From Edaphobacter flagellatus (lineage in GTDB: Bacteria > Acidobacteriota > Terriglobia > Terriglobales > Acidobacteriaceae): a stretch of 64,000 nucleotides of DNA. Location: NCBI RefSeq assembly GCF_025264665.1, contig NZ_CP073697.1, positions 1,984,001 through 2,048,000 on the forward strand, in the 5' to 3' direction. Position numbers and translations under genes: made by a program. Position 1 is the stretch's first letter, and each line of letters opens with the position of its first letter. The notes beneath the pieces are model-generated. The model made no database searches. It was not told the DNA's origin and was given only the letters and a program-made list of their open reading frames with translations. Of the stretch, positions 1-64,000 are shown in pieces.

Positions 1-852
1 ATTACGTCCATCCTTCCAGTAACGCAGGCCGCCCGTCGCCATCGCGCGTGTCGGGCCTGTCGCTCCCGTAATGAAATGCGTCCCGCTGAAGAGATGAACA
101 AACAAATCACCCGCAACACCAGAGCCGTAATCGGACCACTTCCGCCACTGGAAGAAACGCTCCCCGTTCCACGCAACCTTTGGCGCGCTCCCAAGGAACC
201 GCGGCCAATCGCAGGTCTCCGTGCTCGCATCAGGAGGAACCGTGTAATTCCATGCGCCCTGCGCGCTGCTGCGATCCCAACGCGCTGAAACCATGTTCAA
301 CTGGCCAATCGCACCCGAAGCAAGTAACTCTTTCGTCTTCGCATACAGAATAGAGCTGACGCGCTGGCTGCCGACCTGCAGGATACGATTCGTCTTCTTC
401 GCCGCATCGATAATGACCGGACCATCCGGATAGACGTGGATCATCGGCTTTTCGAGATACACATCCTTACCTGCGTTCATCGCATCGACCGCAGCCTGCT
501 TGTGCCAGTGATCGGGAGTCGCAATCACAACAGCGTCGATATCCTTACGCGCGAGAACCTCACGATAGTCGCGCGTAGTGAAAACATCCGAACCCCAAAG
601 CTCCTTCGAATGCGTAAGGCGACCATCGTAGCAATCTGCAACGGCAACGAGCTTCGTGTTCGGCACCTGCAGCGCGGTCGACATATCGCTCTGCCCGCGA
701 ATGCCTGCGCCGATCAACGCTACATTAATCTGGTCGTTCGGGCCCAGAATCCGCGCCTCATTTTGCGGAGCTGCCAGTACACGCAACGTTCCTGAAAAAG
801 CAGCAGCAGCCGATGACGCCTGAATGAAGCGACGCCTGCTCAAATTACTCAT
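1..852 (-). CDS. Gfo/Idh/MocA-family NAD(P)-dependent oxidoreductase, C-terminus outside window
   Basis: The frame stays open from an ATG at 852 to the first base of the window, giving 284 codons without the C-terminus. The product starts with a twin-arginine signal (SRRRFIQ followed by an Ala-rich stretch), so it is probably exported folded. A Rossmann dinucleotide motif GAGIRG lies near residues 48-53 and the family EKP motif, whose Lys is catalytic, near 134-136. The family oxidises or epimerises sugars and polyols with NAD(P). Tat-exported members are common in polysaccharide-degrading Acidobacteria and Bacteroidetes, and some are NAD-bound glycosidases. A GGAG lies about 10 nt before the ATG. 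The gene follows a TBDR on the same strand, with a terminator-like hairpin between them. The substrate cannot be told from sequence. Confidence 0.9.
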   Translation of the reverse strand, partial: MSNLSRRRFIQASSAAAAFSGTLRVLAAPQNEARILGPNDQINVALIGAGIRGQSDMSTALQVPNTKLVAVADCYDGRLTHSKELWGSDVFTTRDYREVLARKDIDAVVIATPDHWHKQAAVDAMNAGKDVYLEKPMIHVYPDGPVIIDAAKKTNRILQVGSQRVSSILYAKTKELLASGAIGQLNMVSARWDRSSAQGAWNYTVPPDASTETCDWPRFLGSAPKVAWNGERFFQWRKWSDYGSGVAGDLFVHLFSGTHFITGATGPTRAMATGGLRYWKDGRN

Positions 853-983
853 GAGATTTCATCTCCTTTGTTTGGGAAGATCACTTCCGGCAATCCTGAT
901 TTCGCAACAACCGCCGAAGAGAACCAATGCTCCGAGCCATCTTACATCCGGCTTACAGAACTCGCATCGCCAGTAAAACGAAA

Positions 984-1003
984 GGAGCGACCGAAGCCGC
1001 TCC
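984..1003 (-). terminator. Rho-independent terminator with UUCG tetraloop after the TBDR
   Basis: Read on the minus strand, GGAGCGGC-TTCG-GTCGCTCC forms an 8-bp stem with one G-U pair, closed by a C(UUCG)G loop and followed by TTTCGTTTT. It lies 26 nt past the TBDR stop codon. It should separate the TBDR transcript from the downstream oxidoreductase. Confidence 0.75.
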
Positions 1004-1029
1004 CTTGCGTTGTACAGGTTATGTATAGG

Positions 1030-4000
1030 TTAGAACAGTACCTTCACGCCAAGCTGTAACTGCCGCGGCGGGAAAGCAGACGAGATCGTACCGAAATTGG
1101 TATTGCTCGCCGTAAGGTTAAGTCCGTTGAAGTTTGTGCGGTTCAGGATGTTGAACGCATCAGCCTGCACCTTGACACGCACCTGCTCGGTGATGGGGAA
1201 GAACTTCGACAGAGTTGCATCGGTCTGTGCCAGCCCAGGCCCCCGAATTGCCGCATAGGGAGCATTTCCATAGCGTGCCTGCGTCTTTGGAACCGGAATA
1301 AACGGCTTGTTACTGTCGTTGCATCCGGAGCCACTGCCGTTATTCAAGTAACCGCATATACCTGCATGCTGGTTGTAGATACGCGCGCCCTGCACATAGT
1401 CAGGACGAACGTTGCCGAGGCCGACAGAAGAGTTGGTCTGTACGTTGGAGTACGCACCGCTTTGGAGACGCGCTACACCGCTGACCTGCCATCCACCGAC
1501 AGCCTCGCGAACGAGGAAGTTATGTCCCTTGAAGTCCGGCGCCTGAATTGCGAAGGTCGCCACGAAGGAGTGACGGCGATCATTAGACAGATACCCGTAG
1601 TTATAGCCAAGATTGCTCCAGTTCTCGAGCGTCTGGTTGTTACCGTTGGAATCGCCCAATGCCTTGGACCACGTATACGAGATCGTGCTGGTAACAAAGC
1701 CGGCACGCTTGGACGCAAAGACCTGCAGCGCGTTGTAGTTGTAGTTGGAATCGAAGCGATTCGAGTTAATCGCAGCGAATCCTTTATAAGGATTGAAGAT
1801 CGCCGTGGAGCTATACGGGGTCCCGCTGTTGACGTTGGCAACGACCGCGCCCAGATCGGCAAAGTTGACGTTCGGCTGGCGCAACTGATGATGCGAGACG
1901 CTGCCCACATAGCTCATCTCGAGCAGAACGGTCCGCGTCATTTGATGCTGTACACCGAAGCTGTACTGCCAGGTGTAGGGGTTCTTGTTGGTTGGATCGA
2001 TGGCGCTGATCGTTGCCTGCAGTCCGGTGTTGTTGGCCGACAGCGAAGCCAGCGTCGCCAGATTACCGTTGTTGACCTGCGTGTTCTGCAGGAACGGTGC
2101 AAGGTTGAGCTGGCTGAAGATCAGGTTGCCTTGCGGACGATAGTAGAAAAGACCAATGCCGCCACGGATCGCCGTATTGTTGTCAACCGCGTAGGCAAAT
2201 CCGAAGCGAGGTCCGACGGCGCCGTTCATTTTGTAGAAGCCGCGTGGCGCTCCTGTTGGGATGAGCGGGAAGATCGCCGTGTTCACATTCGGGACGCGAA
2301 TCTGCTGGTCAGACGGCACTCCGTTGCCTGCGCGAACCAGGCCGTTGTAAGGATTGCCACTACCGGGGACGATGCTTCCGGACGGGTTTACAGTAACGGC
2401 ATTCGCCGGGTTGTAGATTGACCTGTCAAAGTTCGACGCGTTGTTGCCCTGCAGGTAGAAGGGCTGAATCCATTGATAACGAAGGCCAAGGTCGAGACTC
2501 AGCCTGCGAGTGATCTTCCAGTTGTCCTGTACAAAGCCTTCGATCTGGTTGAAGCGGAAATGTCCCATCGGATCGGCGCTGGCCTCGGAGTAGCTTTGGA
2601 AGTTACCGAGGAAAGCGTCCGCCAGTGAGTAGCAGGTCGTATTCGCTGTACCAAGCCTGCACTGATTATTCGCCACGCCCGTGTTCTGGTTTGTGGGAAC
2701 AATGGAGAAGCCCGCAGTACCCGTATAGTTCGAGCGTCCGTTCTGATCGACACGATCGCGGATATAGGCTGCCCCAAACTTGAAGGTGTGGACGCCCTTA
2801 ATCCAAGTGAGGGTATCGGCCACCTGAATGTCGGTCGAGGGAGACAGCAGAGCGAAGTTCGGCCCCTGGAAGCCAGCATAGTTCGTGATGTTCACGATGG
2901 GAATACCGTTGGGGTAGGTTCCAGCTCCGGGATAAAGTTTGTTGTAAGTAAAGCCAAACGTCTCACGCTTCCAGTTGTTGCCATAAGGAGGAATACGTTG
3001 TGCCGCCCAGCTGGTATTGGCTTGAGCCTGATTGATGAAGTTGGAGCGAATCGCCCAGGTCCACGCAACGAGATAGCTCTGGCCAGGACGGTTACGTGTC
3101 GTAGGCGTCGTGTTCAGGATGCCGCTGTTCGAGAAGGTTCCGTATGGATCGATCAATGTATTCTGGTCATGAATCCAGCGACCGTAAACCGAGTGCTTCT
3201 GATTCAGAACGTAGTCGAATCGGACCAGGTCCTGATGGAAGTTCAGGGGATTGGAAGGAGCCAGCGTCAGGTTGGAGTTTGGCAGTCCTCCATCGCGGAA
3301 GCTTAGTCCTGCAGCCGAGATCGTCTTATAGACATTCGCAATTGCCTTGCCGTCTGTCGACATCAGCGATGCAATGTTGTTATTTGGGATGGGATTGGAT
3401 GTCCCCGGATAATAAAGCTGGTTGACCTGATTCGTGCAGACGCCGTTAACAAACGAGCCCTGGACACCGTTGACTTTATTTGATGTACAGTATGCCGAGA
3501 AATCGCCATTCAACATCGCGGTCGTCGGCACGGTGAAGGTTTGAGCAGCAGCCTGCTGACGCAGACGCTTCCACTCCTCACCGACAAAGAAGAAGAGCTT
3601 GTCCTTGATGATCGGGCCGCCAAGAAAGAAGCCGAAGTCGTTATAGATGAGCTGCGTCTTCGTCCTGGCGATATAGTTGGTCGCGTCGAGGTAGTTATTA
3701 CGGAGATATTCAAACGCCCCACCATGGAAAGCATTTGTGCCGCTCTTGGTGACGATGTTGAAGGTTGGGCCAGAGGTACGTCCGTATTCAGCCGAAGCGT
3801 TCGAGGTATCGATCTTCACCTCGCCGATGAAGTCAGGACCGACATTGTTCATCAGAGAGCCGTTGGAACCAGCCACCTGATTGTAGGCACCATCGACCGT
3901 GAGGTTATTCGTATCGCTGCGGTTTCCGTTGATGGTCTGGTTCGTGGATGCAAGTGATGTTGTGACGGAGAAGATATCGGGATTCGTCACAACAGCTCCC

Positions 4001-4497
4001 GGCACCAGCGTGAGAAGCTGTGTGTAGTTGCGGCCATTCAAGGCGAGGTTTTCGACCTGCTTGGAGTCGATGACACGCGCAAGCTCGCCGGACGTTGTAT
4101 TTACCGTCTCGATGGCGCCGCCCTGGACTTCGACGACTTCCGCTGCTTCACCCAAAGACATTGTGAAGTTTGAAGTCACTTTGGCGTCAGCTGTAATCGT
4201 TACGCCGGCCTGCTGAGCCGTCTTAAAACCTGTCTTCGTAACAGAAATAGAGTAGGTCGCAATGGGCAGGTTGGTAGCGATGTAGTTGCCATCGCCGTCG
4301 GACACAACGGTACGCTTTACCTGCGTACCCACATTGGTGATGGTGATGGTAGCTCCTGGGATGGCGGCGCCCGTAGGATCGTCGACAACACCGGATATCT
4401 GACCAAAGCTGCTTTGAGCGTGGGCCATCGGACAAGTGAATACTGAAGCCACTGCGAGCATTAGCACGCTCACAAGCCTCCAATAGCGGATTTGCAT
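1030..4497 (-). CDS. TonB-dependent receptor, Oar-like, with carboxypeptidase-regulatory-like domain
   Basis: This 1155-aa outer-membrane protein has a signal peptide ending near AHAQ, then a carboxypeptidase-regulatory-like (Ig-fold) domain at about residues 30-115 (GQISGVVDDPTGAAIPGA). A plug region follows, with the family motif LALNGRNYTQLLTLVPG and a DG..N segment, and then a long beta-barrel ending in a terminal Phe (LGVKVLF). Family members import oligosaccharides or other bulky substrates powered by TonB. The ATG at 4497 is supported by GGAGG seven nt upstream. It has its own TTGACA promoter and is divergent from the DUF2264 gene. I see no clear TonB box, which is usual for this subgroup. 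The substrate is unknown. Confidence 0.93.
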   Translation of the reverse strand: MQIRYWRLVSVLMLAVASVFTCPMAHAQSSFGQISGVVDDPTGAAIPGATITITNVGTQVKRTVVSDGDGNYIATNLPIATYSISVTKTGFKTAQQAGVTITADAKVTSNFTMSLGEAAEVVEVQGGAIETVNTTSGELARVIDSKQVENLALNGRNYTQLLTLVPGAVVTNPDIFSVTTSLASTNQTINGNRSDTNNLTVDGAYNQVAGSNGSLMNNVGPDFIGEVKIDTSNASAEYGRTSGPTFNIVTKSGTNAFHGGAFEYLRNNYLDATNYIARTKTQLIYNDFGFFLGGPIIKDKLFFFVGEEWKRLRQQAAAQTFTVPTTAMLNGDFSAYCTSNKVNGVQGSFVNGVCTNQVNQLYYPGTSNPIPNNNIASLMSTDGKAIANVYKTISAAGLSFRDGGLPNSNLTLAPSNPLNFHQDLVRFDYVLNQKHSVYGRWIHDQNTLIDPYGTFSNSGILNTTPTTRNRPGQSYLVAWTWAIRSNFINQAQANTSWAAQRIPPYGNNWKRETFGFTYNKLYPGAGTYPNGIPIVNITNYAGFQGPNFALLSPSTDIQVADTLTWIKGVHTFKFGAAYIRDRVDQNGRSNYTGTAGFSIVPTNQNTGVANNQCRLGTANTTCYSLADAFLGNFQSYSEASADPMGHFRFNQIEGFVQDNWKITRRLSLDLGLRYQWIQPFYLQGNNASNFDRSIYNPANAVTVNPSGSIVPGSGNPYNGLVRAGNGVPSDQQIRVPNVNTAIFPLIPTGAPRGFYKMNGAVGPRFGFAYAVDNNTAIRGGIGLFYYRPQGNLIFSQLNLAPFLQNTQVNNGNLATLASLSANNTGLQATISAIDPTNKNPYTWQYSFGVQHQMTRTVLLEMSYVGSVSHHQLRQPNVNFADLGAVVANVNSGTPYSSTAIFNPYKGFAAINSNRFDSNYNYNALQVFASKRAGFVTSTISYTWSKALGDSNGNNQTLENWSNLGYNYGYLSNDRRHSFVATFAIQAPDFKGHNFLVREAVGGWQVSGVARLQSGAYSNVQTNSSVGLGNVRPDYVQGARIYNQHAGICGYLNNGSGSGCNDSNKPFIPVPKTQARYGNAPYAAIRGPGLAQTDATLSKFFPITEQVRVKVQADAFNILNRTNFNGLNLTASNTNFGTISSAFPPRQLQLGVKVLF

Positions 4498-4623
4498 ATA
4501 TAAACCTCCGTTAGTTTCATCAACGAACTAAGTCGCGAGAGTTGCCTAAGTGTTTTCGTTGCAATCTCCCCGAGCCTTATGCGGCACAGCAGATATTTCG
4601 CAAAGACTTTTTTAGGACCCCTC

Positions 4624-4653
4624 ATTAACCAAGCTGGCGAGTACGATTGTCAA
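4624..4653 (-). promoter_or_regulatory. Sigma-70-type promoter for the 1030-4497 TBDR
   Basis: On the minus strand TTGACA (4648-4653) is followed after 18 nt by GTTAAT (4624-4629). The -35 is a perfect match and the -10 matches four of six bases. Transcription would start near 4617, leaving a leader of about 120 nt. Confidence 0.55.
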
Positions 4654-4657
4654 GTAG

Positions 4658-4669
4658 TTAATCGATTTA
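4658..4669. promoter_or_regulatory. Palindromic operator candidate between divergent promoters
   Basis: TTAATCGATTTA contains the perfect 8-bp palindrome AATCGATT with a central CG, as in LacI/GalR-type operators. It lies four bases upstream of the TBDR -35 and overlaps the likely -35 of the divergent DUF2264 promoter, so one bound protein could control both directions. No cognate regulator is adjacent. Confidence 0.4.
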
Positions 4670-4686
4670 GGTAGACGATCTATAAT
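4658..4686 (+). promoter_or_regulatory. Promoter for the DUF2264 gene
   Basis: A perfect TATAAT is at 4681-4686, and TTAATC (4658-4663) lies 17 nt upstream as a weak -35 that overlaps the palindrome. A poor -35 covered by an operator suggests regulated expression. The predicted start near 4693 leaves about 36 nt before the ATG. Confidence 0.5.
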
Positions 4687-4728
4687 CCGCCTCGGAAGTT
4701 CTTCTAAATCCACAAGATCGGATCTGCG

Positions 4729-5997
4729 ATGACCCACGAAACAACAGCAAATATGGCAAGACGTCACTTTATGAAGAGCATTCTGGCGACCGGTGCCGCC
4801 GCCGCGGCTCCGGCGAATCTTTCCAGCCAGCCGAACCCCGCAAATGAATCTGCACCAAACGACCGGGTCTACTGGATCAAAACCGTCAAACAGATCTCGC
4901 ATCCGGTACTGGAAGCTGTCAGCAAAGCTCAGTTGAGGGAAAAGATGCCGGTTGAAGCGGCTGCCGGAGTTCAGGAAGAGCGACGCAAATCCACGCATCT
5001 TGAGGCCTTTGGCCGGCTCCTAACCGGTTTGGCTCCGTGGCTTGAAAGTATTCCCCCAAATGATGAATCCGCATTGCAGGCGACATACCGCGATTGGGCT
5101 CGACTAGGGATTCAACATGGCACGGACCCTAAATCACCAGACTATATGAACTTCGGTATGACGCCGCAGTCCGTTGTGGATGCTGCGTTTCTCGCGCTCG
5201 GCATCTTGCGTGCGCCAAAGCAGCTGTGGGAACCGCTGGATAAGACGACGCGCGCGAATCTGATAAAGGCTCTTGAAGCTACACGCCAGGTCTTGCCTGG
5301 CCAGTCAAACTGGCTTCTATTTTCGGCGATGGTCGAAGCCGGACTTTGCTTCATGGGAGCACCGTGGGATTCCATGCGTGTGGATTACGCCCTGCAGATG
5401 CATAAGCAGTGGTTTGTTGGCGATGGAACTTACGGCGATGGTCCAAACTTCCACTGGGACTACTACAACAGCTTCGTGATTCAGCCAATGCTGATGAAAT
5501 TGCTTGAGACTGTACCTGCGAAGTCTGGGATGTGGAGCGCATTTAAACCGGTTGTGTTCGAACGCGCGCGCCGTTATGCAGCAATACAGGAGAGATTAAT
5601 CAGTCCTGAAGGAACCTTCCCGGCAGTTGGACGCTCGCTCACTTACCGCTTCGGAGCCTTTCAGCTACTAAGCGATATCAGTCTGCGGCAAATGTTACCT
5701 GAAGGAGTGGCACCAGAACAGGTACGTTGCGCGTTGACTGCTGTGATGAAGCGCATGATCGAGCGCCCTGGCACCTTCGATTCCAACGGATGGCTCACCA
5801 TTGGGTTTGCCGGACATCAGCCGCATATGGGCGAGCCGTATATCTCGACTGGAAGTCTCTACCTCTGTTCTGCCGCGTGGCTACCATTAGGCTTGCCTGC
5901 CGACAACATCTTCTGGTCAGGTCAGGCGAAGCCGTGGACCGCAGTTAAGTTGTGGAACGGCGAAGACATGATGGCGGATCATGCTCTTTCCGTTTAG
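4729..5997 (+). CDS. DUF2264 domain protein, Tat-exported
   Basis: The 422-aa product carries a twin-arginine-like leader (MARRHFMKS then an Ala-rich segment), so it is probably secreted. Residues from about 70 onward match the DUF2264 pattern as I recall it (HLEAFGRLLTGLAPWLE, and the aromatic GDGTYGDGPNFHWDYYNSFV stretch). DUF2264 proteins are predicted alpha/alpha-barrel proteins found in polysaccharide-utilisation loci; no reaction is established that I can name. The chosen ATG at 4729 is the first after the TATAAT box; the ATG at 4753, directly before the RR motif, is equally plausible because neither has a good Shine-Dalgarno sequence. The gene converges on the GH4 gene with 16 nt between stop codons and shares a control region with the divergent TBDR. 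Confidence 0.8.
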   Translation: MTHETTANMARRHFMKSILATGAAAAAPANLSSQPNPANESAPNDRVYWIKTVKQISHPVLEAVSKAQLREKMPVEAAAGVQEERRKSTHLEAFGRLLTGLAPWLESIPPNDESALQATYRDWARLGIQHGTDPKSPDYMNFGMTPQSVVDAAFLALGILRAPKQLWEPLDKTTRANLIKALEATRQVLPGQSNWLLFSAMVEAGLCFMGAPWDSMRVDYALQMHKQWFVGDGTYGDGPNFHWDYYNSFVIQPMLMKLLETVPAKSGMWSAFKPVVFERARRYAAIQERLISPEGTFPAVGRSLTYRFGAFQLLSDISLRQMLPEGVAPEQVRCALTAVMKRMIERPGTFDSNGWLTIGFAGHQPHMGEPYISTGSLYLCSAAWLPLGLPADNIFWSGQAKPWTAVKLWNGEDMMADHALSV

Positions 5998-6013
5998 TCG
6001 ATAGGGAACATGG

Positions 6014-7363
6014 CTACTTCCACTGCATCAGCTTCAGAAGCTCTGCAGAAGGCTCCCACTCTCCGATCGGTGGATAGAGCAGCATCGCTTTACGAAGATC
6101 GCGGAGCGAGCCGCTTATTGCTGCCTGAATAGCAGCGCGCTCGTATGCCTTCACCGCAAGCACCAGTCCTCGGACATCGTTCGGCAGTGGATCGACGGGT
6201 AGTGCTGTTATCGTATCGTTCGATATCCTGCAAACCGTCTCAATCACATCATCCGCTGCGATATCGGGGATCGTTGCCTGATTGCGCATATTCACAATCA
6301 CTCTCTCCGGCTCAGTCCCACATAACGCATTCATCACCTGAAGGGCAATGCGGTGATATCCCGTTGCTGCGCGGAACGGGTCCTCCGGCATGATCTCCTG
6401 ATCGAATGCCGAGCCACCCTCGCCTTCAAGCTTCATATACGATCCCGAGCGCAGATTGAGGTAATCGATGTATGACTGCAGAGCACCGGCTTCATCATGA
6501 ATCGCCATCGATTGAAGGAGGCTCTGCATGAGCGTCTCGTTCATCAATGCAATCTGGTCACCACGAGTGCTTCCCTGCTTGCGCTGATTCTCAAGCGCTC
6601 TGCGCCGTGAATAGTAAAAGAAGAGGTATTCCGTGGGGATCAGCCGCAGAGCACGTATCAGATCGTGATCGAAGAGTGGAGCTGAATAAAGCTGCGACAG
6701 AATGGCATCGTCATTCACGACGCGATCCATCACATCTTCACCTCGCAGCATGATCTTGCGGATCCAGCCAAGATGGTTCAGGCCGACATAATCGCACTCC
6801 ACCTCATGGGGTGAGGCGCCGAGTGCCGTCTGAATGCGATGCAGCATCTCTGTTGGTGTATCGCAGATACCGACAACGCGCGCATTCGAGTGCTGCATAA
6901 TCGCCTGCGTAATCAGCCCTGCAGGATTGGTGAAGTTGATGATCCATGCCTTCGGCGCAATTTTCTCCACCATCCGCGCCTGCTCAATCGCCACGGGAAT
7001 CGTCCGTTGTCCCATAGCTACTCCGCCAGGCCCCGTTGTTTCCTGTCCTGGGTATCCGCATGCGATTGCTACGCGCTCGTCCTGAGCACGGCTGGCGATT
7101 CCACCGACTCGGACACTATTTAAAACGAATGATGCTCCTTCAATGGCCTCCTCGGGACTCCGCGCGACAGATACGCGTAGCGATCCGCCACTGCGGCGTA
7201 CTACCTCTCGGCTCAATCTCGCGATAACCTCTACGCGCTCCGGATCGATGTCGTACAGCAGCAGCTCTTCGGCATCAAGCCGCCGAGCAGACTCATTGAT
7301 TCCAAAAACAACAAGAGGCGTACGAACTCCACCACCACCAAGAAATGCAATTTTACGCGGCAT
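6014..7363 (-). CDS. Glycoside hydrolase family 4, NAD- and metal-dependent (6-phospho)glycosidase
   Basis: The 449-aa product has the GH4 N-terminal Rossmann motif [10 protein letters not shown] (residues 7-16), INFTNPAG (142-149), the metal-ligand Cys of GICDTP (Cys167) and the His of GLNHLGW (His197). GH4 enzymes cleave glycosides, often 6-phosphorylated, by transient oxidation at C3 using NAD+ and Mn2+. The open frame runs further upstream, but the ATG at 7363 is chosen because it begins the Rossmann strand and has GCGAGGAAAATT before it. It overlaps the end of the upstream PfkB kinase by 11 nt, so the two are probably co-translated. That kinase could supply the phosphorylated substrate. 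It is the last gene of the 6014-18017 operon. Confidence 0.9.
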
Positions 7364-8276
7364 AATTTTCCTCGCAGATCGCTTCTGCCTGAGCACGCGT
7401 CGGAAGTGCCTCAAGCGCACCGACCGCTCGCGTCGAAAGAGCGCCGCAGACACAAGCGAACTCAACGCACTGCTGCGGAGAAAGGCCAGAGAGAACACCC
7501 TCAATGAACCCGGCATCAAATGCGTCACCAGCGCCCGTCGTATCGATGGATTCAATATGCGGCGGTCTGACCCTGTATTGCACACCATCGGCGAGCAGAG
7601 CCGCTCCTGCGGAACCAAGCTTTACAAGCGCATGACGCACCCCCAAAGACTGGCAAAGCTCCAGATAACGCGCAGGTGTTCCAGCAAGAATCGTAGCCTC
7701 TTTTTCGTTGGGCATCACGTAGTCGATTGCACGCAGCACTTCCAGGCTTCGCGTGTCTTTAAGCCACGCAATGTGATGTCCAACATCCACCGAGATTGTT
7801 GCGCCATGGCTCCGAAGCGCAGGCAGGAGAGGTCTACTATCGTCTATGCCAAGCGGCAATGCCAGATGAATATGTTTTGCGCGGGCAGCCTCATGCAACA
7901 CATCCGGACTACATCGAAGGTATTCCAATAATTCCTGATTGACACCACGATACGTGAAGAAGGACCTGTCGTGAACAGTTGAGATACTAACGGTTACACC
8001 GGTGCGGCCACGACATCGACTGATATTCGCCGCTGACACGCCAAATGCTGAGAGCCTTGCCTCAATAGCCGCAAACTGTTCGTCGCCTACTACGCCAATC
8101 AATCGAACTTTTCGTCCAAGCCTCGAGAGTGCACAGGCCGTTGTCACTGCGCCTCCACCCAGCTCCCATGCGTATTGCTCGGTGAATATCTCCTCACCAG
8201 GAGACGGCCACTCCGCAAAACCGCCGAAGACATGGTCGAGATAAATTTCGCCGATTACTGTAACGTCGTAACTCAT
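7353..8276 (-). CDS. PfkB-family carbohydrate kinase (second of the locus)
   Basis: The 307-aa ribokinase-like protein begins MSYDVTVIGEIYLDHVF and has the N-terminal LGGGAVTTACALSRLG glycine motif. Its C-terminal signature is DTTGAGDAFDAGF, where the Asp of GAGD is the catalytic base. Such kinases phosphorylate a sugar or sugar derivative, usually at a terminal hydroxyl, using ATP in the cytoplasm. Its ATG overlaps the stop codon of the APC permease gene as ATGA (8273-8276), a strong sign of translational coupling. This makes the upstream in-frame extension to 8402 unlikely. The gene lies between an importer and a GH4 enzyme, which suggests it phosphorylates the imported compound before cleavage. 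Fructoselysine 6-kinase belongs to the same family, but the substrate here is unproven. Confidence 0.9.
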   Translation of the reverse strand: MSYDVTVIGEIYLDHVFGGFAEWPSPGEEIFTEQYAWELGGGAVTTACALSRLGRKVRLIGVVGDEQFAAIEARLSAFGVSAANISRCRGRTGVTVSISTVHDRSFFTYRGVNQELLEYLRCSPDVLHEAARAKHIHLALPLGIDDSRPLLPALRSHGATISVDVGHHIAWLKDTRSLEVLRAIDYVMPNEKEATILAGTPARYLELCQSLGVRHALVKLGSAGAALLADGVQYRVRPPHIESIDTTGAGDAFDAGFIEGVLSGLSPQQCVEFACVCGALSTRAVGALEALPTRAQAEAICEENYAA

Positions 8277-9625
8277 GCCTGCCTGAATGGCCACTCCCGT
8301 TCCCTGTTCGCTTGAATCAAATAAAAGGCAATGCCCGTCACAGCGAGTGCGATACCCGCTGCAATGTGTTTGATCTGGCTTGTCGCAACGATATAAACCC
8401 ATCCCACGAGAGCAATAATCGCCGGCAGCGGATAAAACGGCATACGAAATACATCCGTAGCAGCACCCGATCTACGCCGAAGAAGCAGCACGGCGATGCA
8501 TTGCGCAATCGACTGGAGCAGCGTTTGAATCACGATAAGCGCCGAAATCAGGTCCGAAAGCGAGAAGACACACATCACCGCCGATCCGATTCCCATGTAA
8601 ATCAGGGAAGTTGTCGGGAAATGGCCGCGAGGATGAACGCGTGCAAATATCTTTGGGAATCGTCCATCGGCCGCCGCCGCATACGGGATGCGCGAGTATC
8701 CCAGAAGAATGGCGTAAGCCGAGCCCCAGCTTGCGATCAGGATCAGTATCGAAACGGCGCGCGCTGCCCAACTGCCATGGATCGCATACATGAAATCAGC
8801 CACAATCGCAGTGGAATGCTGCGCACTTCTCCAGGGCAGCACGCCAAGGACGGCAATATTCATCGCCATATAGAGAACGCCTACCACCACGATGGAGAGC
8901 AGCACGGCGCGAGGAATATTGCGCCGCGGATCTTTAATCTCGCCGCCAATCAGGCACACGTTGTTGTAACCGCCATAATCGTAGATCGCGATCAGAACAG
9001 CGGAGCCGAGGCCGAGCCAGAAAGCATGTGAAGGATGAAATGCTGCCGGAGGAAAATCGAAGGCCAGCGATGGATGAAAATGCGTAGCGCCACTCACAAT
9101 GATCCAACCGCATGTCCCCACTACAGCCACCATCACGATGACCGACAAGGTTCCGATGGAATGAATCGAGCGATAGAGCACCCCGAGATTCAGAAGGCAC
9201 AATGCCATCGCAACCAGTTTGAGCTGCAGATGTGTAAATGAATGAAAGACGCCTGAGTATTCGGCAAATCCTACCGCGCCAGAAGCAATCGAGATCGGCC
9301 CAATGAGCAAAGACTGCCACAAAAATAAAAATGAGATCAGGCGTCCTGCACCATGTGGATTAAACGCCTGCAGCAGATAGTGGTAAGAGCCTCCGGAATC
9401 GGGCATTTGCGATCCAAGTTCGGCCCAGACCATACCGTCACATAGTGCCAGCACGGCTCCAAGCATCCATCCCAGCATGGCCTGAGGCCCACCCATTGCA
9501 GCAATCGCCAATGGAATGGTGAGAAAGGGACCAACGCCCACCATGTTAAGCAGGTTGGCGGCAAGCGCTCCCCACAGGCCCATGCCACGTTCGAGATGTT
9601 CAACCTGCACTGCCTGATTCGCCAT
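8273..9625 (-). CDS. APC-superfamily amino-acid/polyamine-type permease
   Basis: The 450-aa product is a polytopic membrane protein with about 12 hydrophobic segments. It opens with GLWGALAANLLNMVGVGPFLTIP, the unwound TM1 pattern of APC transporters, and contains GGSYHYLLQAF and PDSGG motifs. APC members move amino acids, polyamines or amino-acid conjugates across the inner membrane with H+ or by exchange. An amino-acid-type carrier inside an otherwise sugar-oriented operon is unusual; the fructoselysine carrier FrlA of E. coli is a precedent in the same superfamily. The ATG lies 8 nt after the PIG-L stop, and its stop overlaps the PfkB start. It is probably the inner-membrane importer of this locus. 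Confidence 0.88.
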   Translation of the reverse strand: MANQAVQVEHLERGMGLWGALAANLLNMVGVGPFLTIPLAIAAMGGPQAMLGWMLGAVLALCDGMVWAELGSQMPDSGGSYHYLLQAFNPHGAGRLISFLFLWQSLLIGPISIASGAVGFAEYSGVFHSFTHLQLKLVAMALCLLNLGVLYRSIHSIGTLSVIVMVAVVGTCGWIIVSGATHFHPSLAFDFPPAAFHPSHAFWLGLGSAVLIAIYDYGGYNNVCLIGGEIKDPRRNIPRAVLLSIVVVGVLYMAMNIAVLGVLPWRSAQHSTAIVADFMYAIHGSWAARAVSILILIASWGSAYAILLGYSRIPYAAAADGRFPKIFARVHPRGHFPTTSLIYMGIGSAVMCVFSLSDLISALIVIQTLLQSIAQCIAVLLLRRRSGAATDVFRMPFYPLPAIIALVGWVYIVATSQIKHIAAGIALAVTGIAFYLIQANREREWPFRQA

Positions 9626-9633
9626 AAGCGCTG

Positions 9634-12432
9634 CTAGTGAATCTCCGGGTTCTTTGGAAGGCTCAACATATTCGCGAAGAGCCGGAACGCTCCCGGCACT
9701 CCCAGTGGAAGTTCACGATAGAAGGCATAGGCGTTGTAGATGTACACGCCCTTCCCATAGCGTGCGTAGACCAGTCCACCCTTCTGCTCCGGCTGGCCGG
9801 CATCGTGTGTCTCCAGCAATGGAGAGTAGTGGCTGTCCCACGATTGGAGAAATTTCGACCCGCGCTCTTCGATCCAGCCATCAAAATCTTTTTCCGTAAT
9901 TTTGTTTGGCCAGTTGAATACAGGATTGCGAGGATCAAGAATCTTCACAACAGACTTCTCGTCTGTTACCTCTTCAGGATCGCCCGTCATCGCATAAGGA
10001 TAGGGCCCGTAGTTATGGTCATACTCAGGCGTGTTGTATTGGACGATCACAACACCGCCCTTCTCAACGTACTGGAGAAGTCGGGCATTGTTCGCAATCA
10101 GATCAGGACGCACTGCATATGCACGTACCCCTAGGACGATCGCATCGTATTTCTGAAGATCTCCGCCAGCCAGATCCTGGGCAGAGAGATAGCTGACGTG
10201 GACGCCTATCTGCTCCAGCGCGGCGGGAACATCATCCCCGCTTCCTTCGATGTACGCAATATGCTCATCCTGCGCCATCTTGACGTCTGTCCCGATCGCT
10301 GCATACTGTGCAGGCGAGTAGAGGAAGTAAGGCCGCAGTCCAAGATAGCCAGTTGTTATGTAACCTTCTCTGTAATCCTTACCATCCAGCGAAGCTACCG
10401 CTGTAACGGTATACTTCGCGCCCTCGGTAACATTTGGCGAGACAGCAAATGATACCGACTGTTCTTCACCTTCCTGCGCAAAGTGGATAGGAATGGTCTT
10501 CGGCTCAACGCTCCAGCCAGATGGCACATCCAACCTTACAGAAGGATTTGCTGCTCCCTTAACGTTGTTATGGACGCGCACGGTGATCGTAGTTGCTTTG
10601 CTGCCCAGAGGCACAACGCCTGCCGATGGCGACAGAGAGACCGCTAGCGCAGGGCCAACAGGCATAGGATAGCGAAGAAGTCCTGGGCCATTGACGCGGC
10701 TTACGACCTGCACCACACTTGCAAGGTTTATCGTGGCTCCTTCATAGTCGAGCTGAGCTTCGGCCTGTAGCGGGTACGGAGAGAGCGGTTTGTTGCGAGG
10801 AGCACCAGGTGCTATCTCATAAAACGCATTCTGCAATCCATCGCGCGTGAAGTAGGGCCGTGTGAATGGCTCGTCCTCGGGCACTTTCACCGAGTAGATC
10901 GTCTCTATCGCTTCTCCAGCTTTTGCCTGCGACGGCGTCGATACACCACCTGTTACGTTCCAATCTTTGCCTGAAGTCCCCACCACCTTGAGGCTCTTAA
11001 CTGCAAGGGAAGGTACTGCGGACTGATACAGGTGAATCTTTACCGGAAATGAGAGACCGGGCGTGGCCATCTGGAACGTCGTCGCAGCTCCGCGAAACAT
11101 GGCCATCATCGGATCATCTTTACCAGCCTGCGTCACATCGGCGTTCAGTGATATTTGCAGCGCGGCAACAAGAGCATCGTTGAACTGGCGATCTTTGACG
11201 CGGAGTTCATGAAGCACGTCATACTTCGTTTCCGATGGAAGATCGCTCTTCTCGACCTCACCAATCAGCTTTTCAACGCCCAACTTTCCTTTGGCCAGAT
11301 AAGGGGCGATTGTTGCGGGCTTCTCTGCGGAAAACGCCGCAATCGCTTTTTCCACCAGATCGTTGATCGCAGACAACGAGACGCGAAGCGATGACGATGC
11401 CCCCTGCGCCCCTGCAAAATCTGCAATACCAGTGAGCGATGTATCTACTCCATCGAAGAAGCTCTCTTCTTTTGTTTTGGCATCAAGCGTCGTGCCGAAA
11501 CGGTGGTAGTCGCTCATCTGCATTCCCGACAGCGGAACACTTGGCCCTCCATTCTGCGATCGCTGGAATCCAAGTCCCTCTCGCGAGACCTGCACGTATG
11601 TCTCTCCCATCATTTGGTCATACGATCCGATGGGAATGCTGACGGTCACAGACGGCTTGCCTTCCTCCCACTTGCCGGTGACGTGATTCGTCACACCGAC
11701 CGGTCCCCATGTGTGATTCGCATAGTCATACATGCCCTTTTCGGAGACACGGAAGAACGGAACACGAGCATACGTCTTCACCGGCGACCAGGGCAGCAGC
11801 CCCTCCTTGATCTGGTCAGGAAACATCTTCGGGTCTCCTGCCGCCTTGAAGACTTCCTGTGCCATCAGGCCAGCCGTTGCATGTTGCCCGTGTCCGTCCG
11901 TTGGTCCACCCACAAATACAGAGCAGATGACGAGTGGACGCACGGTGCGCACAACCCGCACAGCCTGTTCGAGAACGCGATCATGCCCCCACTGACCAAG
12001 CGCTTCATTCAACGACTTTGAAAAGCCGTAGTCTGCCATCGAAGTGAAGTACTGCGCATCCAGTCCGTAATAGCGGCCTGCCTGCAGCAACTCTTCTGTG
12101 CGCACCAGCCCAAGTGCGTCCCAGTAATCCGACGACATGACATTCGCACCGCCCTCGCCGCGATCCAGCGTCAGCAGACTTACCCGCGCTCCGACGCCAC
12201 GGCTCTCGTACGCCAGCGTACCTCCGTCTTCATCATCAGGATGAGCGACAATCATCAGTACGCTCGCTCGCGTATGCAGGCGCTTCAACGCCTGCCAGAC
12301 TCCGGCAGTTCCTTCATCGGGAGGGATTGGCCGCGCATCAACTACTGGTTTTACACCTGCGGAATGCAATAACCCGCAGGGCAACAACATGGCTACCAGA
12401 GCAACATGAGTCAGTCGTTTCACGAACTCCAT
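9634..12432 (-). CDS. Secreted PIG-L family deacetylase with C-terminal NEW3-like and ThuA/GATase-like domains
   Basis: The 932-aa product has a signal peptide (MEFVKRLTHVALVAMLLPCG) and an N-terminal PIG-L/LmbE domain with the zinc motif AHPDDE near residues 63-68 and the later HGQHAT. PIG-L enzymes remove N-acetyl groups from GlcNAc conjugates such as GlcNAc-inositol or GlcNAc-malate. The middle (about 600-720) looks like an Ig-like NEW3 domain. The last 200 residues (YDAIVLGVRAYAV, LLQYVEKGGVVIVQYNTPEY) resemble a ThuA/glutamine-amidotransferase-like fold. The start at 12432 has AGAAAGG eight nt upstream; the longer frame from 12465 would need TTG. It lies 35 nt after the TBDR and 8 nt before the APC gene, so it probably works in the periplasm between the two importers. 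Confidence 0.85.
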   Translation of the reverse strand: MEFVKRLTHVALVAMLLPCGLLHSAGVKPVVDARPIPPDEGTAGVWQALKRLHTRASVLMIVAHPDDEDGGTLAYESRGVGARVSLLTLDRGEGGANVMSSDYWDALGLVRTEELLQAGRYYGLDAQYFTSMADYGFSKSLNEALGQWGHDRVLEQAVRVVRTVRPLVICSVFVGGPTDGHGQHATAGLMAQEVFKAAGDPKMFPDQIKEGLLPWSPVKTYARVPFFRVSEKGMYDYANHTWGPVGVTNHVTGKWEEGKPSVTVSIPIGSYDQMMGETYVQVSREGLGFQRSQNGGPSVPLSGMQMSDYHRFGTTLDAKTKEESFFDGVDTSLTGIADFAGAQGASSSLRVSLSAINDLVEKAIAAFSAEKPATIAPYLAKGKLGVEKLIGEVEKSDLPSETKYDVLHELRVKDRQFNDALVAALQISLNADVTQAGKDDPMMAMFRGAATTFQMATPGLSFPVKIHLYQSAVPSLAVKSLKVVGTSGKDWNVTGGVSTPSQAKAGEAIETIYSVKVPEDEPFTRPYFTRDGLQNAFYEIAPGAPRNKPLSPYPLQAEAQLDYEGATINLASVVQVVSRVNGPGLLRYPMPVGPALAVSLSPSAGVVPLGSKATTITVRVHNNVKGAANPSVRLDVPSGWSVEPKTIPIHFAQEGEEQSVSFAVSPNVTEGAKYTVTAVASLDGKDYREGYITTGYLGLRPYFLYSPAQYAAIGTDVKMAQDEHIAYIEGSGDDVPAALEQIGVHVSYLSAQDLAGGDLQKYDAIVLGVRAYAVRPDLIANNARLLQYVEKGGVVIVQYNTPEYDHNYGPYPYAMTGDPEEVTDEKSVVKILDPRNPVFNWPNKITEKDFDGWIEERGSKFLQSWDSHYSPLLETHDAGQPEQKGGLVYARYGKGVYIYNAYAFYRELPLGVPGAFRLFANMLSLPKNPEIH

Positions 12433-12467
12433 GCAGACAACCTTTCTGATACTGTCGGCTGACAAGG

Positions 12468-15400
12468 TCAGAAGTAGAATTTAGCCGCCATCTGAATCTG
12501 GCGCGCATTATTGAGCGTACCGCTTACCTTTCCAAACGTACCGGGCGACGCAACGTTGGCCGAAGGAGCAGCGAGATTTGCGTGGTTGAGTGCATTGAAG
12601 AATTCGAATCGGAATTCAAGCTTTCTTACCTCAGTAAACTCAAACTGCTTGAAGAGGCTCAGATCTTCATTGTGTCGCCCAGGTCCGGCATAAGGCCGTG
12701 GACGGCAGCTGCCAAATGTTCCGGCAGCTGGTTGCGAGAATGCGGCGGGATTAATGTAGCGACCCGTTGAAGACTGGTTTGTAATCGCCGAACGATCCTT
12801 TGTAGCTCCCGCAAAGGCGTCCCCGATGCAATTGGGATAGAAAGCGTGATTGCCTCCAGTTTGCGAAACATCTGGAGCGGTTACATTGAATGGATTGCCG
12901 GCTTCCATCGTGACAATCGCATTCAACTGCCAGCCACCAACCAGCTTCGAGGCAACCGTATCATTGTTCATCACTAACCCTCCGCGCCCAATCGGCAGTT
13001 TGTACTGCGCGCTGGCCACAAAGCGATGACGTTGATCGAACGGTGAATTGGAATACTCATGTTCGTAGTCATACGCATTCTGCGGCGTCGAGCCGGCCGT
13101 CAAATTATCCGCATAGTCCGAAAAATTATGCGCATAGGTATAGCTGAACTGATACGCCAGGCCATTCTTCATCTGCCTGCGCAGGCTCGTCACCAGGCCG
13201 TTGTAGTTGGTATTGCCATCGTTCGTCGCCTCCTCAAGGAACGCATGAGCAGAACCGAGATTCAGGTTTGCGTAAGGGAAGAGAACGACTGGCGTCGCAC
13301 CATTAAATCCGGTGATGATTCCCTGGTTGGCATTGCGAAGGCGGTTCATCTTATGGCCGAAGTTGCCTACCCAAACTGCCTCCAGTATCGTACTGGGCGA
13401 TATCTGGAACTGCGGCCCGAAGCTCATCTGCTGCACATAGCCGGTGCGCTGATTCGGATCCTGCCAGTTGGTCTTCTGAATATAGAGTGGTGGATTCGAG
13501 TTCGCGTACGCTGCTCCAGGAAATCCATTCTGGAGGAAGAAGACTGGCGTACTGGTATTTGTTGTTCTTGAATCGTTGACAAATTTCAGGAAGGGCTGGT
13601 TCTGCCCAAGCTGCGACTCAGAGCCAATTCGATTGACGTACTGATAGAAGACTCCGTAGCCACCGCGCAAAACCATGCGATCCGTCGCCTGATAGCTGAA
13701 GCCGAAGCGAGGTGCAAAGTTATTCTTGTCCGGATGGATGAGGGACCGATGGTACCAATCGCCTCCAGATGCAACCGTTAATCCCCCTCCGTTCGCGGTG
13801 TTAAAGTTTGCAAGTGAGTTGGTGCGGTTCAGCCATGGCGAATACAACTCGTATCGCATGCCGTAGTTGACGGTGAATTTCTTCGAAAGCCGCCACGTAT
13901 CTTGTGCGTAGAACGAATTACCAAGCAGATAGTTATGCACAACGATTGCGCTGTTGTAGTACGTCTGATACACATTGCCCAACAGAAAGTCCGGATACCC
14001 AAAGCCATTGGTGCTCGTAAATAATCCTGAGAAACCCATGAAGCCCTGTGGGGCAGCCAGATCGAGAAAGTTCACCGTATTGCTGTGGTATTCGTAGCCG
14101 AACATCAGGCTATGCGTACCGACAAGCTTGGTGAAGTTATCCAGCACCTGCCATACCTGCGCTGCCTGGAACTGCGGGCGGTAGAGATCTACACCAACAC
14201 GCCGGAAGCCCGAGATGTCGATGGGAGGAAGGCCAGCAGAATAGGGCGTCGCGGGAATACCGCTCAGTCCCACCTGGCCTGCGGCCGACGACCCAAGCGT
14301 GACACCGATCGGGTTCGAGTGTGCACTATCTCTGCTCCACCCGAAGCGAAGCTGATTGACGGCTGTTGAGGAAAGAATCGTCGTCAGCCCTAACGCCAAA
14401 CCCTGATTGCGAATGTTGTAGTCCGTCGCAAAACCGCCGTTGCCGATCGTAAAGTTCGAGGTCCATGGCGGATCCTGGCGATGCTGATTGAGGAAGCTGT
14501 AGCGACCGAAGATGCTGTTCTTTTCGCTCAGCTTGTCATCAATACGCGTGTCGAAAGAGTTGACTTGCTGTGGGAGTTGATAGGCGAAGACATAGTTCGA
14601 TGAGCCGTCAAAGGTTCGGTCGACTGATTGAACATTGTTGGGATCAGGCAATAACGCCGCGATCTTGCTTGCAACCGGATCAATGCAGCTGGGGTTGATC
14701 ACATAACTGTTTGGAGCAATGCACCCCGTCTGATTCGCAAGCCTGGTGCTTGGGTTATAGATCTTGCCCAACTGGTTATTCGGGGATGTGAGTTCCTTGA
14801 AATTGCCCTGCTTCATGGCAGCAGAGGGCACTACCGAGCTGACCGTCGTCTGCTGCGTGCTGCGAAGTCCTTGATAGTCGCCAAAGAAGAACAGCTTATC
14901 GCGAGCGATCGGGCCACCGATTGTTCCGCCGAATTGATTCTGGCTGAAGTTGCCTTTGGGCAGCTTATTTGGTGTGACATGATTGTTCGCCCAGCTGTTG
15001 GCATCGAAGACGCTGTTACGCGCATACTCCCATGCGCTGCCGTGAAACTGGTTGGTTCCGCTTTTCGTCGATGCGTTCACAACAGCGCCCGCCGAAGTAC
15101 CGAACTCCGTCGAATAGGTACGCGTCTGCAAGCGGAACTCCTGGATCGCGTCCGGAGGAGGCTGCACATTCTGCACCGAGCCTTCCTGCAGATTGGTTGA
15201 GCCGGAGTTGTTGTCCACGCCGTCGAGCGCGAAGTAGTTCTGCGTTTCGAGATTGCCATTAGAACTGAAGCGATCTGGAGCAGGATTGGCAACTGCAAGA
15301 TTTTTGAAGATACCCGGTTCGAGCAATGCCAGATCGGCATAGCGGCGGGCATTCAATGGGAGATCGTTGATCTGCGTTGTTCCAACGACGTTGCCGACAT

Positions 15401-15848
15401 CAGCCGATTGCGTCTGCAGCGCGATGGCCGAGGCGTTGACTTCGACCGTATCGGAGGTGGCTCCCGCCTTCATCTCGAAATCCACCTGCGCGCGTGTCTT
15501 TACGTGTACTTCGACGGAGGGGTTCTTCGCAGTGCCGAATCCCGAAGCGGAGGCCTCGACAGAATACGTTCCAGGAATCAGCGCCAGTGCCTGATAGGTT
15601 CCATCCTGGTTCGTTGTCAGTGTCGTTGTTACTCCTGTGGCCACATTGCGAATAATCACCGTTGCTCCGGGCACGACGGCTCCGCTTGTGTCACGAAGCG
15701 TTCCCGTGATGGAGCCATTATCGAACTGGGCATAAGCATGATTCGTCATGACGGCGAGCGCCAATAGCAACAACAGACGCACGGCAACACACCAGCGAAA
15801 TCCTTTTCTTACAACCTGGGGAACAACAGTGACAGGCTTGATCATCAT
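12468..15848 (-). CDS. TonB-dependent receptor, Oar-like (glycoconjugate locus)
   Basis: The 1126-aa product has a signal peptide ending NHAYAQ, an Ig-like carboxypeptidase-regulatory domain (GSITGTLRDTSGAVVPGA), a plug (INDLPLNARRYADLALLEPG; YFALDGVDNNSG) and a barrel closing with the aromatic C-terminus MAAKFYF. It should carry the locus substrate across the outer membrane. The ATG at 15848 is chosen because AGGAGG sits seven nt upstream of it; the longer frame from 15869 would put the start upstream of that site. A TTGACA promoter and clustered inverted repeats precede it, so it can be transcribed separately from the lacI-pfkB pair. The PIG-L gene follows after 35 nt. Confidence 0.93.
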   Translation of the reverse strand: MMIKPVTVVPQVVRKGFRWCVAVRLLLLLALAVMTNHAYAQFDNGSITGTLRDTSGAVVPGATVIIRNVATGVTTTLTTNQDGTYQALALIPGTYSVEASASGFGTAKNPSVEVHVKTRAQVDFEMKAGATSDTVEVNASAIALQTQSADVGNVVGTTQINDLPLNARRYADLALLEPGIFKNLAVANPAPDRFSSNGNLETQNYFALDGVDNNSGSTNLQEGSVQNVQPPPDAIQEFRLQTRTYSTEFGTSAGAVVNASTKSGTNQFHGSAWEYARNSVFDANSWANNHVTPNKLPKGNFSQNQFGGTIGGPIARDKLFFFGDYQGLRSTQQTTVSSVVPSAAMKQGNFKELTSPNNQLGKIYNPSTRLANQTGCIAPNSYVINPSCIDPVASKIAALLPDPNNVQSVDRTFDGSSNYVFAYQLPQQVNSFDTRIDDKLSEKNSIFGRYSFLNQHRQDPPWTSNFTIGNGGFATDYNIRNQGLALGLTTILSSTAVNQLRFGWSRDSAHSNPIGVTLGSSAAGQVGLSGIPATPYSAGLPPIDISGFRRVGVDLYRPQFQAAQVWQVLDNFTKLVGTHSLMFGYEYHSNTVNFLDLAAPQGFMGFSGLFTSTNGFGYPDFLLGNVYQTYYNSAIVVHNYLLGNSFYAQDTWRLSKKFTVNYGMRYELYSPWLNRTNSLANFNTANGGGLTVASGGDWYHRSLIHPDKNNFAPRFGFSYQATDRMVLRGGYGVFYQYVNRIGSESQLGQNQPFLKFVNDSRTTNTSTPVFFLQNGFPGAAYANSNPPLYIQKTNWQDPNQRTGYVQQMSFGPQFQISPSTILEAVWVGNFGHKMNRLRNANQGIITGFNGATPVVLFPYANLNLGSAHAFLEEATNDGNTNYNGLVTSLRRQMKNGLAYQFSYTYAHNFSDYADNLTAGSTPQNAYDYEHEYSNSPFDQRHRFVASAQYKLPIGRGGLVMNNDTVASKLVGGWQLNAIVTMEAGNPFNVTAPDVSQTGGNHAFYPNCIGDAFAGATKDRSAITNQSSTGRYINPAAFSQPAAGTFGSCRPRPYAGPGRHNEDLSLFKQFEFTEVRKLEFRFEFFNALNHANLAAPSANVASPGTFGKVSGTLNNARQIQMAAKFYF

Positions 15849-15938
15849 CTGCTCGCCTCCTGGGCTCATCGATCAAAACTCTTGCGCAACCGAAGATGCC
15901 ATCTGCGCCGGGTGTCAGCGCCAGAACTCTATGAATTT

Positions 15939-15973
15939 ATCGGTATCGTTATCGGTAACGTACAGGTACCGTA
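15939..15973. promoter_or_regulatory. Cluster of inverted and direct repeats, LacI-type operator candidate
   Basis: CGTTATCGGTAACG (15947-15960) has perfect 5-bp arms, CGTTA and TAACG. ATCGGTA occurs twice, 12 bp apart, at 15939-15945 and 15951-15957. CGGTA/TACCG arms flank 9 nt at 15953-15971. The cluster lies just downstream of and over the TBDR -10 region, where a repressor would block transcription. The LacI-type regulator two genes upstream is the obvious candidate. Confidence 0.5.
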
Positions 15974-15997
15974 TGACGCTCATGGCTGCTCTGTCAA
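15968..15997 (-). promoter_or_regulatory. Promoter for the glycoconjugate-locus TBDR
   Basis: TTGACA is at 15992-15997 on the minus strand, 7 nt past the pfkB stop codon. The best -10 is weak: TACGGT at 18-nt spacing (15968-15973) or ATACGG at 17. The perfect -35 together with the overlapping repeats makes a regulated promoter likely. Confidence 0.45.
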
Positions 15998-16004
15998 CAG
16001 ATTT

Positions 16005-16985
16005 TTACATTCTGTTTCGCTTTTTTTCACCTGCCTGCATCATCGCAGTAAGATGGCGGCGATATTCCTTGGCATCGGGCAAGCCTTGCGATCCACCAGG
16101 CTGCGAGGCCGACAAACTGCCACAGATGTTGCCTGCGCGCAGACATTCGTTCCAATCGGCTCCGTGAAGAAACGCGTGCAGGAAGCCTCCATCGAAGGCA
16201 TCGCCTGCGCCCGTTGCATCGACGACCGCGATGGGCAAAGCAGGCTGGCGATACAGTTTGCCATCAGCCATCAGCATCGCGCCGCGCTTATCCAGCTTGA
16301 TGACTGGAACGCGAACCCAGTCCTGCAGCTTTTCCAGAGCGCGCATCGCATCGCTTGCGCCCGTGATCGCCTTTGCCTCGTGCTCGTTGGGAAAGATGAA
16401 TTCGCAATGCCGGACGATGGAAAGAAGCTGCGATGCGGAGAGATCGGGGTTCCATCCAAAGTCAGCGGAGAGCGTGATGCCATCTTCGCGCAGCTCTTTC
16501 AGCACAGGAATCCATTTGCGCGGCTGGCGCAGAGCGCATGCGAGATGGACGTGGCGAGCGCGGTGGAGTTTGTCACGCACAGGCTTATGCGTCAGCAGCT
16601 CTTCCAGCCGTTGATTGATGGGTTCGTGCGTCACCATCATCTTGTTGGAGTGATACGCGATCGATACTGTCAGCGCGGTGGGCTGATCTTTGCGGACCTC
16701 GCAGGCGGTGACGTCGAGGCCTTCGTTCAGAATCTCGTTCCAGGTAGGGAGCACACTGGCATCGGCTCCAACGCGGGTGACGATTCCGGTTACGCTACCG
16801 AGCCTGCTGGCGGCGATTGCGGCAGTCGCCAATCCGCCGCCGGGCGCGATCAGGAAGCTGTCGGTCTTGACCTCTTCGCCGAATCGCGGCTGGTTTCGCA
16901 GCTGATAAAAGATCATGTCGGAAAAGAACTCTCCGAACACAACCAGGTCAAACGATCTTGCGCCGGCTCGCTTCGTCTTCGGCAT
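16005..16985 (-). CDS. PfkB-family carbohydrate kinase (first of the locus)
   Basis: The 326-aa ribokinase-fold protein has an N-terminal APGGGLATAAIAASRLG motif and the C-terminal catalytic signature VDATGAGDAFDGGF. It resembles the second kinase of the locus (7353-8276) in layout and motifs, so the two are probably diverged paralogues acting on related molecules. The ATG at 16985 is preferred over the one at 16997 because GGGAGA at 16990-16995 serves as its ribosome site and would be inside the gene otherwise. It starts 21 nt after the lacI stop, consistent with co-transcription. The substrate is not predictable; keeping two PfkB kinases in one locus suggests two phosphorylatable products. 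Confidence 0.88.
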   Translation of the reverse strand: MPKTKRAGARSFDLVVFGEFFSDMIFYQLRNQPRFGEEVKTDSFLIAPGGGLATAAIAASRLGSVTGIVTRVGADASVLPTWNEILNEGLDVTACEVRKDQPTALTVSIAYHSNKMMVTHEPINQRLEELLTHKPVRDKLHRARHVHLACALRQPRKWIPVLKELREDGITLSADFGWNPDLSASQLLSIVRHCEFIFPNEHEAKAITGASDAMRALEKLQDWVRVPVIKLDKRGAMLMADGKLYRQPALPIAVVDATGAGDAFDGGFLHAFLHGADWNECLRAGNICGSLSASQPGGSQGLPDAKEYRRHLTAMMQAGEKKRNRM

Positions 16986-17006
16986 ACGATCTCCCAAAGG
17001 TAACAG

Positions 17007-18017
17007 CTAGTTTGCGCGGGTGGATGCGCGTTCGACTATTTTTGGCGAGAGTGTGACGCTACGCTGCGCTGTCTCGCCTTTCTCTTCAATCCGTTTCAGC
17101 GTCATGCGCGCTACGCGACGGCCGATCTCTTCGTGCGCGAGGTCGATGCTCGTGAGCGAAATTCCGGTCTCGCAAAGATCGGCTACGTTGCCGCAGCCGA
17201 TGATCTGAAGCTGCTTTGGAACCTCGATGGCTGCGGCGATCACCGCATCGCGCGCGCCAGCAGCCAGAAGGTCGGTGTAGGCAACGATGCCGTCGGGACG
17301 GACGCGCGATGCGATGAGGCGCTGCATGATCTCGAAGCCGCTGCGATAGTCGGAGGCTCCAGGATGCGTCTCGAAGATCCAGTCCTGCCTGACGGAGACA
17401 CCAGCATCGCGATGCGCTTCGCGGAAGCCTGCGAAGCGCTGATCGGCAACGGCTGTTCGCGGGCCGCGCAGATAGACGATGCGTCGACATCGGCGACCGA
17501 GCAGATGTTCTGCAGCGAATTTGCCGACTTCGGCTTCGCGCAGACCGACGCTCAAGCCTGCGGCTCGCGGAGGCGCGGTGCCTGCATAGATAACCGGCAC
17601 CGTTGTTTCGGTGAGAGCCTGCGGAACGGCGGAGGCGTCGCTTCGCGGACAGAAGATGAGAGCGTCGACCTGCCGTGAGAGATGCAGCTCGGTTTCGCGC
17701 TCTTCCATCTCATCGTCACCTTCGATGGAAGAGAGGACGAGACTGTAGCTCGCGGGGCGGAAGACCTCGTTGATGCCTCGCACCATAAGGGCTACGGCTG
17801 GGTTGGCGAGACTGGGAACGACCATGCCGACGCTGTAGGTCTGTCCGGTGCGGAGTCCACGGGCGGAGATGTTGGGGCGATAGTTGAGCTCCTTCATCCG
17901 CTTGAGGACGCGCGCTTTTGTTTCGGCGCTAACATCGGTCTGACCGCGGAGGACCTTGGAGATGGTCATCTTGGAGAGGTTCAGATCGTTCGCGATGTCC
18001 TGAAGACGGATAGCCAT
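17007..18017 (-). CDS. LacI/GalR-family transcriptional regulator of the glycoconjugate locus
   Basis: The 336-aa protein has an N-terminal helix-turn-helix (IRLQDIANDLNLSKMTISKVLRG), a hinge segment (ISARGLRTGQT) and a periplasmic-binding-protein-like effector domain (SVGMVVPSLANPAVALMVRGI). LacI-type proteins usually repress sugar genes until an effector binds. It heads the minus-strand series and is followed 21 nt later by a PfkB kinase. The operator-like repeats at 15939-15973, before the TBDR, are its most likely targets. The effector may be the substrate or its phosphorylated form; neither can be named. Confidence 0.92.
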   Translation of the reverse strand: MAIRLQDIANDLNLSKMTISKVLRGQTDVSAETKARVLKRMKELNYRPNISARGLRTGQTYSVGMVVPSLANPAVALMVRGINEVFRPASYSLVLSSIEGDDEMEERETELHLSRQVDALIFCPRSDASAVPQALTETTVPVIYAGTAPPRAAGLSVGLREAEVGKFAAEHLLGRRCRRIVYLRGPRTAVADQRFAGFREAHRDAGVSVRQDWIFETHPGASDYRSGFEIMQRLIASRVRPDGIVAYTDLLAAGARDAVIAAAIEVPKQLQIIGCGNVADLCETGISLTSIDLAHEEIGRRVARMTLKRIEEKGETAQRSVTLSPKIVERASTRAN

Positions 18018-18151
18018 CGTGCGCGGTGTGCTCAGAAGTTGCTGCTGTTATACCCCAGACGCAGCAGCGAACCCAAGCAACGTACCCCCTCCCCCCGGGG
18101 TCTATTTTATAAACCAAGCTGATTCAATACCTTACGCGATTTGCACAAGCT

Positions 18152-18195
18152 AAAATATTGATCCTGCTCGGGTTAATGGCAAAAATATTGATTCT
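18152..18195. repeat. Direct repeat upstream of the LacI-type regulator gene
   Basis: AAAATATTGATCCT (18152-18165) and AAAATATTGATTCT (18182-18195) match at 13 of 14 positions and are 30 bp apart, close to three helical turns. They lie 135-178 bp upstream of the lacI start and could be binding sites for an unidentified regulator. Confidence 0.4.
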
Positions 18196-18205
18196 AAAAG
18201 AGAAA

Positions 18206-18226
18206 GCCCTGCCTGACCGGCGGGGC
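18206..18226 (-). terminator. Hairpin with T-rich tail, minus strand, no gene upstream
   Basis: On the minus strand GCCCCGCC-GGTCA-GGCAGGGC gives an 8-bp stem with one G-U pair, followed by TTTCTCTTTT. It looks like an intrinsic terminator. No protein-coding gene on that strand ends before it, so it may end a small RNA or insulate the lacI promoter. Confidence 0.45.
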
Positions 18227-18403
18227 CCTCTTCCTTATTGACTTGTTTTAAGGATAGCAGGCTGGAGGGGGTAAATCGGCACTTTTTTGGAACTATTTCT
18301 CTTTTATATTGAGCGACTTATGCGATGAGGGGGCTTGACAGGGTTTTCTGGCCACGGGGGGCACGGTTCCCGCGGCCGCCAAGTATTGAGGAATGCCACG
18401 CTG

Positions 18404-18423
18404 AGTGTCCGCTAATGGACGCT
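18404..18423. promoter_or_regulatory. Enhancer-like palindrome for an NtrC-type activator
   Basis: AGTGTCC-GCTAAT-GGACGCT is an imperfect 20-bp inverted repeat, with arms matching in six of seven positions. Its centre is about 80-90 bp upstream of the -24/-12 element, a usual distance for activators of sigma-54 RNA polymerase. The operon's own response regulator (26146-27552) is the natural candidate to bind it. Confidence 0.5.
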
Positions 18424-18490
18424 TCATTTCGGGCGTGAACAGTCCACCGGGAATCGCTCCTTACAAGTTGTTGAAAATGCGAAGCAAACA

Positions 18491-18508
18491 TTGGCACGGT
18501 GGATGCAA
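18491..18508 (+). promoter_or_regulatory. Sigma-54-type (-24/-12) promoter of the efflux operon
   Basis: TTGGCACG-GTGG-ATGCA matches the consensus TTGGCACG-N4-TTGCW in all but one base. The GG (18493-18494) and GC (18505-18506) dinucleotides are separated by exactly 10 nt, as required. The operon encodes an AAA+ activator of sigma-54. The predicted transcript start near 18518 lies only about 5 nt before the ATG at 18523. Confidence 0.6.
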
Positions 18509-18522
18509 CTACAGGGAGCGGC

Positions 18523-19782
18523 ATGGACATTCAACGACCGGATATTAAGAAAAAGAAGTTTCAGAGGCAGCTGATTGCCGGAGGCATTGGCGTCGTGGTG
18601 CTGGGGGCGGCAGCATTCTCTATTTCGCGGCTGAAACCGGCTGCTCCCACGGTAGACAGGGCGACGGTGTGGACCGATACGGTGAAGCAGGGACCGCTGC
18701 TGCGCCAGGTTCGTGGACCGGGTTCGCTGGTTCCGCGCGAGGACAAGATTCGATTGATTCCTTCGGAGACGGAGGCGACGGTCGTCAGGATTCGCGTGCT
18801 GCCGGGAGCGAAGGTCGAGCCGGACACCATCCTGATGGACCTGGTCGATCCAACCGTACAGCAGGAGTTGCTAGATGCACAGCTGCAGTTGAAGGCGGCG
18901 CAGACGGACCTGATGAACGTGAAAGCGAAGCTGGACAGCGACCTGATGACGCAGAAGGCCGGAGCCGCGACAGTTAACGCCGACTACAACCAGGCAAAGC
19001 TGCAGGCGCAGACGGACAAGAGCCTGTATGACCTGGGAGTGATCAGCGGCCTGACGTACAGCGCATCGAAGGGGAAGGCTGACGAGCTGACGACGCGCTC
19101 CGATATCGAGAAGCAGCGGCTGACGGTGAACGAGAAGGCGATTGCAACGCAGGTTGCGGTGCAGCAGACGAAGGTTGAGCAGGCGCAGGCTTTGCTGGCT
19201 TTGAAACAGAAGCAGCAGGATGCGCTCAGCGTTCGAGCCGGAATCAGCGGTGTTCTGGTAGACCTGCCGCATCAGGTGGGCGAACATGTGGCTCCGGGAA
19301 CGACGCTGGCGAAGGTGGTTCAGCCGGACCAGCTGAAGGCCAGCCTGAAGATTGCGGAGACGCAGGCACGGGATATCCAGATTGGCCAGCCATCGGAGAT
19401 CGACACGCATAACGGCGTGATTTCGGGCAAGGTGATGCGAATTGATCCTGCCGTCGTGAACGGAACGGTGACTGTTGACGTAGAACTGGCAGGCGCGTTG
19501 CCGCAGGGGGCGCGTCCTGACCTGAGCGTAGACGGCGAGATCGATCTGGACCGGCTGGCGAATGTGCTGTACGTGGGCAGGCCTGCGTTCGGCAATGAGA
19601 ACAGCACGATCAACCTGTTCAAGCTGACTTCGGATGGTAAGGGAGCGGTACGGGTTCCAGTGAAGGTCGGCAAAGCGTCGGTGAATGCCATTCAGGTGAT
19701 TGAGGGATTGCAGGCCGGCGACACCGTAATTCTTTCGGACATGAGCCGTTGGGACAACACAGACAGGATTCGCCTGGAGTAG
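18523..19782 (+). CDS. HlyD/MacA-like membrane-fusion (periplasmic adaptor) protein
   Basis: The 419-aa product has a short cytoplasmic Lys-rich start, one membrane segment at about residues 18-38, a biotinyl-lipoyl half-motif (VVRIRVLPGAKVEPDTILMDL), a long coiled-coil hairpin (about 105-225), the second lipoyl half (VRAGISGVLVDLPHQVGEHVAPGTTL) and beta-barrel domains. Such adaptors bridge an inner-membrane ABC pump and an outer-membrane channel. The ATG at 18523 has GGGAG only four nt upstream; an in-frame GTG at 18499 lies inside the promoter and is rejected. It is the first gene of the efflux operon. Confidence 0.9.
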   Translation: MDIQRPDIKKKKFQRQLIAGGIGVVVLGAAAFSISRLKPAAPTVDRATVWTDTVKQGPLLRQVRGPGSLVPREDKIRLIPSETEATVVRIRVLPGAKVEPDTILMDLVDPTVQQELLDAQLQLKAAQTDLMNVKAKLDSDLMTQKAGAATVNADYNQAKLQAQTDKSLYDLGVISGLTYSASKGKADELTTRSDIEKQRLTVNEKAIATQVAVQQTKVEQAQALLALKQKQQDALSVRAGISGVLVDLPHQVGEHVAPGTTLAKVVQPDQLKASLKIAETQARDIQIGQPSEIDTHNGVISGKVMRIDPAVVNGTVTVDVELAGALPQGARPDLSVDGEIDLDRLANVLYVGRPAFGNENSTINLFKLTSDGKGAVRVPVKVGKASVNAIQVIEGLQAGDTVILSDMSRWDNTDRIRLE

Positions 19783-19811
19783 TGGAGAGCACGACAAAGG
19801 AGAGAGAGCAG

Positions 19812-20522
19812 ATGGCAGAACAGATTATCGAGATCGAGCAGTTGACCAAGGTGTTCTACACCGATGAGATCGAGACGCATGCGCTTTCGGGCGTGCATAT
19901 GCAGATTGAGCGCGGAGAGTATGTGGCGATGTCGGGTCCTTCGGGCTGCGGTAAATCGACGCTGCTGTCGATCATCGGCCTGCTGGATACTCCGACGTCG
20001 GGCCGCTATCGGCTGAACGGCAAGGAAGTTGCCAACCTCGACTTCGCCGACCGCTCGCGGATTCGCAACCAGGAGATCGGGTTCATCTTTCAGAGCTTCA
20101 ACCTGATTGGCGATTTGAGCGTTGCGGAAAATGTTGAGCTGCCGCTGACGTACAGGACGGGTATGCCTGCGGCGGAGCGAAAGAAGAGGGTGCAGGAGTC
20201 GCTCGAGCGCGTGAATATGGCGCACAGGATGCGGCACTATCCGGCGCAGCTCTCGGGCGGTCAGCAGCAGCGTGTTGCTGTGGCGCGCGCGCTGGCGGGG
20301 TCGCCTTCGATTCTGCTGGCGGACGAGCCGACGGGAAACCTGGATTCCAAGAACGGCGAAGCGGTGATGAAGCTGTTGAAGGAACTGCATGACGAAGGCG
20401 CGACGATCTGCATGGTGACGCACGATCCTCGCTTTGCGGCGCATGCGGAACGCCAGATCCACCTGTTCGACGGCAAGGTTGTGGCAGAAGGGGAGCTGAG
20501 CCAGCTGATGGCCGAGGTGTAG
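19812..20522 (+). CDS. ABC transporter ATP-binding protein (MacB/LolD type), first copy
   Basis: The 236-aa ATPase contains Walker A GPSGCGKST, a Q-loop in FIFQSFNL, signature LSGGQQQR, Walker B ILLADEPTGNLD with an intact D-loop, and the switch His in VTHD. This class pairs with FtsX/MacB-type permeases and drives mechanical transmission rather than classic substrate translocation. The ATG at 19812 follows GGAG by nine nt; the frame extends upstream into the end of the adaptor gene, but those residues are outside the ABC domain. Two nt separate its stop from the permease remnant. Confidence 0.95.
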   Translation: MAEQIIEIEQLTKVFYTDEIETHALSGVHMQIERGEYVAMSGPSGCGKSTLLSIIGLLDTPTSGRYRLNGKEVANLDFADRSRIRNQEIGFIFQSFNLIGDLSVAENVELPLTYRTGMPAAERKKRVQESLERVNMAHRMRHYPAQLSGGQQQRVAVARALAGSPSILLADEPTGNLDSKNGEAVMKLLKELHDEGATICMVTHDPRFAAHAERQIHLFDGKVVAEGELSQLMAEV

Positions 20523-20524
20523 CC

Positions 20525-20905
20525 ATGATACGAGAAGCGATCGACGAGACGAGACGACTGCTGCAGGGACGACCCGCGTTGACGGCTGCGGCGCTGATGG
20601 CTGCGGCGCTTGGCGCGGGCGCCCATGCGGCGATCTTTTATGAAGCGGACGGCGAAGAGTTTCGCCTGACGGCGGCGCACACGACTACACGCGTGATGGA
20701 GGACGATGTCTCCGATCCGTTCAATCGGATGCGCGCGCGTCTTGGGTGCATGGAGAAGATACCCGGGTTCACGGTGATTGTCGGGCTGAGCGAGTACAAC
20801 GTGGAACTGAGCGTTCCGGTCATGGGAATGCGCTCGCTGTTTGATAAGGCTCGGCCAGACGTGGCTGTCATAACGAGCGCGCCGGCAATACGCAGAGCAG
20901 CATAA
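20525..20905 (+). pseudogene. Short permease-like remnant (MacB/FtsX N-terminus) or small membrane protein
   Basis: The 126-aa frame begins just 2 nt after the ATPase stop, where a permease is expected. Its first 38 residues (MIREAIDETRRLL...ALGAGAHAAIF) follow the pattern of the next permease's N-terminus (MNRLIQDVKFALR...ALGIGANAAIF), including the first membrane helix. The remaining 88 residues have no further membrane segment and do not resemble the periplasmic domain. The simplest reading is a permease gene reduced by deletion after the first helix. It still has an ATG and no internal stop, so a small retained protein cannot be excluded. Confidence 0.5.
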
Positions 20906-20956
20906 GGCGACGGACGCGCGAGAGATACGAGAGCGCGACAAAAGGGGACGTGTGCG

Positions 20957-23509
20957 ATGAATCGACTGATTCAGGATGTGAAGTTTGCGTTGCGGCAGCT
21001 GCGGAAGGCTCCCGGGTTCACCGCCACGGCGATTATTACGCTGGCGCTGGGCATTGGAGCGAATGCGGCAATCTTCACGCTGGTGCATGCGGTGCTGCTG
21101 AAGAATCTTCCCGTCGCCGATCCGAAGATGCTGGTGCGCGTAGGTGACAGGGACGACTGCTGCGTGAATGGGGGCACGCCCGATGGAAACGACTACTCCA
21201 TCTTTGCCTCGGAGTTGTATACGCATCTTCGCGACAACACGCCTGAGTTTGAGCAGCTGGCGGCGATGCAGGCGGGCTTCGGCTATGGAGGCATCACGGC
21301 CCGCAGCAACCGGCAAGGCGATCTGCCGAAGGCGTTGAGCGGTGAGATGGTGACGGGCAATTACTTCCAGGTGTTTGGGCTGAAGCCATATGCGGGAAGG
21401 TTGATCGCTCCTTCAGACGATGTGATCGGCGCGCCGATGGGCGTTGTGATGAGTTACCAGACATGGGAGCGTGAGTACGGGTCGGACCCTTCGATTGTGG
21501 GAAGCACATTCATCCTGAATACGTATCCGGTGACGATTCTGGGCATTACGCCTCCGGGATTTTATGGCGACCGCATTACGGATTCTCCGCCAAACTTTTA
21601 TATCCCGATGGCACTTGAGCCGCAGCTTGGCCCGGCTTATCCGACAAGCCTGTTGCATCATCGTGAAGCGAACTGGGTGTATCTTCTTGGCCGTGTGAAG
21701 CCGGGTACGGATAGGGCTCAACTGCAGGCGAAGATGAGTGCGTCGCTGCGGAATTATCTTGCGACGCTTGATCTCTACAAAAAGCAAGACATGGCAAAGA
21801 ATCTTGCGGCCTCGCATGTTGTACTGACGCCGGGCGGCGCAGGAATCGAGAACATGCAGCAGGAGTTTGGTACGGGACTGAAGCTGCTGATTACGGTGTC
21901 GGCGCTCGTGCTGCTGATTGCATGCGCGAACATTGCGAACCTTGTGCTGGTGCGCGGTATGGCGAGAAGAGCAGAGACCTCGATCCGCATGGCGCTGGGG
22001 GCACAGCGAACACGGCTGATCCGGCAGATGCTGACGGAGAGCGTTGTGCTGTCGTGCCTGGGAGGCATCGCTGGACTCTTAGTTGCGTATGGTGGAACCA
22101 AGCTGCTGCTTACCTCAGCGTTCCCTGATGCGATCGGGCTGCCAATAGATGCGCGCCCCTCGCTGACTGTGCTTGGATTTGCGTTTGGCTTGTCGCTGCT
22201 GACGGGATTGATCTTCGGAGTTGCACCGGCATGGGTGACATCTCACTCGCAGCCTGCAGAGGCACTGCGCGGATCGAACAGAACGACGAGCGACCGGTCG
22301 GGATGGGTGCAGCGCTCGCTGGTCATCCTGCAGGCGGCGCTTTCGCTGGTGCTGCTGGTTGGCGCGGGATTGATGACGAAGAGCTTGAACAAGCTGGAGA
22401 ATCAGGATTTCGGTGTACTGACAGAAAATCGCGTTGTTGCTCACTTCAGCCCGCAGAACGCAGGATTTAAGCAGGATCAACTGCAGGCTCTCTATGACCG
22501 CATCGACCAGGAGTTGCACGCGTTGCCCGGTGTCGAGCGCGTTGCCCTGTCGCTGTACACACCGCTGGAAGGAAACAACTGGGGCGAGGGTGTCTTTATT
22601 CAAGGCCGCCCAGAACCCGGAGTGAACGATAGCATCGGAGCTTCGTGGCTGCGGGTTGGGCCTGAGTTCTTCGACATCGTCGGTCATCGCGTGATTCGCG
22701 GACGCGGCATTACGGTGCACGATACGGCAACGTCCACCCCCGTGGTCGTTGTCAACGAGACGTTCGTAAAGAAATTCTTCACCCATGGTGAAAACCCGAT
22801 CGGTGCGCACTTTGGCGTGTCAGGAATGGAGAGCGCGGGTGATTGGGAGATCGTCGGTGTCGTCTCGGATATCAAGTACAACGATCTCAAGAGACCGACT
22901 CGCGCGATGTATTTCCGGCCTCTGCTTCAGGTGGCGCACACGAAGCCTGAAAACGATATCCGCTCGCTGTATGCCGGAGCGATCATGCTGCAGACCAAAG
23001 GCCAGGTTGAGGGGCTGGAGTCGCAGATACGCCATACGTTGGCGAAGATCGATCCGAACCTGACGCTGACGAACTACAACACATTCGCCGGACAGATTCG
23101 TGGGCAGTTTAATCAGGAGAGATTGATCGCGCGACTTACGACATTATTCGGATTGTTGGCGCTGGTGCTGGCTTCGGTCGGACTGTATGGCGTGACGGCG
23201 TATTCGGTCGCGCGGCGCACACCGGAGATTGGCGTGCGCATGGCGCTAGGAGCGAACCGCAGCAGCGTCGTTGGTATGGTGCTGCGCGAGGCGATGCTGC
23301 AGGCTGGCATCGGACTTGCCGTTGGAATTCCGGTGGCATGGCTGTCGGCGCGGCTGGTGCAATCGCAGCTGTATAACGTTGGCTCGCATGATGCCACGGT
23401 GCTTGCCGGAGCCGTACTGGTGCTTGCTGTTGCAGCCTGTCTGGCCGGGTTGATTCCAGCGCAACGAGCCGCCTCGACCGATCCGGTCAAGGCGCTGCGA
23501 ACAGAGTAG
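20957..23509 (+). CDS. MacB-like ABC transporter permease with two FtsX domains (acidobacterial ADOP type)
   Basis: The 850-aa protein has the MacB-type N-terminus (ALRQLRKAPGFTATAIITLALGIGANAAIF), a periplasmic core domain, a central FtsX domain around residues 300-440 (LIACANIANLVLVRGMARRAE), a second periplasmic domain and a C-terminal FtsX domain (LASVGLYGVTAYSVARRTPEIGVRMALGA). This duplicated 800-850-aa layout is typical of Acidobacteria, where the family is often an orphan without an ATPase. Here an ATPase flanks it on each side. A GGGGA lies about 10 nt before the ATG. It probably forms the inner-membrane pump with the adaptor and TolC-like protein. The exported compound is unknown. 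Confidence 0.92.
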   Translation: MNRLIQDVKFALRQLRKAPGFTATAIITLALGIGANAAIFTLVHAVLLKNLPVADPKMLVRVGDRDDCCVNGGTPDGNDYSIFASELYTHLRDNTPEFEQLAAMQAGFGYGGITARSNRQGDLPKALSGEMVTGNYFQVFGLKPYAGRLIAPSDDVIGAPMGVVMSYQTWEREYGSDPSIVGSTFILNTYPVTILGITPPGFYGDRITDSPPNFYIPMALEPQLGPAYPTSLLHHREANWVYLLGRVKPGTDRAQLQAKMSASLRNYLATLDLYKKQDMAKNLAASHVVLTPGGAGIENMQQEFGTGLKLLITVSALVLLIACANIANLVLVRGMARRAETSIRMALGAQRTRLIRQMLTESVVLSCLGGIAGLLVAYGGTKLLLTSAFPDAIGLPIDARPSLTVLGFAFGLSLLTGLIFGVAPAWVTSHSQPAEALRGSNRTTSDRSGWVQRSLVILQAALSLVLLVGAGLMTKSLNKLENQDFGVLTENRVVAHFSPQNAGFKQDQLQALYDRIDQELHALPGVERVALSLYTPLEGNNWGEGVFIQGRPEPGVNDSIGASWLRVGPEFFDIVGHRVIRGRGITVHDTATSTPVVVVNETFVKKFFTHGENPIGAHFGVSGMESAGDWEIVGVVSDIKYNDLKRPTRAMYFRPLLQVAHTKPENDIRSLYAGAIMLQTKGQVEGLESQIRHTLAKIDPNLTLTNYNTFAGQIRGQFNQERLIARLTTLFGLLALVLASVGLYGVTAYSVARRTPEIGVRMALGANRSSVVGMVLREAMLQAGIGLAVGIPVAWLSARLVQSQLYNVGSHDATVLAGAVLVLAVAACLAGLIPAQRAASTDPVKALRTE

Positions 23510-23517
23510 AGGGAAGC

Positions 23518-24225
23518 ATGATTGAACTGAAAAATATCGAGCGCAGCTATCGAGCTGGCCACACGGAGACATGGGTGCTTCGGCGGGTTACATTGACGAT
23601 TCGCCCGTGGGAGTTTGTCACCATCATGGGGCCGTCAGGTGCGGGCAAGTCGTCGCTGCTGAATGTGCTGGGCATGCTCGACGACCAGTGGCGCGGTGAG
23701 TTCGACTTCGAGGGCGAGGCGGTGCATCGGATGAATCGCAAGCAACGCGCTGACCTGGCTCGCAGAAGAATCGGCATGGTCTTCCAGAGCTATCACCTGC
23801 TGGACGACCTGACAGTGGCAGAAAATATCGACCTGCCGCTTTCGTATAAAGACATTCCGCGGACGGAGCGGCAGTCGCTGGTGGCCGATACGCTGGACCG
23901 TTTCAATATTGTGGGCAAGAAGGATCTGTATCCGCATCAGCTTTCGGGCGGACAGCAACAGCTTGTCGGCATTGCGCGCGCGATGATTCACAAGCCTGCG
24001 CTGCTGCTCGCCGATGAGCCGACGGGCAATCTGCAATCAAAACAGGCCAAGGAAATTATGGAGATGTTTCGGCAGTTGAATGAAGAGGGCACGATGATTG
24101 TGCAGGTGACGCACTCGGAGGCGAACGCCGCGTATGGAACGCGGACGATTGAGCTGCGCGATGGATGGGTCTACTCCGACACGGCTGGGCTGGCAGAGAC
24201 AACATCGCAGGAGGTAAAGCAGTGA
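23518..24225 (+). CDS. ABC transporter ATP-binding protein, second copy with altered D-loop
   Basis: The 235-aa ATPase has Walker A GPSGAGKSS, signature LSGGQQQL, Walker B LLLADEPTGN and the switch His (VTHS). The D-loop reads GNLQ instead of the GNLD of the first ATPase, so the conserved Asp is replaced by Gln. The signature is followed by Leu rather than Arg. These changes could tune or reduce ATP hydrolysis if the two ATPases form a heterodimer. It starts 8 nt after the permease stop, and its TGA overlaps the GTG start of the TolC-like gene. Confidence 0.92.
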   Translation: MIELKNIERSYRAGHTETWVLRRVTLTIRPWEFVTIMGPSGAGKSSLLNVLGMLDDQWRGEFDFEGEAVHRMNRKQRADLARRRIGMVFQSYHLLDDLTVAENIDLPLSYKDIPRTERQSLVADTLDRFNIVGKKDLYPHQLSGGQQQLVGIARAMIHKPALLLADEPTGNLQSKQAKEIMEMFRQLNEEGTMIVQVTHSEANAAYGTRTIELRDGWVYSDTAGLAETTSQEVKQ

Positions 24226-26135
24226 AGATGTCCCTCCCCCTGATTGGGGCGCTCCTTCTTTCGATGACCGTAGCGGAGGCGCAGACTGCTGCCACTCATG
24301 CGACGCTTGCCGTGCCTGCAGCTCCAGCTGCGCCTGTGTTGCGACTGGATGTACCGCACTCTCACAATCCATTCGATATATATAGGCCAACGCTGGTGCC
24401 ACAGCCGAACCTGGCGAATACGCCGCGGTTGGATCAGCTCGTTCACGATGGTGTGTTGGAGCTAAGTTTGAAGAACACCATTTTGCTGGCGCTGGAGAAC
24501 AACCTGGACCTGGCGATTGCTCGCTATAACATTCCGATTGCTCAGGCTGACATTCTGCGCACGCGCGCGGGCAGTCCGTTTCGCGGCGTGAATACGGGCG
24601 TGGTGCAGAACACTCCGGGCGGTGGTGTTGGAGGATTTGGGTCGGGTGCAAGCGGAGCGGGGGCCGGCGGTACGTCCGGCGGAGCGGGTGGAGCGGGTTC
24701 GGGCGCGAACGGCCTGGTGCAGTCGACGTTAGGCGCGGGAACGAATGTGCCGTCGTTCGATCCGGTTGTTACCGGATTGTTTGACAATGAGCACTACACG
24801 CAACCGCTATCGAACATCTCGATCTACGGCGTGCCGGTACTGCAGCAGAATACGACGGATGGGAATGTCAATTTCTCGCAGGCGTTTCCCACCGGAACAT
24901 CATTTTCGATGACGTTTCAGAATAATCGTGCCGCTACAAACAGCCCGCGCAGCTTTCTGAATCCCACGTTGAATACCTACTATCACGTAGCGGTACAGCA
25001 ACAGTTATTAGCAGGATTCGGATTTGGACCGAATTTGCGCTATCTGCGGATTGCAAAGAACAACCAGAAGATTTCGGATGAAGCCTTCAAGTTGCAGGTG
25101 ATTACAACAGTCAACCAGATCGCCGATATGTACTGGGACCTGGTTGCAGCGTATGAAGACGAACTGGTGAAGAGCCGCGCGCTGGATTTTGCAAAACAGA
25201 CGCTGGACAGCGGACGTAAGCAGCTTGAGCTCCAGGCGATTCCAGCCATGGACGTTCTGAAAGACGAGGCCGAAGTTGCGAATCGCGAACAGGATCTTAC
25301 GATTGCGAAGACAACACTACAGTTCCAGGAACTACTGATTAAGAACGCCCTGACAAAAAACCTGGACGATCCGATTCTGGAAGCTATGCCGGTTAAGCCT
25401 ATCGATTCGAGTGCAGTAGATGATTCACGGAGTACGGCCAGCTCGACGGAGGACAGCATTGCGCAGGCATTGAAGAATAGGATCGAGTTAACGGAATCGT
25501 CGATTGACCTGCAGAACCGGGAGATCAGTCGCAATGCCGCACGGAATGCCTTATTGCCAACGGTGTCCCTGACAGCTTTCTATGGCGGCACAGGACTTGC
25601 AGGACCAAGAAATCCAGCGGCTGGGCTTCCTTCCACCGCACCGCTTGACTGGACGGGCGCGGTAACCAATGCGTTTAACAATTCAGCGAAGGACTACTAC
25701 GTGGGTGTCTCGCTGAACGTGCCGATTCGTAATCGTGTGGCGAAGTCGGACCAGTATCGATCGGAGTTGGAGACGAGGCAGGCGGAACTGCGCATGCAGC
25801 AACTGAAGAAACAGATTCGTATTGAGGTACGGAATGCACAGTATGCGTTGGAGCAGAGCAAGGCGCGAGTCGATTCTGCCCGCAAAGCTCGCGATCTGGC
25901 GCAGAAGACCTTTGACATTACGACGAAGGAGCAAGAGCTGGGGGCGGGATCGAATCTGCAAACGCTGACGGCCCGGCGCGATCTATCGGCTGCTGAATCG
26001 GCTCTGGTTGCGGCAATGACGGCGTACCAGAAGGCAAAGATAGAGCTGGACCGCTCGATTGGAACGACATTGGAGGCGAACCAGATTTCGATAGAATCAG
26101 CGAGAACAGGTATAGCGCCCAGTGGGCAGCAGTAA
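24222..26135 (+). CDS. TolC-like outer-membrane efflux protein
   Basis: The 637-aa product has a signal peptide (MKMSLPLIGALLLSMTVAEAQ) and the repeated long helical pattern of outer-membrane efflux proteins. It also has a Gly/Ser-rich insert at about residues 125-165. The GTG at 24222 is chosen over the ATG at 24228 because AGGAGG (24209-24214) lies seven nt before the GTG, and the GTG overlaps the ATPase stop as GTGA. At 637 aa it is longer than the usual 450-500 because of the N-terminal extension and the glycine-rich loop. It should supply the exit duct for the pump. Confidence 0.9.
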   Translation: MKMSLPLIGALLLSMTVAEAQTAATHATLAVPAAPAAPVLRLDVPHSHNPFDIYRPTLVPQPNLANTPRLDQLVHDGVLELSLKNTILLALENNLDLAIARYNIPIAQADILRTRAGSPFRGVNTGVVQNTPGGGVGGFGSGASGAGAGGTSGGAGGAGSGANGLVQSTLGAGTNVPSFDPVVTGLFDNEHYTQPLSNISIYGVPVLQQNTTDGNVNFSQAFPTGTSFSMTFQNNRAATNSPRSFLNPTLNTYYHVAVQQQLLAGFGFGPNLRYLRIAKNNQKISDEAFKLQVITTVNQIADMYWDLVAAYEDELVKSRALDFAKQTLDSGRKQLELQAIPAMDVLKDEAEVANREQDLTIAKTTLQFQELLIKNALTKNLDDPILEAMPVKPIDSSAVDDSRSTASSTEDSIAQALKNRIELTESSIDLQNREISRNAARNALLPTVSLTAFYGGTGLAGPRNPAAGLPSTAPLDWTGAVTNAFNNSAKDYYVGVSLNVPIRNRVAKSDQYRSELETRQAELRMQQLKKQIRIEVRNAQYALEQSKARVDSARKARDLAQKTFDITTKEQELGAGSNLQTLTARRDLSAAESALVAAMTAYQKAKIELDRSIGTTLEANQISIESARTGIAPSGQQ

Positions 26136-26145
26136 AGAGGCAGAG

Positions 26146-27552
26146 ATGGCTTTAGAACGAGTGACGAAGGATGCACGGCAGGCAGAAACTCCGTGCAGAT
26201 TGCTGGTTGCAGACGATCAGCCGCATATCCTTGAGGCCATTCGGTTGCTGCTGAAGCCCGAGGGCTATGAGCTTGAGATGACGCGCACGCCTGCGTTGGC
26301 GGTCGAAGCGGTGACGCAGGGAGACTACGACGGCGCCCTGATTGACTTGAATTACACGCGCGATACCACGTCGGGCCATGAGGGTCTTGAACTGGTCGAT
26401 CGCATGAAAGAGCTTGATCCTCATCTGCCCATTGTTGTGATGACGGCCTGGGGCAATATCGATCTCGCCGTCGAAGCGATGCGGCGAGGGGCCAGCGATT
26501 TCATCCAGAAGCCGTGGGAGAATACACGTCTGCTGAGCGTTTTGAGGACGCAGATGGAGCTGCGCAGAAGCCAGCGCAGGGCGCTGTGGCTGGAGGCGGA
26601 GAACCGTATTCTGCGTGCGCCGGGTGCACCTGATTTCATCGCGTCCGCTCCTTCGATGCGACCGGTGGTCGAGACGATGGCGCGGATTGGGCCATCGGAC
26701 GCGAACGTATTGATAACGGGCGAACATGGAACGGGCAAGGAAGTCGTCGCGCAGACGCTGCATCGGCTTTCTTCACGCGCAGACCGCACGCTCGTTGCCG
26801 TGAATACAGGGGCGCTTCCTGAAGGCACGTTTGAGAGTGAGCTGTTTGGCCATGTCAAGGGCGCTTTTACCGACGCTCGCACCGACAGAATCGGACGCTT
26901 CGAGCTGGCCAGTGGAGGCACACTGTTTCTTGATGAGATCGCGAATATCCCCGTGCGCCAGCAGGCGAAGCTGCTTCGCGTGTTGGAGATGGGTGAGATG
27001 GAGCGGGTTGGCTCGTCCAAAACGCAGAAAGTGAACGTGCGCATGTTGTCGGCCACGAATGCAGATCTGCGGGCAGAGTGCGAGGCGGGCAGGTTCCGCG
27101 AGGATCTATTGTTTCGTTTAAATACGGTCGAGATCAGTCTGCCTCCTCTGCGCGAACGCCGCGAAGATATCCCCATGCTGGCCGGTCATTTTCTTGCACG
27201 TTATGCGGAGCGATATCGCAGGAAGATCGAAAACTTCGAGCCTGCGGCGATGCAGCAGATGCTCCAGTACCCCTGGCCTGGCAATGTGCGGGAGCTCGAT
27301 CACACCATTGAACGTGCTGTGTTGATGGCACGCCATCAACATATCGAGCCTGCGGACCTCGGGCTGCACATGCAGCGCAGTGGCAGCTCGAGCAGTGCGC
27401 AGAATCTGGACGAGATGAGTCTTGAGTCGGTAGAGGCTATTCTGATACGCAAGGCGTTGGCACGCACAAACGGCAATGTAAGCCAGACAGCCGACGCTCT
27501 TGGGCTGAGCCGTGGAGCACTCTATCGACGCATCGAAAAATATGGCCTCTGA
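26146..27552 (+). CDS. Sigma-54-dependent NtrC-family response regulator
   Basis: The 468-aa protein has a receiver domain with acidic pair Asp23/Asp24 and phospho-acceptor Asp67, an AAA+ domain with Walker A GEHGTGKE (192-199), the sigma-54 contact loop GAFTDA (239-244) and Walker B GGTLFLDE (257-264), and a Fis-type helix-turn-helix at the C-terminus (GNVSQTADALGLSRGALYRR). The contact loop differs from canonical GAFTGA by Gly to Asp at position five. ATG 26146 is preferred to an upstream in-frame GTG inside the TolC gene; GAGG lies just before it. It probably activates this operon from the palindrome at 18404-18423. The histidine kinase start overlaps its end by 11 nt. Confidence 0.93.
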   Translation: MALERVTKDARQAETPCRLLVADDQPHILEAIRLLLKPEGYELEMTRTPALAVEAVTQGDYDGALIDLNYTRDTTSGHEGLELVDRMKELDPHLPIVVMTAWGNIDLAVEAMRRGASDFIQKPWENTRLLSVLRTQMELRRSQRRALWLEAENRILRAPGAPDFIASAPSMRPVVETMARIGPSDANVLITGEHGTGKEVVAQTLHRLSSRADRTLVAVNTGALPEGTFESELFGHVKGAFTDARTDRIGRFELASGGTLFLDEIANIPVRQQAKLLRVLEMGEMERVGSSKTQKVNVRMLSATNADLRAECEAGRFREDLLFRLNTVEISLPPLRERREDIPMLAGHFLARYAERYRRKIENFEPAAMQQMLQYPWPGNVRELDHTIERAVLMARHQHIEPADLGLHMQRSGSSSSAQNLDEMSLESVEAILIRKALARTNGNVSQTADALGLSRGALYRRIEKYGL

Positions 27553-28945
27553 ACAAGGGGGCACGAAGCGGCCCGTCAGGCGACTTCCACTGGGCCGCTC
27601 GGCCAGGCGCCTGAGCTTTGAGCGACGGCTGCGACTATGGCTGTATCTGGCCGGAGTGCCGGGATTTGCCTTGTGCTGGACGCTACTCCACGTTTTAAAG
27701 ATGGATGCAGCCTTGCAAGTCATCTTGCTGGTGCTGTTTGCTCTTGGCTGGGCCTTTACGGTGTCGCTGTTGATGGAGCAGCTTGCGCGTCCACTACAGA
27801 CGCTGGCGAATGTTGTCGCCTCGCTGCGCGAAGACGACTACTCGTTTCGAGCACGGGGCGCGCGGCGAAACGACGTTATTGGCGATCTTGCCCTGGAGAT
27901 CAATGCGCTGGCCAGCATGTTGCAAGCTCAGCGAGCCGGCGCACTGGAGGCAATGGCACTTGTTGAACGTGTGATGGACACGATGCAGTCGCCAGTGCTG
28001 GCTTTTGATCCTGAAGGAAGATTGAAGCTGCTGAACGTTGCGGCGGAGCGTGCATTTTCGCTGGAAACGAATAAGGCGCTCGGTCACACAGCGCAGAAGT
28101 TGAAGCTTGCTTATTTGCTGGATGCCAGCAATGACGATGTTCTTTCGTTAGGTGCTGAGCAGCAGCAGTTGACACGCTGGATAGTAAAGCGTGCGAACTT
28201 TCGCCTGCGCGGCGTGCCGCATACGCTCTTTGTGCTGGCCGATGTCGGCACGGCGCTGCGTGAAGAGGAACGTGTCGCATGGAGGCGCCTGATACGCGTT
28301 CTTGGGCATGAGATCAACAATTCGCTCGCCCCGATTAAATCGATCGCGTCGAGCCTGCGCACGCGCCTTCACGCGGCACCGCAGACCGAAGAACGCGATG
28401 ATTTCGAGCGTGGGCTCGAAGTGGTGGAAAATCGCGCGGAGTCGCTGAATCGCTTTCTGCAGGCTTATCGGCAGCTGATGGGTCTTCCTGCTCCTCGATT
28501 CGCCAAGGTCGATATGGCGTCGCTCATCGATCGGGTGGCGCAGCTTGAGGTTCGTCTGATGGTCCAGGTCATTCCGGGAGATCCTGTTGAGGTGATGCTT
28601 GATCCGGACCAGATCGAGCAGGCTCTGATCAATCTGGTTCGCAATGCGGCAGAGGCTGCGCTCAGCCCGGATGCCATGAATGAGGATGCGCCGCGCGTCG
28701 AGATGAGCTGGCAGCATACGGGAAACGAGATCTGCATCTCCATTTTTGACAACGGTCCCGGCCTGACGAACTCCGGCAACCTATTTGTTCCCTTCTACAC
28801 AACGAAGCCGAGTGGCACCGGCATAGGGCTGGTGCTGGCACAACAGATTGCAGAGGCCCACAACGGCGTTGTCGAACTGCGCAACCGCATGGATGGAGTG
28901 AACGGGTGCGAGGCACTGCTTCGCATTCCATTTCAAGCGAACTAA
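27542..28945 (+). CDS. Membrane sensor histidine kinase, partner of the NtrC-type regulator
   Basis: The 467-aa protein has two membrane helices (about residues 31-52 and 55-78), a HAMP-like linker, a PAS-like region (about 130-235), an H-box with phospho-acceptor His256 (VLGHEINN), an N-box (NLVRNAAEAA), DNGPGL and a G2 motif (SGTGIGL). It is the NtrY/NtrB-like class that pairs with sigma-54 activators. The very short periplasmic loop suggests that it senses the membrane or a cytoplasmic signal. Its ATG overlaps the regulator gene by 11 nt. Its TAA overlaps the stop of the convergent helicase gene. Confidence 0.92.
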   Translation: MASEQGGTKRPVRRLPLGRSARRLSFERRLRLWLYLAGVPGFALCWTLLHVLKMDAALQVILLVLFALGWAFTVSLLMEQLARPLQTLANVVASLREDDYSFRARGARRNDVIGDLALEINALASMLQAQRAGALEAMALVERVMDTMQSPVLAFDPEGRLKLLNVAAERAFSLETNKALGHTAQKLKLAYLLDASNDDVLSLGAEQQQLTRWIVKRANFRLRGVPHTLFVLADVGTALREEERVAWRRLIRVLGHEINNSLAPIKSIASSLRTRLHAAPQTEERDDFERGLEVVENRAESLNRFLQAYRQLMGLPAPRFAKVDMASLIDRVAQLEVRLMVQVIPGDPVEVMLDPDQIEQALINLVRNAAEAALSPDAMNEDAPRVEMSWQHTGNEICISIFDNGPGLTNSGNLFVPFYTTKPSGTGIGLVLAQQIAEAHNGVVELRNRMDGVNGCEALLRIPFQAN

Positions 28946-31900
28946 GCCTGCACCTGCACCTTCGCCTGCACGCGGCGCACATGGAAGCCTCGCGCCCCGA
29001 TAGAAAATCCCGCGTGTAAAAGAATGTCGGCCATCCAGTGCTTCTGGGCAGGAACCCCATTGATCGTCGCAATCAATAAACCATACGCCTCCTTCTCTTC
29101 GCTGCGGTCCTGAGCACTTCGGACAAGAAAGGCAGCCAGCGCATTCGCCACGCTGGAACGCTGTGGTTCGTCTTCCGGGAGGAAGACCTGAATATTCGGG
29201 TTGGCACGACGCATGTATACCGCGAGAGCGCCGTTCCATAGAATGACTTGCGCTCCCACACTTCGCGTCAGCGTGGTGTGCGTATCATCGAACTGCGGCC
29301 AACGCAGCAGAGCGCCATATGGATTCGCTGGATCGGTTGCAGCAAGCTGTACGATCTCGATGCGACCTTCGCTGTTGCGCAGAGAACGCAGCAGATCGAC
29401 GGCGGATGGCAACGCAAATTGTGTGGCTCCGATATCTGCGGCGAAGTAACCGCGACGCACTTTTCCGCTCTCTTCCATCGCTTTCAGCACATCGTAGATC
29501 GCGGAGAAGCCTCCGGAAAGATTTTCGGCCTGCGCCGCCTCGCGGAAGACGACTCCATAACGAGCGAGCAACTGCTGTGCAATCGCATGCCGCCAGACAG
29601 TTGCCTGCGCTGCATTCTGCGCTTCGGCGTATGCTGCGGGCTGCAATGTCCATCTTCCCTGCCCTGCCGGTGGAGTGGTCCTCCTCGAACGGAAGCCTGT
29701 CTGCTGATGATCCCTTCGTTTTCTGGAACTCTCTGGACGTTCGCAGTAAGCACGCAATGCGGCCATACCATCGTTGGTCAGCATGCCCTTCCATACCAGC
29801 GACCACAGAGCGTTGAGCGTTTCACCGGGATATCCTCCACCAGCACCTTCGTGGATCTGCTGAAAGAAGGATGCTCCGCGCTCGCGCACGTAGTCCACGA
29901 TGGCCGCCTCTCGTTCACTCAACGCTTCGCTCGCATAAATCTGCGGGGAGCGAAGCTGCGGCAGATTTTCTGCGAGATAGAAGGCGATTCTTCCATCCCG
30001 CTCGCCGAGAGATTCCAACCCGATCCAGGTGACTTCACCTGCAGCGATCAGCGTATCCAGATCAGACGGTTTGTATCCCAGGATTCGGGCTGGAAGAATC
30101 TCGGTCTCAACAATCGAGGCTGGTAACGGCGCTCCCTGCAAGATCTCAAGCACATCGAGTAATGCATCCAATCCGCGACGAGGCTGCACGACTCCCTGCC
30201 AACGCGTGAAGAGCCGAGCAAGCGTTGCCTGCTCAGCCGGCTCAACTTCTTTGCGCAGACGCGCGAGGCTCTTGCGGCGTATGAGACGCAACACTTCGTT
30301 GTCACACCATTCACGATGCATGCCGCCAGGGCGAAAGCCTCCCTCGGCGATCCGGCCAGATTGCACCAGTTCATTTAGAACTGGCTCTGCCGTCTCGGCG
30401 GGGAGACCAAACCGCGCTGCGATCTCGTGAAGCGTGAAGGGTCCGTGCGTTCTCGCATAGCGACGCAGCAACTCTGTTGTTGGGTTTGCGATCTTTGCGA
30501 GGAAGGTTGCCGGAAGTTTCGGCGATAGGGATATTCCGACAGCATCTCGATATCTGGCTGCGTCTTCAATCGCGATAAAGCGCTGCTCACCTGCGATTGT
30601 GATTTCTATTATGCGATCTGCCTTCAGCAGACGCTGTATTGCTTTTTCTAAATCTACTTCGGCGGTGCGATGCTGCAATTCTGCAAGGCAGAGATCGCCC
30701 ACACGAAGCAACAAATCGTGAATGCCATCTATAGTTCGCGAGCAGTAACCCTCTGCGAGTCCCTGCAGTTGTTCTTCAACCTGCTCGATGGCGTTTGTGT
30801 TCAACAGCTCGCGGAGATCGGCATCTCCCATCAGCTCGCGCAACTGGCTCTCGTCGATAGCCAGCGCCTGCGCGCGGCGTTCGGCAAGCGGCGCGTCGCC
30901 GTCATAGATATAGTTGGCGACGTAACTGAACAAGAGCGCTGCTGCGAAAGGCGAGGGTATTTGCGTATCCACGGTGTGGACCTGCAGGCTCTGGGTTGCG
31001 ATAAGGCGCAGTATCTCCGTCAGCGCGGGAATATCGAACACATCACGCATACATTCGCGGTAGGCTTCGAGCAGGATCGGGAAGGATGCAAAACGGCTTG
31101 CGACGGCCAGCAGATCGTGTGCACGCTTTCTCTGTTGCCATAAAGGACTTCTTCGATTGGCGCGATGTCGTGGAAGAAGCAGCGCACGGGCTGCGCTCTC
31201 ACGAAATTTGGATGCAAACATGGCTGTGGCACCCAGCTCATTCAGTACCAGGTCAACCGCTTCTTCGGGAGCAAGCAACAGCTGGGTGGTATCGGGCGGC
31301 TGATCGGTATCGGGAAAGCGTATAACGAATCCGTCGTCACCCCACATCGTCTCGACCTCCACTCCACGATTGCTGCGCAGCTTTGCAGCTGCTGCCATCG
31401 CCCAGGGAGCGTGAATCCTTGTGCCAAAAGGCGTCAGTACACAGACGCGCCAGTCGCCGCGTTCATCGCGAACGCGTTCGATCACGATACCGCGATCATC
31501 GGGGACCATGCCGACGGCACTCTTCTGATCGCGCAGATACTGCAACAGATTTTCTGCGGCCCCCAGTTCGAGATCGTGCTCCGAGGTCAGCTTTGCAAGC
31601 GCTGCATTATGCGGTGTTTCGCCAAGTTCTCTTACGAGTGCGCCGATGATTCTTCCGAATTCGAGTGGGCGACCGGGTTTGTCGCCACGCCAGAACGGCA
31701 TTTTGCCTGCTTCACCTGACGCTGGGGTTACAAGCACGCGGTCGTGTGTAATCTCTTCAATACGCCAGCTGGATGCGCCTAAGGTAAAGACCTCGCCGGC
31801 ACGGCTCTCGAAGACCATCTCTTCGTCGAGTTCACCGACGCGTATGGGCTTTGCTCGTTCCCCTGCAAGGAAGACGCCATACAAGCCGCGATCGGGAATC

Positions 31901-33669
31901 GTGCCGCCGTTGAGGATGGCGATGCTTTTGACGCCAGATCTTGGCGTGATCCAGTTGGCTTTGCGATCCCAGGTTATGCGAGGACGCAGCTCTGCGAATT
32001 CATCGGAGGGATAGCGTCCGGCGAGCATGTCGAGGACGCCGTCAAAGACTATCTGGCTGAGCAGGGCGAATGGAGCAGCGCCGCGGATGAGGCGAAAGAG
32101 AGCATCGTAGCTGATTCCAGGAGAATCTCTTTCGCCGCGGCCTCTTCTTTTCTCTGCTTCGAGGGCATCGATTGGAGGATGTGAGACGGTGGCGACGATC
32201 TGCTGCGCCAGGACGTCCAGCGGGTTACGCAGATAGCGCGTCGATTCGACATGGCCCTCATGCATGGCGCGCGTGACGGCCGCACAGGCTACGAGGTCGG
32301 CGCGATATTTGGGGAAGATGATGCCGGACGATGGCACGCCGACAGTGTGTCCTGCGCGGCCGATGCGCTGCATGCCACTTGCGACGGATGGCGGCGATTC
32401 GATCTGGATGACAAGGTCGATTGCTCCCATATCGATTCCCAGCTCGAGCGATGATGTGGCGACGAGCGCCTTGATCTGCCCGGCCTTCAACATCTCTTCG
32501 ATCTCGGAGCGCTGCGCTGCGGCGAGAGAGCCATGATGCGCCCGCGCGATGGCTTCGCCAGCGAGATCGTTGATGGACCCGGCGAGCCGCTCGGCAGTTC
32601 TTCGCGCGTTGACGAAGATTAATGTTGAGGTCCGCTCTCGAATGATCTCAAGCAGGCGTGGATAGATGGACTGCCAGATCGAGGTTTGCTTGGGTTCTCC
32701 AGGCTTACCAGAGGTACGGCTGAGTCGAGCCATGTCTTCGACAGGAACTTCGACTTTGAGCTCGAGGAGTTTTTTGGCTCCGGCATTGACGACGGTCACC
32801 GCGCGATACGGGATGGATCGTGCGAGAAGACTGTCCTGCCGATCTCCCGCGGCTTCGAACAACATGGTTGCGGCTTCTGCTTCGGTCTCGGCGCTTTGCG
32901 GGACTTTTTCTAGGTGCTTTTTGAATTTCTCTGACGCGGCATTCGCTCCGCCGAGGAAGCGGGCTACTTCTTCGAGCGGGCGTTGTGTAGCGGAGAGGCC
33001 AATGCGTTGAACAGGCCGCTCTGTGAGAGCTTCGAGGCGTTCGAGCGAAAGCGCAAGATGCGCTCCGCGTTTTGTGGGGACGAGGGCGTGAATCTCATCG
33101 ATGATGACGGTTTCGACGGAGCGCAGACCTTCGCTTGCTTCGGAGGTGAGGAGCAGATAGAGGCTCTCGGGCGTTGTGATGAGGATTTCGCCTGGGTTGC
33201 GGCGAAACTTTGCGCGCTCGCGCTGCGGCGTGTCGCCGGTGCGGACGCTGATGTCAGGCGTTCGTACGGAGACTCCTTCCTGAGCGGCTGTGCTGGTGAT
33301 TTCGGCGAGAGGGGCGCGCAGGTTGCGCTCGACATCGACGGCGAGCGCTTTGAGTGGGGAGATGTAGAGAATGCGGCATCCGGGCTTGGTGTCCGGTGCC
33401 GGCTGGAGCATCAGCTTATCGAGGCACCAGAGGAAGGCTGTCAGTGTTTTTCCCGTGCCGGTCGGTGCGAGGATGAGCGTGGAGTCGCCGCGCGCAATGG
33501 CAGGCCAGCCTTCAATCTGCGTTCGCGTGGGCTGGTGGAAGGCAGCGCGAAACCACTTGGCGGTGATCGGGTGAAAGAGCGCTAAGGCATCGTGCGCGGC
33601 TGACGTAGTGGATTTTTCGCTGGATGGGCTGCTGTTGACTTTCTTCGACTTGGGCGGTGTGCGCTGCAT
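28942..33669 (-). CDS. lhr: Long Lhr-type DEAD/DEAH-box helicase
   Basis: The 1575-aa protein is close in length to E. coli Lhr (about 1540 aa). It has Walker A APTGTGKT (68-75), motif Ia SPLKALAVD, motif II DEIH (191-194), motif III SAT in GLSATQRPLEEVA, and motif VI QRIGRAGHTVG. Winged-helix and Lhr-specific domains follow, with a long C-terminal region as in Lhr-Core plus CTD proteins. Lhr is an ATP-dependent 3'-5' DNA helicase with a role in DNA repair; family members can unwind RNA:DNA hybrids. Its stop shares bases with the convergent kinase stop. The gene is a housekeeping function, unrelated to the sugar loci. Confidence 0.93.
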   Translation of the reverse strand: MQRTPPKSKKVNSSPSSEKSTTSAAHDALALFHPITAKWFRAAFHQPTRTQIEGWPAIARGDSTLILAPTGTGKTLTAFLWCLDKLMLQPAPDTKPGCRILYISPLKALAVDVERNLRAPLAEITSTAAQEGVSVRTPDISVRTGDTPQRERAKFRRNPGEILITTPESLYLLLTSEASEGLRSVETVIIDEIHALVPTKRGAHLALSLERLEALTERPVQRIGLSATQRPLEEVARFLGGANAASEKFKKHLEKVPQSAETEAEAATMLFEAAGDRQDSLLARSIPYRAVTVVNAGAKKLLELKVEVPVEDMARLSRTSGKPGEPKQTSIWQSIYPRLLEIIRERTSTLIFVNARRTAERLAGSINDLAGEAIARAHHGSLAAAQRSEIEEMLKAGQIKALVATSSLELGIDMGAIDLVIQIESPPSVASGMQRIGRAGHTVGVPSSGIIFPKYRADLVACAAVTRAMHEGHVESTRYLRNPLDVLAQQIVATVSHPPIDALEAEKRRGRGERDSPGISYDALFRLIRGAAPFALLSQIVFDGVLDMLAGRYPSDEFAELRPRITWDRKANWITPRSGVKSIAILNGGTIPDRGLYGVFLAGERAKPIRVGELDEEMVFESRAGEVFTLGASSWRIEEITHDRVLVTPASGEAGKMPFWRGDKPGRPLEFGRIIGALVRELGETPHNAALAKLTSEHDLELGAAENLLQYLRDQKSAVGMVPDDRGIVIERVRDERGDWRVCVLTPFGTRIHAPWAMAAAAKLRSNRGVEVETMWGDDGFVIRFPDTDQPPDTTQLLLAPEEAVDLVLNELGATAMFASKFRESAARALLLPRHRANRRSPLWQQRKRAHDLLAVASRFASFPILLEAYRECMRDVFDIPALTEILRLIATQSLQVHTVDTQIPSPFAAALLFSYVANYIYDGDAPLAERRAQALAIDESQLRELMGDADLRELLNTNAIEQVEEQLQGLAEGYCSRTIDGIHDLLLRVGDLCLAELQHRTAEVDLEKAIQRLLKADRIIEITIAGEQRFIAIEDAARYRDAVGISLSPKLPATFLAKIANPTTELLRRYARTHGPFTLHEIAARFGLPAETAEPVLNELVQSGRIAEGGFRPGGMHREWCDNEVLRLIRRKSLARLRKEVEPAEQATLARLFTRWQGVVQPRRGLDALLDVLEILQGAPLPASIVETEILPARILGYKPSDLDTLIAAGEVTWIGLESLGERDGRIAFYLAENLPQLRSPQIYASEALSEREAAIVDYVRERGASFFQQIHEGAGGGYPGETLNALWSLVWKGMLTNDGMAALRAYCERPESSRKRRDHQQTGFRSRRTTPPAGQGRWTLQPAAYAEAQNAAQATVWRHAIAQQLLARYGVVFREAAQAENLSGGFSAIYDVLKAMEESGKVRRGYFAADIGATQFALPSAVDLLRSLRNSEGRIEIVQLAATDPANPYGALLRWPQFDDTHTTLTRSVGAQVILWNGALAVYMRRANPNIQVFLPEDEPQRSSVANALAAFLVRSAQDRSEEKEAYGLLIATINGVPAQKHWMADILLHAGFSIGARGFHVRRVQAKVQVQA

Positions 33670-33777
33670 ACGATGCCAGTGGTTTCGATGCTATCGGATC
33701 GGACTGGCTTCGTGATGCTTTCCCTACCGATTTTGAATGAAGTCGAGGTTTATAAGACCTGACTTTAAAAGATAAAA

Positions 33778-33804
33778 CCGGGCGCAGTATATACCTGCGC
33801 CCGG
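33778..33804 (-). terminator. Strong Rho-independent terminator after the TBDR
   Basis: CCGGGCGCAG and CTGCGCCCGG form a perfect 10-bp stem with a 7-nt loop, followed on the minus strand by TTTTATCTTTT. It begins 15 nt past the TBDR stop and closes that single-gene transcript. Confidence 0.9.
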
Positions 33805-33819
33805 CGTATCAGATGAGAG

Positions 33820-36800
33820 TTAGAACTGGAATTTGCCTGCAAACTGGAGCAGACGCTGATTGGTGAGAGTAGAGACTCCCACGATATTTCCCAGGGTGAC
33901 CAGGTTGCTCACGCTGGTTCCCGGGTTGGCGGGGGTTGGATGGTTGAGGGTGTTGAAGGCCTCAACGTCCAGCTTGAAGGAAAGACCTTCGCGGATGGGG
34001 AAGATGCGGTGAACAGAAGAATCGAGATTCCAGTACTGCGGACCGCGGATGGCGTTGCGTGGCCCATTGCCATACGTTCCAATGGCTGGCGCCGCGTAGG
34101 CGCAGGGATTGAACCACTGAGCCCGAGTGCGAGTGGGACCTGCCGGGGCGTTGCAGAGTGGATTTGCTGCGACAGGGCCGGCGACAAACGGATCGCCAAC
34201 AAGGTTGGCGCGCTCATAGGTACCAGCATTGCCAGTGTTCGCGATATCGCCTGAGGCAGTGATATTGAGAACCTGACCGGAGCGTGCCGTAAAGATGGAG
34301 TTCACCTGCCAGTTGCCAATGATGTAATTGACGAGGCTGGAGTGCGAGGAGAAATGCTTACCCTGACCGAAGGGAAGTTCGTAGATGAAGTTAGCTGCAA
34401 CGATCTGAGGGATGCTGAAGCTGGCGGGGCCACGGCTGCCCTTGGGATTGTAGGGATCCTGGGGAACGCCGCCTTCGACGCCGAAATAGCCGTCCGTACC
34501 GTCGTTGAGGGTCTTCGACCAAGTATAGGCAACGGTATAGCCAAGACCGGTGCTGAAGTGCCGCGCAAACGAAGCCTGAAGGGCATTGTAGGAGGCGGTG
34601 CCGCCAGCGTGGTCCCAAGACTTCTGCGGAACGGTGTACGGGAAGGGTTGACCGGTGTTGGTACCGCGTGAGGCGAAGGAGGTGCAGGTGGTGCAGGGCG
34701 TGCCCGTGTTGTAGTAGCCTCCGATGTCCATACGGTGCGAAGACGAACCAACATAGTTGAGCGAGAAGATGGTGCGATCGCCGAACTGCTGCTCGATGCC
34801 GAGGTTGTACTGATGCGAGTAGGGATTCTTCCAGCGCGGATCGACCATGTAGTTGACGTTCGAAGACGTAAACGGTGTGGCTGCGGGAAGGTTGCCTGGG
34901 TTATCGGCAAAGGGGTTCTGCGCCGAGGTGTAGGGGGTACCAGGTGTGTTCGTTCCGTTGATCTGGAGCGTGCCGGTATCGGGCCAGGAGCCCTGATAGT
35001 TCTGGGTCATCTGGATAATGGCAGCCCAGTTGTCGTAGGTAATACCGTAGCCACCGCGAACAGACATCTTGTCGTTGACGCGATAGGCGAAGCCGAAGCG
35101 CGGCGAGAAGTTGTACTTGGAGCCATGGAGGATCTTGCTACCAGTGGCAACGCGAACATGAGCCGGAAGCGTAGCACTCGGGAGGCAGGGTGCATGGCCA
35201 CGGTCCGTGCAGAGCGGCGGGAGCTTCTGGATGATGTAATCTCCGTTGTTGAAGTCGAAGTCTCCGGTTTCGATTGATCCCTGAAGACCGATGGAGGCAT
35301 CGGTACCGTAGGCGGGAATAACCGAGCGGTCGTAGCGGAGACCGTAGTTCAAAGTGAGTTCGCGGGTGATCTTCCAGCTGTCCTGCAGGTACGCGTTTGC
35401 GATACCGCCGGGGCGCTCCGTCAGAAGGACGTTACGCTTGTTTTCGTTGTTGGGATAGCCGAGGAGGAAGTCGGCGAGTCCGAAACCGGACTGGGCACTG
35501 ATCTGCGCGGATGTCAGGTTGGCCGCTGAACCTGGATTCTTGGCAAAGTTCGAGGTTGACGCTCCGGTAAAGTTAACCGTTCCCTGCCGCAGGGTAGCAG
35601 TGTAGTTGACCTGATCCCAACCACCACCTGCCTGGAACTGGTGCTTGCCCATAATGCGAATCACACTTCCCTGCCACTCATGAATGCTGGAGAGGTTCGG
35701 CGTCGGGCTCTTCACCTCACCGCCACTAAAGCCTCCGGTGACAGCCTGAGTGACGAGAACAGTTGCACCACCCACGAAGGAGGCGCACATGTCGGTCGAG
35801 CAGCCATACGTCTTCCAGAGATTGGGATCGTTGAACTGCGTGAGCACGTTGTTTTCAACGTGTGTGCGGCCGTACTGGACCTGCATGCTGGTCGTGGGCG
35901 AGAAGATATGCACCCAGCTGGCTCCGTACTGCTGCGCGGGAATCTGAGTTGAGGTAAAGAGTGTGGGAAGCGTACTGGGCGCCTGCTGGTTCCAGTCGAT
36001 GCCTGCGTAGCGGAAGAAGATGAAGTCGCGGGTACCGATGTGCTGGTCGATGCGGCCGGTGTAGTTATAGACCGTCTGGCGCGTAGGATCGGTGATCTGG
36101 TAGTTAGCCTGGGTGGTAGGAATACCCGGGATGACCATGGGCTGCACTCCACCAAAGACCGCCTTCACGAAGGCAAGTGCGTAGGGGTTCATCTTCGCAG
36201 TGGGAATCTGATTACCGAGGAATGCAGGCCGGTTAGGCGTGGCCGCACTGTTGCCGACGGTAGGATCGTAAAGCTGGCAGGGATAGGGTTGAGCTTTGGT
36301 GTCACCAGCGGAACAGGTGCCACCTTTGCTGACTCCGGTCGTAGCAGACGAGAAGTCTCCGTTGAGCTGTGCCTGTGTGGGAATGAGGATGTTCGTCGAA
36401 CCGGATTTGGAGTAGTGTGTGGCTTCTACACCGACGAGGAAGAAGGTTTTATCGCGTCCGTCATAAACGTGTGGGATACGAATGGGTCCGCCGACCTGTC
36501 CGCCGAACGTATTGAGATGGTAGGAGGCAGGTGAGGGGACATAGGGCTTGGCGTCGAAGCTGGTGCTGCGAATGAACTCCCAGGCAGAGCCGTGGAAGGT
36601 GTTGGTGCCGGACTTGGTGACCACGTTGACGACACCGCCGAGCGAGCCGCCATAGATAGCGTCGTTGTGGGAGTTGACCTTGAACTCCTGGATGGTGTCG
36701 ACGATGGGCGGCACGGCATAGGTGTTGTACCAGGCCTGGTTGTCGTTCATGCCGTCGACGAGATAGATGGTGGAGCGGTTGCCGGCTCCGTTGATGGAGG

Positions 36801-37395
36801 GGAAGGAGTAGCTGGTCGTGCTTGCGGCAACCACCGCGGTATTGCCAGCGCCAGAATTCTGGCCGCTGCTGATGGGGGTGACACCTGGAGTGAGCGTGAG
36901 CAACTGAGTGAAGTTGCGGCCGTTAAGCGGAAGATTGTTGACGGCCTTCTCGTCGATGACGGTGCCGAGCTGCGCCGTGGAGCTTTCCACCTGAGTGCCG
37001 GTGGCTTCGACGGTGACAGATTCCGAGACATCTCCAACTTTAAGTGTGGTGTTGACGGTCACAGCCTGAGCGACGGCGACCTCGAAAGCGGCGATGGTCT
37101 CCGTCTGGAAGCCTGTAGCAGCGAACTTGAGGGTATAGCGTGCCGGGGGGATGCTGGTGAAGACGTAGTTGCCGGAGCCATTGGAGGTGGTGACACGCTC
37201 GACATTGGTGTCGACGTTCCTGAGAGTCACCTTAACACCGACAACAACGTTCTGGGTCGGGTCAGTAACGATTCCGCTGACGGCGGAGGAGGAGCTCTGT
37301 GCCACAACAGGGGTAGATAGACCGGCAAAACTCGCAAGGAACAGACTGGCGAATAGTGCCGCTCTAGTGGCGGTTGCAATCAGTGATTTCTGCAT
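33820..37395 (-). CDS. TonB-dependent receptor, Oar-like (fucosidase/esterase locus)
   Basis: The 1191-aa receptor has a signal peptide ending PVVAQ, an Ig-like domain (SAVSGIVTDPTQNVVVGVKV), a plug with NNLPLNGRNFTQLLTLTPG and STIYLVDGMNDNQ, and a barrel ending in FAGKFQF. ATG 37395 is chosen because AGGAG lies seven nt upstream; the open frame extends into the promoter at 37445-37474, so the longer start is excluded. The SGNH esterase gene upstream ends 170 nt before this start, and a strong terminator follows, so it is probably monocistronic. The neighbours suggest acetylated, fucose-containing plant polysaccharide as substrate; this is inference. Confidence 0.93.
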   Translation of the reverse strand: MQKSLIATATRAALFASLFLASFAGLSTPVVAQSSSSAVSGIVTDPTQNVVVGVKVTLRNVDTNVERVTTSNGSGNYVFTSIPPARYTLKFAATGFQTETIAAFEVAVAQAVTVNTTLKVGDVSESVTVEATGTQVESSTAQLGTVIDEKAVNNLPLNGRNFTQLLTLTPGVTPISSGQNSGAGNTAVVAASTTSYSFPSINGAGNRSTIYLVDGMNDNQAWYNTYAVPPIVDTIQEFKVNSHNDAIYGGSLGGVVNVVTKSGTNTFHGSAWEFIRSTSFDAKPYVPSPASYHLNTFGGQVGGPIRIPHVYDGRDKTFFLVGVEATHYSKSGSTNILIPTQAQLNGDFSSATTGVSKGGTCSAGDTKAQPYPCQLYDPTVGNSAATPNRPAFLGNQIPTAKMNPYALAFVKAVFGGVQPMVIPGIPTTQANYQITDPTRQTVYNYTGRIDQHIGTRDFIFFRYAGIDWNQQAPSTLPTLFTSTQIPAQQYGASWVHIFSPTTSMQVQYGRTHVENNVLTQFNDPNLWKTYGCSTDMCASFVGGATVLVTQAVTGGFSGGEVKSPTPNLSSIHEWQGSVIRIMGKHQFQAGGGWDQVNYTATLRQGTVNFTGASTSNFAKNPGSAANLTSAQISAQSGFGLADFLLGYPNNENKRNVLLTERPGGIANAYLQDSWKITRELTLNYGLRYDRSVIPAYGTDASIGLQGSIETGDFDFNNGDYIIQKLPPLCTDRGHAPCLPSATLPAHVRVATGSKILHGSKYNFSPRFGFAYRVNDKMSVRGGYGITYDNWAAIIQMTQNYQGSWPDTGTLQINGTNTPGTPYTSAQNPFADNPGNLPAATPFTSSNVNYMVDPRWKNPYSHQYNLGIEQQFGDRTIFSLNYVGSSSHRMDIGGYYNTGTPCTTCTSFASRGTNTGQPFPYTVPQKSWDHAGGTASYNALQASFARHFSTGLGYTVAYTWSKTLNDGTDGYFGVEGGVPQDPYNPKGSRGPASFSIPQIVAANFIYELPFGQGKHFSSHSSLVNYIIGNWQVNSIFTARSGQVLNITASGDIANTGNAGTYERANLVGDPFVAGPVAANPLCNAPAGPTRTRAQWFNPCAYAAPAIGTYGNGPRNAIRGPQYWNLDSSVHRIFPIREGLSFKLDVEAFNTLNHPTPANPGTSVSNLVTLGNIVGVSTLTNQRLLQFAGKFQF

Positions 37396-37423
37396 CGATG
37401 GTCTCCTGACAACTCCGGCAGTG

Positions 37424-37433
37424 CTACCGGTAG
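37424..37433. promoter_or_regulatory. Perfect 10-bp palindrome in the TBDR leader
   Basis: CTACCGGTAG lies between the -10 box (37445-37450) and the ribosome site, in the 5' leader. The position fits a repressor roadblock. It shares the TACCG core with the repeats before the receptor at 12468-15848, but the match is short and may be chance. Confidence 0.3.
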
Positions 37434-37444
37434 TGACGGCGAGA

Positions 37445-37474
37445 ATCCTATCGAGCACGAAAAACAGCTGTCAA
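37445..37474 (-). promoter_or_regulatory. Sigma-70-type promoter for the 33820-37395 TBDR
   Basis: On the minus strand TTGACA (37469-37474) is followed after 18 nt by TAGGAT (37445-37450). This is one of the best promoter matches in the window. The leader to the ATG would be about 43 nt. Confidence 0.65.
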
Positions 37475-37508
37475 GAAAACTTTTACTAATTGCTTTTTTA
37501 TTTCGCGT

Positions 37509-37526
37509 ATTGAAATCGTTTGCAAT
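37509..37526. promoter_or_regulatory. LacI-family (cre-like) operator candidate upstream of a TBDR promoter
   Basis: ATTGAAATCGTTTGCAAT is an 18-bp imperfect palindrome (ATTG-AA-CG-TT-CAAT conserved) with a central CG. Its inner 14 bases miss the published cre pattern TGWAANCGNTNWCA by one position in each orientation. It lies upstream of the -35, so activation or looping is more likely than direct occlusion. The cognate regulator could be the LacI-type protein at 42464-43468 or one outside the window. Confidence 0.5.
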
Positions 37527-37564
37527 TTGTTTGAAGTCAATACTGACCTGAATTTACGGAGGGG

Positions 37565-38713
37565 TTAACGCAGGATGGGATCGAGCCACACTTCGACACT
37601 CTGGGCCCAAAGCGCACCGTGAGCCTTCAGGCCAGCGTCGTTGAAGTGTGTGCCTTTGCCGTTGTTCTGCCGGTAGGCCGCGGTGAGGGTGTCGGTATCT
37701 GGCCCCTGCAGCGCGATGCCGCTTCTCCAAAGGCTTTGCTGAGCCTCACGGATGGGAGGCGTGGAGGGATCCTGGGGAGTATGGTAGCTAGCCTGCGCAA
37801 CGAACCAGGGGATGTCCCATCCGGCCTGCTGGCGCGCGGAGAGAATGACGTGTTCGAGCATGTCGCGGTAGGTAGAGGCGGAGATCTCATGCTCGGGGGC
37901 CTGATGTGAGTCGGATTCGCCCTGATGCCAGAGGACGGCGCGGAAGCCATGGGGACCGAACTGTTGGATACGGTGCATCATGCCGTTGAAGAGGGTTCCG
38001 TCGCTGATGAGCGTACCGTCCGCAGTTTTGGTGATGTATTTCGTCATCGTGGGCATGACTTCGACCTTCTCCCCTGCGGGGAGCCACTGGCGAATGCTTG
38101 TGGAACCATGGCCAGTGGACGCAATGCCGATGGGGACGTGGTATTTGCGGTAAAGTGCGTCGCCGAAGGAAGGAAGGAAGCTTCCCTTCTTGCTGTTGTC
38201 CTGCGTGCCGGGCTGTGGGTCGTTGGCAATTCGCCAGGAGTCACCGCTAAAGGTGGAGACCATACCGGTCTGAACAGTCTGAAGAGTCTCGCCATAATTA
38301 GTGGAGTTGGATTGCCCTGCGATGACAAAGACTTCGCCGACGCCAACGTGCGGAATTGTGGAGGCTGCCAGCGTGTGATGGCCGCGACGCAGTTGTACCT
38401 CAACGGTGTAGAAACCGCCGGCAGAGGTCTCGATGATTTGCTTGAAATCGCCGGAAGAGGAATGGAGAGTGAACCTGGTCCACTTGCTGTGAAGCTTCCC
38501 GGAGATTGCCTCCCCTTTAATGCGCACACGCAGGTTGTCTGCCTCGGCGGGGCCATGACCGCGCAGTTCGATGGCACCGGCCAGACGGGTAGTGCGCTGG
38601 AAGACCTGGTAGTCAAGCGGAGATGCGAGGGTGAGAGTCTGCCCTTTGAGCTGTGCGCAGCTGAGAAGAAGACCGGTCATGAGAAGGCTGCGGATTCTGA
38701 GTGTTAAGTTCAT
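37565..38713 (-). CDS. Secreted SGNH-type sialate O-acetylesterase-like carbohydrate esterase
   Basis: The 382-aa product has a signal peptide (LLMTGLLLSCAQLKGQ), an N-terminal Ig-like region and an SGNH hydrolase domain. The nucleophile Ser135 is in IAGQSNS (block I), WHQGESD is the later conserved block, and GTHFNDAG carries the catalytic His and likely Asp partner near the C-terminus. This DUF303/sialate-O-acetylesterase family removes O-acetyl groups from sugars; in plant-degrading bacteria the substrates are usually acetylated xylan or pectin rather than sialic acid. An AGGAG lies 13 nt before the ATG, rather far. The gene is divergent from the alpha-L-fucosidase gene. Confidence 0.87.
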   Translation of the reverse strand: MNLTLRIRSLLMTGLLLSCAQLKGQTLTLASPLDYQVFQRTTRLAGAIELRGHGPAEADNLRVRIKGEAISGKLHSKWTRFTLHSSSGDFKQIIETSAGGFYTVEVQLRRGHHTLAASTIPHVGVGEVFVIAGQSNSTNYGETLQTVQTGMVSTFSGDSWRIANDPQPGTQDNSKKGSFLPSFGDALYRKYHVPIGIASTGHGSTSIRQWLPAGEKVEVMPTMTKYITKTADGTLISDGTLFNGMMHRIQQFGPHGFRAVLWHQGESDSHQAPEHEISASTYRDMLEHVILSARQQAGWDIPWFVAQASYHTPQDPSTPPIREAQQSLWRSGIALQGPDTDTLTAAYRQNNGKGTHFNDAGLKAHGALWAQSVEVWLDPILR

Positions 38714-38778
38714 GGGTGCGAGCGGACTCCTGATACAGCAGACCTAGATAGAGTACGCCAATCTTTTTGAGATAGAAA

Positions 38779-38808
38779 TTGTTCTTTCACCAATAAAATT
38801 CATATAAT
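38779..38808 (+). promoter_or_regulatory. Promoter of the alpha-L-fucosidase gene
   Basis: A perfect TATAAT (38803-38808) has TTGTTC (38779-38784) 18 nt upstream, matching three of six bases of the -35 consensus. The -10 covers the ATG at 38807, so that codon cannot be the start; this fixes translation at 38840. Confidence 0.5.
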
Positions 38809-38839
38809 GAGCGCGATTGGACATTGGAGGTTTTGGAGC

Positions 38840-40744
38840 ATGCGCAGTCTTCTTTGGATTTTCGTGGCGATGGCAGGCATCGGCCACGCAGTGGGGCAAA
38901 ATCTCGCTCCCGATGAGGCGCAACGCCGGCTGGATGCCGGCAATGAGCCCATGAAGGTCGGTAACGCTTCGCCGCAAGATGCGGCGGCGATTCAGGATGC
39001 AAAGACAGGCTGGTATGCAGAGTCATTGAAGACACGAGATCAGCGGCTGGCGTGGTGGCGTGAAGCGCGATTTGGATGCTTTGTTCACTGGGGCGCCTAT
39101 TCGGTGCTGGGAGGAGAGTGGGAAGGCCGGCCGAATCCGGGGTATGCCGAACACATCATGCGCGTAAACAAGATTCCTCTGAGCGTCTATCGCGATGACG
39201 TAGCGGCAAAGTTCCATCCGGATGCCTACGATGCAAAGTCGTGGGTGAAGCAGATGAAGGCAGCGGGCATGCAATACGTCATCATCACATCGAAGCATCA
39301 TGATGGGTTTGCGATCTGGCCGTCGGATGTGAGCAAGTACAACATACGCGACGTCTCGCACTTCGATCGCGATCCGCTCAAAGAACTCGTCGACGCTGCG
39401 CATGCCGCGGGGATGCATGTGGGCTTCTACTACTCCCATGCATTCGACTGGGAGGACCCCAATGCTCCGGGCAATGACTGGGACTACCAGAACCCAGCAG
39501 GCGACAAGGGGTTGTATGGCGGATTGAACTGGTACAACGCTCATCCAGAGCTGATTCCGCGCGTTGAAAAGTATGTATACGGCAAGGCGATTCCTCAATT
39601 AAAGGAACTGATCGCGAAGTATCACCCCGACATTCTGTGGTTCGATACGCCAAGCAAGCTTCCCTTCTTTGAACAAGCGGCGATCATCAAGGCCGTGCGT
39701 CAGGCCGATCCGAATGTTGTGATCAACGGACGCGCGGCGCGAACGCTGGGAGTGAACCTGGGCGATTATCTCGACACAGCCGACCGTCCGGCGGAACTGC
39801 GTCCTACGCCGGGGGACTGGGAGGCGATTCCGACAACAAACGAGTCGTATGGATATAACAAGCTCGATACGGTGCATAAGCCGGTTGGCTATTTCATTCA
39901 GCTGCTGGCTAAAACGGCAGCCAAGGGCGGCAATATCTTGCTGAACATCGGTCCAAAGGGTGATGGCACCATCGACCCGCCGGATGCGGAGATTCTGGCA
40001 GGCATCGGCAAATGGATGGCCGTCAACGGCGACAGCATTCACGGCACCGAGCGGACGCCGCTGGACCGGCAGGCGTGGGGCGATTCGACAGTGAAAGGCG
40101 ATACGCTTTATCTACATGTGCTGGAGTGGCCGTCCAATGGCAAGCTGCTCGTCGGTGGATTGTTGAGCAATGTGAAGCAGGCTTATCTGTTGAGCGATGC
40201 GGCGAAGAAGCCCTTGAAGACGAGCCGCGTGGGCACAGAAGATCTGCTGATCGATGTACCGAAGATGGCTCCGGATGCCGTGGATACAGTCATCGTTGTG
40301 AAGACAGATGGGCCGGTGAAGGGCAAGACGGGACGTCTGCTGCAGGCGCAGACAAATCAGTTGCTCGGATTTGATGCGACAGCAACGGGCAACGGCTTTG
40401 TCTACGGGGATGGCAAGACGGCGCAGTACTTCGTGGACGGCTTGCAGAAGGAAGGCAATTCACTGACCTGGCAGATTCGCACGGAGAAGGCACTGCGCTT
40501 TGCCTTGGAGGTGAAGTACAGCACACCAAAGGATGAGAGCACGCCGAACAGAAAGTTTGCCGTCAGGCTGGGAGACAAGACTTTCACAGGAGCGATTGAA
40601 GCGACGGCAGGTCCTCGCCAGATGAAGACACTGCCAATGGGCGAAGTCGAGATCAAGCCCGGCGCGCTGCAGGATCTAACCATTACGATGGAGGGCGGCG
40701 GCGATCCGGTGCACTTCTTCGAAATCGACCTGAAAGCTCTGTAG
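38840..40744 (+). CDS. Secreted GH29 alpha-L-fucosidase
   Basis: The 634-aa enzyme has a signal peptide (MRSLLWIFVAMAGIGHAVGQ) and the GH29 barrel: FGCFVHWGAYSV (78-89), SKHHDGFAIW (151-160) and the nucleophile Asp269 in ILWFD. The C-terminal third looks like beta-sandwich domains. It releases L-fucose from plant or microbial glycans outside the cytoplasm by a retaining mechanism. GGAGG lies nine nt before ATG 38840; the upstream ATG at 38807 overlaps the -10 box. It is divergent from the SGNH esterase and is followed by a strong terminator, then the symporter gene. Confidence 0.93.
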   Translation: MRSLLWIFVAMAGIGHAVGQNLAPDEAQRRLDAGNEPMKVGNASPQDAAAIQDAKTGWYAESLKTRDQRLAWWREARFGCFVHWGAYSVLGGEWEGRPNPGYAEHIMRVNKIPLSVYRDDVAAKFHPDAYDAKSWVKQMKAAGMQYVIITSKHHDGFAIWPSDVSKYNIRDVSHFDRDPLKELVDAAHAAGMHVGFYYSHAFDWEDPNAPGNDWDYQNPAGDKGLYGGLNWYNAHPELIPRVEKYVYGKAIPQLKELIAKYHPDILWFDTPSKLPFFEQAAIIKAVRQADPNVVINGRAARTLGVNLGDYLDTADRPAELRPTPGDWEAIPTTNESYGYNKLDTVHKPVGYFIQLLAKTAAKGGNILLNIGPKGDGTIDPPDAEILAGIGKWMAVNGDSIHGTERTPLDRQAWGDSTVKGDTLYLHVLEWPSNGKLLVGGLLSNVKQAYLLSDAAKKPLKTSRVGTEDLLIDVPKMAPDAVDTVIVVKTDGPVKGKTGRLLQAQTNQLLGFDATATGNGFVYGDGKTAQYFVDGLQKEGNSLTWQIRTEKALRFALEVKYSTPKDESTPNRKFAVRLGDKTFTGAIEATAGPRQMKTLPMGEVEIKPGALQDLTITMEGGGDPVHFFEIDLKAL

Positions 40745-40762
40745 CGACACTCTGATTCTGAG

Positions 40763-40805
40763 ATATCCGCGTGTGTGACTGCTTGTGCACACGCGGATAT
40801 TTTTT
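40763..40805 (+). terminator. Rho-independent terminator after the fucosidase gene
   Basis: ATATCCGCGTGTG (40763-40775) and CACACGCGGATAT (40788-40800) form a perfect 13-bp stem with a 12-nt loop, followed by a run of T. It separates the fucosidase transcript from the symporter gene, which begins 37 nt later and so needs readthrough or its own promoter. Confidence 0.9.
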
Positions 40806-40841
40806 GCCTGACACGACTGCGATCATTATGATCGGGAAATC

Positions 40842-42449
40842 GTGCCTTATCTGGCCTCGCTCTCTGCGGCTTATCTCCATGCCACATTTGGCGTGGTGTG
40901 CCTGTACGTTATAGGCATTCTCGCCGCAGGCTACCTCTTTCGACGGCGCTCGGAGACGGCATCACAATTTCTTCATGCGGGGAAGATGCTGCCAGCTGGG
41001 GTGACCTCGCTCGCCTTTCTTGCCGCCAACTGCGGAGCTCTGGAGATTATGGGGCTTGCTGCAGCCAGTGCGAAGTATGGCATGCTGACGCTGCATTTCT
41101 ATTGGATCGGCGCGATTCCAGCGATCATCTTTCTCGCTCTCTTCATGATGCCGGTCTATGCGCAGAGCGGCGCGGCGACATTGCCGGAGTTTCTGCGTCT
41201 TCGCTACAACGACACACTGCAGATGATCGTGTCCGTGTCGTTGATTGTGATGATGGGGTTCGTCTCGGGCATTAGTCTCTATGCGATTGCATCGCTGCTG
41301 CAGGTGTTTCTGGGCTGGAATTTCTTCGCGACGATTCTTTTCACACTGGCAATCACAAGTTGCTATGTCTCGCTTGGCGGCTTGAAGGGAACGATCTATA
41401 GCGAGGTTATCCAGCTGGCAATCACTGTGGCGGGTCTGGTTCCTTTGACGTATCTCATTCTGCGGCGCTTTCATGGGCTTCATGGACTCGTCGCCAGTGT
41501 GCCGGATCCGATGCGCCATACGTGGGCATCGCTTCCCGCCATTAATCCTAAGACTGCGCCCATGGATGTTCTGGGAGTGATCGCGGGACTGGGCTTTGTA
41601 CTTAGCTTTGGATATTGGTGTACGGATTTTCTGCTGATTCAGCGAGCACTTGCTGCGCGCGACATGCGCGGCTCAGTCAATACGCCTTTGATCGCGGGGT
41701 TTGCGAAACTGGTATTCCCACTGCTGGTTGTTGTTCCGGGGCTCGCGGCCTTCTCCGTGCTGTCTTCAGACGTACGATTTGATGAGACGATGCCCAGAGT
41801 GATGACCCACTTTTATGGCCCGGCCATGCTGGGCCTGGGAGTCTCCGCAATTCTGGCCAGCCTGATGTCGGCACTGGCGGGAAACATCATGGGCATTGCC
41901 ACCATCTGGACGCATGACGTTTACAAGCCCAGGATCGCTGCAGCGAAGAGTGAATCGCAGTATCTGCGCATGGGGAGATTATCCATCGCTGCGGCAACTG
42001 TCTTCAGCATCGCGTCGGCGTATCTTGCGCTTCGCTATAGCACGATGATGGATTATCTGATGCTAATCTTTTCACTCTTCAATGCTCCATTGTTTGCGAC
42101 GATGCTGCTTGGTGTATTCACTCGATGGACGACACCTGTTGCGGCGATTGCAGGGCTGGTATCTGGAATGCTGGCCGCCCTGGCCATGAATCTTGCAGTG
42201 CATTTTGGGCTGCTGCACTATGGGTCACAGATGAACGCTAATTTTTATGGAGCCATCGTTGCGTTCTTCGTCTGCCTGATCGCATCGTCCCTCATGAGCC
42301 TGTTCACGCAAGCAAAGCCGGCTGCGGAGATCGAACACGTCACCTTTAACTCGCGCATGTTGCGATCCACTCAGGCGTTACGCGTGTCGTGGCTGCTGGC
42401 GACGCTTTTGCTGGCGACCTGCATACTGATCAACATTAGTTTTTGGTGA
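40842..42449 (+). CDS. Sodium:solute symporter (SSS/SLC5 family)
   Basis: The 535-aa product is a polytopic inner-membrane protein with about 13-14 hydrophobic segments. SSS hallmarks are the early SLAFLAANCGALEIMGLAAASAKYG segment (the family usually has an SxxSSGTxxG-like region here), the YVSLGGLKGTIYSEVIQ motif of TM6 and the later LMSALAGNIMGIATIWTHDVY segment. It should import a sugar or sugar acid with Na+. A GTG at 40842 is taken as start, with GGGA five nt upstream; this is uncertain. It follows the fucosidase gene after a terminator and converges with the LacI gene with 14 nt between stops. Fucose or a uronate-type product is a reasonable but unproven substrate. Confidence 0.88.
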   Translation: MPYLASLSAAYLHATFGVVCLYVIGILAAGYLFRRRSETASQFLHAGKMLPAGVTSLAFLAANCGALEIMGLAAASAKYGMLTLHFYWIGAIPAIIFLALFMMPVYAQSGAATLPEFLRLRYNDTLQMIVSVSLIVMMGFVSGISLYAIASLLQVFLGWNFFATILFTLAITSCYVSLGGLKGTIYSEVIQLAITVAGLVPLTYLILRRFHGLHGLVASVPDPMRHTWASLPAINPKTAPMDVLGVIAGLGFVLSFGYWCTDFLLIQRALAARDMRGSVNTPLIAGFAKLVFPLLVVVPGLAAFSVLSSDVRFDETMPRVMTHFYGPAMLGLGVSAILASLMSALAGNIMGIATIWTHDVYKPRIAAAKSESQYLRMGRLSIAAATVFSIASAYLALRYSTMMDYLMLIFSLFNAPLFATMLLGVFTRWTTPVAAIAGLVSGMLAALAMNLAVHFGLLHYGSQMNANFYGAIVAFFVCLIASSLMSLFTQAKPAAEIEHVTFNSRMLRSTQALRVSWLLATLLLATCILINISFW

Positions 42450-42463
42450 TTACTGATCGAGCT

Positions 42464-43468
42464 TCAATCAGCACGAGCCATCGCAGTCGATTTGCGAATG
42501 ACAAGACTTCCGGCAACTTCATATTGCGTACCCAACGACTGCGCATCGCTCTGCAGGCCTTCCAGTGCTTTAAACAACTGACGTGCGAGTTGTTGCCGTG
42601 GCAGCTTGACCGTTGTCAAAGGCGGTTGAAAGAGATCCGCCAGCTCGATATCGTCAAAGCCGACCACAGAGACATCGGACGGCACGGACAATCCTCTTGC
42701 ATGCAGCGCACGAAGCGCACCGATCGCGGTAAGATCGTTAGCTGCGATAATAGCTGTCGGATATGGACGGAGGTTTAATAGCTCCACCATGGCCCGCTCC
42801 CCACCGGAGATGCGATAGTCGCCTGCCCTCATCAACTCCGTATCCACTTTGAGGCTGTTCTTTTTCATCGCTTTGATGAAGCCGTCACGATGATGATCGG
42901 AGATGGTTGGGCCAATGGAGCCTCCGATATATCCGATGCGGGTGTGCCTGAGAGACTTAAGATGCTTAACCGCTTCGAGGATGCCACTGTAGTAGTCGAT
43001 CTGTACATCACTCAAGCCAGGGCCAACGATACGGCGGTCCATCGTGACAAGAGGGACACGATTGTGAACCAGAGCTTCGATCGGCTCCGTCTCAATCTCA
43101 GAGGCGAGAAGTGCTACCCCGTCAACTTTCCGGATGAGCATGCGGCGGATGGATTGCTGTGCGCGCGAGGCATGAAAGTCCGTCGTCGCCATGAACATGT
43201 CGAGATTCCTCTCGACCATAATCTGTTCGAAGCTTCGGATTAGCTCTGGGAAGAATGGGTTCGTGATGTCTGGAATGATGAGCCCGTAGGAATTTGACCT
43301 TCCGTGCTTTAAGGTCGTCGCGCTGCTATTGGGATAGAACTTGGCCTCTGCGATCACCTTCCGAACGCGTTCTGCTGTGGAGGGTTTGACATTGTTGAGA
43401 CCATTGATAACGCGTGACACGGTGGCGCTTGAAACTCCTGCTAGCTTCGCGATGTCACGCATGTCCAC
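42464..43468 (-). CDS. LacI/GalR-family transcriptional regulator of the pectin-type locus
   Basis: The 334-aa protein has a classical LacI helix-turn-helix (MRDIAKLAGVSSATVSRVINGL), hinge helix (SSATTLKHGRSNSYG) and effector domain (LIIPDITNPFFPELIRSFE; VVGFDDIELADLFQPPLTTV). A GTG at 43468 is preferred, having GGGGGA about 10 nt upstream; the ATG at 43462 is a close alternative. It is the last gene of a minus-strand series TBDR, GH28-like, GH105, LacI, so it probably controls pectin-fragment use. Candidate operators nearby are at 50439-50455 and 37509-37526. Confidence 0.93.
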   Translation of the reverse strand: MDMRDIAKLAGVSSATVSRVINGLNNVKPSTAERVRKVIAEAKFYPNSSATTLKHGRSNSYGLIIPDITNPFFPELIRSFEQIMVERNLDMFMATTDFHASRAQQSIRRMLIRKVDGVALLASEIETEPIEALVHNRVPLVTMDRRIVGPGLSDVQIDYYSGILEAVKHLKSLRHTRIGYIGGSIGPTISDHHRDGFIKAMKKNSLKVDTELMRAGDYRISGGERAMVELLNLRPYPTAIIAANDLTAIGALRALHARGLSVPSDVSVVGFDDIELADLFQPPLTTVKLPRQQLARQLFKALEGLQSDAQSLGTQYEVAGSLVIRKSTAMARAD

Positions 43469-43529
43469 TGGCTACATTTCCCCCTCTGGTTCGACGCAGT
43501 GCACCTTCAGTTTAGTGCCCTTTCGTTAT

Positions 43530-44723
43530 TTAGCGAGAAGGCCAGCTTGAAAGACGCAGCTGCTCATTCATGATGAGGAACGCACCCAGCCCGTGGAAGT
43601 CGTCGGTGTTGCGTGGGCGGTTGAGGTAGAACGCCAGATCGCCCACGTTGGTGCCGCCACAAATGTTCGCGATGTGCATCTGGCCGTCGGCATCTTTAGA
43701 GACCTGGGTGAGGACGCCACGATACCCTTTGCAGGCAACTTCGAGAAACTTCTTCGGAATGTATTTGCGCTGCACCGCCATATAGATCGTGTAGGTGTAC
43801 ATGGACGAACTGGAAGTTTCGAGCCAGTTTCCGGGTGTGCTTGCTTTATCCACGACCTGATACCAGAGGCCCGTTGCGGAATCCTGGTACTTTGCATAGG
43901 CATTTGTAAGCTGAATGACCTGATCGATCAGTTCTTTACGCTGCGGATGGTTGTGCGGCAGGATCTCCAGAACTTCGATCAACGCCATGCCAAACCAGCC
44001 GATCGCCCTGCACCAGAAGATCGAAGAGTGATGTGTAACTGGATCGGCCCAGGGCTGTGCACCGGACTCATCGTAAGCATGAAACATCAGCCCAGTCTGC
44101 GGATCATTCAAATGCTTTTTGTAGATCAGCAGCTGCTTCACCGCTTCGTCGTTGGCATACTTCGCATCATTGAAGGTTTTGCCATAACGAACAAGGAACG
44201 GCATCGACATAAACATGCCGTCGAGCCATAGCTGATGCTGCCTGGAGAGCGCGTGCCAGAAGGCACCATCTTCAGTACGCGGGTAAGTGTCGAAACGATG
44301 CCGGATGCTGTCGGCTGCCTTGCGATATTTCTCCTGCTTCGTCTCGGCATAGAGCACCAGCAGAAGATTGCCGGGGAGCATGTAGTCCAGCGCCGAAATC
44401 GTGCGATCAATGACGCCGTCTTCGGAGACATGCTTATCGACCCACCCCTGAATGTAGTCGAGATATTTCTTGTCTCCCGTCCGCTTGTAGACCAGAAACT
44501 GCCCATAGAGATAGAGCGAGATCGCATAGCCCCAGCCTCCGAGCTTTGTCGGATCAGGCGTGCGCTGCATCTGGGAATCGCAGAGATCTTTCGACCAGTC
44601 GGTCTCGGTGGCAGCGACCTTATCTTTAGCGCCGAAGAACATTTCGGCAAAAGCCGAACGCATCTGGCCGTGAGCCAGGAACGGCATCGGTATCAACATC
44701 TTTGCAGCTTGTCGTCTATTCAT
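43530..44723 (-). CDS. GH105 unsaturated rhamnogalacturonyl hydrolase
   Basis: The 397-aa protein matches the GH88/GH105 (alpha/alpha)6 barrel. Conserved acidic blocks are ALDYMLPGN and WLDGMFMSMPFL, with the probable general acid Asp168, equivalent to Asp143 of YteR, and the later HSSIFWCRAIGWFGMAL. The enzyme hydrates the 4,5-double bond of unsaturated galacturonyl units left by pectate or rhamnogalacturonan lyases. The N-terminus has a twin Arg (NRR) and a short hydrophobic stretch, so export is possible but weakly supported. It lies 65 nt downstream of the GH28-like gene and 61 nt upstream of the lacI gene, in one transcription direction. Confidence 0.9.
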   Translation of the reverse strand: MNRRQAAKMLIPMPFLAHGQMRSAFAEMFFGAKDKVAATETDWSKDLCDSQMQRTPDPTKLGGWGYAISLYLYGQFLVYKRTGDKKYLDYIQGWVDKHVSEDGVIDRTISALDYMLPGNLLLVLYAETKQEKYRKAADSIRHRFDTYPRTEDGAFWHALSRQHQLWLDGMFMSMPFLVRYGKTFNDAKYANDEAVKQLLIYKKHLNDPQTGLMFHAYDESGAQPWADPVTHHSSIFWCRAIGWFGMALIEVLEILPHNHPQRKELIDQVIQLTNAYAKYQDSATGLWYQVVDKASTPGNWLETSSSSMYTYTIYMAVQRKYIPKKFLEVACKGYRGVLTQVSKDADGQMHIANICGGTNVGDLAFYLNRPRNTDDFHGLGAFLIMNEQLRLSSWPSR

Positions 44724-44788
44724 CTTTTTATTGACTCAATCAACCAAACTTTATCGCGGGGATTCAGGCCGATCATAACATCGGCTAT

Positions 44789-46540
44789 TCAGATACGAAG
44801 ACGAACCACTTTCTCCGCTGCTCCATTGGCGAAGGCCACGGGCTTCTGCGCCTTCGATAGATCTCCACCATCGACGATGATGTTCTCATTTTCGCTTCCT
44901 TCGACCTGCAGGAAGACTGCAGCCGGCGTAAGCAGCCGTGGGGAGTTCATCAAAATATCTTTGCTATCAATGAATCGTGCCGCCGATTCCGCAGATGTGT
45001 TGCCCTGAACATTGATGCCGTAGATTGTGGCATCAACAACGTGATCAAAGATGACCGCAGGACGAAGATCAGGAGATGCAACCTGAAGACGGATATTCTG
45101 CACTGTGAGCCCATGAACACCGCGTGCGTAGAGTCCATACGCGGGCATCGGCCCCATCATGAAATACTCGCCTGCTATCTCAGGGAGGTCCCTGCGCGCT
45201 GCATCTTCTGCAGTACCGCCTCCACCAAAGGTGAGGTGAATGTTGCTAAGCGAGATGTTTTCCATCGTTGCTCCGCCGACACAGTTCAACGTGATGCACG
45301 AGTGCTTCTCTCCCGGATTCGCATTGCTTGTAATTTTCGCGTCGGGAAGTTGAGGCGGATTCGTCGTCACCGTTCCGTGGATATTACTAAACGAAATATT
45401 GCGGAGCACCGCTGGCGTTGTTGTTCCTCGCGGAGCTCCCGTCGATGCGTCATATTCGTTCGACGGAGTGACTGGTGCGCCTGGAGTAGCTGCACGTGCG
45501 GCTCTCGGTCCGACACTGACATGAATCGGGCCGGTTACATCGCTCAGCACAAGATTCGAGAAGGAGATGTTCTCATACCGCGAACCCGGATTGCCCTGGA
45601 ACTTGATAGGGCACCCGTACACCTGATAGATGACGCAGTTTGAGATAGCAATGTTCTCAGCGAATCCTCCGCCGAAACGAAAGACCGACCAGCGCGTGCT
45701 GAAGACAGAGTTCGTTACCGTGACGTACTTGCAACTCCCGAAGAGTGCACATGCGTCGTCCTGCGAGAGGACGATGCAGTTATTGACGGTAACGTATTGC
45801 GCGCTGATGAAGTGGAAACCATCGTTATTGCTGTTAACGCGGTTGTGAATGTAGATCGTGTCCATGTGAACACGCTTGCTTTGGATGACCCGAATGCTGT
45901 GGTACGCGCAATCGATGAGGTCGATGTTGCGCACAATCAGGTTTTCGCACTGATGCGCGAGGATATGATACGGACGCTTAAGCCCTCCGAGGCCACTTGG
46001 AGGCGGGGTCCCGCGAACGGGAGAATGAAACTGGAAGCCTTGACCATCAATTGTTCCGGGGCCTTCAATCGTGACGTTCTTCGCATTAACGGCATAGAGA
46101 AGCGCCCAGTTCCCATCATTCAACGTCGAATCGCCGCTAAGCGGGATGGCATCGACAGCGTGGTACTGTTTGCCATCTGACGTGCCGAGAAGTTTTGCCG
46201 ACGATGCGATGTGAAGCGTGACGTTGCTCTTCAGCTCCACTGTTCCTGTCTGAAATATTCCGCCAGTGAGGAGAACCGTGCCGCCGCCATCGGCAGTACA
46301 TGCGTCAACGGCGGCCTGGATCGCCGCGGTATCCATGGCCTTACCATCGCCCTTGGCCCCGTAGCTGCGGACATTGTAGACACGCGATCCCAGATCGAGC
46401 TTGTCAGACTTGCCTGCAGGCTCTGCTGCGAGAGGTGTCGCTTTCATCATGGCGAACGATGTGGCCGCTAATGCGGGAAGGGAGACGGTGTTGAGCCACT
46501 CGCGGCGCGTCATACTGCTTGACTTGTTTTCCAAAGACAT
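44789..46540 (-). CDS. GH28-like (polygalacturonase superfamily) right-handed beta-helix protein, Tat-exported
   Basis: The 583-aa product has a Tat-type leader (MTRREWLNTVSLPALAATS) and a pectin-lyase-like beta-helix: YNVRSYGAKGDGKAMDTAAIQAAVDAC at the start, then NSNNDG with Asp240 and SQDD with Asp261/Asp262, which correspond to the catalytic acids of GH28. The usual GHG and R-I-K motifs are not visible; the region after the DD reads CKYVTVTN...STRWSVFRFGGG. It may therefore have a different specificity from endo-polygalacturonase. Start choice lies between ATG 46540 and ATG 46513; neither has a strong ribosome site. It follows the TBDR after a hairpin and precedes GH105. Confidence 0.83.
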   Translation of the reverse strand: MSLENKSSSMTRREWLNTVSLPALAATSFAMMKATPLAAEPAGKSDKLDLGSRVYNVRSYGAKGDGKAMDTAAIQAAVDACTADGGGTVLLTGGIFQTGTVELKSNVTLHIASSAKLLGTSDGKQYHAVDAIPLSGDSTLNDGNWALLYAVNAKNVTIEGPGTIDGQGFQFHSPVRGTPPPSGLGGLKRPYHILAHQCENLIVRNIDLIDCAYHSIRVIQSKRVHMDTIYIHNRVNSNNDGFHFISAQYVTVNNCIVLSQDDACALFGSCKYVTVTNSVFSTRWSVFRFGGGFAENIAISNCVIYQVYGCPIKFQGNPGSRYENISFSNLVLSDVTGPIHVSVGPRAARAATPGAPVTPSNEYDASTGAPRGTTTPAVLRNISFSNIHGTVTTNPPQLPDAKITSNANPGEKHSCITLNCVGGATMENISLSNIHLTFGGGGTAEDAARRDLPEIAGEYFMMGPMPAYGLYARGVHGLTVQNIRLQVASPDLRPAVIFDHVVDATIYGINVQGNTSAESAARFIDSKDILMNSPRLLTPAAVFLQVEGSENENIIVDGGDLSKAQKPVAFANGAAEKVVRLRI

Positions 46541-46569
46541 TTTCCACCGTTTTGAAATTGTTGGTGAAA

Positions 46570-46610
46570 TAGATGTAGCCTGCAGAACACAAACCTGCAG
46601 GCTACATCTA
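46570..46610 (-). terminator. 16-bp perfect inverted repeat between TBDR and GH28-like gene
   Basis: TAGATGTAGCCTGCAG (46570-46585) is repeated inverted at 46595-46610 around a 9-nt loop, starting 9 nt after the TBDR stop. On the minus strand only TTTCACC follows, so termination is probably partial. It could set the ratio between receptor and enzymes, or protect the receptor mRNA 3' end. Confidence 0.65.
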
Positions 46611-46618
46611 GCTTCAAG

Positions 46619-49600
46619 CTAAAAGGTAAACCGGCCGGAGAGCTGCAGTGTACGCGGCCCTCTATCTGCGGTCAGGTTTCCGAACGTTGGAGAAAGCTGT
46701 GGACTACCGACAACACTGGTTGCATCAAAACGTGCCGTGGTATCCACGTTGGTGAAGGATGCATGATTGAAGACGTTATATGCCTCCACACGAAGCTGCA
46801 ACGTCATCGCCTCATGAATCGAGAAGTTCTTGTTGACGGCCATGTCGAAGTTATTTGTGCCGGGACCACGGAACATCGTCGAGCGTGTGATTCCTGGCGT
46901 GCTCTCCGTAGGAATCTGCCGCGGCGTTGGCATCACGAATGCTTCTGATTTGAAGTAGCGAAGAACAGTACGATCGCCTTTGCCCAGAATTGGATCGGTG
47001 TTTACGATCGGATGCGCTCCATCGCCGCCCCCGGTCAGGTTGACACCACCAGTGTTGAGAGTGACCGTCTGCGGCGCACCACTGATGAATTCGGTAATGC
47101 CGGAGTACTGCCAGTTATCCAAGAGAAGTCGGGTAGCGAAGTTAGAGAAATGTGTGCTTCCTTTAGGAAGATCCCAGCTCCAATGGGCCACAAAGTTGTT
47201 GGTGCGGTCATAACTGGCAAGTCCCCAGTTCCACCAGCGGTGCGGTTGATAGTAGCCAACAGCGCCGTTGACAGCATCCGCGTCTGTCATCACCTTCGAC
47301 CAGGTGTAAACCACGCCAAACTGCAACCCATGTGCGAAACGCCGCGTGAGCTGTGTCTGGAGCGAGTGATAGGCGGATGTTCCCGCATACGAGCGCAGAT
47401 TGACATTAGAGAATCCAGCAATCGGACGGAAAAAATTATCACCGAGTGGAACAGGTTGGCACCATAACAACGATGCCGAAGAAGCGTTGGCAGGGCAGTC
47501 CGCAGCCTTACGTCCGAGGATTGGAGTGAAGGTCGTTGCCTGGCTCGGATCAACGTTCTTAGGATCGAACTGCGACAGATATGGAACCGTGTTGAAGTCG
47601 AGTTGTTCGTTCAGGTGACGCCCAAAGGTACCGACGTAAGCGATGTCGACTACCGTCTGGAAACCAACGGATTGCTGCACGCCAAGCATGGTATTGAATA
47701 TCGTTTCGATAGGCCGATTGAATTGCAAAATACGTGTTGCCTGTGGGCTGATGAGCGTCGTCCCGCTGGAGCATGCCGAGCCGCTGCAGTTGTTGGCGAA
47801 CTGCCTGGCATCCCCATAGTTTTGAACCGGGTTATAAACAAGCGGCGCGATAAGCGAATAGTCGCCCAGAGTACCGCCACCCTCACGGGTGTTATAGAAG
47901 AGCCCGACGCCACCACGGAAGGCCGTCTTGCCATTGCCGCGCGGATCCCACGCAAATCCCAGCCGAGGAGCTACGAGCAGACCATTGCTCTCGCGAAGTG
48001 AGGTAGGGTAGTTGGGATTGGTATTGACGACAACACCGTTAGAGTAGTCGCCGGAGTTGGGAACGAACTGGCCGATATAGACGGCTGGCAGGTAGGGATT
48101 GGTTGCCGAACCTGGAGGTCCGGCGATTGCCGGGTTGATAATTGCCGACCGGCCCTTCGGACCCATGATGGGTTGATAGAGCTGAGGGACCCTGCTCTGA
48201 CTGTACTGGCTCTGAATCCAGCCTGCTCCCTGCCCCTTATTGAGAATGCTTGGAATGTCATAGGTAAAGCGCAGGCCATAGTCGATCGTGAGCCTGGGCA
48301 TCACCTTCCAGCTGTCCTGCAGGTACCACTCCAGCACCTTCCATTGCGGGTTGTAGTTCACCGTGTTCGAGCCTTCGGTATACGAGTTATAAAGCCCGAG
48401 AATGCCGTTGGCATATGCATAGCCAGTGTCGTTGGGGTTGGAGTTGTTGGTGTCAAAACTAAAGGACCCATCGAAGGTGCCGCCAATGTGGCGCTGCAGG
48501 TAGTTCCCCTTTTGAAAATAGAAGCCGGCTTTGGAAGTGTGATGATTCCACACCTTCGTGATGGAATCCTGAACCTGCCATGAGCGGGTATCGTTCGCCA
48601 ATGGAAAACGGTTGTCGAACTGGATCTGGGGATTATTCACCACCTGGAAGCCCGCGCTGCCGCCCCATGTCGCCCGGGGAACAAGATTGAGCGGGTTGTA
48701 TTGCGGGTTGTACTGACCGAGGTTGATTCCAAGCTTGTCACGCTGAAATTTAGCGATATCGCTCGAGTTGGAGAAACGGGAGGTCTCGGTCCAGCTCGCG
48801 AATCCGACGTTGAGCTCGTTGATCAGATTTGGGCTAGGGATAAATGTCAGGTTCCAGCTGGCATTCTTGCCCGGCGTGGAGTAGACAAAAGGAACTCCCC
48901 ATTGCATCGCTCCGGTAACGGAGGCGACATTTGGACCATCCTGTTCGGTTGTTGTCCGCATACCGCGAAAGTACGTGTGCCACTTCGGTGTGATGTTGTA
49001 GTCCACACGAAGCACCTGCTGATTCACTGGCGTCTTCACAGACCCCTGCGTAACGTAGTTGTAATTGCCACCGCCATTGACGCCAAGTGGAGTGGGATTG
49101 CCGGTGGGAAGAATTGCCAGGAGCTTCTGCGTGTCGGAATCGATACGGCTGGCCGGAATAATCGCGTTGGGAAAGCAACCTGGTCCATTTGCGGCCGTGC
49201 AAGCCTTCCCCTGAGCGATCAGTGTGGGATCTTTGATGTAGACCGGCTTGCCACTCTTATCCACGCTGGCAGAGAAGTTTCCCTGCTTCTCGAGTGCCGT
49301 CGGCATCATCCAGTAGCTCAGCGTGCCAGGTTTGGTCGTCGGCCAGTACTCCTGCGACCAGAAGAAAAACATCTTGTCTTTGTGCGTATTGAAGAGATGA
49401 GGGATATAGACCGGGCCGCCGATGTTATAGCCCACCGTGTTGTAGCGCTGGCGCGGGCGAGGAACGTAGGTTTTGTTCTTATTGAAGTAGTCGTTGGCGT
49501 TGTAGGCCTCATTGCGGTTGTAGTAGTAAACCGTGCCATGGAAGTCGCGCGTACCGGACTTCGTCACCATCTCAACGATAGCGCCGGCTGCCTGCCCATA

Positions 49601-50284
49601 CTCTGCCTGGTAATTGTTCAGCAACACCTTTACTTCGCCGACAGAATCGTAGTTTGTTCCAGTGTCGAGTGTCGCACCGCCGCGCGTATTGCCTGTCGTG
49701 CCGTCGATGGAGAGAGAGTTGTAGTCGCTGCGGACACCGTTGATATTGCCTGCATTCTGTTGGCCCAGCTGCCCTGTACTCGGGCTCTTCACAACGCCAG
49801 GAAGCAGGCGCAGCATGGAGGTAATGTCACGCGATTGCGTCATCAAGGTGGCCAGCTCTTTGGAGTCGACAACGGCGGAGCGTTCGCTCGACTCTGTCTG
49901 GATCGGCGTCTGATCCGCCTGCACGTCGACACTCTCGTTCACGGCACCGACCTCGAGCTGAATGTTGCCGGTGGACAGACGATCGGAGGCGTGCAGCACG
50001 AGATTGCGCTTCTCATACTTCTTGAAGCTCGGCATCGCGACGGAAACCGTAAAGGTTCCCGGCTGTACCGCAACAAAGACAAATTCGCCGGATGCTTCGG
50101 TTTTGTCCGAGCGGACCTCAGAGGTCGCCTGGTTGGTCAGCGTGATGACAGCGCCGGGGATGGCTGCGCCAGATGGGTCGGTCACTCGTCCTGAAATCTG
50201 TCCGCTCGAAGTTTGTGCCACGGCGTATGCAGACAACAGAAACCAAATGTATACGTTTGCAATCAGCCTCGTAAATGCTCGCAT
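46619..50284 (-). CDS. TonB-dependent receptor, Oar-like (pectin-type locus)
   Basis: The 1221-aa receptor has a signal peptide (MRAFTRLIANVYIWFLLSAYAVAQ), an Ig-like domain (GQISGRVTDPSGAAIPGAVI), a plug with SRDITSMLRLLPG and NGVRSDYNSLSIDGTTG, and a barrel that ends LQLSGRFTF. It is followed on the same strand by GH28-like, GH105 and LacI genes. This suggests uptake of pectin or rhamnogalacturonan oligosaccharides. A GAGG lies 10 nt before ATG 50284. A TTGACA promoter and a 17-bp inverted repeat lie upstream. Confidence 0.93.
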   Translation of the reverse strand: MRAFTRLIANVYIWFLLSAYAVAQTSSGQISGRVTDPSGAAIPGAVITLTNQATSEVRSDKTEASGEFVFVAVQPGTFTVSVAMPSFKKYEKRNLVLHASDRLSTGNIQLEVGAVNESVDVQADQTPIQTESSERSAVVDSKELATLMTQSRDITSMLRLLPGVVKSPSTGQLGQQNAGNINGVRSDYNSLSIDGTTGNTRGGATLDTGTNYDSVGEVKVLLNNYQAEYGQAAGAIVEMVTKSGTRDFHGTVYYYNRNEAYNANDYFNKNKTYVPRPRQRYNTVGYNIGGPVYIPHLFNTHKDKMFFFWSQEYWPTTKPGTLSYWMMPTALEKQGNFSASVDKSGKPVYIKDPTLIAQGKACTAANGPGCFPNAIIPASRIDSDTQKLLAILPTGNPTPLGVNGGGNYNYVTQGSVKTPVNQQVLRVDYNITPKWHTYFRGMRTTTEQDGPNVASVTGAMQWGVPFVYSTPGKNASWNLTFIPSPNLINELNVGFASWTETSRFSNSSDIAKFQRDKLGINLGQYNPQYNPLNLVPRATWGGSAGFQVVNNPQIQFDNRFPLANDTRSWQVQDSITKVWNHHTSKAGFYFQKGNYLQRHIGGTFDGSFSFDTNNSNPNDTGYAYANGILGLYNSYTEGSNTVNYNPQWKVLEWYLQDSWKVMPRLTIDYGLRFTYDIPSILNKGQGAGWIQSQYSQSRVPQLYQPIMGPKGRSAIINPAIAGPPGSATNPYLPAVYIGQFVPNSGDYSNGVVVNTNPNYPTSLRESNGLLVAPRLGFAWDPRGNGKTAFRGGVGLFYNTREGGGTLGDYSLIAPLVYNPVQNYGDARQFANNCSGSACSSGTTLISPQATRILQFNRPIETIFNTMLGVQQSVGFQTVVDIAYVGTFGRHLNEQLDFNTVPYLSQFDPKNVDPSQATTFTPILGRKAADCPANASSASLLWCQPVPLGDNFFRPIAGFSNVNLRSYAGTSAYHSLQTQLTRRFAHGLQFGVVYTWSKVMTDADAVNGAVGYYQPHRWWNWGLASYDRTNNFVAHWSWDLPKGSTHFSNFATRLLLDNWQYSGITEFISGAPQTVTLNTGGVNLTGGGDGAHPIVNTDPILGKGDRTVLRYFKSEAFVMPTPRQIPTESTPGITRSTMFRGPGTNNFDMAVNKNFSIHEAMTLQLRVEAYNVFNHASFTNVDTTARFDATSVVGSPQLSPTFGNLTADRGPRTLQLSGRFTF

Positions 50285-50391
50285 ACCTGCAATTCCTCAT
50301 CGTAACGAGATGGGGATAAACCTTCTCGTCCGCTTCTTTTTTGGTGGATGGCAGAGAGAACAGGTCAGACCTGTTTCTCATACCGGCGAGA

Positions 50392-50421
50392 ACTTTAGGC
50401 TTTTGGAAAAATGTTTGTCAA
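50392..50421 (-). promoter_or_regulatory. Sigma-70-type promoter for the pectin-locus TBDR
   Basis: On the minus strand TTGACA (50416-50421) is followed after 18 nt by TAAAGT (50392-50397). The same TTGACA-N18 layout occurs before the TBDRs at 1030-4497 and 33820-37395. The leader would be about 100 nt. Confidence 0.6.
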
Positions 50422-50438
50422 GAATTTTTTGAAAATAT

Positions 50439-50455
50439 GTTTCGATTAGCGAAAC
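50439..50455. promoter_or_regulatory. Inverted repeat upstream of the pectin-locus TBDR promoter
   Basis: GTTTCG-ATTAG-CGAAAC has perfect 6-bp arms and a 5-nt centre, about 18 bp upstream of the -35. It is an operator candidate for the LacI-type protein encoded at the end of this locus (42464-43468). Position upstream of the promoter would fit activation or DNA looping. Confidence 0.45.
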
Positions 50456-50491
50456 CGCTAACTTAGTTGCGAGATGCTATGACCGCGAGAC

Positions 50492-50510
50492 AAGCCTCCC
50501 CGAGAGGCTT
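50492..50510 (-). terminator. Hairpin downstream of the PQQ dehydrogenase gene
   Basis: AAGCCTC-CCCGA-GAGGCTT forms a 7-bp stem about 67 nt past the dehydrogenase stop. No T-run follows, so it is a weak or Rho-assisted terminator at best. Confidence 0.35.
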
Positions 50511-50576
50511 AAGGCAGGCACACGATTGCCCGCGTTCTGCCCACGAACGAGGGATTCTGGTTTCGCTTCTCAGCAG

Positions 50577-52157
50577 TTAGTTCAGGACAAAGGCATACAG
50601 CGTGTCGCCCGCCGCGGCAACGATGTACTGCAAGCCGTCGAGCTCATAGGTGATCGGCCCGTTCGTGATAAGATTGCCCAGGCCAGCGTGCCATAGTACC
50701 TTGCCCGTCGTGGCGTTGAAGGCCATAAGGTTGGTTGACGTATCGCCCGTAAAGAGCAGGTTGCCGGCCGTAGTAAGAATGCCGGAGCGGCCACCTGGGC
50801 TTGGCCATTTGTGATCCCAGCGCACCTTGCCGGTCTTGTAGTCCATGGCGCGCAGCGAGGCACTCATCCATCCGCCGCGGTCGTTGCCTGCCCAGCCCTC
50901 GGGACGCTTGTTGTTGTCGTAGATGTAATAGACGCTGTAAGCGTCGTATGCCGGCACATAGAAGAGACCCGTCGCCGGACTGAAACTCGGCGGATACCAG
51001 TTCGCCGCGCCTGCCTGATTTGGTGCGACCAATGCGCCATTCGGCTGCGCCATCTTGGCCGGATTCGGGATCGGCGATCCATTCTTGTCGACGCCGAGAG
51101 CCCAGTTCTGTTTGGCGAAGGGAGTACTCGTGAGCGCCTTACCATTCGTGCGATCAATGAGGAAATACCAGCCATTGCGGCTAGCCTGTGCGAGCAGCTT
51201 GCGCGGCTTGCCGTCCACGACGCCATCGATCAGCACAGGCGTCTGCACCGCATCCCAGTCATGCGTATCATGCGGGTTGGGCTGGAAGTACCAGATAAGT
51301 TTGCCGGTATCTGGATTGAGCGCACAGATAGTCGCGGTATAAAGATTTGCGCCTGGACGGGCAAGGCCGTTGATCACAGGCTGCGCATTGCCGGTGCCAA
51401 AGTAGTAGAGATTCAGCTCAGGATCATACGTTCCAGCAACCCACGTCATGCCACCACCATGCAGCATGGCTTCATCGTTGGGCCAGGTCTTGGCTTCGGG
51501 ATCTCCAGGATTGGGATGCGTATACCAGCGCCACTGCAACGCTCCCGTCTCCGTATCATGCGCTTCGATGTAGCCGGGGATATCAAAGTCGTCGCCACTG
51601 ACGCCCACCATGACGTGGTTCTTGACCACTACAGGCGCAACCGTGCCCGAGTAGAACAAGTCAGGATTGCCGATGGACGAGTGCCATTTCTCCTTGCCCG
51701 TATGGATGTCGAGAGCGACGAGGTTGCAGTCTTCCGTCTCGAAGTAGACGGTATCGCCCGATACAGCCGCGCCGCGATTGCCAATCGTATCGCCGCCTTT
51801 GCTGACCCAGTCGAACTGCCAGATCTTGCGACCCGTGCGTGCATCCACAGCCCAGACATGGCTCGGCACGGTGAAGTAGAGAACGCCATTAACCTCGATC
51901 GGCGTGGCGGAAATGCGCCTGCCGCCACCAGTCGTCACTTCCACGCGATAGCTCCAGGCTTGTGAAAGCTGCTTGACGGTCGTGGTGTTCACCTTCGTCA
52001 GCGGGCTGAACCGGCGGCCGGAGTAATCTCCGTTGTAAGTTGGCCAGCTGTCAGTCAGCTTGGCAAGACTCGCCGTATCGGTTGACTGCTTCTGTTGCGC
52101 ATAGATTGCGCAGGGCGAAAGCGACAGGCAGAGGAGCGACGCGGTCAGCAGCTTCAT
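50577..52157 (-). CDS. PQQ-dependent (quinoprotein) dehydrogenase
   Basis: The 526-aa product has a signal peptide (MKLLTASLLCLSLSPCAIYAQ) and the eight-bladed propeller of quinoprotein alcohol dehydrogenases, with repeated tryptophan-docking motifs such as LDIHTGKEKWHSSIG and YKTGKVRWDHKWP. The active-site Asp is in HDTHDWDAVQTP. It oxidises an alcohol or sugar in the periplasm and passes electrons to a cytochrome c. The vicinal Cys pair that stacks on PQQ in methanol dehydrogenase is absent: the segment before NRG reads SKGGDTIG. Its ATG overlaps the cytochrome stop as ATGA, so the two are translationally coupled. The alcohol oxidised is unknown. Confidence 0.9.
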   Translation of the reverse strand: MKLLTASLLCLSLSPCAIYAQQKQSTDTASLAKLTDSWPTYNGDYSGRRFSPLTKVNTTTVKQLSQAWSYRVEVTTGGGRRISATPIEVNGVLYFTVPSHVWAVDARTGRKIWQFDWVSKGGDTIGNRGAAVSGDTVYFETEDCNLVALDIHTGKEKWHSSIGNPDLFYSGTVAPVVVKNHVMVGVSGDDFDIPGYIEAHDTETGALQWRWYTHPNPGDPEAKTWPNDEAMLHGGGMTWVAGTYDPELNLYYFGTGNAQPVINGLARPGANLYTATICALNPDTGKLIWYFQPNPHDTHDWDAVQTPVLIDGVVDGKPRKLLAQASRNGWYFLIDRTNGKALTSTPFAKQNWALGVDKNGSPIPNPAKMAQPNGALVAPNQAGAANWYPPSFSPATGLFYVPAYDAYSVYYIYDNNKRPEGWAGNDRGGWMSASLRAMDYKTGKVRWDHKWPSPGGRSGILTTAGNLLFTGDTSTNLMAFNATTGKVLWHAGLGNLITNGPITYELDGLQYIVAAAGDTLYAFVLN

Positions 52158-52939
52158 TTCAACGTATCCAGATAAGTCGTCAGGTTGTGGATGTCGGCAT
52201 CCGTGTACTTGTCCAGCAGGTCGGCATGCGCCTGGAAAGGATCGACCGTCGTGACTGTCGAACCGGTGACGCGATTGAGCGAGATGTTTTCGCCGGATGC
52301 CTCATGCAGTGTCACGGTGAAGTCATCGATGCGAACCAGATCGCCCGAGTAGGTCTTCCCGTTCGGCATCTTCACCGTAACCTGCGTCTTTTTCTTGACG
52401 AAAAGTCCGTAGTTGGGAAAAAGAAACTTCTGCTGCAACGCAGCCGGTGTGTAGCGCTTACCTACGCCTGCCAGATCGCCCGTCGCGGAGTGGCATTTGT
52501 TGCACCCTCCAGCGCCATTGAAGTAGGCTTCACCCGCCTTTGCATCGCCATCCAGCAGATGGGTTGGTTGCGCGTTGTAGCCGCTGCGCAGCGTCGCATT
52601 CACAGATGCGGTCAGGAACTGCGACAAATCAGCCAGCTGCTTGTCGTCAAACTTGTAATTATGGCCGGGCAGTGTCGTCAGCAGAGGAGCAAGCTCCTTC
52701 CCATACAGCATCTGACGACGATCATGGAGCACCGCGACAGAGCGAATCAGGTCCGGCCCCTTCTCCGTGCCGCGAACATCTTCGCCATGGCAGCGAGCAC
52801 ATTGATTCGCGTAAATTGTGGCCCCGCGATCGCGCATGGCTGGGTCGACTGAAGAGTGTGGAAACTGGGCGCACACCGGTACCGATACGAGCAGCAAGAG
52901 GCAGGTCGCCTGTGCTGATTGCCAAAGAACGCTCTTCAC
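52154..52939 (-). CDS. Secreted dihaem c-type cytochrome, partner of the PQQ dehydrogenase
   Basis: The 261-aa product carries two CXXCH haem sites, CARCH (47-51) and CNKCH (146-150). Between the second haem and the C-terminus it has a beta-rich insertion (VTVKMPNGKTYSGDLVRIDDFTVTL). The GTG at 52939 is chosen because it gives a clean signal peptide (MKSVLWQSAQATCLLLLVSVPVCAQ) and has AGGAG nine nt upstream; ATG 52960 and TTG 52975 would put charged residues before it. It probably accepts electrons from the coupled quinoprotein and feeds the respiratory chain. It is divergent from the DUF4380 gene. Confidence 0.88.
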   Translation of the reverse strand: MKSVLWQSAQATCLLLLVSVPVCAQFPHSSVDPAMRDRGATIYANQCARCHGEDVRGTEKGPDLIRSVAVLHDRRQMLYGKELAPLLTTLPGHNYKFDDKQLADLSQFLTASVNATLRSGYNAQPTHLLDGDAKAGEAYFNGAGGCNKCHSATGDLAGVGKRYTPAALQQKFLFPNYGLFVKKKTQVTVKMPNGKTYSGDLVRIDDFTVTLHEASGENISLNRVTGSTVTTVDPFQAHADLLDKYTDADIHNLTTYLDTLK

Positions 52940-53037
52940 CTCATCCGGCTCCTGATGCATGATGTGCTCAATCAATATAGAGGATAATACGCAAGAATTG
53001 GGTAACGCGTATCCACTGTTTAGAAAGAGGCATCGCC

Positions 53038-54390
53038 ATGAAATCCTTCGCTTTGTTGCTGACTTTGATGTTCAGCAACGCCGTATTCTACGCACGAGCC
53101 TCACCGGCAACATGCTCGGTTCACGCTGTCAGCTATCAGGGATGGGACGCACAGGAGGTCGACAACCCCTGGCTCAAGCTCACCTTCGTGCCGCAATTAG
53201 GCGGAAGACTGATGCAGGTTGAGTTCAATGGACATCCCTATCTCTTCGTAAACCCGAGATATCGAGGCCAATACATCCCTCCCGAGCAAGCAAAGGGAGG
53301 CTGGATCAATTACGGTGGCGACAAAATATGGCCTATGCCTGAAGGCGACACCGACGATCACCACTGGGTTCTTGCATCCACCGCGATCGACGATCTTCCT
53401 TACGAGTTCAAGCTCATCTCCCAGGGCGAGCGCTGCTCCATTCAACTTACAGGTCAACCTGACACGATTACAGGACTTCAATACATTCGCACCATCAGCA
53501 TCTCGGCCGATTCACCGCAGATCGACTTTCACGCCGTGATGCGCAACGCTGCAACACACCCCATCGAATGGTCCGTGCAGTCTGTCTCACAGTACGATCT
53601 CAGCGACTCTGCGAAGCCTGCGGACTATAACCATCAATTCTGGGCCTACACTCCCGTCAATCCCAATTCGACCTATCCCGATGGCTATCATGTTCGTTCC
53701 GGTCTTGCCGACGATCCCTCCTTCTCGGTCGCTGATGGACTCTTCCGTCTGCGCTGGCTTTATTTCGACAACGAGGTGTGGCTTGATTCCAGAGCAGGCT
53801 GGCTCGCTGTCGTTGATCAGCAGAGTAAGTACGGCATGATCGAGCGGTTCCATTACGATGCTTCCGGCAACTATCCCGGGAAGGCCACCGTCATCTTTTA
53901 TAAGAGCGGTCCGTCTGTTCGATTCGATAAAGAGGGCCAGGCCAGCATTCGCGCCACAACGCCTGAGCGTACGCCCTACTATATGGAAGCTGAGATCAAT
54001 AGCCCGATCGTTAAGCTTGCGCCCAACCAGACCTACGCCATGGATACGACATGGAATCCTCTACACATCGACGCGGCCTTGCAGACAGTAACGGACGCCG
54101 GTGTTGCCACACAAAGACTTGCCCTCGCCCACAAGGCCGATTCCACCACACTTACAGGAACATTCGCAGCTTTTTATCCTGGCAACGTTATCGCAGTATT
54201 TACTGACAGACGAGGGAAAGAGGTCGGGCATCACACTCTCCGTCAGGTAAAGCCCGATGAGAGCATCACACTCAATGAGCCGATTACTGTACCGGCAAAA
54301 GCTGAACATGTTGCACTGCGGCTATTCAGCGCCAAAGGTGCCGATCTCGGACTACTTGACCAGGCTGATATCGGCGCTCAGGCTCCATGA
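53038..54390 (+). CDS. DUF4380 domain protein, secreted
   Basis: The 450-aa product has a signal peptide (MKSFALLLTLMFSNAVFYARA) and a DUF4380-like beta-sandwich of the galactose-mutarotase type (LKLTFVPQLGGRLMQVEFNGHPYLFVNP), including GGDKIWPMPEGD. The reaction of DUF4380 proteins is not established as far as I know; their fold suggests carbohydrate binding or epimerisation. GAGG lies seven nt before the ATG. It is divergent from the cytochrome gene and convergent with htrA, with a bidirectional hairpin between. Confidence 0.8.
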   Translation: MKSFALLLTLMFSNAVFYARASPATCSVHAVSYQGWDAQEVDNPWLKLTFVPQLGGRLMQVEFNGHPYLFVNPRYRGQYIPPEQAKGGWINYGGDKIWPMPEGDTDDHHWVLASTAIDDLPYEFKLISQGERCSIQLTGQPDTITGLQYIRTISISADSPQIDFHAVMRNAATHPIEWSVQSVSQYDLSDSAKPADYNHQFWAYTPVNPNSTYPDGYHVRSGLADDPSFSVADGLFRLRWLYFDNEVWLDSRAGWLAVVDQQSKYGMIERFHYDASGNYPGKATVIFYKSGPSVRFDKEGQASIRATTPERTPYYMEAEINSPIVKLAPNQTYAMDTTWNPLHIDAALQTVTDAGVATQRLALAHKADSTTLTGTFAAFYPGNVIAVFTDRRGKEVGHHTLRQVKPDESITLNEPITVPAKAEHVALRLFSAKGADLGLLDQADIGAQAP

Positions 54391-54426
54391 GAAGCCTTCC
54401 TTCTTGAGAACAAAAACCTTGTTCAA

Positions 54427-54456
54427 CAGGCTGCCAGAATATTCTCTGGCAGCCTG
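54427..54456. terminator. Bidirectional hairpin between DUF4380 and htrA genes
   Basis: CAGGCTGCCAGA (54427-54438) and TCTGGCAGCCTG (54445-54456) form a perfect 12-bp stem with a 6-nt loop. It lies between convergent genes and can serve both. T-tracts are short on either side. Confidence 0.7.
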
Positions 54457-54465
54457 CATCTCTTG

Positions 54466-55986
54466 TTACCCATTCTGGTCATCAGGGTGAATTGTGCGAT
54501 AGCTCGCATTCCCCTTCGACCACACCAGAAGCAGGATGTCCTTGCCATTCGGGCTCTGATGCACTGCATTGACAAACTGCTCTGCCGACGCAGTCGCATG
54601 ACGATTGACCTCAAGGATCACATCGCCAGGCTGCAATCCAGCTTCCTCTGCCGGGCTTGCCGGGCGAACGTTCTGCACAACAGCGCCCTTGACTGAGTCC
54701 GGCGCCTGAAGCTGCTGCCTTGCATCTGCGGTCAGATCGCTTACAGCCAGTCCCAACTTGCCGCGCTGCTGCCCGTCTGGAGCGTCGTTGCTGGCAACCT
54801 GCTTGTTGCCGCTGAACTGTCCGACGGTTATATCCAACGTTACCGGCTTGCCATCGCGAAGCACACCCAGCGCAATCTTCGTCCCAGGAGTCATCTCGCT
54901 GACAGCAACCTGGAGCGCACTGCCATTGACGATCTTCTCTCCATTCAGCTTCGCGATCACGTCGCCCTGCTTCAGACCACCCTTACTTGCGGGCGAGTCC
55001 GGCGACACCTGCGCCACAACCGCACCGGAAGCATCTGTCAGGTTGAAGAAGTGCGCATTCTCCGGCGTGACATCGTTCATGCTGATGCCCAGATAGCCAT
55101 GCTCCACCTTGCCGTTCTTCATCAGCTGCTCAGCCGAAGCACGCACAATCTGCGATGGAATCGCAAACCCGGCGCCTGCAAACGATCCGCTGTTCGAGAT
55201 GATGAACGTGTTGATACCGACTAGCTCCCCATGCGAGTTCACCAGCGCACCGCCTGAGTTGCCGGGATTGATCGCCGCATCCGTCTGAATGAATGCACCC
55301 GGCTTCCGTGCATCGTCCGAGTAAGGATTAGGCCGGTTCACGGCACTGACGATGCCGCGCGTGACCGAGAACTGGAAGTAGCCAAAGGGGCTGCCGAAGG
55401 CCAGCACCGTCTGTCCCGGATGCAGCTTCGTCGAATCGCCCCATGCAATGCTGGGCAGCTCCTTTGCATCGACCTTCACCACGGCAAGATCGTTCAGCTT
55501 ATCGACGCCGACCAGCTTCGCATTCAACACGCGACGATCATGCATCGTCACCTTGATCTGCGTGGCTCCATCAACGACGTGGCCGTTGGTCACGATATAT
55601 CCGTCGGGCGAAATAATCACGCCGCTGCCGATTCCATGCTCAATCTGCGGCTGCTGCGGTCCGCCTTGGCCGAAGAACTGCCTGAATCCCGGAGGCAAAC
55701 CCTGCAGTTGATCGTCCGAGATCTCAGCCTCGTTGTTCTTTGCGGTTACGGAGATGTTCACCACCGCGGGTGTGACGCGCGAGGCGACCTGTTCCATTGC
55801 GTTGTCGAGCGCCGTCAATGCCGATACGCTTTGATCGTCGATCAGTGACGCAGCGGTAGAGCTTGCAGCGTTGACGCCACCGTGTCCTACAAACAGAGCG
55901 GCACCAAGGACAAAGGCTCCGGCTATTGCGGCGGGAGCAGCGAAGCGCTTTCCTTTTACTACTAATTGATTAGTTACTTCAGACAT
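54466..55986 (-). CDS. HtrA/DegP-type periplasmic serine protease with two PDZ domains
   Basis: The 506-aa product has one N-terminal membrane/signal segment (about 15-40), a trypsin-like domain with the triad His136 (TNGHVV), Asp166 (LNDLAVV) and Ser244 (PGNSGG), and two PDZ domains (about 285-385 and 410-500). DegP-type enzymes degrade or refold damaged envelope proteins. ATG 55986 is chosen because AGGAGG lies six nt upstream; the ORF extension to 55992 would need GTG. It follows the M56 gene by 36 nt on the same strand, and a BlaI-type palindrome occupies codons 4-9. The gene is a plausible stress output of the blaI/M56 pair. Confidence 0.93.
   Translation of the reverse strand: MSEVTNQLVVKGKRFAAPAAIAGAFVLGAALFVGHGGVNAASSTAASLIDDQSVSALTALDNAMEQVASRVTPAVVNISVTAKNNEAEISDDQLQGLPPGFRQFFGQGGPQQPQIEHGIGSGVIISPDGYIVTNGHVVDGATQIKVTMHDRRVLNAKLVGVDKLNDLAVVKVDAKELPSIAWGDSTKLHPGQTVLAFGSPFGYFQFSVTRGIVSAVNRPNPYSDDARKPGAFIQTDAAINPGNSGGALVNSHGELVGINTFIISNSGSFAGAGFAIPSQIVRASAEQLMKNGKVEHGYLGISMNDVTPENAHFFNLTDASGAVVAQVSPDSPASKGGLKQGDVIAKLNGEKIVNGSALQVAVSEMTPGTKIALGVLRDGKPVTLDITVGQFSGNKQVASNDAPDGQQRGKLGLAVSDLTADARQQLQAPDSVKGAVVQNVRPASPAEEAGLQPGDVILEVNRHATASAEQFVNAVHQSPNGKDILLLVWSKGNASYRTIHPDDQNG
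55961..55975. promoter_or_regulatory. BlaI-type palindrome inside the htrA 5' coding region
   Basis: Read on the minus strand AACTAATCAATTAGT matches the blaI upstream site AACTAATCATTTAGT at 14 of 15 bases. It lies 12-26 bases into htrA, where bound repressor could block elongation. It encodes TNQLV, so some conservation could come from the protein; the match to the site before blaI argues against chance. Confidence 0.6.
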
Positions 55987-56022
55987 AACCACCCTCCTTA
56001 TGGGTGTTTTCCCTGCAAATCG

Positions 56023-57336
56023 TTAGAGTTGAATGACTAACCAGCCGTCCCCAGCCGGGACGACCGCCACAAAAGATCTCGTCAAAATCGGGCGTTGCTG
56101 CGGAAGGTCTTCATTCCAATCGGTCAGCATGACGAACGATGCGGTTGGGCGATGCGTCGCTGCATGCTTCGCTGCGGCATTCTGCCTGCGAGGCGGACGA
56201 GCTGCAAGCTGCGCCTCACGGCGCCCCTGCTCCGGCACGATGGCCTTAACCAACACTTGTCTGGCGTCTTTTGCCAATGGCTTGGCGCCTTCTGCATATA
56301 GATTCGGTGAAGCGGTAGCAGAGTCTGTGGTCGAGGCGACCTGCGCCTGCTGCGAAACGCTCGGGGCGAAACTGATCAGCCTCGGACTATCGGCAAGGGT
56401 CACCGTTCCCGCAATCATTCCCGCGATTAAAACCCCTGTTGCCGCTCGTGACTGCCATTGCCCGAGCTGGGGTTCGGGACGGCTCAAAATTCTGTGGACT
56501 CTCTGCGCCAGCTCCGAGCGTCGCGCCCATGCCCCAAGCGCGAGCGATACTCTTCTGCGCACCAGCGAGTGCTCGGCGAGATTTGTCAGGCAGACGGCAT
56601 AGTCCTTGCGGGCCTTCGTCGCCTGCAGCACGCAGTCGTCACATGCCAACTCGCGCTCGACGCACATACGGCGTTCTGCCCAGCTCATGGCCGGGTTGAG
56701 CGGGAACAGCATCAGACTTACCTTCTGTAGCAGGTTCATCCAATCGTCCCTGCGGCGCAGGTGTTCCATCTCGTGCAGAACGATCTGTTCCAGATCACGT
56801 TGCGAGAGCTGCTCGATCAAACCCGTGGGCAACAAGATGCGTGGCGAGGCAAAACCGGCGACGCTCGGGCTGTCTACATCCTCGGACGCACAAAGTTCAA
56901 TTGCTTTGCCGTTCCGCATCAGGAGCGAACGATCCAGCACCAGATCCATCGGCACGGCACGTCTTGCGATCTCTCGAAGCCGCATCGCACTTGTAAACAG
57001 TTGCACGGCGCGAACGATCGAAAGGACTGCCCAGATACCAGCGAGCAGTAACGCCCAACGAGCATCGACATGCAACAGGTTGCTATTGTCAGGCAACACG
57101 CTCGAACTGCTATGAAGTGCAGGCAAAAAATGAAGCGGGATCATCACCAGCAGAGCAGCGGCCCAAATCATGAAGCGTGCCGCGGCGGTCATCCCTGGAA
57201 ACAAGCGAAGGCACAGACTAACGCCGGCCATCAGCAGCATGCCGCCAACGATGGCGTTGATCAGCGCGCCGGAGGCTGAGATCGCAAGCGGCATCGTGGC
57301 ATGAGCGATTGGAGCTATCAGGGTAATCGGATCCAT
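56023..57336 (-). CDS. M56-family (BlaR1/MecR1-like) membrane metallopeptidase
   Basis: The 437-aa protein has several N-terminal membrane helices, the gluzincin motif HEMEH (188-192) and the downstream metal-ligand region CVERELACDDCVL, then another membrane helix (about 300-320). Its periplasmic tail is about 115 residues with no penicillin-binding fold, so it is not a beta-lactam receptor of the staphylococcal BlaR1 type. Family logic is that the peptidase, once triggered, leads to loss of the BlaI-type repressor. It starts 3 nt after the blaI stop and precedes htrA by 36 nt. The signal it senses is unknown; envelope stress is a reasonable guess. Confidence 0.88.
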   Translation of the reverse strand: MDPITLIAPIAHATMPLAISASGALINAIVGGMLLMAGVSLCLRLFPGMTAAARFMIWAAALLVMIPLHFLPALHSSSSVLPDNSNLLHVDARWALLLAGIWAVLSIVRAVQLFTSAMRLREIARRAVPMDLVLDRSLLMRNGKAIELCASEDVDSPSVAGFASPRILLPTGLIEQLSQRDLEQIVLHEMEHLRRRDDWMNLLQKVSLMLFPLNPAMSWAERRMCVERELACDDCVLQATKARKDYAVCLTNLAEHSLVRRRVSLALGAWARRSELAQRVHRILSRPEPQLGQWQSRAATGVLIAGMIAGTVTLADSPRLISFAPSVSQQAQVASTTDSATASPNLYAEGAKPLAKDARQVLVKAIVPEQGRREAQLAARPPRRQNAAAKHAATHRPTASFVMLTDWNEDLPQQRPILTRSFVAVVPAGDGWLVIQL

Positions 57337-57339
57337 CGA

Positions 57340-57753
57340 CTACTGCTCCTCCCCTTCGTTCTCCTGCGCATCCTCATCGGGAACATTCGCAATGGCTTCT
57401 TTAAGACGCTGCAGCTCCTCAGGGGTGACCTCATCGTCTCCGAGGAGAGACAGAAGCAGGCGTTCCCGCGAGTTGCCGAAGAAACGGTTCAGTACGTGGC
57501 GTACCTCGGAGATTCCGGCCTCGCGCTCGGCGACGCATGGGCTGTAGAGAAACGCGCGGCCCTCCTGACGATGGCGAACGTAGCCCTTCTTCTCCAGAAT
57601 TCGGATCGTCGTTAGTACCGAGGTATACGCTAACGGCGTGGTATCTGACAGAGCCGCAACGACTTCGGCCACGCCGGATTCTCCCCGCTCCCATAGAACC
57701 TTCATCAGCCTGAGCTCGGCTTCGGTTAGCGTGATGGACCGTTTCGGAGGCAT
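57340..57753 (-). CDS. blaI: BlaI/MecI-family winged-helix repressor
   Basis: The 137-aa protein has the BlaI/MecI winged helix (LTEAELRLMKVLWERGESGVAEVVAAL; YTSVLTTIRILEKKGYVRH) and a C-terminal dimerisation segment. It ends in an unusual acidic tail (DEDAQENEGEEQ). BlaI proteins bind operators as dimers and are inactivated through an M56 peptidase, here encoded 3 nt downstream. ATG 57753 is used; an upstream TTG at 57759 is the alternative. The palindrome at 57785-57800 lies about 32 nt upstream and suggests autorepression. No beta-lactamase gene is nearby. Confidence 0.92.
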   Translation of the reverse strand: MPPKRSITLTEAELRLMKVLWERGESGVAEVVAALSDTTPLAYTSVLTTIRILEKKGYVRHRQEGRAFLYSPCVAEREAGISEVRHVLNRFFGNSRERLLLSLLGDDEVTPEELQRLKEAIANVPDEDAQENEGEEQ

Positions 57754-57784
57754 GAGCAACCCTGTACCTCAGGTTGGACGCACG

Positions 57785-57800
57785 AACTAATCATTTAGTT
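57785..57800. promoter_or_regulatory. BlaI operator candidate upstream of blaI
   Basis: AACTAA-TCAT-TTAGTT is an inverted repeat with perfect 6-bp arms between the GH31 stop and blaI. It shares 14 of 15 aligned bases with a site inside htrA. The spacing fits a repressor covering the blaI promoter. Confidence 0.65.
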
Positions 57801-57840
57801 AGCGGCCCTTTTTGCTCTATGCAGCAACCTCGAATCGAAG

Positions 57841-60312
57841 TTATGGGAAGGTGATGCGGGTCGGCTTCGCACTTCTGGCAAAGGTGACTCCGGGCAGATG
57901 ATTGTTCTCGGAGACTGGAAAATCCTTGCCATCGATGGTTGCCTTCGCAGGAGTGTGCGCAGAGCCCGCCAGCTCGACGCGAATGCTCTCCCACTGCAGC
58001 CTATAGCTGCCTTCGGGCGCACTTAGCGTGACGGTCACGGCACCGTCGGCTGCGACCTCGCAGGATGCCTTGATGCGGAAGTAGTCGCCTCGCCTGTAGT
58101 TGAGTGAGTGGCCGTCGTCGGCATAGAGCGAGCCTTCACAGGGTTGATTCTGGGCAGGAACGTAGACGCGCAGGGTAAGAGGGCCTTTCGGCGTCTCGTC
58201 GGTACTTTGAACAAGGCTCTGCAATGGCAGTATGGCTCCGCCGCGCACGTAGACGGGAACTGTGGCCAGTTCGGGCTTGAGGAGAATCTGCTGGTTCTGC
58301 AGCAGAGTGTCGCGTACCTCGGCATCACGAGCCTGCGCTTTGCCCGCTGTACCGGCCTGCGTGCCGGTCCAGTAGTCATACCAGCGACCGGGAGGCAGAT
58401 GAAGCTCATAGGGCGCGACCTCCTCCGGCGATGGATTCGGTGCGATCAGCAGATTGGGCCCCAGCAGGAACTCCGCTCCACCTGTGGCCAGGTCCATCGG
58501 AGTGCCATCGTTCGCTGCGTGAGGGAACTCCATGAAGAGCGGACGCATCATGGGCATGCCATCGCGTGAGGTTTCTTCGGCGACGGTGTAGATGTAGGGC
58601 AAGAGACGATAGCGCTCTTCGATGTAGCGGCGACGCATGGCCTCGTGTTCGGGACCATCGACCCACGGCTCGTGCATGCGCGTTCCCTTGGCCGAGTGAT
58701 CGCGATCGATCGGCTGGAATGCAGCGACTTCAAGCCATTTTGTTAATAGGTCAGCCGGAGGAGAGCCGGCAAAGCCGCCTACATCGGCACCGGCAAAGCT
58801 GAAGCCGCTGAGGCCAAGATTCACCAGCTGCGGAATCGTCATGCGCAGATGGTTCCAGGTGGAGCTGTTGTCGCCGGTCCAGGTTACGGCATAGCGTTGG
58901 CCACCGGCGTAGCTGGCGCGTGTCATCACGTAAGGCCGCTCGTTGGGGCGCAGAGTCAGGACGCCGTCGTAGGTGGCGCGACTGTTCTGCATGCCGAAGA
59001 TGTTGTGTGCTTCGCGATGGCTCATCGTGCGCGTCGCGAAGCCGGGCTCGTCGATGCGATGCTGTACGTCGAGCGGCATGGTCTTTGAGGGATAGCGAAA
59101 GACGGCTGGCTCGTTCATGTCGTCCCAGAAGCCGGAGACGCCATCGTGTACGAAGTCCTTATAGAGCGTGCCGAACCACTGGCGTGTCTGCTGGCGCGTG
59201 AAATCGGGAAAAACGGAGGGACCGGGCCAGACAGGGCCGATGTATGGAGTTCCGTCAGGATTCTTCACGAAGTGGTCGCCTGCGGTGCCGGTATCGAATG
59301 GTGCGTAATCGGCGTTTGGCTTGTGCGCGATGTGCAGATCGGCGATGACGATCAGGTGGAAGTGATCGCGCGCAAGCTGCGAGACCATCTCCGGAAAATT
59401 TGGGAAACGCCGGGGATCGACGGTGAAGGGCATGTTGTCCTTCTGGAAGTCGATGTCGAGCCACAGGGCGTCGGCTGGAATTTTGTCTTTGCGCAGCCGC
59501 GAGGCAACGTCCATCAGCTGCGACTCTGGGGAATAGGAATAGCGCGACTGCTGAAAGCCGAAGGACCACAGCGGAGGGAGAGGTGCGGGGCCGGTGAGCC
59601 AGGCGTAAGCGGCCATCACGCTGCGAGGCTCCGGGCCATAGAGGAAGTAGTAGTCGATGGGGCCGTCCTGCGAGCCGAAGCTGTACTCAGCGTCGTTTTC
59701 GCGGCCGAAGTCGAACCACGTTCTCCATGTGTTGTCGAAGAGCACGCCGAAGTAGCGTCCGCCTTCTTCGCCGAGAAAGAAAGGGATGCTCTTATAGATG
59801 GGATCGGTAGACTCCTGCCAGCCGAAGCTGTCGGTGTTCCAGAGGGTGAAGGCCTGGCCGGTGCGGTCGAGTGGGCCTGGCTTGTCGCCGAGGCCGAAGA
59901 AGTGCTCGTTCTCGCCGCGTTGCTTGTAGACGCGAAAGCTATCTCCACGCCACACGGTGGGTCCGGCATCCTCCTGCAGAATGTGGCCATCGCGGTCGCG
60001 GATGATGAGGTGGAGGTTGTCGCCGACCTGTACGGCGAGCTGCTGGGTATGGAAGCCGTTGGTGTCTGCGCTGACCGGAATACGGCTGGTGCGGCTGGCG
60101 GGAAGCACGGCCCACGAGGCGTCCTCGGGAGGTGTTGTTCTCCATTCGCGTATGCGCAGCTTGTCTTGCTCGAGAGCTGTGACCTCGAGCGTGACTCCAT
60201 TTGCAGTGGCGGTAAGGCCATTGGAGGTGACGTGAACCTGCTGCGCGATTGCAGCCTGTGGCGAAAGAAGAGCTGCCAAAAAGCAAATTGAGCAGACATG
60301 CCGTATACGCAT
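57841..60312 (-). CDS. GH31 alpha-glucosidase-type glycoside hydrolase, secreted
   Basis: The 823-aa enzyme has a signal peptide (MRIRHVCSICFLAALLSPQAAIAQ), an N-terminal beta-sandwich and a GH31 barrel. The nucleophile is Asp398 in GFWDDMNEP and the general acid/base is Asp481 in VTWTGDNSSTW; the PADALWLDIDF strand is also typical. It cleaves alpha-glucosidic or alpha-xylosidic bonds by retention, in the periplasm or outside. GAGG lies eight nt before ATG 60312, so the longer frame to 60345 is not used. It follows the winged-helix/PD40 regulator gene by 92 nt and is near the fifth TBDR. Confidence 0.92.
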   Translation of the reverse strand: MRIRHVCSICFLAALLSPQAAIAQQVHVTSNGLTATANGVTLEVTALEQDKLRIREWRTTPPEDASWAVLPASRTSRIPVSADTNGFHTQQLAVQVGDNLHLIIRDRDGHILQEDAGPTVWRGDSFRVYKQRGENEHFFGLGDKPGPLDRTGQAFTLWNTDSFGWQESTDPIYKSIPFFLGEEGGRYFGVLFDNTWRTWFDFGRENDAEYSFGSQDGPIDYYFLYGPEPRSVMAAYAWLTGPAPLPPLWSFGFQQSRYSYSPESQLMDVASRLRKDKIPADALWLDIDFQKDNMPFTVDPRRFPNFPEMVSQLARDHFHLIVIADLHIAHKPNADYAPFDTGTAGDHFVKNPDGTPYIGPVWPGPSVFPDFTRQQTRQWFGTLYKDFVHDGVSGFWDDMNEPAVFRYPSKTMPLDVQHRIDEPGFATRTMSHREAHNIFGMQNSRATYDGVLTLRPNERPYVMTRASYAGGQRYAVTWTGDNSSTWNHLRMTIPQLVNLGLSGFSFAGADVGGFAGSPPADLLTKWLEVAAFQPIDRDHSAKGTRMHEPWVDGPEHEAMRRRYIEERYRLLPYIYTVAEETSRDGMPMMRPLFMEFPHAANDGTPMDLATGGAEFLLGPNLLIAPNPSPEEVAPYELHLPPGRWYDYWTGTQAGTAGKAQARDAEVRDTLLQNQQILLKPELATVPVYVRGGAILPLQSLVQSTDETPKGPLTLRVYVPAQNQPCEGSLYADDGHSLNYRRGDYFRIKASCEVAADGAVTVTLSAPEGSYRLQWESIRVELAGSAHTPAKATIDGKDFPVSENNHLPGVTFARSAKPTRITFP

Positions 60313-60404
60313 ATCCGGAACCTCACCATCTGCCGAAGCTTCCATGCAATCGGTTTACCTGCCTTTTCGGCTCAACTTTTCTTCAACAGATAAACCATTT
60401 CGAT

Positions 60405-62606
60405 TCAATGCATTATCTGCGGATTATGCTTAGCCAGATCGAGCGAAAACAGGTCCGCGGTCGTCAGCCGAGCGCGAACCGCTACGGTCCCGTCGCGAAA
60501 AACACCGCAGAGAACGAGGTCGCTGAACTCGGTGGAATGGAGGTTTGCGATTCCTCCCAGATCTTCGGCACGTCCGTCGGCGATGGAGACACGGTAGACC
60601 GGCTGCCCTGGCTCCATAAAGGCATCGGCATAGACGGAGCGGCTGTCTGCCGACCAGACGGGATCGGCGGCAGAGCGGGTGGACAGCACACGCCACTGCT
60701 TCGTCGCTATGTCGTAGAGCTTGAGTTGCCGCTGATCGAGTGACATCGCGACGATGAAGCGTCCATCCGGCGAGATGCGAGGGCTGAAGAGATCACGCGA
60801 GCCGGGCAGCGTCGTGAGCTGATGCGATTTCAGGTCGAGCGCCTGAATCATGCGAGGAGCGGCGTCTTTGCCCAGAAGGTCGGGCGCCTGGCCCAGCACG
60901 ATGGTTTGTCCGTCGGGCGACCAGGTGGGATCGGCGGTATTGCTATTGGTCTGCAGCAGAGGCTCGAGATCGCTGCCGTCGGCGAGCACCTGATAGATGC
61001 TCCACGCACCGGATGCGGCACGAGCCATGAGAGCGAGACGCGAACCATCGGACGACCAGTGTCCAGAGAAGACCTGAAGGTTTGCAGGGGTAAGCTGCAG
61101 CAACTCGGATCCGTCGGAGCGCGCGCGCCAGAGACGTCCCTCGGTGTCGACCCAGGCCAGCCATTTGCCATCCCGCGTCTCTTCGAGACGATGCGCTCCG
61201 CTGTAGAAGCTCTGCGCCGGGACAAACTCATGCGTTCCGGGATGAAGTAACTGGACCTCGCCCTGCGAAGAGACACCCGTCAGAAATATCTTTTCGCCGG
61301 TATGCGCAGGAACCGGTCCCTGGTAATCCAGTGGCCCATCGGTGAGCCTGACCGGCTGCGAGGATCGCGTGCCGAGCAACCACAGGTCCGATGTCATTCC
61401 CTGCACTGCCTGGAAGACGAAGCCGCTTCCATCGGGCATCCAGCTTCCGCAGCAGATTTTGCGCGATTGCGTCCAGCTGGTGAGGATGGGGTGGGCTTTG
61501 CGATCGTCGGAGGACAACTCCCACAGGGCCAGCGTGTGCGCGAGCGGATCGAAGAGCGTGAAACGAAGAACTTTTCCGTCAGGCGACCAGCGCAGCCAGA
61601 AGGCGCGTCCGGGAAGCGAAGCATATTTGACGGGATCGGAGCCGCTGGGCGGGGCGGTATAGAGATCGTTTCCAGCAGCGTAGAGGATGTTCTGGTCGTC
61701 CGGCATCCAGGTGGCATCGTGCGCGAGCGCGCGCATGACCCTTTGTGCCGAGCCTCCGGCGGAGGGAACAATAAATAGAGGCTGCTCGGATTGATTGGAG
61801 GCGTGACTGCGCACCAGAAGACGTGAGCCATCGTGCGAGATGTCGGCAATGGCGGGACCGGCAATCTCGTCCGGCAGCACGATGGGCTCGCCCTGGCCTC
61901 CTGCAATCGTGATGCGCTCAAGGTGCACTCTGCCATCACGAATGACGGAGGCGAAGAGGTGCAGGCCATCGGTCACGGTGACGGGAAAGACTTCGAGCGC
62001 GTCACCGCCTGGAAGAATTCTCTGCGCGTGGGTGATCTGGCGCAATGAAGGCACCTGCGGCTCGACGCGTCCTCCTCGGCCGAGGAGGAAACCGGCGAGC
62101 ATGGCGAGGACGGTAAGACCTGCCACAGGAAGCCAGCGCAGCCAGGACCGGTTGATTTGGGGATGGTTTTGAAGCGGTGGCTCTTCCGCTGGGGAAGCGG
62201 CGAAGGGGTCCGGCAGAGCTTCCTCATCCACAAACGAAGTGAAAGGAATCGGGTTGGTGGCGGGGGGATCCAGTACCGTTACCGGAGCGATAAATCTGTA
62301 TCCCCGGCGGGTCAGGGTCTCGACGAAACGAGGGTTTTCGGCGTTATCTCCCAGGGCCTCGCGAATCTTATTAATAGCTGTGCCCAGGGAGTGGTCAAAA
62401 TCGACGTTTGTGCCTTTATCCCAGATACGCTCCTGGAGCTCTTCGCGGGTGATGACCTGACCGGGACGCTGAACGAGTTCGGCGAGGACCCGGAAGGGCT
62501 GGCCCTGAAGTTTGATCCGGAAGCCGCCGCGCCATAGTTCTCCCGAGGAGAGATCGGCCTCAAATGTTCCGAAGGCAACACGCACGGAATTTGAAACCTG
62601 CCGCAT
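60405..62606 (-). CDS. Membrane-anchored winged-helix regulator with periplasmic PD40/TolB-like propeller (CadC-like layout)
   Basis: The 733-aa protein has an OmpR-type winged helix (about residues 8-105; LRKAL-like IREALGDNAENPRFVETLTRRGYRFIAPV) and one membrane helix (about 155-176). A series of WSPDG/ISPDG-type PD40 repeats forming a beta-propeller follows, presumably in the periplasm. Such one-component proteins bind DNA while membrane-tethered and may sense a ligand with the propeller; they are frequent in Acidobacteria. ATG 62606 is used, because the extension to 62633 needs GTG. It is divergent from the fifth TBDR and followed on its own strand by GH31, so it probably controls both. 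Confidence 0.85.
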   Translation of the reverse strand: MRQVSNSVRVAFGTFEADLSSGELWRGGFRIKLQGQPFRVLAELVQRPGQVITREELQERIWDKGTNVDFDHSLGTAINKIREALGDNAENPRFVETLTRRGYRFIAPVTVLDPPATNPIPFTSFVDEEALPDPFAASPAEEPPLQNHPQINRSWLRWLPVAGLTVLAMLAGFLLGRGGRVEPQVPSLRQITHAQRILPGGDALEVFPVTVTDGLHLFASVIRDGRVHLERITIAGGQGEPIVLPDEIAGPAIADISHDGSRLLVRSHASNQSEQPLFIVPSAGGSAQRVMRALAHDATWMPDDQNILYAAGNDLYTAPPSGSDPVKYASLPGRAFWLRWSPDGKVLRFTLFDPLAHTLALWELSSDDRKAHPILTSWTQSRKICCGSWMPDGSGFVFQAVQGMTSDLWLLGTRSSQPVRLTDGPLDYQGPVPAHTGEKIFLTGVSSQGEVQLLHPGTHEFVPAQSFYSGAHRLEETRDGKWLAWVDTEGRLWRARSDGSELLQLTPANLQVFSGHWSSDGSRLALMARAASGAWSIYQVLADGSDLEPLLQTNSNTADPTWSPDGQTIVLGQAPDLLGKDAAPRMIQALDLKSHQLTTLPGSRDLFSPRISPDGRFIVAMSLDQRQLKLYDIATKQWRVLSTRSAADPVWSADSRSVYADAFMEPGQPVYRVSIADGRAEDLGGIANLHSTEFSDLVLCGVFRDGTVAVRARLTTADLFSLDLAKHNPQIMH

Positions 62607-62828
62607 ACGAACCCGCAACCCAAAATGTACCACTTACGGTAGGCAAAATGCATTCCCAACAGTTAATGTTTGGATGGAAATATAACTAAACAAATGACTT
62701 ATCTGTTGATTCGACTTTCATCATAAAACGACGCCCGGGAGATGGAATTGCTGCGCCCGTTTCACCGACATTTCACGCTGTCGCGGGTAAGGCATTATGC
62801 CCGGCTGACATTTGGAGGCACTAACGCA

Positions 62829-64000
62829 ATGAAACTCAAGTACAGGAGCTTTCGTTCCTACCTATTGATAGCCCTCTCCATACTCCTGTTGGGATCTGCC
62901 AATCTCTCGCTACAGGGGCAGACCGACACCGGTCGTGTCACCGGTATTGTGGAGGATGCTACCGAGGCCATCATTCCCGGCGCGACCGTCACAGTTGAAA
63001 ATACACAGACGTCCGCCAAACAGACTGCGGTGACCGACAGTGCCGGCAACTTCAACTTCTCGGCCCTGCCGCGAGGATTGTATAAGGTCACCGCTACGAT
63101 GAACGGTTTCCAGACGATGACCCAGAGCTTCGAGCTTCAGGTCTCTCAGACGCAGACCGTGACCTTCAAGCTGAGTGCCGGTGGCTCCGACCAGACGATC
63201 GAGGTCACCAGCGCGGCACCGATTGTCGAGCTGGGTTCTTCTGCTGTCGGCGAAGTTGTCGCCGGCCGACAGGTGACCGAGCTTCCGTTGAATGGCCGTA
63301 ACTTTACGCAGCTTGCATTGCTGACTCCCGGCGTCACCCGCGGTAATTACGGCAACTCGGCTTCAGGCATAAACGGCGATGCCGAGACGTTCCGCAACAG
63401 TACCTCCGGGGGCGGCTCACTGTCGACCAATGGACTTCGCCCTCAGGCCAACAACTACATTCTTGACGGTATCGATAACAACGAAGGTCTCGTCAATACA
63501 CTCAACTTCTTCCCCAACGTGGAGGCGACGGAAGAGTTCCGCGTCAACACGAGCACAGCACCGGCGGAGTTTGGACGCGCAGGCGGTGCGATCGTACAGA
63601 CCTCGATCAAATCAGGCACCAACTCCTATCACGGATCGGCCTACTGGTTTGCCCGCTCTAACCTCTTCGACGCCAGCCCCAATTATCAGTTCCTTGGCGC
63701 AAGTAAGACACCAGCCCTCCCCTTTAAGCGCAACACCTTTGGCGGCACGCTCGGTGGTCCCGTCATTAAAGACAAGCTGTTCCTCTTCGGCGACTACTCC
63801 GGCCAGCGCGAGAGTACACCGCTGAATCCCGAGATCGTTACGGTGCCTACGGCACTGATGCGTCAGGGAAACTTCAGCGAGCTGCTTAGTTCGTCGATTA
63901 CTGGCAATCCAACCCAAGCACCCGCTATCTGCGGTATCACAGGAGTCACGCCTCTTCCCGTCAAGGGAGGAATCTACGATCCCACTACCTGCCAACAGTT
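62829..64000 (+). CDS. TonB-dependent receptor, Oar-like, C-terminus outside window
   Basis: The frame opens at ATG 62829, with GGAGG 10 nt upstream, and runs unbroken to the window end (390 codons). It encodes a signal peptide (YLLIALSILLLGSANLSLQGQ), an Ig-like domain (GRVTGIVEDATEAIIPGATV), a plug with TELPLNGRNFTQLALLTPG and NNYILDGIDNNEG, and the first part of the barrel. It is divergent from the winged-helix/PD40 regulator. With GH31 nearby, an alpha-glucan or xyloglucan oligosaccharide is a possible substrate, as inference only. Confidence 0.9.
   Translation, partial: MKLKYRSFRSYLLIALSILLLGSANLSLQGQTDTGRVTGIVEDATEAIIPGATVTVENTQTSAKQTAVTDSAGNFNFSALPRGLYKVTATMNGFQTMTQSFELQVSQTQTVTFKLSAGGSDQTIEVTSAAPIVELGSSAVGEVVAGRQVTELPLNGRNFTQLALLTPGVTRGNYGNSASGINGDAETFRNSTSGGGSLSTNGLRPQANNYILDGIDNNEGLVNTLNFFPNVEATEEFRVNTSTAPAEFGRAGGAIVQTSIKSGTNSYHGSAYWFARSNLFDASPNYQFLGASKTPALPFKRNTFGGTLGGPVIKDKLFLFGDYSGQRESTPLNPEIVTVPTALMRQGNFSELLSSSITGNPTQAPAICGITGVTPLPVKGGIYDPTTCQQ

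Follow-up and report, generated by a model that had tools for sequence, protein, structure and literature searches.

Several described systems share parts of their design with the gene set analyzed here. In the chb operon of Escherichia coli (ChbBCA, ChbG, ChbF), N-deacetylation precedes a phospho-dependent glycosidase of family GH4, as is proposed for the present set; however, the chb operon combines PTS import with a ChbG-family deacetylase instead of an APC permease with a PIG-L family protein, and it contains neither a kinase gene nor inositol genes. ChbG belongs to another family than PIG-L and is intracellular. The frl system for fructoselysine (FrlA, FrlD, FrlB) resembles the present set in its APC carrier and PfkB kinase, whereas the latter lacks a FrlB-type SIS deglycase and possesses GH4, PIG-L and a TonB-dependent receptor (TBDR). 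The deacetylases MshB, Mca and PIG-L share their family and the HPDD and HxxH metal motif with the protein studied here, which differs from them in its length (~930 residues), its extra domains and its probable secretion; the known cases are biosynthetic or detoxifying, whereas a catabolic role is proposed for the present one. Finally, judging by gene names, the set TBDR-bga-yhfM-rbk-celF of Xanthomonas citri 306 apparently contains the same TBDR, APC, PfkB and GH4 combination, with GH35 in place of PIG-L; it is located within the nix cluster, and no function is proposed for it in the accessible part of a 2017 comparison (PMC5700972).

Here, we analyzed a stretch of 64,000 nucleotides of the genome of the soil bacterium Edaphobacter flagellatus (the window). 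With a probability of roughly 0.5, one of its operons is predicted to encode LacI-controlled catabolism of a glycosyl-inositol with an alpha linkage, D-glucosaminyl-alpha-myo-inositol (GlcN-Ins) being the most likely one, for which GPI-type anchors (the glycolipids that anchor plant and fungal proteins), GlcNAc-inositol lipids or mycothiol would be the most likely sources. The gene content and its conserved linkage, residues of phospho and alpha type, the intact PIG-L metal motif and the inositol catabolism (iol) neighbours in relatives were observed, and from them we infer every substrate, every reaction and LacI control.

Gene content and conserved linkage

All seven same-strand genes of the original prediction, with the families named there, were found by Pfam and reading frames at 6014-18017 on the minus strand: LacI, PfkB2, TBDR, PIG-L fusion, APC, PfkB1 and GH4. 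The features are as follows, gene starts being codons picked from the reading frames:

6014..7363, minus strand: GH4 NAD- and metal-dependent glycosidase, phospho-type (Pfam PF02056/PF11975; alignment to ChbF and MelA)
7353..8276, minus strand: PfkB1 sugar kinase, proposed glycoside 6-kinase (Pfam PF00294)
8273..9625, minus strand: APC-family inner-membrane permease (Pfam PF13520)
9634..12432, minus strand: PIG-L (LmbE) domain fused to an NPCBM-associated domain, candidate periplasmic N-deacetylase or amidase (Pfam PF02585, PF10633)
12468..15869, minus strand: TBDR, CarboxypepD_reg plus OMP_b-brl_4 (Pfam PF25183, PF13620)
15938..15959, minus strand: LacI-type operator GTTACCGATAACGATACCGATA, 5' of the TBDR gene (motif scan, relatives)
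16005..16985, minus strand: PfkB2 sugar kinase, PfkB1 paralogue (Pfam PF00294)
17007..18017, minus strand: LacI-family regulator (Pfam PF00356, PF13377)

The tight packing that had been claimed for these genes holds for the overlaps between APC and PfkB1 (4 bases, ATGA) and between PfkB1 and GH4 (11 bases); PIG-L and APC are spaced by 8 bases, and TBDR and PIG-L by 35. It does not extend over the whole set, since a 135-base gap containing the conserved LacI-type operator divides LacI-PfkB2 from the segment TBDR to GH4. With an operator inside this gap a second start is possible, and transcription may restart there before the TBDR gene. The DUF2264 gene at 4729-5997 was rejected as an operon member, being on the opposite strand and matched in none of 23 loci of the class; its single match (31%) is near a Streptomyces GH4 gene (L133).

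Co-occurrence in relatives had been set beforehand as the refuting test of the original prediction, and the linkage turned out to be conserved. All 23 class loci outside the window (22 genomes) have PfkB no more than 100 bp from GH4; at up to 10 kb, APC genes occur in 20 of them, TBDR genes in 17 and PIG-L genes in 16. Among eight control GH4 loci from other clades, by contrast, PfkB, APC and PIG-L occur in none and TBDR in two. All of these counts are lower bounds owing to short contigs or stretches (L041, L043, L044 and L051 in the class set, L171 and L177 among the controls). The conservation excludes a chance association of the genes. In the Streptomyces-dominated GH4 loci, at ~40% identity or less, adjacent PfkB and APC genes are often absent, and GH4 loci at this distance may serve another substrate. 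No PfkB was found in the locus scan of L072.

The glycosidase, the kinases, and the transport and putative deacylation proteins

The N- and C-terminal domains of the window GH4 scored 149.9 and 133.4 bits against Pfam cut-offs of 23.2 and 24.1. Its metal ligands C167 and H197 are identical in ChbF and MelA of E. coli. Five other residues (R85, R92, E96, Q107 and E108) are common to ChbF and absent from MelA in the alignment, and residues of this type are marks of phosphate binding; D95 is also present in MelA and is uninformative in this respect. Because these five match ChbF and not MelA, the predicted action of GH4 on a phosphorylated glycoside, which was already part of the original prediction, is supported.

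The residue directly after Cys167 bears on the anomeric type. Asp168 is kept in 19/19 and 28/28 aligned clade members, and Asp occupies the same position in an annotated 6-phospho-alpha-glucosidase. By contrast, Asn is found there in ChbF, in two annotated 6-phospho-beta-glucosidases (L193, L194) and in four solved chains named 6-phospho-beta-glucosidase (1s6y, 5c3m, and the near-identical 1up7 and 1up6). Asn after the metal Cys corresponds to the CN(V/I)P motif of GH4 enzymes of the phospho-beta-glucosidase type, a mark that the window GH4 lacks. One solved chain counts against the alpha reading: 6wbt, called a cellulase, also has Asp at this position.

The same residue weighs on a chitobiose-like route, in which a GlcNAc disaccharide would lose an acetyl group, receive a phosphate and then be split by GH4, on the model of the chb operon. 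ChbF depends on deacetylation by ChbG, and eight of the nine ChbF -1 subsite residues given in the consulted part of PMC13197890 are identical in the window GH4. However, the ninth is Asp168, where ChbF and other beta-type enzymes have Asn; the deacetylase is of a different family and likely of a different cell compartment, neither a PTS nor a chitinase is encoded by the seven window genes, and the inositol-gene linkage described below would be left unexplained, so that we regard this route as very unlikely.

The original prediction suggested glycosylated amino acids and Amadori-like compounds among the possible substrates, with the fructoselysine system, which also has an APC permease and a PfkB kinase, as a partial precedent. 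In addition, the PfkB-GH4 pair of a Bacillota locus (L120) adjoins genes for a PLP-dependent decarboxylase-family protein and an FAD amino-acid-oxidase-like protein. This substrate class fared poorly: against the FrlA model, the permease scored 105.4 bits (cut-off 800), and against the FrlD model PfkB1 and PfkB2 scored 66.4 and 62.2 bits (cut-off 247). Moreover, none of the seven genes encodes a SIS deglycase, the GH4 of L120 is just 37% identical, and linkage to iol genes is not accounted for; the idea is now highly improbable.

A role of PfkB1 or PfkB2 as IolC (5-dehydro-2-deoxygluconokinase) was rejected, since IolC-type kinases form a separate, fully supported branch of the tree. PfkB1 is outside this branch, in which the kinase-DUF2090 protein found in L057 groups with its L067 and L081 counterparts. 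The PfkB2 clade is sister to the kinase next to GH4 in L095.

Asp63 of the permease is kept in all 20 homologues aligned. In the PIG-L fusion protein, H64, D66, D67, H181 and H184 are invariant (10/10 aligned), and the His2-Asp metal site of PIG-L/LmbE deacetylases, in the account available from PMC4101496, is present together with the catalytic Asp. Its N-terminus, read by eye, is signal-peptide-like. The NCBIfam models of Mca and MshB match the protein far under their cut-offs, and its best match among solved structures is a weak one (LnmX, E 5.6e-4).

Inositol genes and the candidate substrate

Genes of inositol catabolism are located beside GH4 in 8 of the 80 named loci (L057, L067, L070, L076, L078, L081, L090 and L104). 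In L070 and L104, IolB and IolD exceed the NCBIfam cut-offs, as does IolG in L057, L070 and L078; IolE in L070 and L090 and IolG in L104 remain under them, and the other iol assignments in the eight loci are by similarity to proteins of L057, L070, L078, L090 and L104. Within 15 kb, L070 combines PIG-L, TBDR, PfkB, GH4 and LacI with iolB-D-E-G, with no APC seen there, while TBDR, APC, PfkB, GH4, PIG-L and IolG follow one another in L078. An annotated Novosphingobium plasmid carries iolE-D-C-G, GH92, TBDR, RpiR, APC, PfkB, GH4 and GH2 in one block. The GH4 proteins of L057, L067 and L070 are 63%, 58% and 61% identical to that of the window, and those of five Xanthomonas loci 59-61%. In the DNA examined, iol genes are absent from the other 72 loci, many of which are from Streptomyces, with GH4 at ~40% or less and no APC found; among the 23 class loci, a single iol gene was found (IolB, L044). 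That iolB, iolD, iolE and iolG neighbour the set in relatives points to inositol as the probable aglycone of the substrate. GlcN-inositol, which the original prediction named as one compound to test, is the leading candidate.

In the proposed pathway, the TBDR would bring the inositol glycoconjugate into the periplasm, where the PIG-L enzyme would N-deacylate GlcNAc-Ins, in the manner of MshB and PIG-L, or alternatively a mycothiol-type conjugate, in the manner of Mca. GlcN-Ins, cationic after deacylation, would be imported by the APC permease and phosphorylated on the sugar, presumably at C6, by PfkB1 and perhaps also PfkB2; NAD-dependent oxidation and elimination by GH4 would then yield GlcN-6-phosphate and inositol. 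The previously predicted order of import, deacetylation, import, phosphorylation and GH4 cleavage agrees with the residues found and with the conservation of the linkage. In related loci, beta-galactosidase-like and alpha-mannosidase genes replace or accompany PIG-L, and their products would trim a plant GPI glycan to the same GlcN-Ins. According to the part of PMC7704450 consulted, the GPI core consists of GlcN-alpha-1,6-Ins and three alpha-Man, with beta-Gal in plants.

Outside the family of the window genome, 10 of 12 class carriers have IolD, versus 49 of 299 genomes overall; six of these ten belong to one genus, a seventh member of which (G240) has IolD without this GH4. IolD (E 1e-100) is absent from the window genome and from each of the 11 carriers sampled in its own family, and none of them has an IolG above the cut-off; the same is true of five out of five Xanthomonas carriers. 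These organisms would therefore not use the known route to degrade inositol. A NagB search, which says little as a test of GlcN-6-phosphate use, gave matches in 7 of 17 genomes, one above the cut-off and none in the window genome, where such use is therefore hypothetical.

The lack of a NagB match in the window genome would suit a glycosyl-inositol with mannose or another hexose in place of glucosamine, such as Man-alpha-Ins derived from the GIPCs of fungi or the PIMs of mycobacteria, from which GH4 would release Man-6-phosphate. The iol linkage also fits this substrate, GH92/GH125 alpha-mannosidase genes occur in 7 of 80 loci (one of the 23 class loci), and Man-alpha-1,2-Ins and Man-alpha-1,6-Ins are among the fungal GIPC cores in the portion of PMC6151786 consulted. 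However, the PIG-L genes of 16/23 class loci and the amino-acid-class permease would remain unexplained, and we consider a hexose of this kind unlikely.

Alternatively, the genes could play an accessory role in the breakdown of protein N-glycans, a possibility suggested by their location inside the nix cluster of Xanthomonas: in the accessible part of PMC5700972, TBDR, bga, yhfM, rbk and celF of strain 306 sit between nixI and nixJ. In each of the five Xanthomonas genomes there is just one GH125 gene, and the copy next to GH4 is therefore presumably that of the nix cluster. In Nitrospirillum, however, a nix-like cluster (GH29, GH20, GH2, GH3, GH125, GH35) is separate from the iol-GH4 cluster, which has its own GH92 and GH125. 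Furthermore, 22 of the 23 class loci yielded no GH92 or GH125 gene, none of the seven window genes encodes GH92, GH125, GH3, GH20 or GH18, and an iol operon is needed by no known step of N-glycan breakdown; we regard this role as quite unlikely.

More tentatively, and with somewhat less than even odds, catabolism of GlcN-Ins may be part of a widespread new bacterial route for GPI-type inositol glycans, in which GH35/GH2, GH92, GH125 or a PIG-L deacylase would produce GlcN-Ins, followed by APC import, conversion by PfkB to GlcN6P-alpha-inositol and cleavage by alpha-type GH4 to GlcN-6-phosphate and inositol; Acidobacteriota, alpha- and gammaproteobacteria would share it, horizontal transfer being the probable means. 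Plants, fungi and actinobacteria are rich in GPI anchors, glycosyl-inositol phosphoceramides and mycothiol. In the open literature searched, which mostly leaves out subscription journals, no bacterial route for the sugar-inositol bond itself is described. The locus had been called undescribed, which is only partly right, since the TBDR-beta-galactosidase-permease-kinase-celF set was noted within the Xanthomonas nix cluster in 2017, with no function given in the consulted part of PMC5700972. If true, catabolism of GlcN-Ins would assign a role to a GH4 clade and to a kinase whose present annotations go no further than 6-phospho-beta-glucosidase and PfkB family kinase, provide two enzymes whose exact substrate can be tested, and account for the set without an assigned role in the Xanthomonas nix cluster; the iol neighbours of relatives in several distant bacteria hint at a new nutrient pathway.

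The LacI-type operator

The operator GTTACCGATAACGATACCGATA is the only match in the window at up to 3 mismatches, with none in 100 shuffles. Its 12-base core has three exact sites in the window genome: that of the operon, one 5' of another TBDR gene (L186) and one at L183, where no link to sugar or inositol genes was seen. A reversed control pattern gave 0 to 3 matches per genome, so that single sites mean little, and the operator was rejected as a means of locating other members of the regulon. A simple promoter scan gave fewer sites than in shuffles. In the six relatives read, the same or a near-same operator lies 5' of the TBDR gene, the 12-base core was found in ten relative loci, and we infer LacI control of the operon.

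Operon layout and conserved linkage

The seven minus-strand genes originally predicted at 6014-18017 are all present, with their family assignments as named. They are ordered as a LacI regulator and a PfkB2 sugar kinase, a gap of 135 bases, and then the TonB-dependent receptor (TBDR), PIG-L deacetylase-family fusion, APC permease, PfkB1 sugar kinase and GH4 glycosidase, spaced by 35 bases or less. The gap contains one regulatory feature:

15938-15959: LacI-type operator GTTACCGATAACGATACCGATA, within the 135-base gap between PfkB2 and TBDR

This is the sole such site in the window, and shuffled sequences gave none (0/100). It lies upstream of the TBDR gene in 6/6 relatives read, being identical in the loci L032, L036 and L073 and modified in L056, L062 and L084, and its 12-base core is present in ten relative loci. 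A second copy of the core in the window genome (L186 1501-1512; C1 3318764) is directly upstream of another TBDR-like gene and adjoins a LysR-type regulator (families by eye).

The window gene is the single GH4 gene found in the 4.45-Mb genome, and the closest named ones among the matches listed are from Acidobacteriaceae, e.g., Bryocella elongata. The GH4 protein was searched against 299 genomes of the class, of which 26 had matches at E 1e-20 or better and 23 at E below 1e-100 (24 places including the window). In the DNA around all 23 non-window places, PfkB is located within 100 bp of GH4 in 23/23, and APC, TBDR and PIG-L within 10 kb in 20/23, 17/23 and 16/23, respectively; a myo-inositol catabolic (iol) gene and GH92 are each near GH4 in 1/23. 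Eight other-clade GH4 loci of the same class have PfkB, APC, PIG-L and iol in 0/8 and TBDR in 2/8. The TBDR-PIG-L pair is divergent from the PfkB-GH4 unit in L040 (= L065), L042 and L070, and PIG-L is downstream of GH4 in L049, L050, L052 and L053; since gene order varies among relatives, the association has outlived rearrangement. The linkage of the gene set is real. The operon is real and conserved, and its role is probably catabolic.

In the kinase tree, the PfkB2 clade is sister to the GH4-adjacent kinase of L095, a locus also possessing TBDR and PIG-L (52% identity), and the window operon resembles a PfkB2-TBDR-PIG-L module joined to an APC-PfkB1-GH4 one. IolC-type identity was rejected for both kinases, as neither groups with IolC-type proteins. 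In L052 (4144-7934), the proteins encoded between APC and PfkB are of the TPR and FG-GAP/UnbV_ASPIC types; similar-sized open reading frames occupy this position in L053 and L049 of the same genus.

Residues pointing to the substrate

By alignment, R85, R92, E96, Q107 and E108 of GH4 are common to E. coli ChbF, which works on a 6-phosphate, whereas E. coli MelA, which does not, differs at all five. At eight of the nine -1 subsite residues of ChbF listed in PMC13197890, the GH4 protein is identical; at the ninth, which directly follows the metal cysteine, the clade of the window GH4 has Asp (19/19 and 28/28). Asp is also found in an annotated 6-phospho-alpha-glucosidase, and Asn in ChbF, two annotated 6-phospho-beta-glucosidases and four solved chains named 6-phospho-beta-glucosidase (1s6y, 5c3m, and the near-identical 1up7 and 1up6); a solved chain named as a cellulase, 6wbt, carries Asp too. 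The motifs CDMP and CN(V/I)P distinguish alpha from beta GH4 enzymes. From the ChbF-shared residues and this Asp, the GH4 substrate is likely alpha-linked and phosphorylated.

PIG-L has a full complement of metal and catalytic residues. Its family deacetylates GlcNAc-PI and GlcNAc-Ins, according to PMC4101496, an activity that suggests glucosamine as the sugar. In APC, Asp63 (invariant, 20/20) and Asp216 (13/20) might suit a cationic substrate, although this is suggestive only. The chb system has the same working scheme (deacylation, phosphorylation, GH4 cleavage); the features tested place the operon outside chb, frl and nix, the last being the N-glycan degradation cluster of Xanthomonas.

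Inositol genes and proposed exchangeable outer enzymes

The substrates are most likely alpha-glycosyl-inositols, with glucosaminyl-inositol (GlcN-Ins) as first candidate. When named genomes were scanned with the GH4 alignment, at least 591 loci were confirmed. Of the best 80 of these, 50 have PfkB no more than 100 bp from GH4, and 36, 25 and 17 have APC, TBDR and PIG-L within 10 kb; 11 carry GH35 (Dyella, Luteibacter, Xanthomonas), 7 carry GH92 or GH125, and 8 contain an iol gene:

L057, L081: Azospirillaceae
L067: Sphingomonas
L070, L076, L090, L104: Acidobacteriota
L078: proteobacterial MAG

These eight represent seven organism groups and are well above chance, given that ~1% or fewer of randomly chosen genes would be expected to have an iol cluster within 10 kb (a rough estimate rather than a computed control). 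L076 and the class locus with IolB, L044, are one contig, judging by length and content. Scores exceed the NCBIfam cut-offs for IolB and IolD in both L070 and L104, and for IolG in L057, L070 and L078; they fall below for IolE in L070 and L090 and for IolG in L104, and the remaining assignments were made by similarity to NCBIfam-scored iol proteins. In L070, PIG-L, TBDR, PfkB, GH4, LacI and iolB-D-E-G are adjacent, with no APC seen there; L078 combines TBDR, APC, PfkB, GH4, PIG-L and IolG. A Novosphingobium plasmid, as annotated by others, carries consecutive genes for iolE-D-C-G, GH92, TBDR, an RpiR regulator, APC, PfkB, GH4 and GH2, with a histidine-type phosphatase nearby. Inositol as the aglycone would explain the iol genes.

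In the DNA examined from Xanthomonas, Novosphingobium and Nitrospirillum, beta-galactosidase-like GH35 or GH2 takes the place of PIG-L, together with GH92 and/or GH125 alpha-mannosidases; Dyella and Luteibacter have GH35 and no mannosidases nearby. APC-PfkB-GH4 would therefore be a shared core salvaging GlcN-Ins, with interchangeable outer enzymes. The GPI core is Man-Man-Man-alpha-1,4-GlcN-alpha-1,6-Ins, and in plants its first mannose is substituted with a beta-Gal, as described in PMC7704450. In Nitrospirillum, a GH92-GH125-TBDR unit adjoining iol genes is separate from a nix-like cluster ~20 kb off. The Nitrospirillum cluster also has two GH29-like genes, an activity for which we know of no place in any GPI glycan.

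Several observations argue against glycosyl-inositols. IolD is absent from all 11 sampled carriers of the host's family, the window genome included. It occurs in 10/12 other class carriers versus 49/299 class genomes overall, six of these ten being from one genus, of which a seventh genome has IolD without GH4. Xanthomonas carriers have IolD in 0/5 and IolG above the cut-off in 0/5. In hosts without IolD, known routes could handle only the sugar; alternatively, another aglycone may be involved. A search of the window genome did not find NagB. Since Xanthomonas has a single GH125, the mannosidases beside its GH4 are presumably those of nix, in agreement with a remark on strain 306 in PMC5700972, and the mannosidase link is therefore weaker evidence than it appears.

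Other nearby and related genes

Two genes flank the operon:

4729-5997 (+): DUF2264 protein with a Tat-like signal, convergent with GH4
1030-4497 (-): second TonB-dependent receptor, OMP_b-brl_4 type, just outside the operon

The DUF2264 gene was not found in any of the 23 class loci; solved matches of its protein are named beta-galactosidase, beta-D-glucuronic acid dehydratase and glucuronate dehydratase. A Bacillota PfkB-GH4 relative (L120 3669-8648), located between PLP-dependent decarboxylase-family and FAD amino-acid-oxidase-like genes, may have another substrate. In Xanthomonas sp. Leaf148 (L061 5719-9063), GH35 and APC share a single 1114-residue open frame, possibly a fusion or a frame effect. 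Elsewhere in the window genome (L055 3792-6725; C1 ~3.107 Mb), apart from its only GH4, a long PIG-L paralogue, ~50% identical, has a TBDR nearby.
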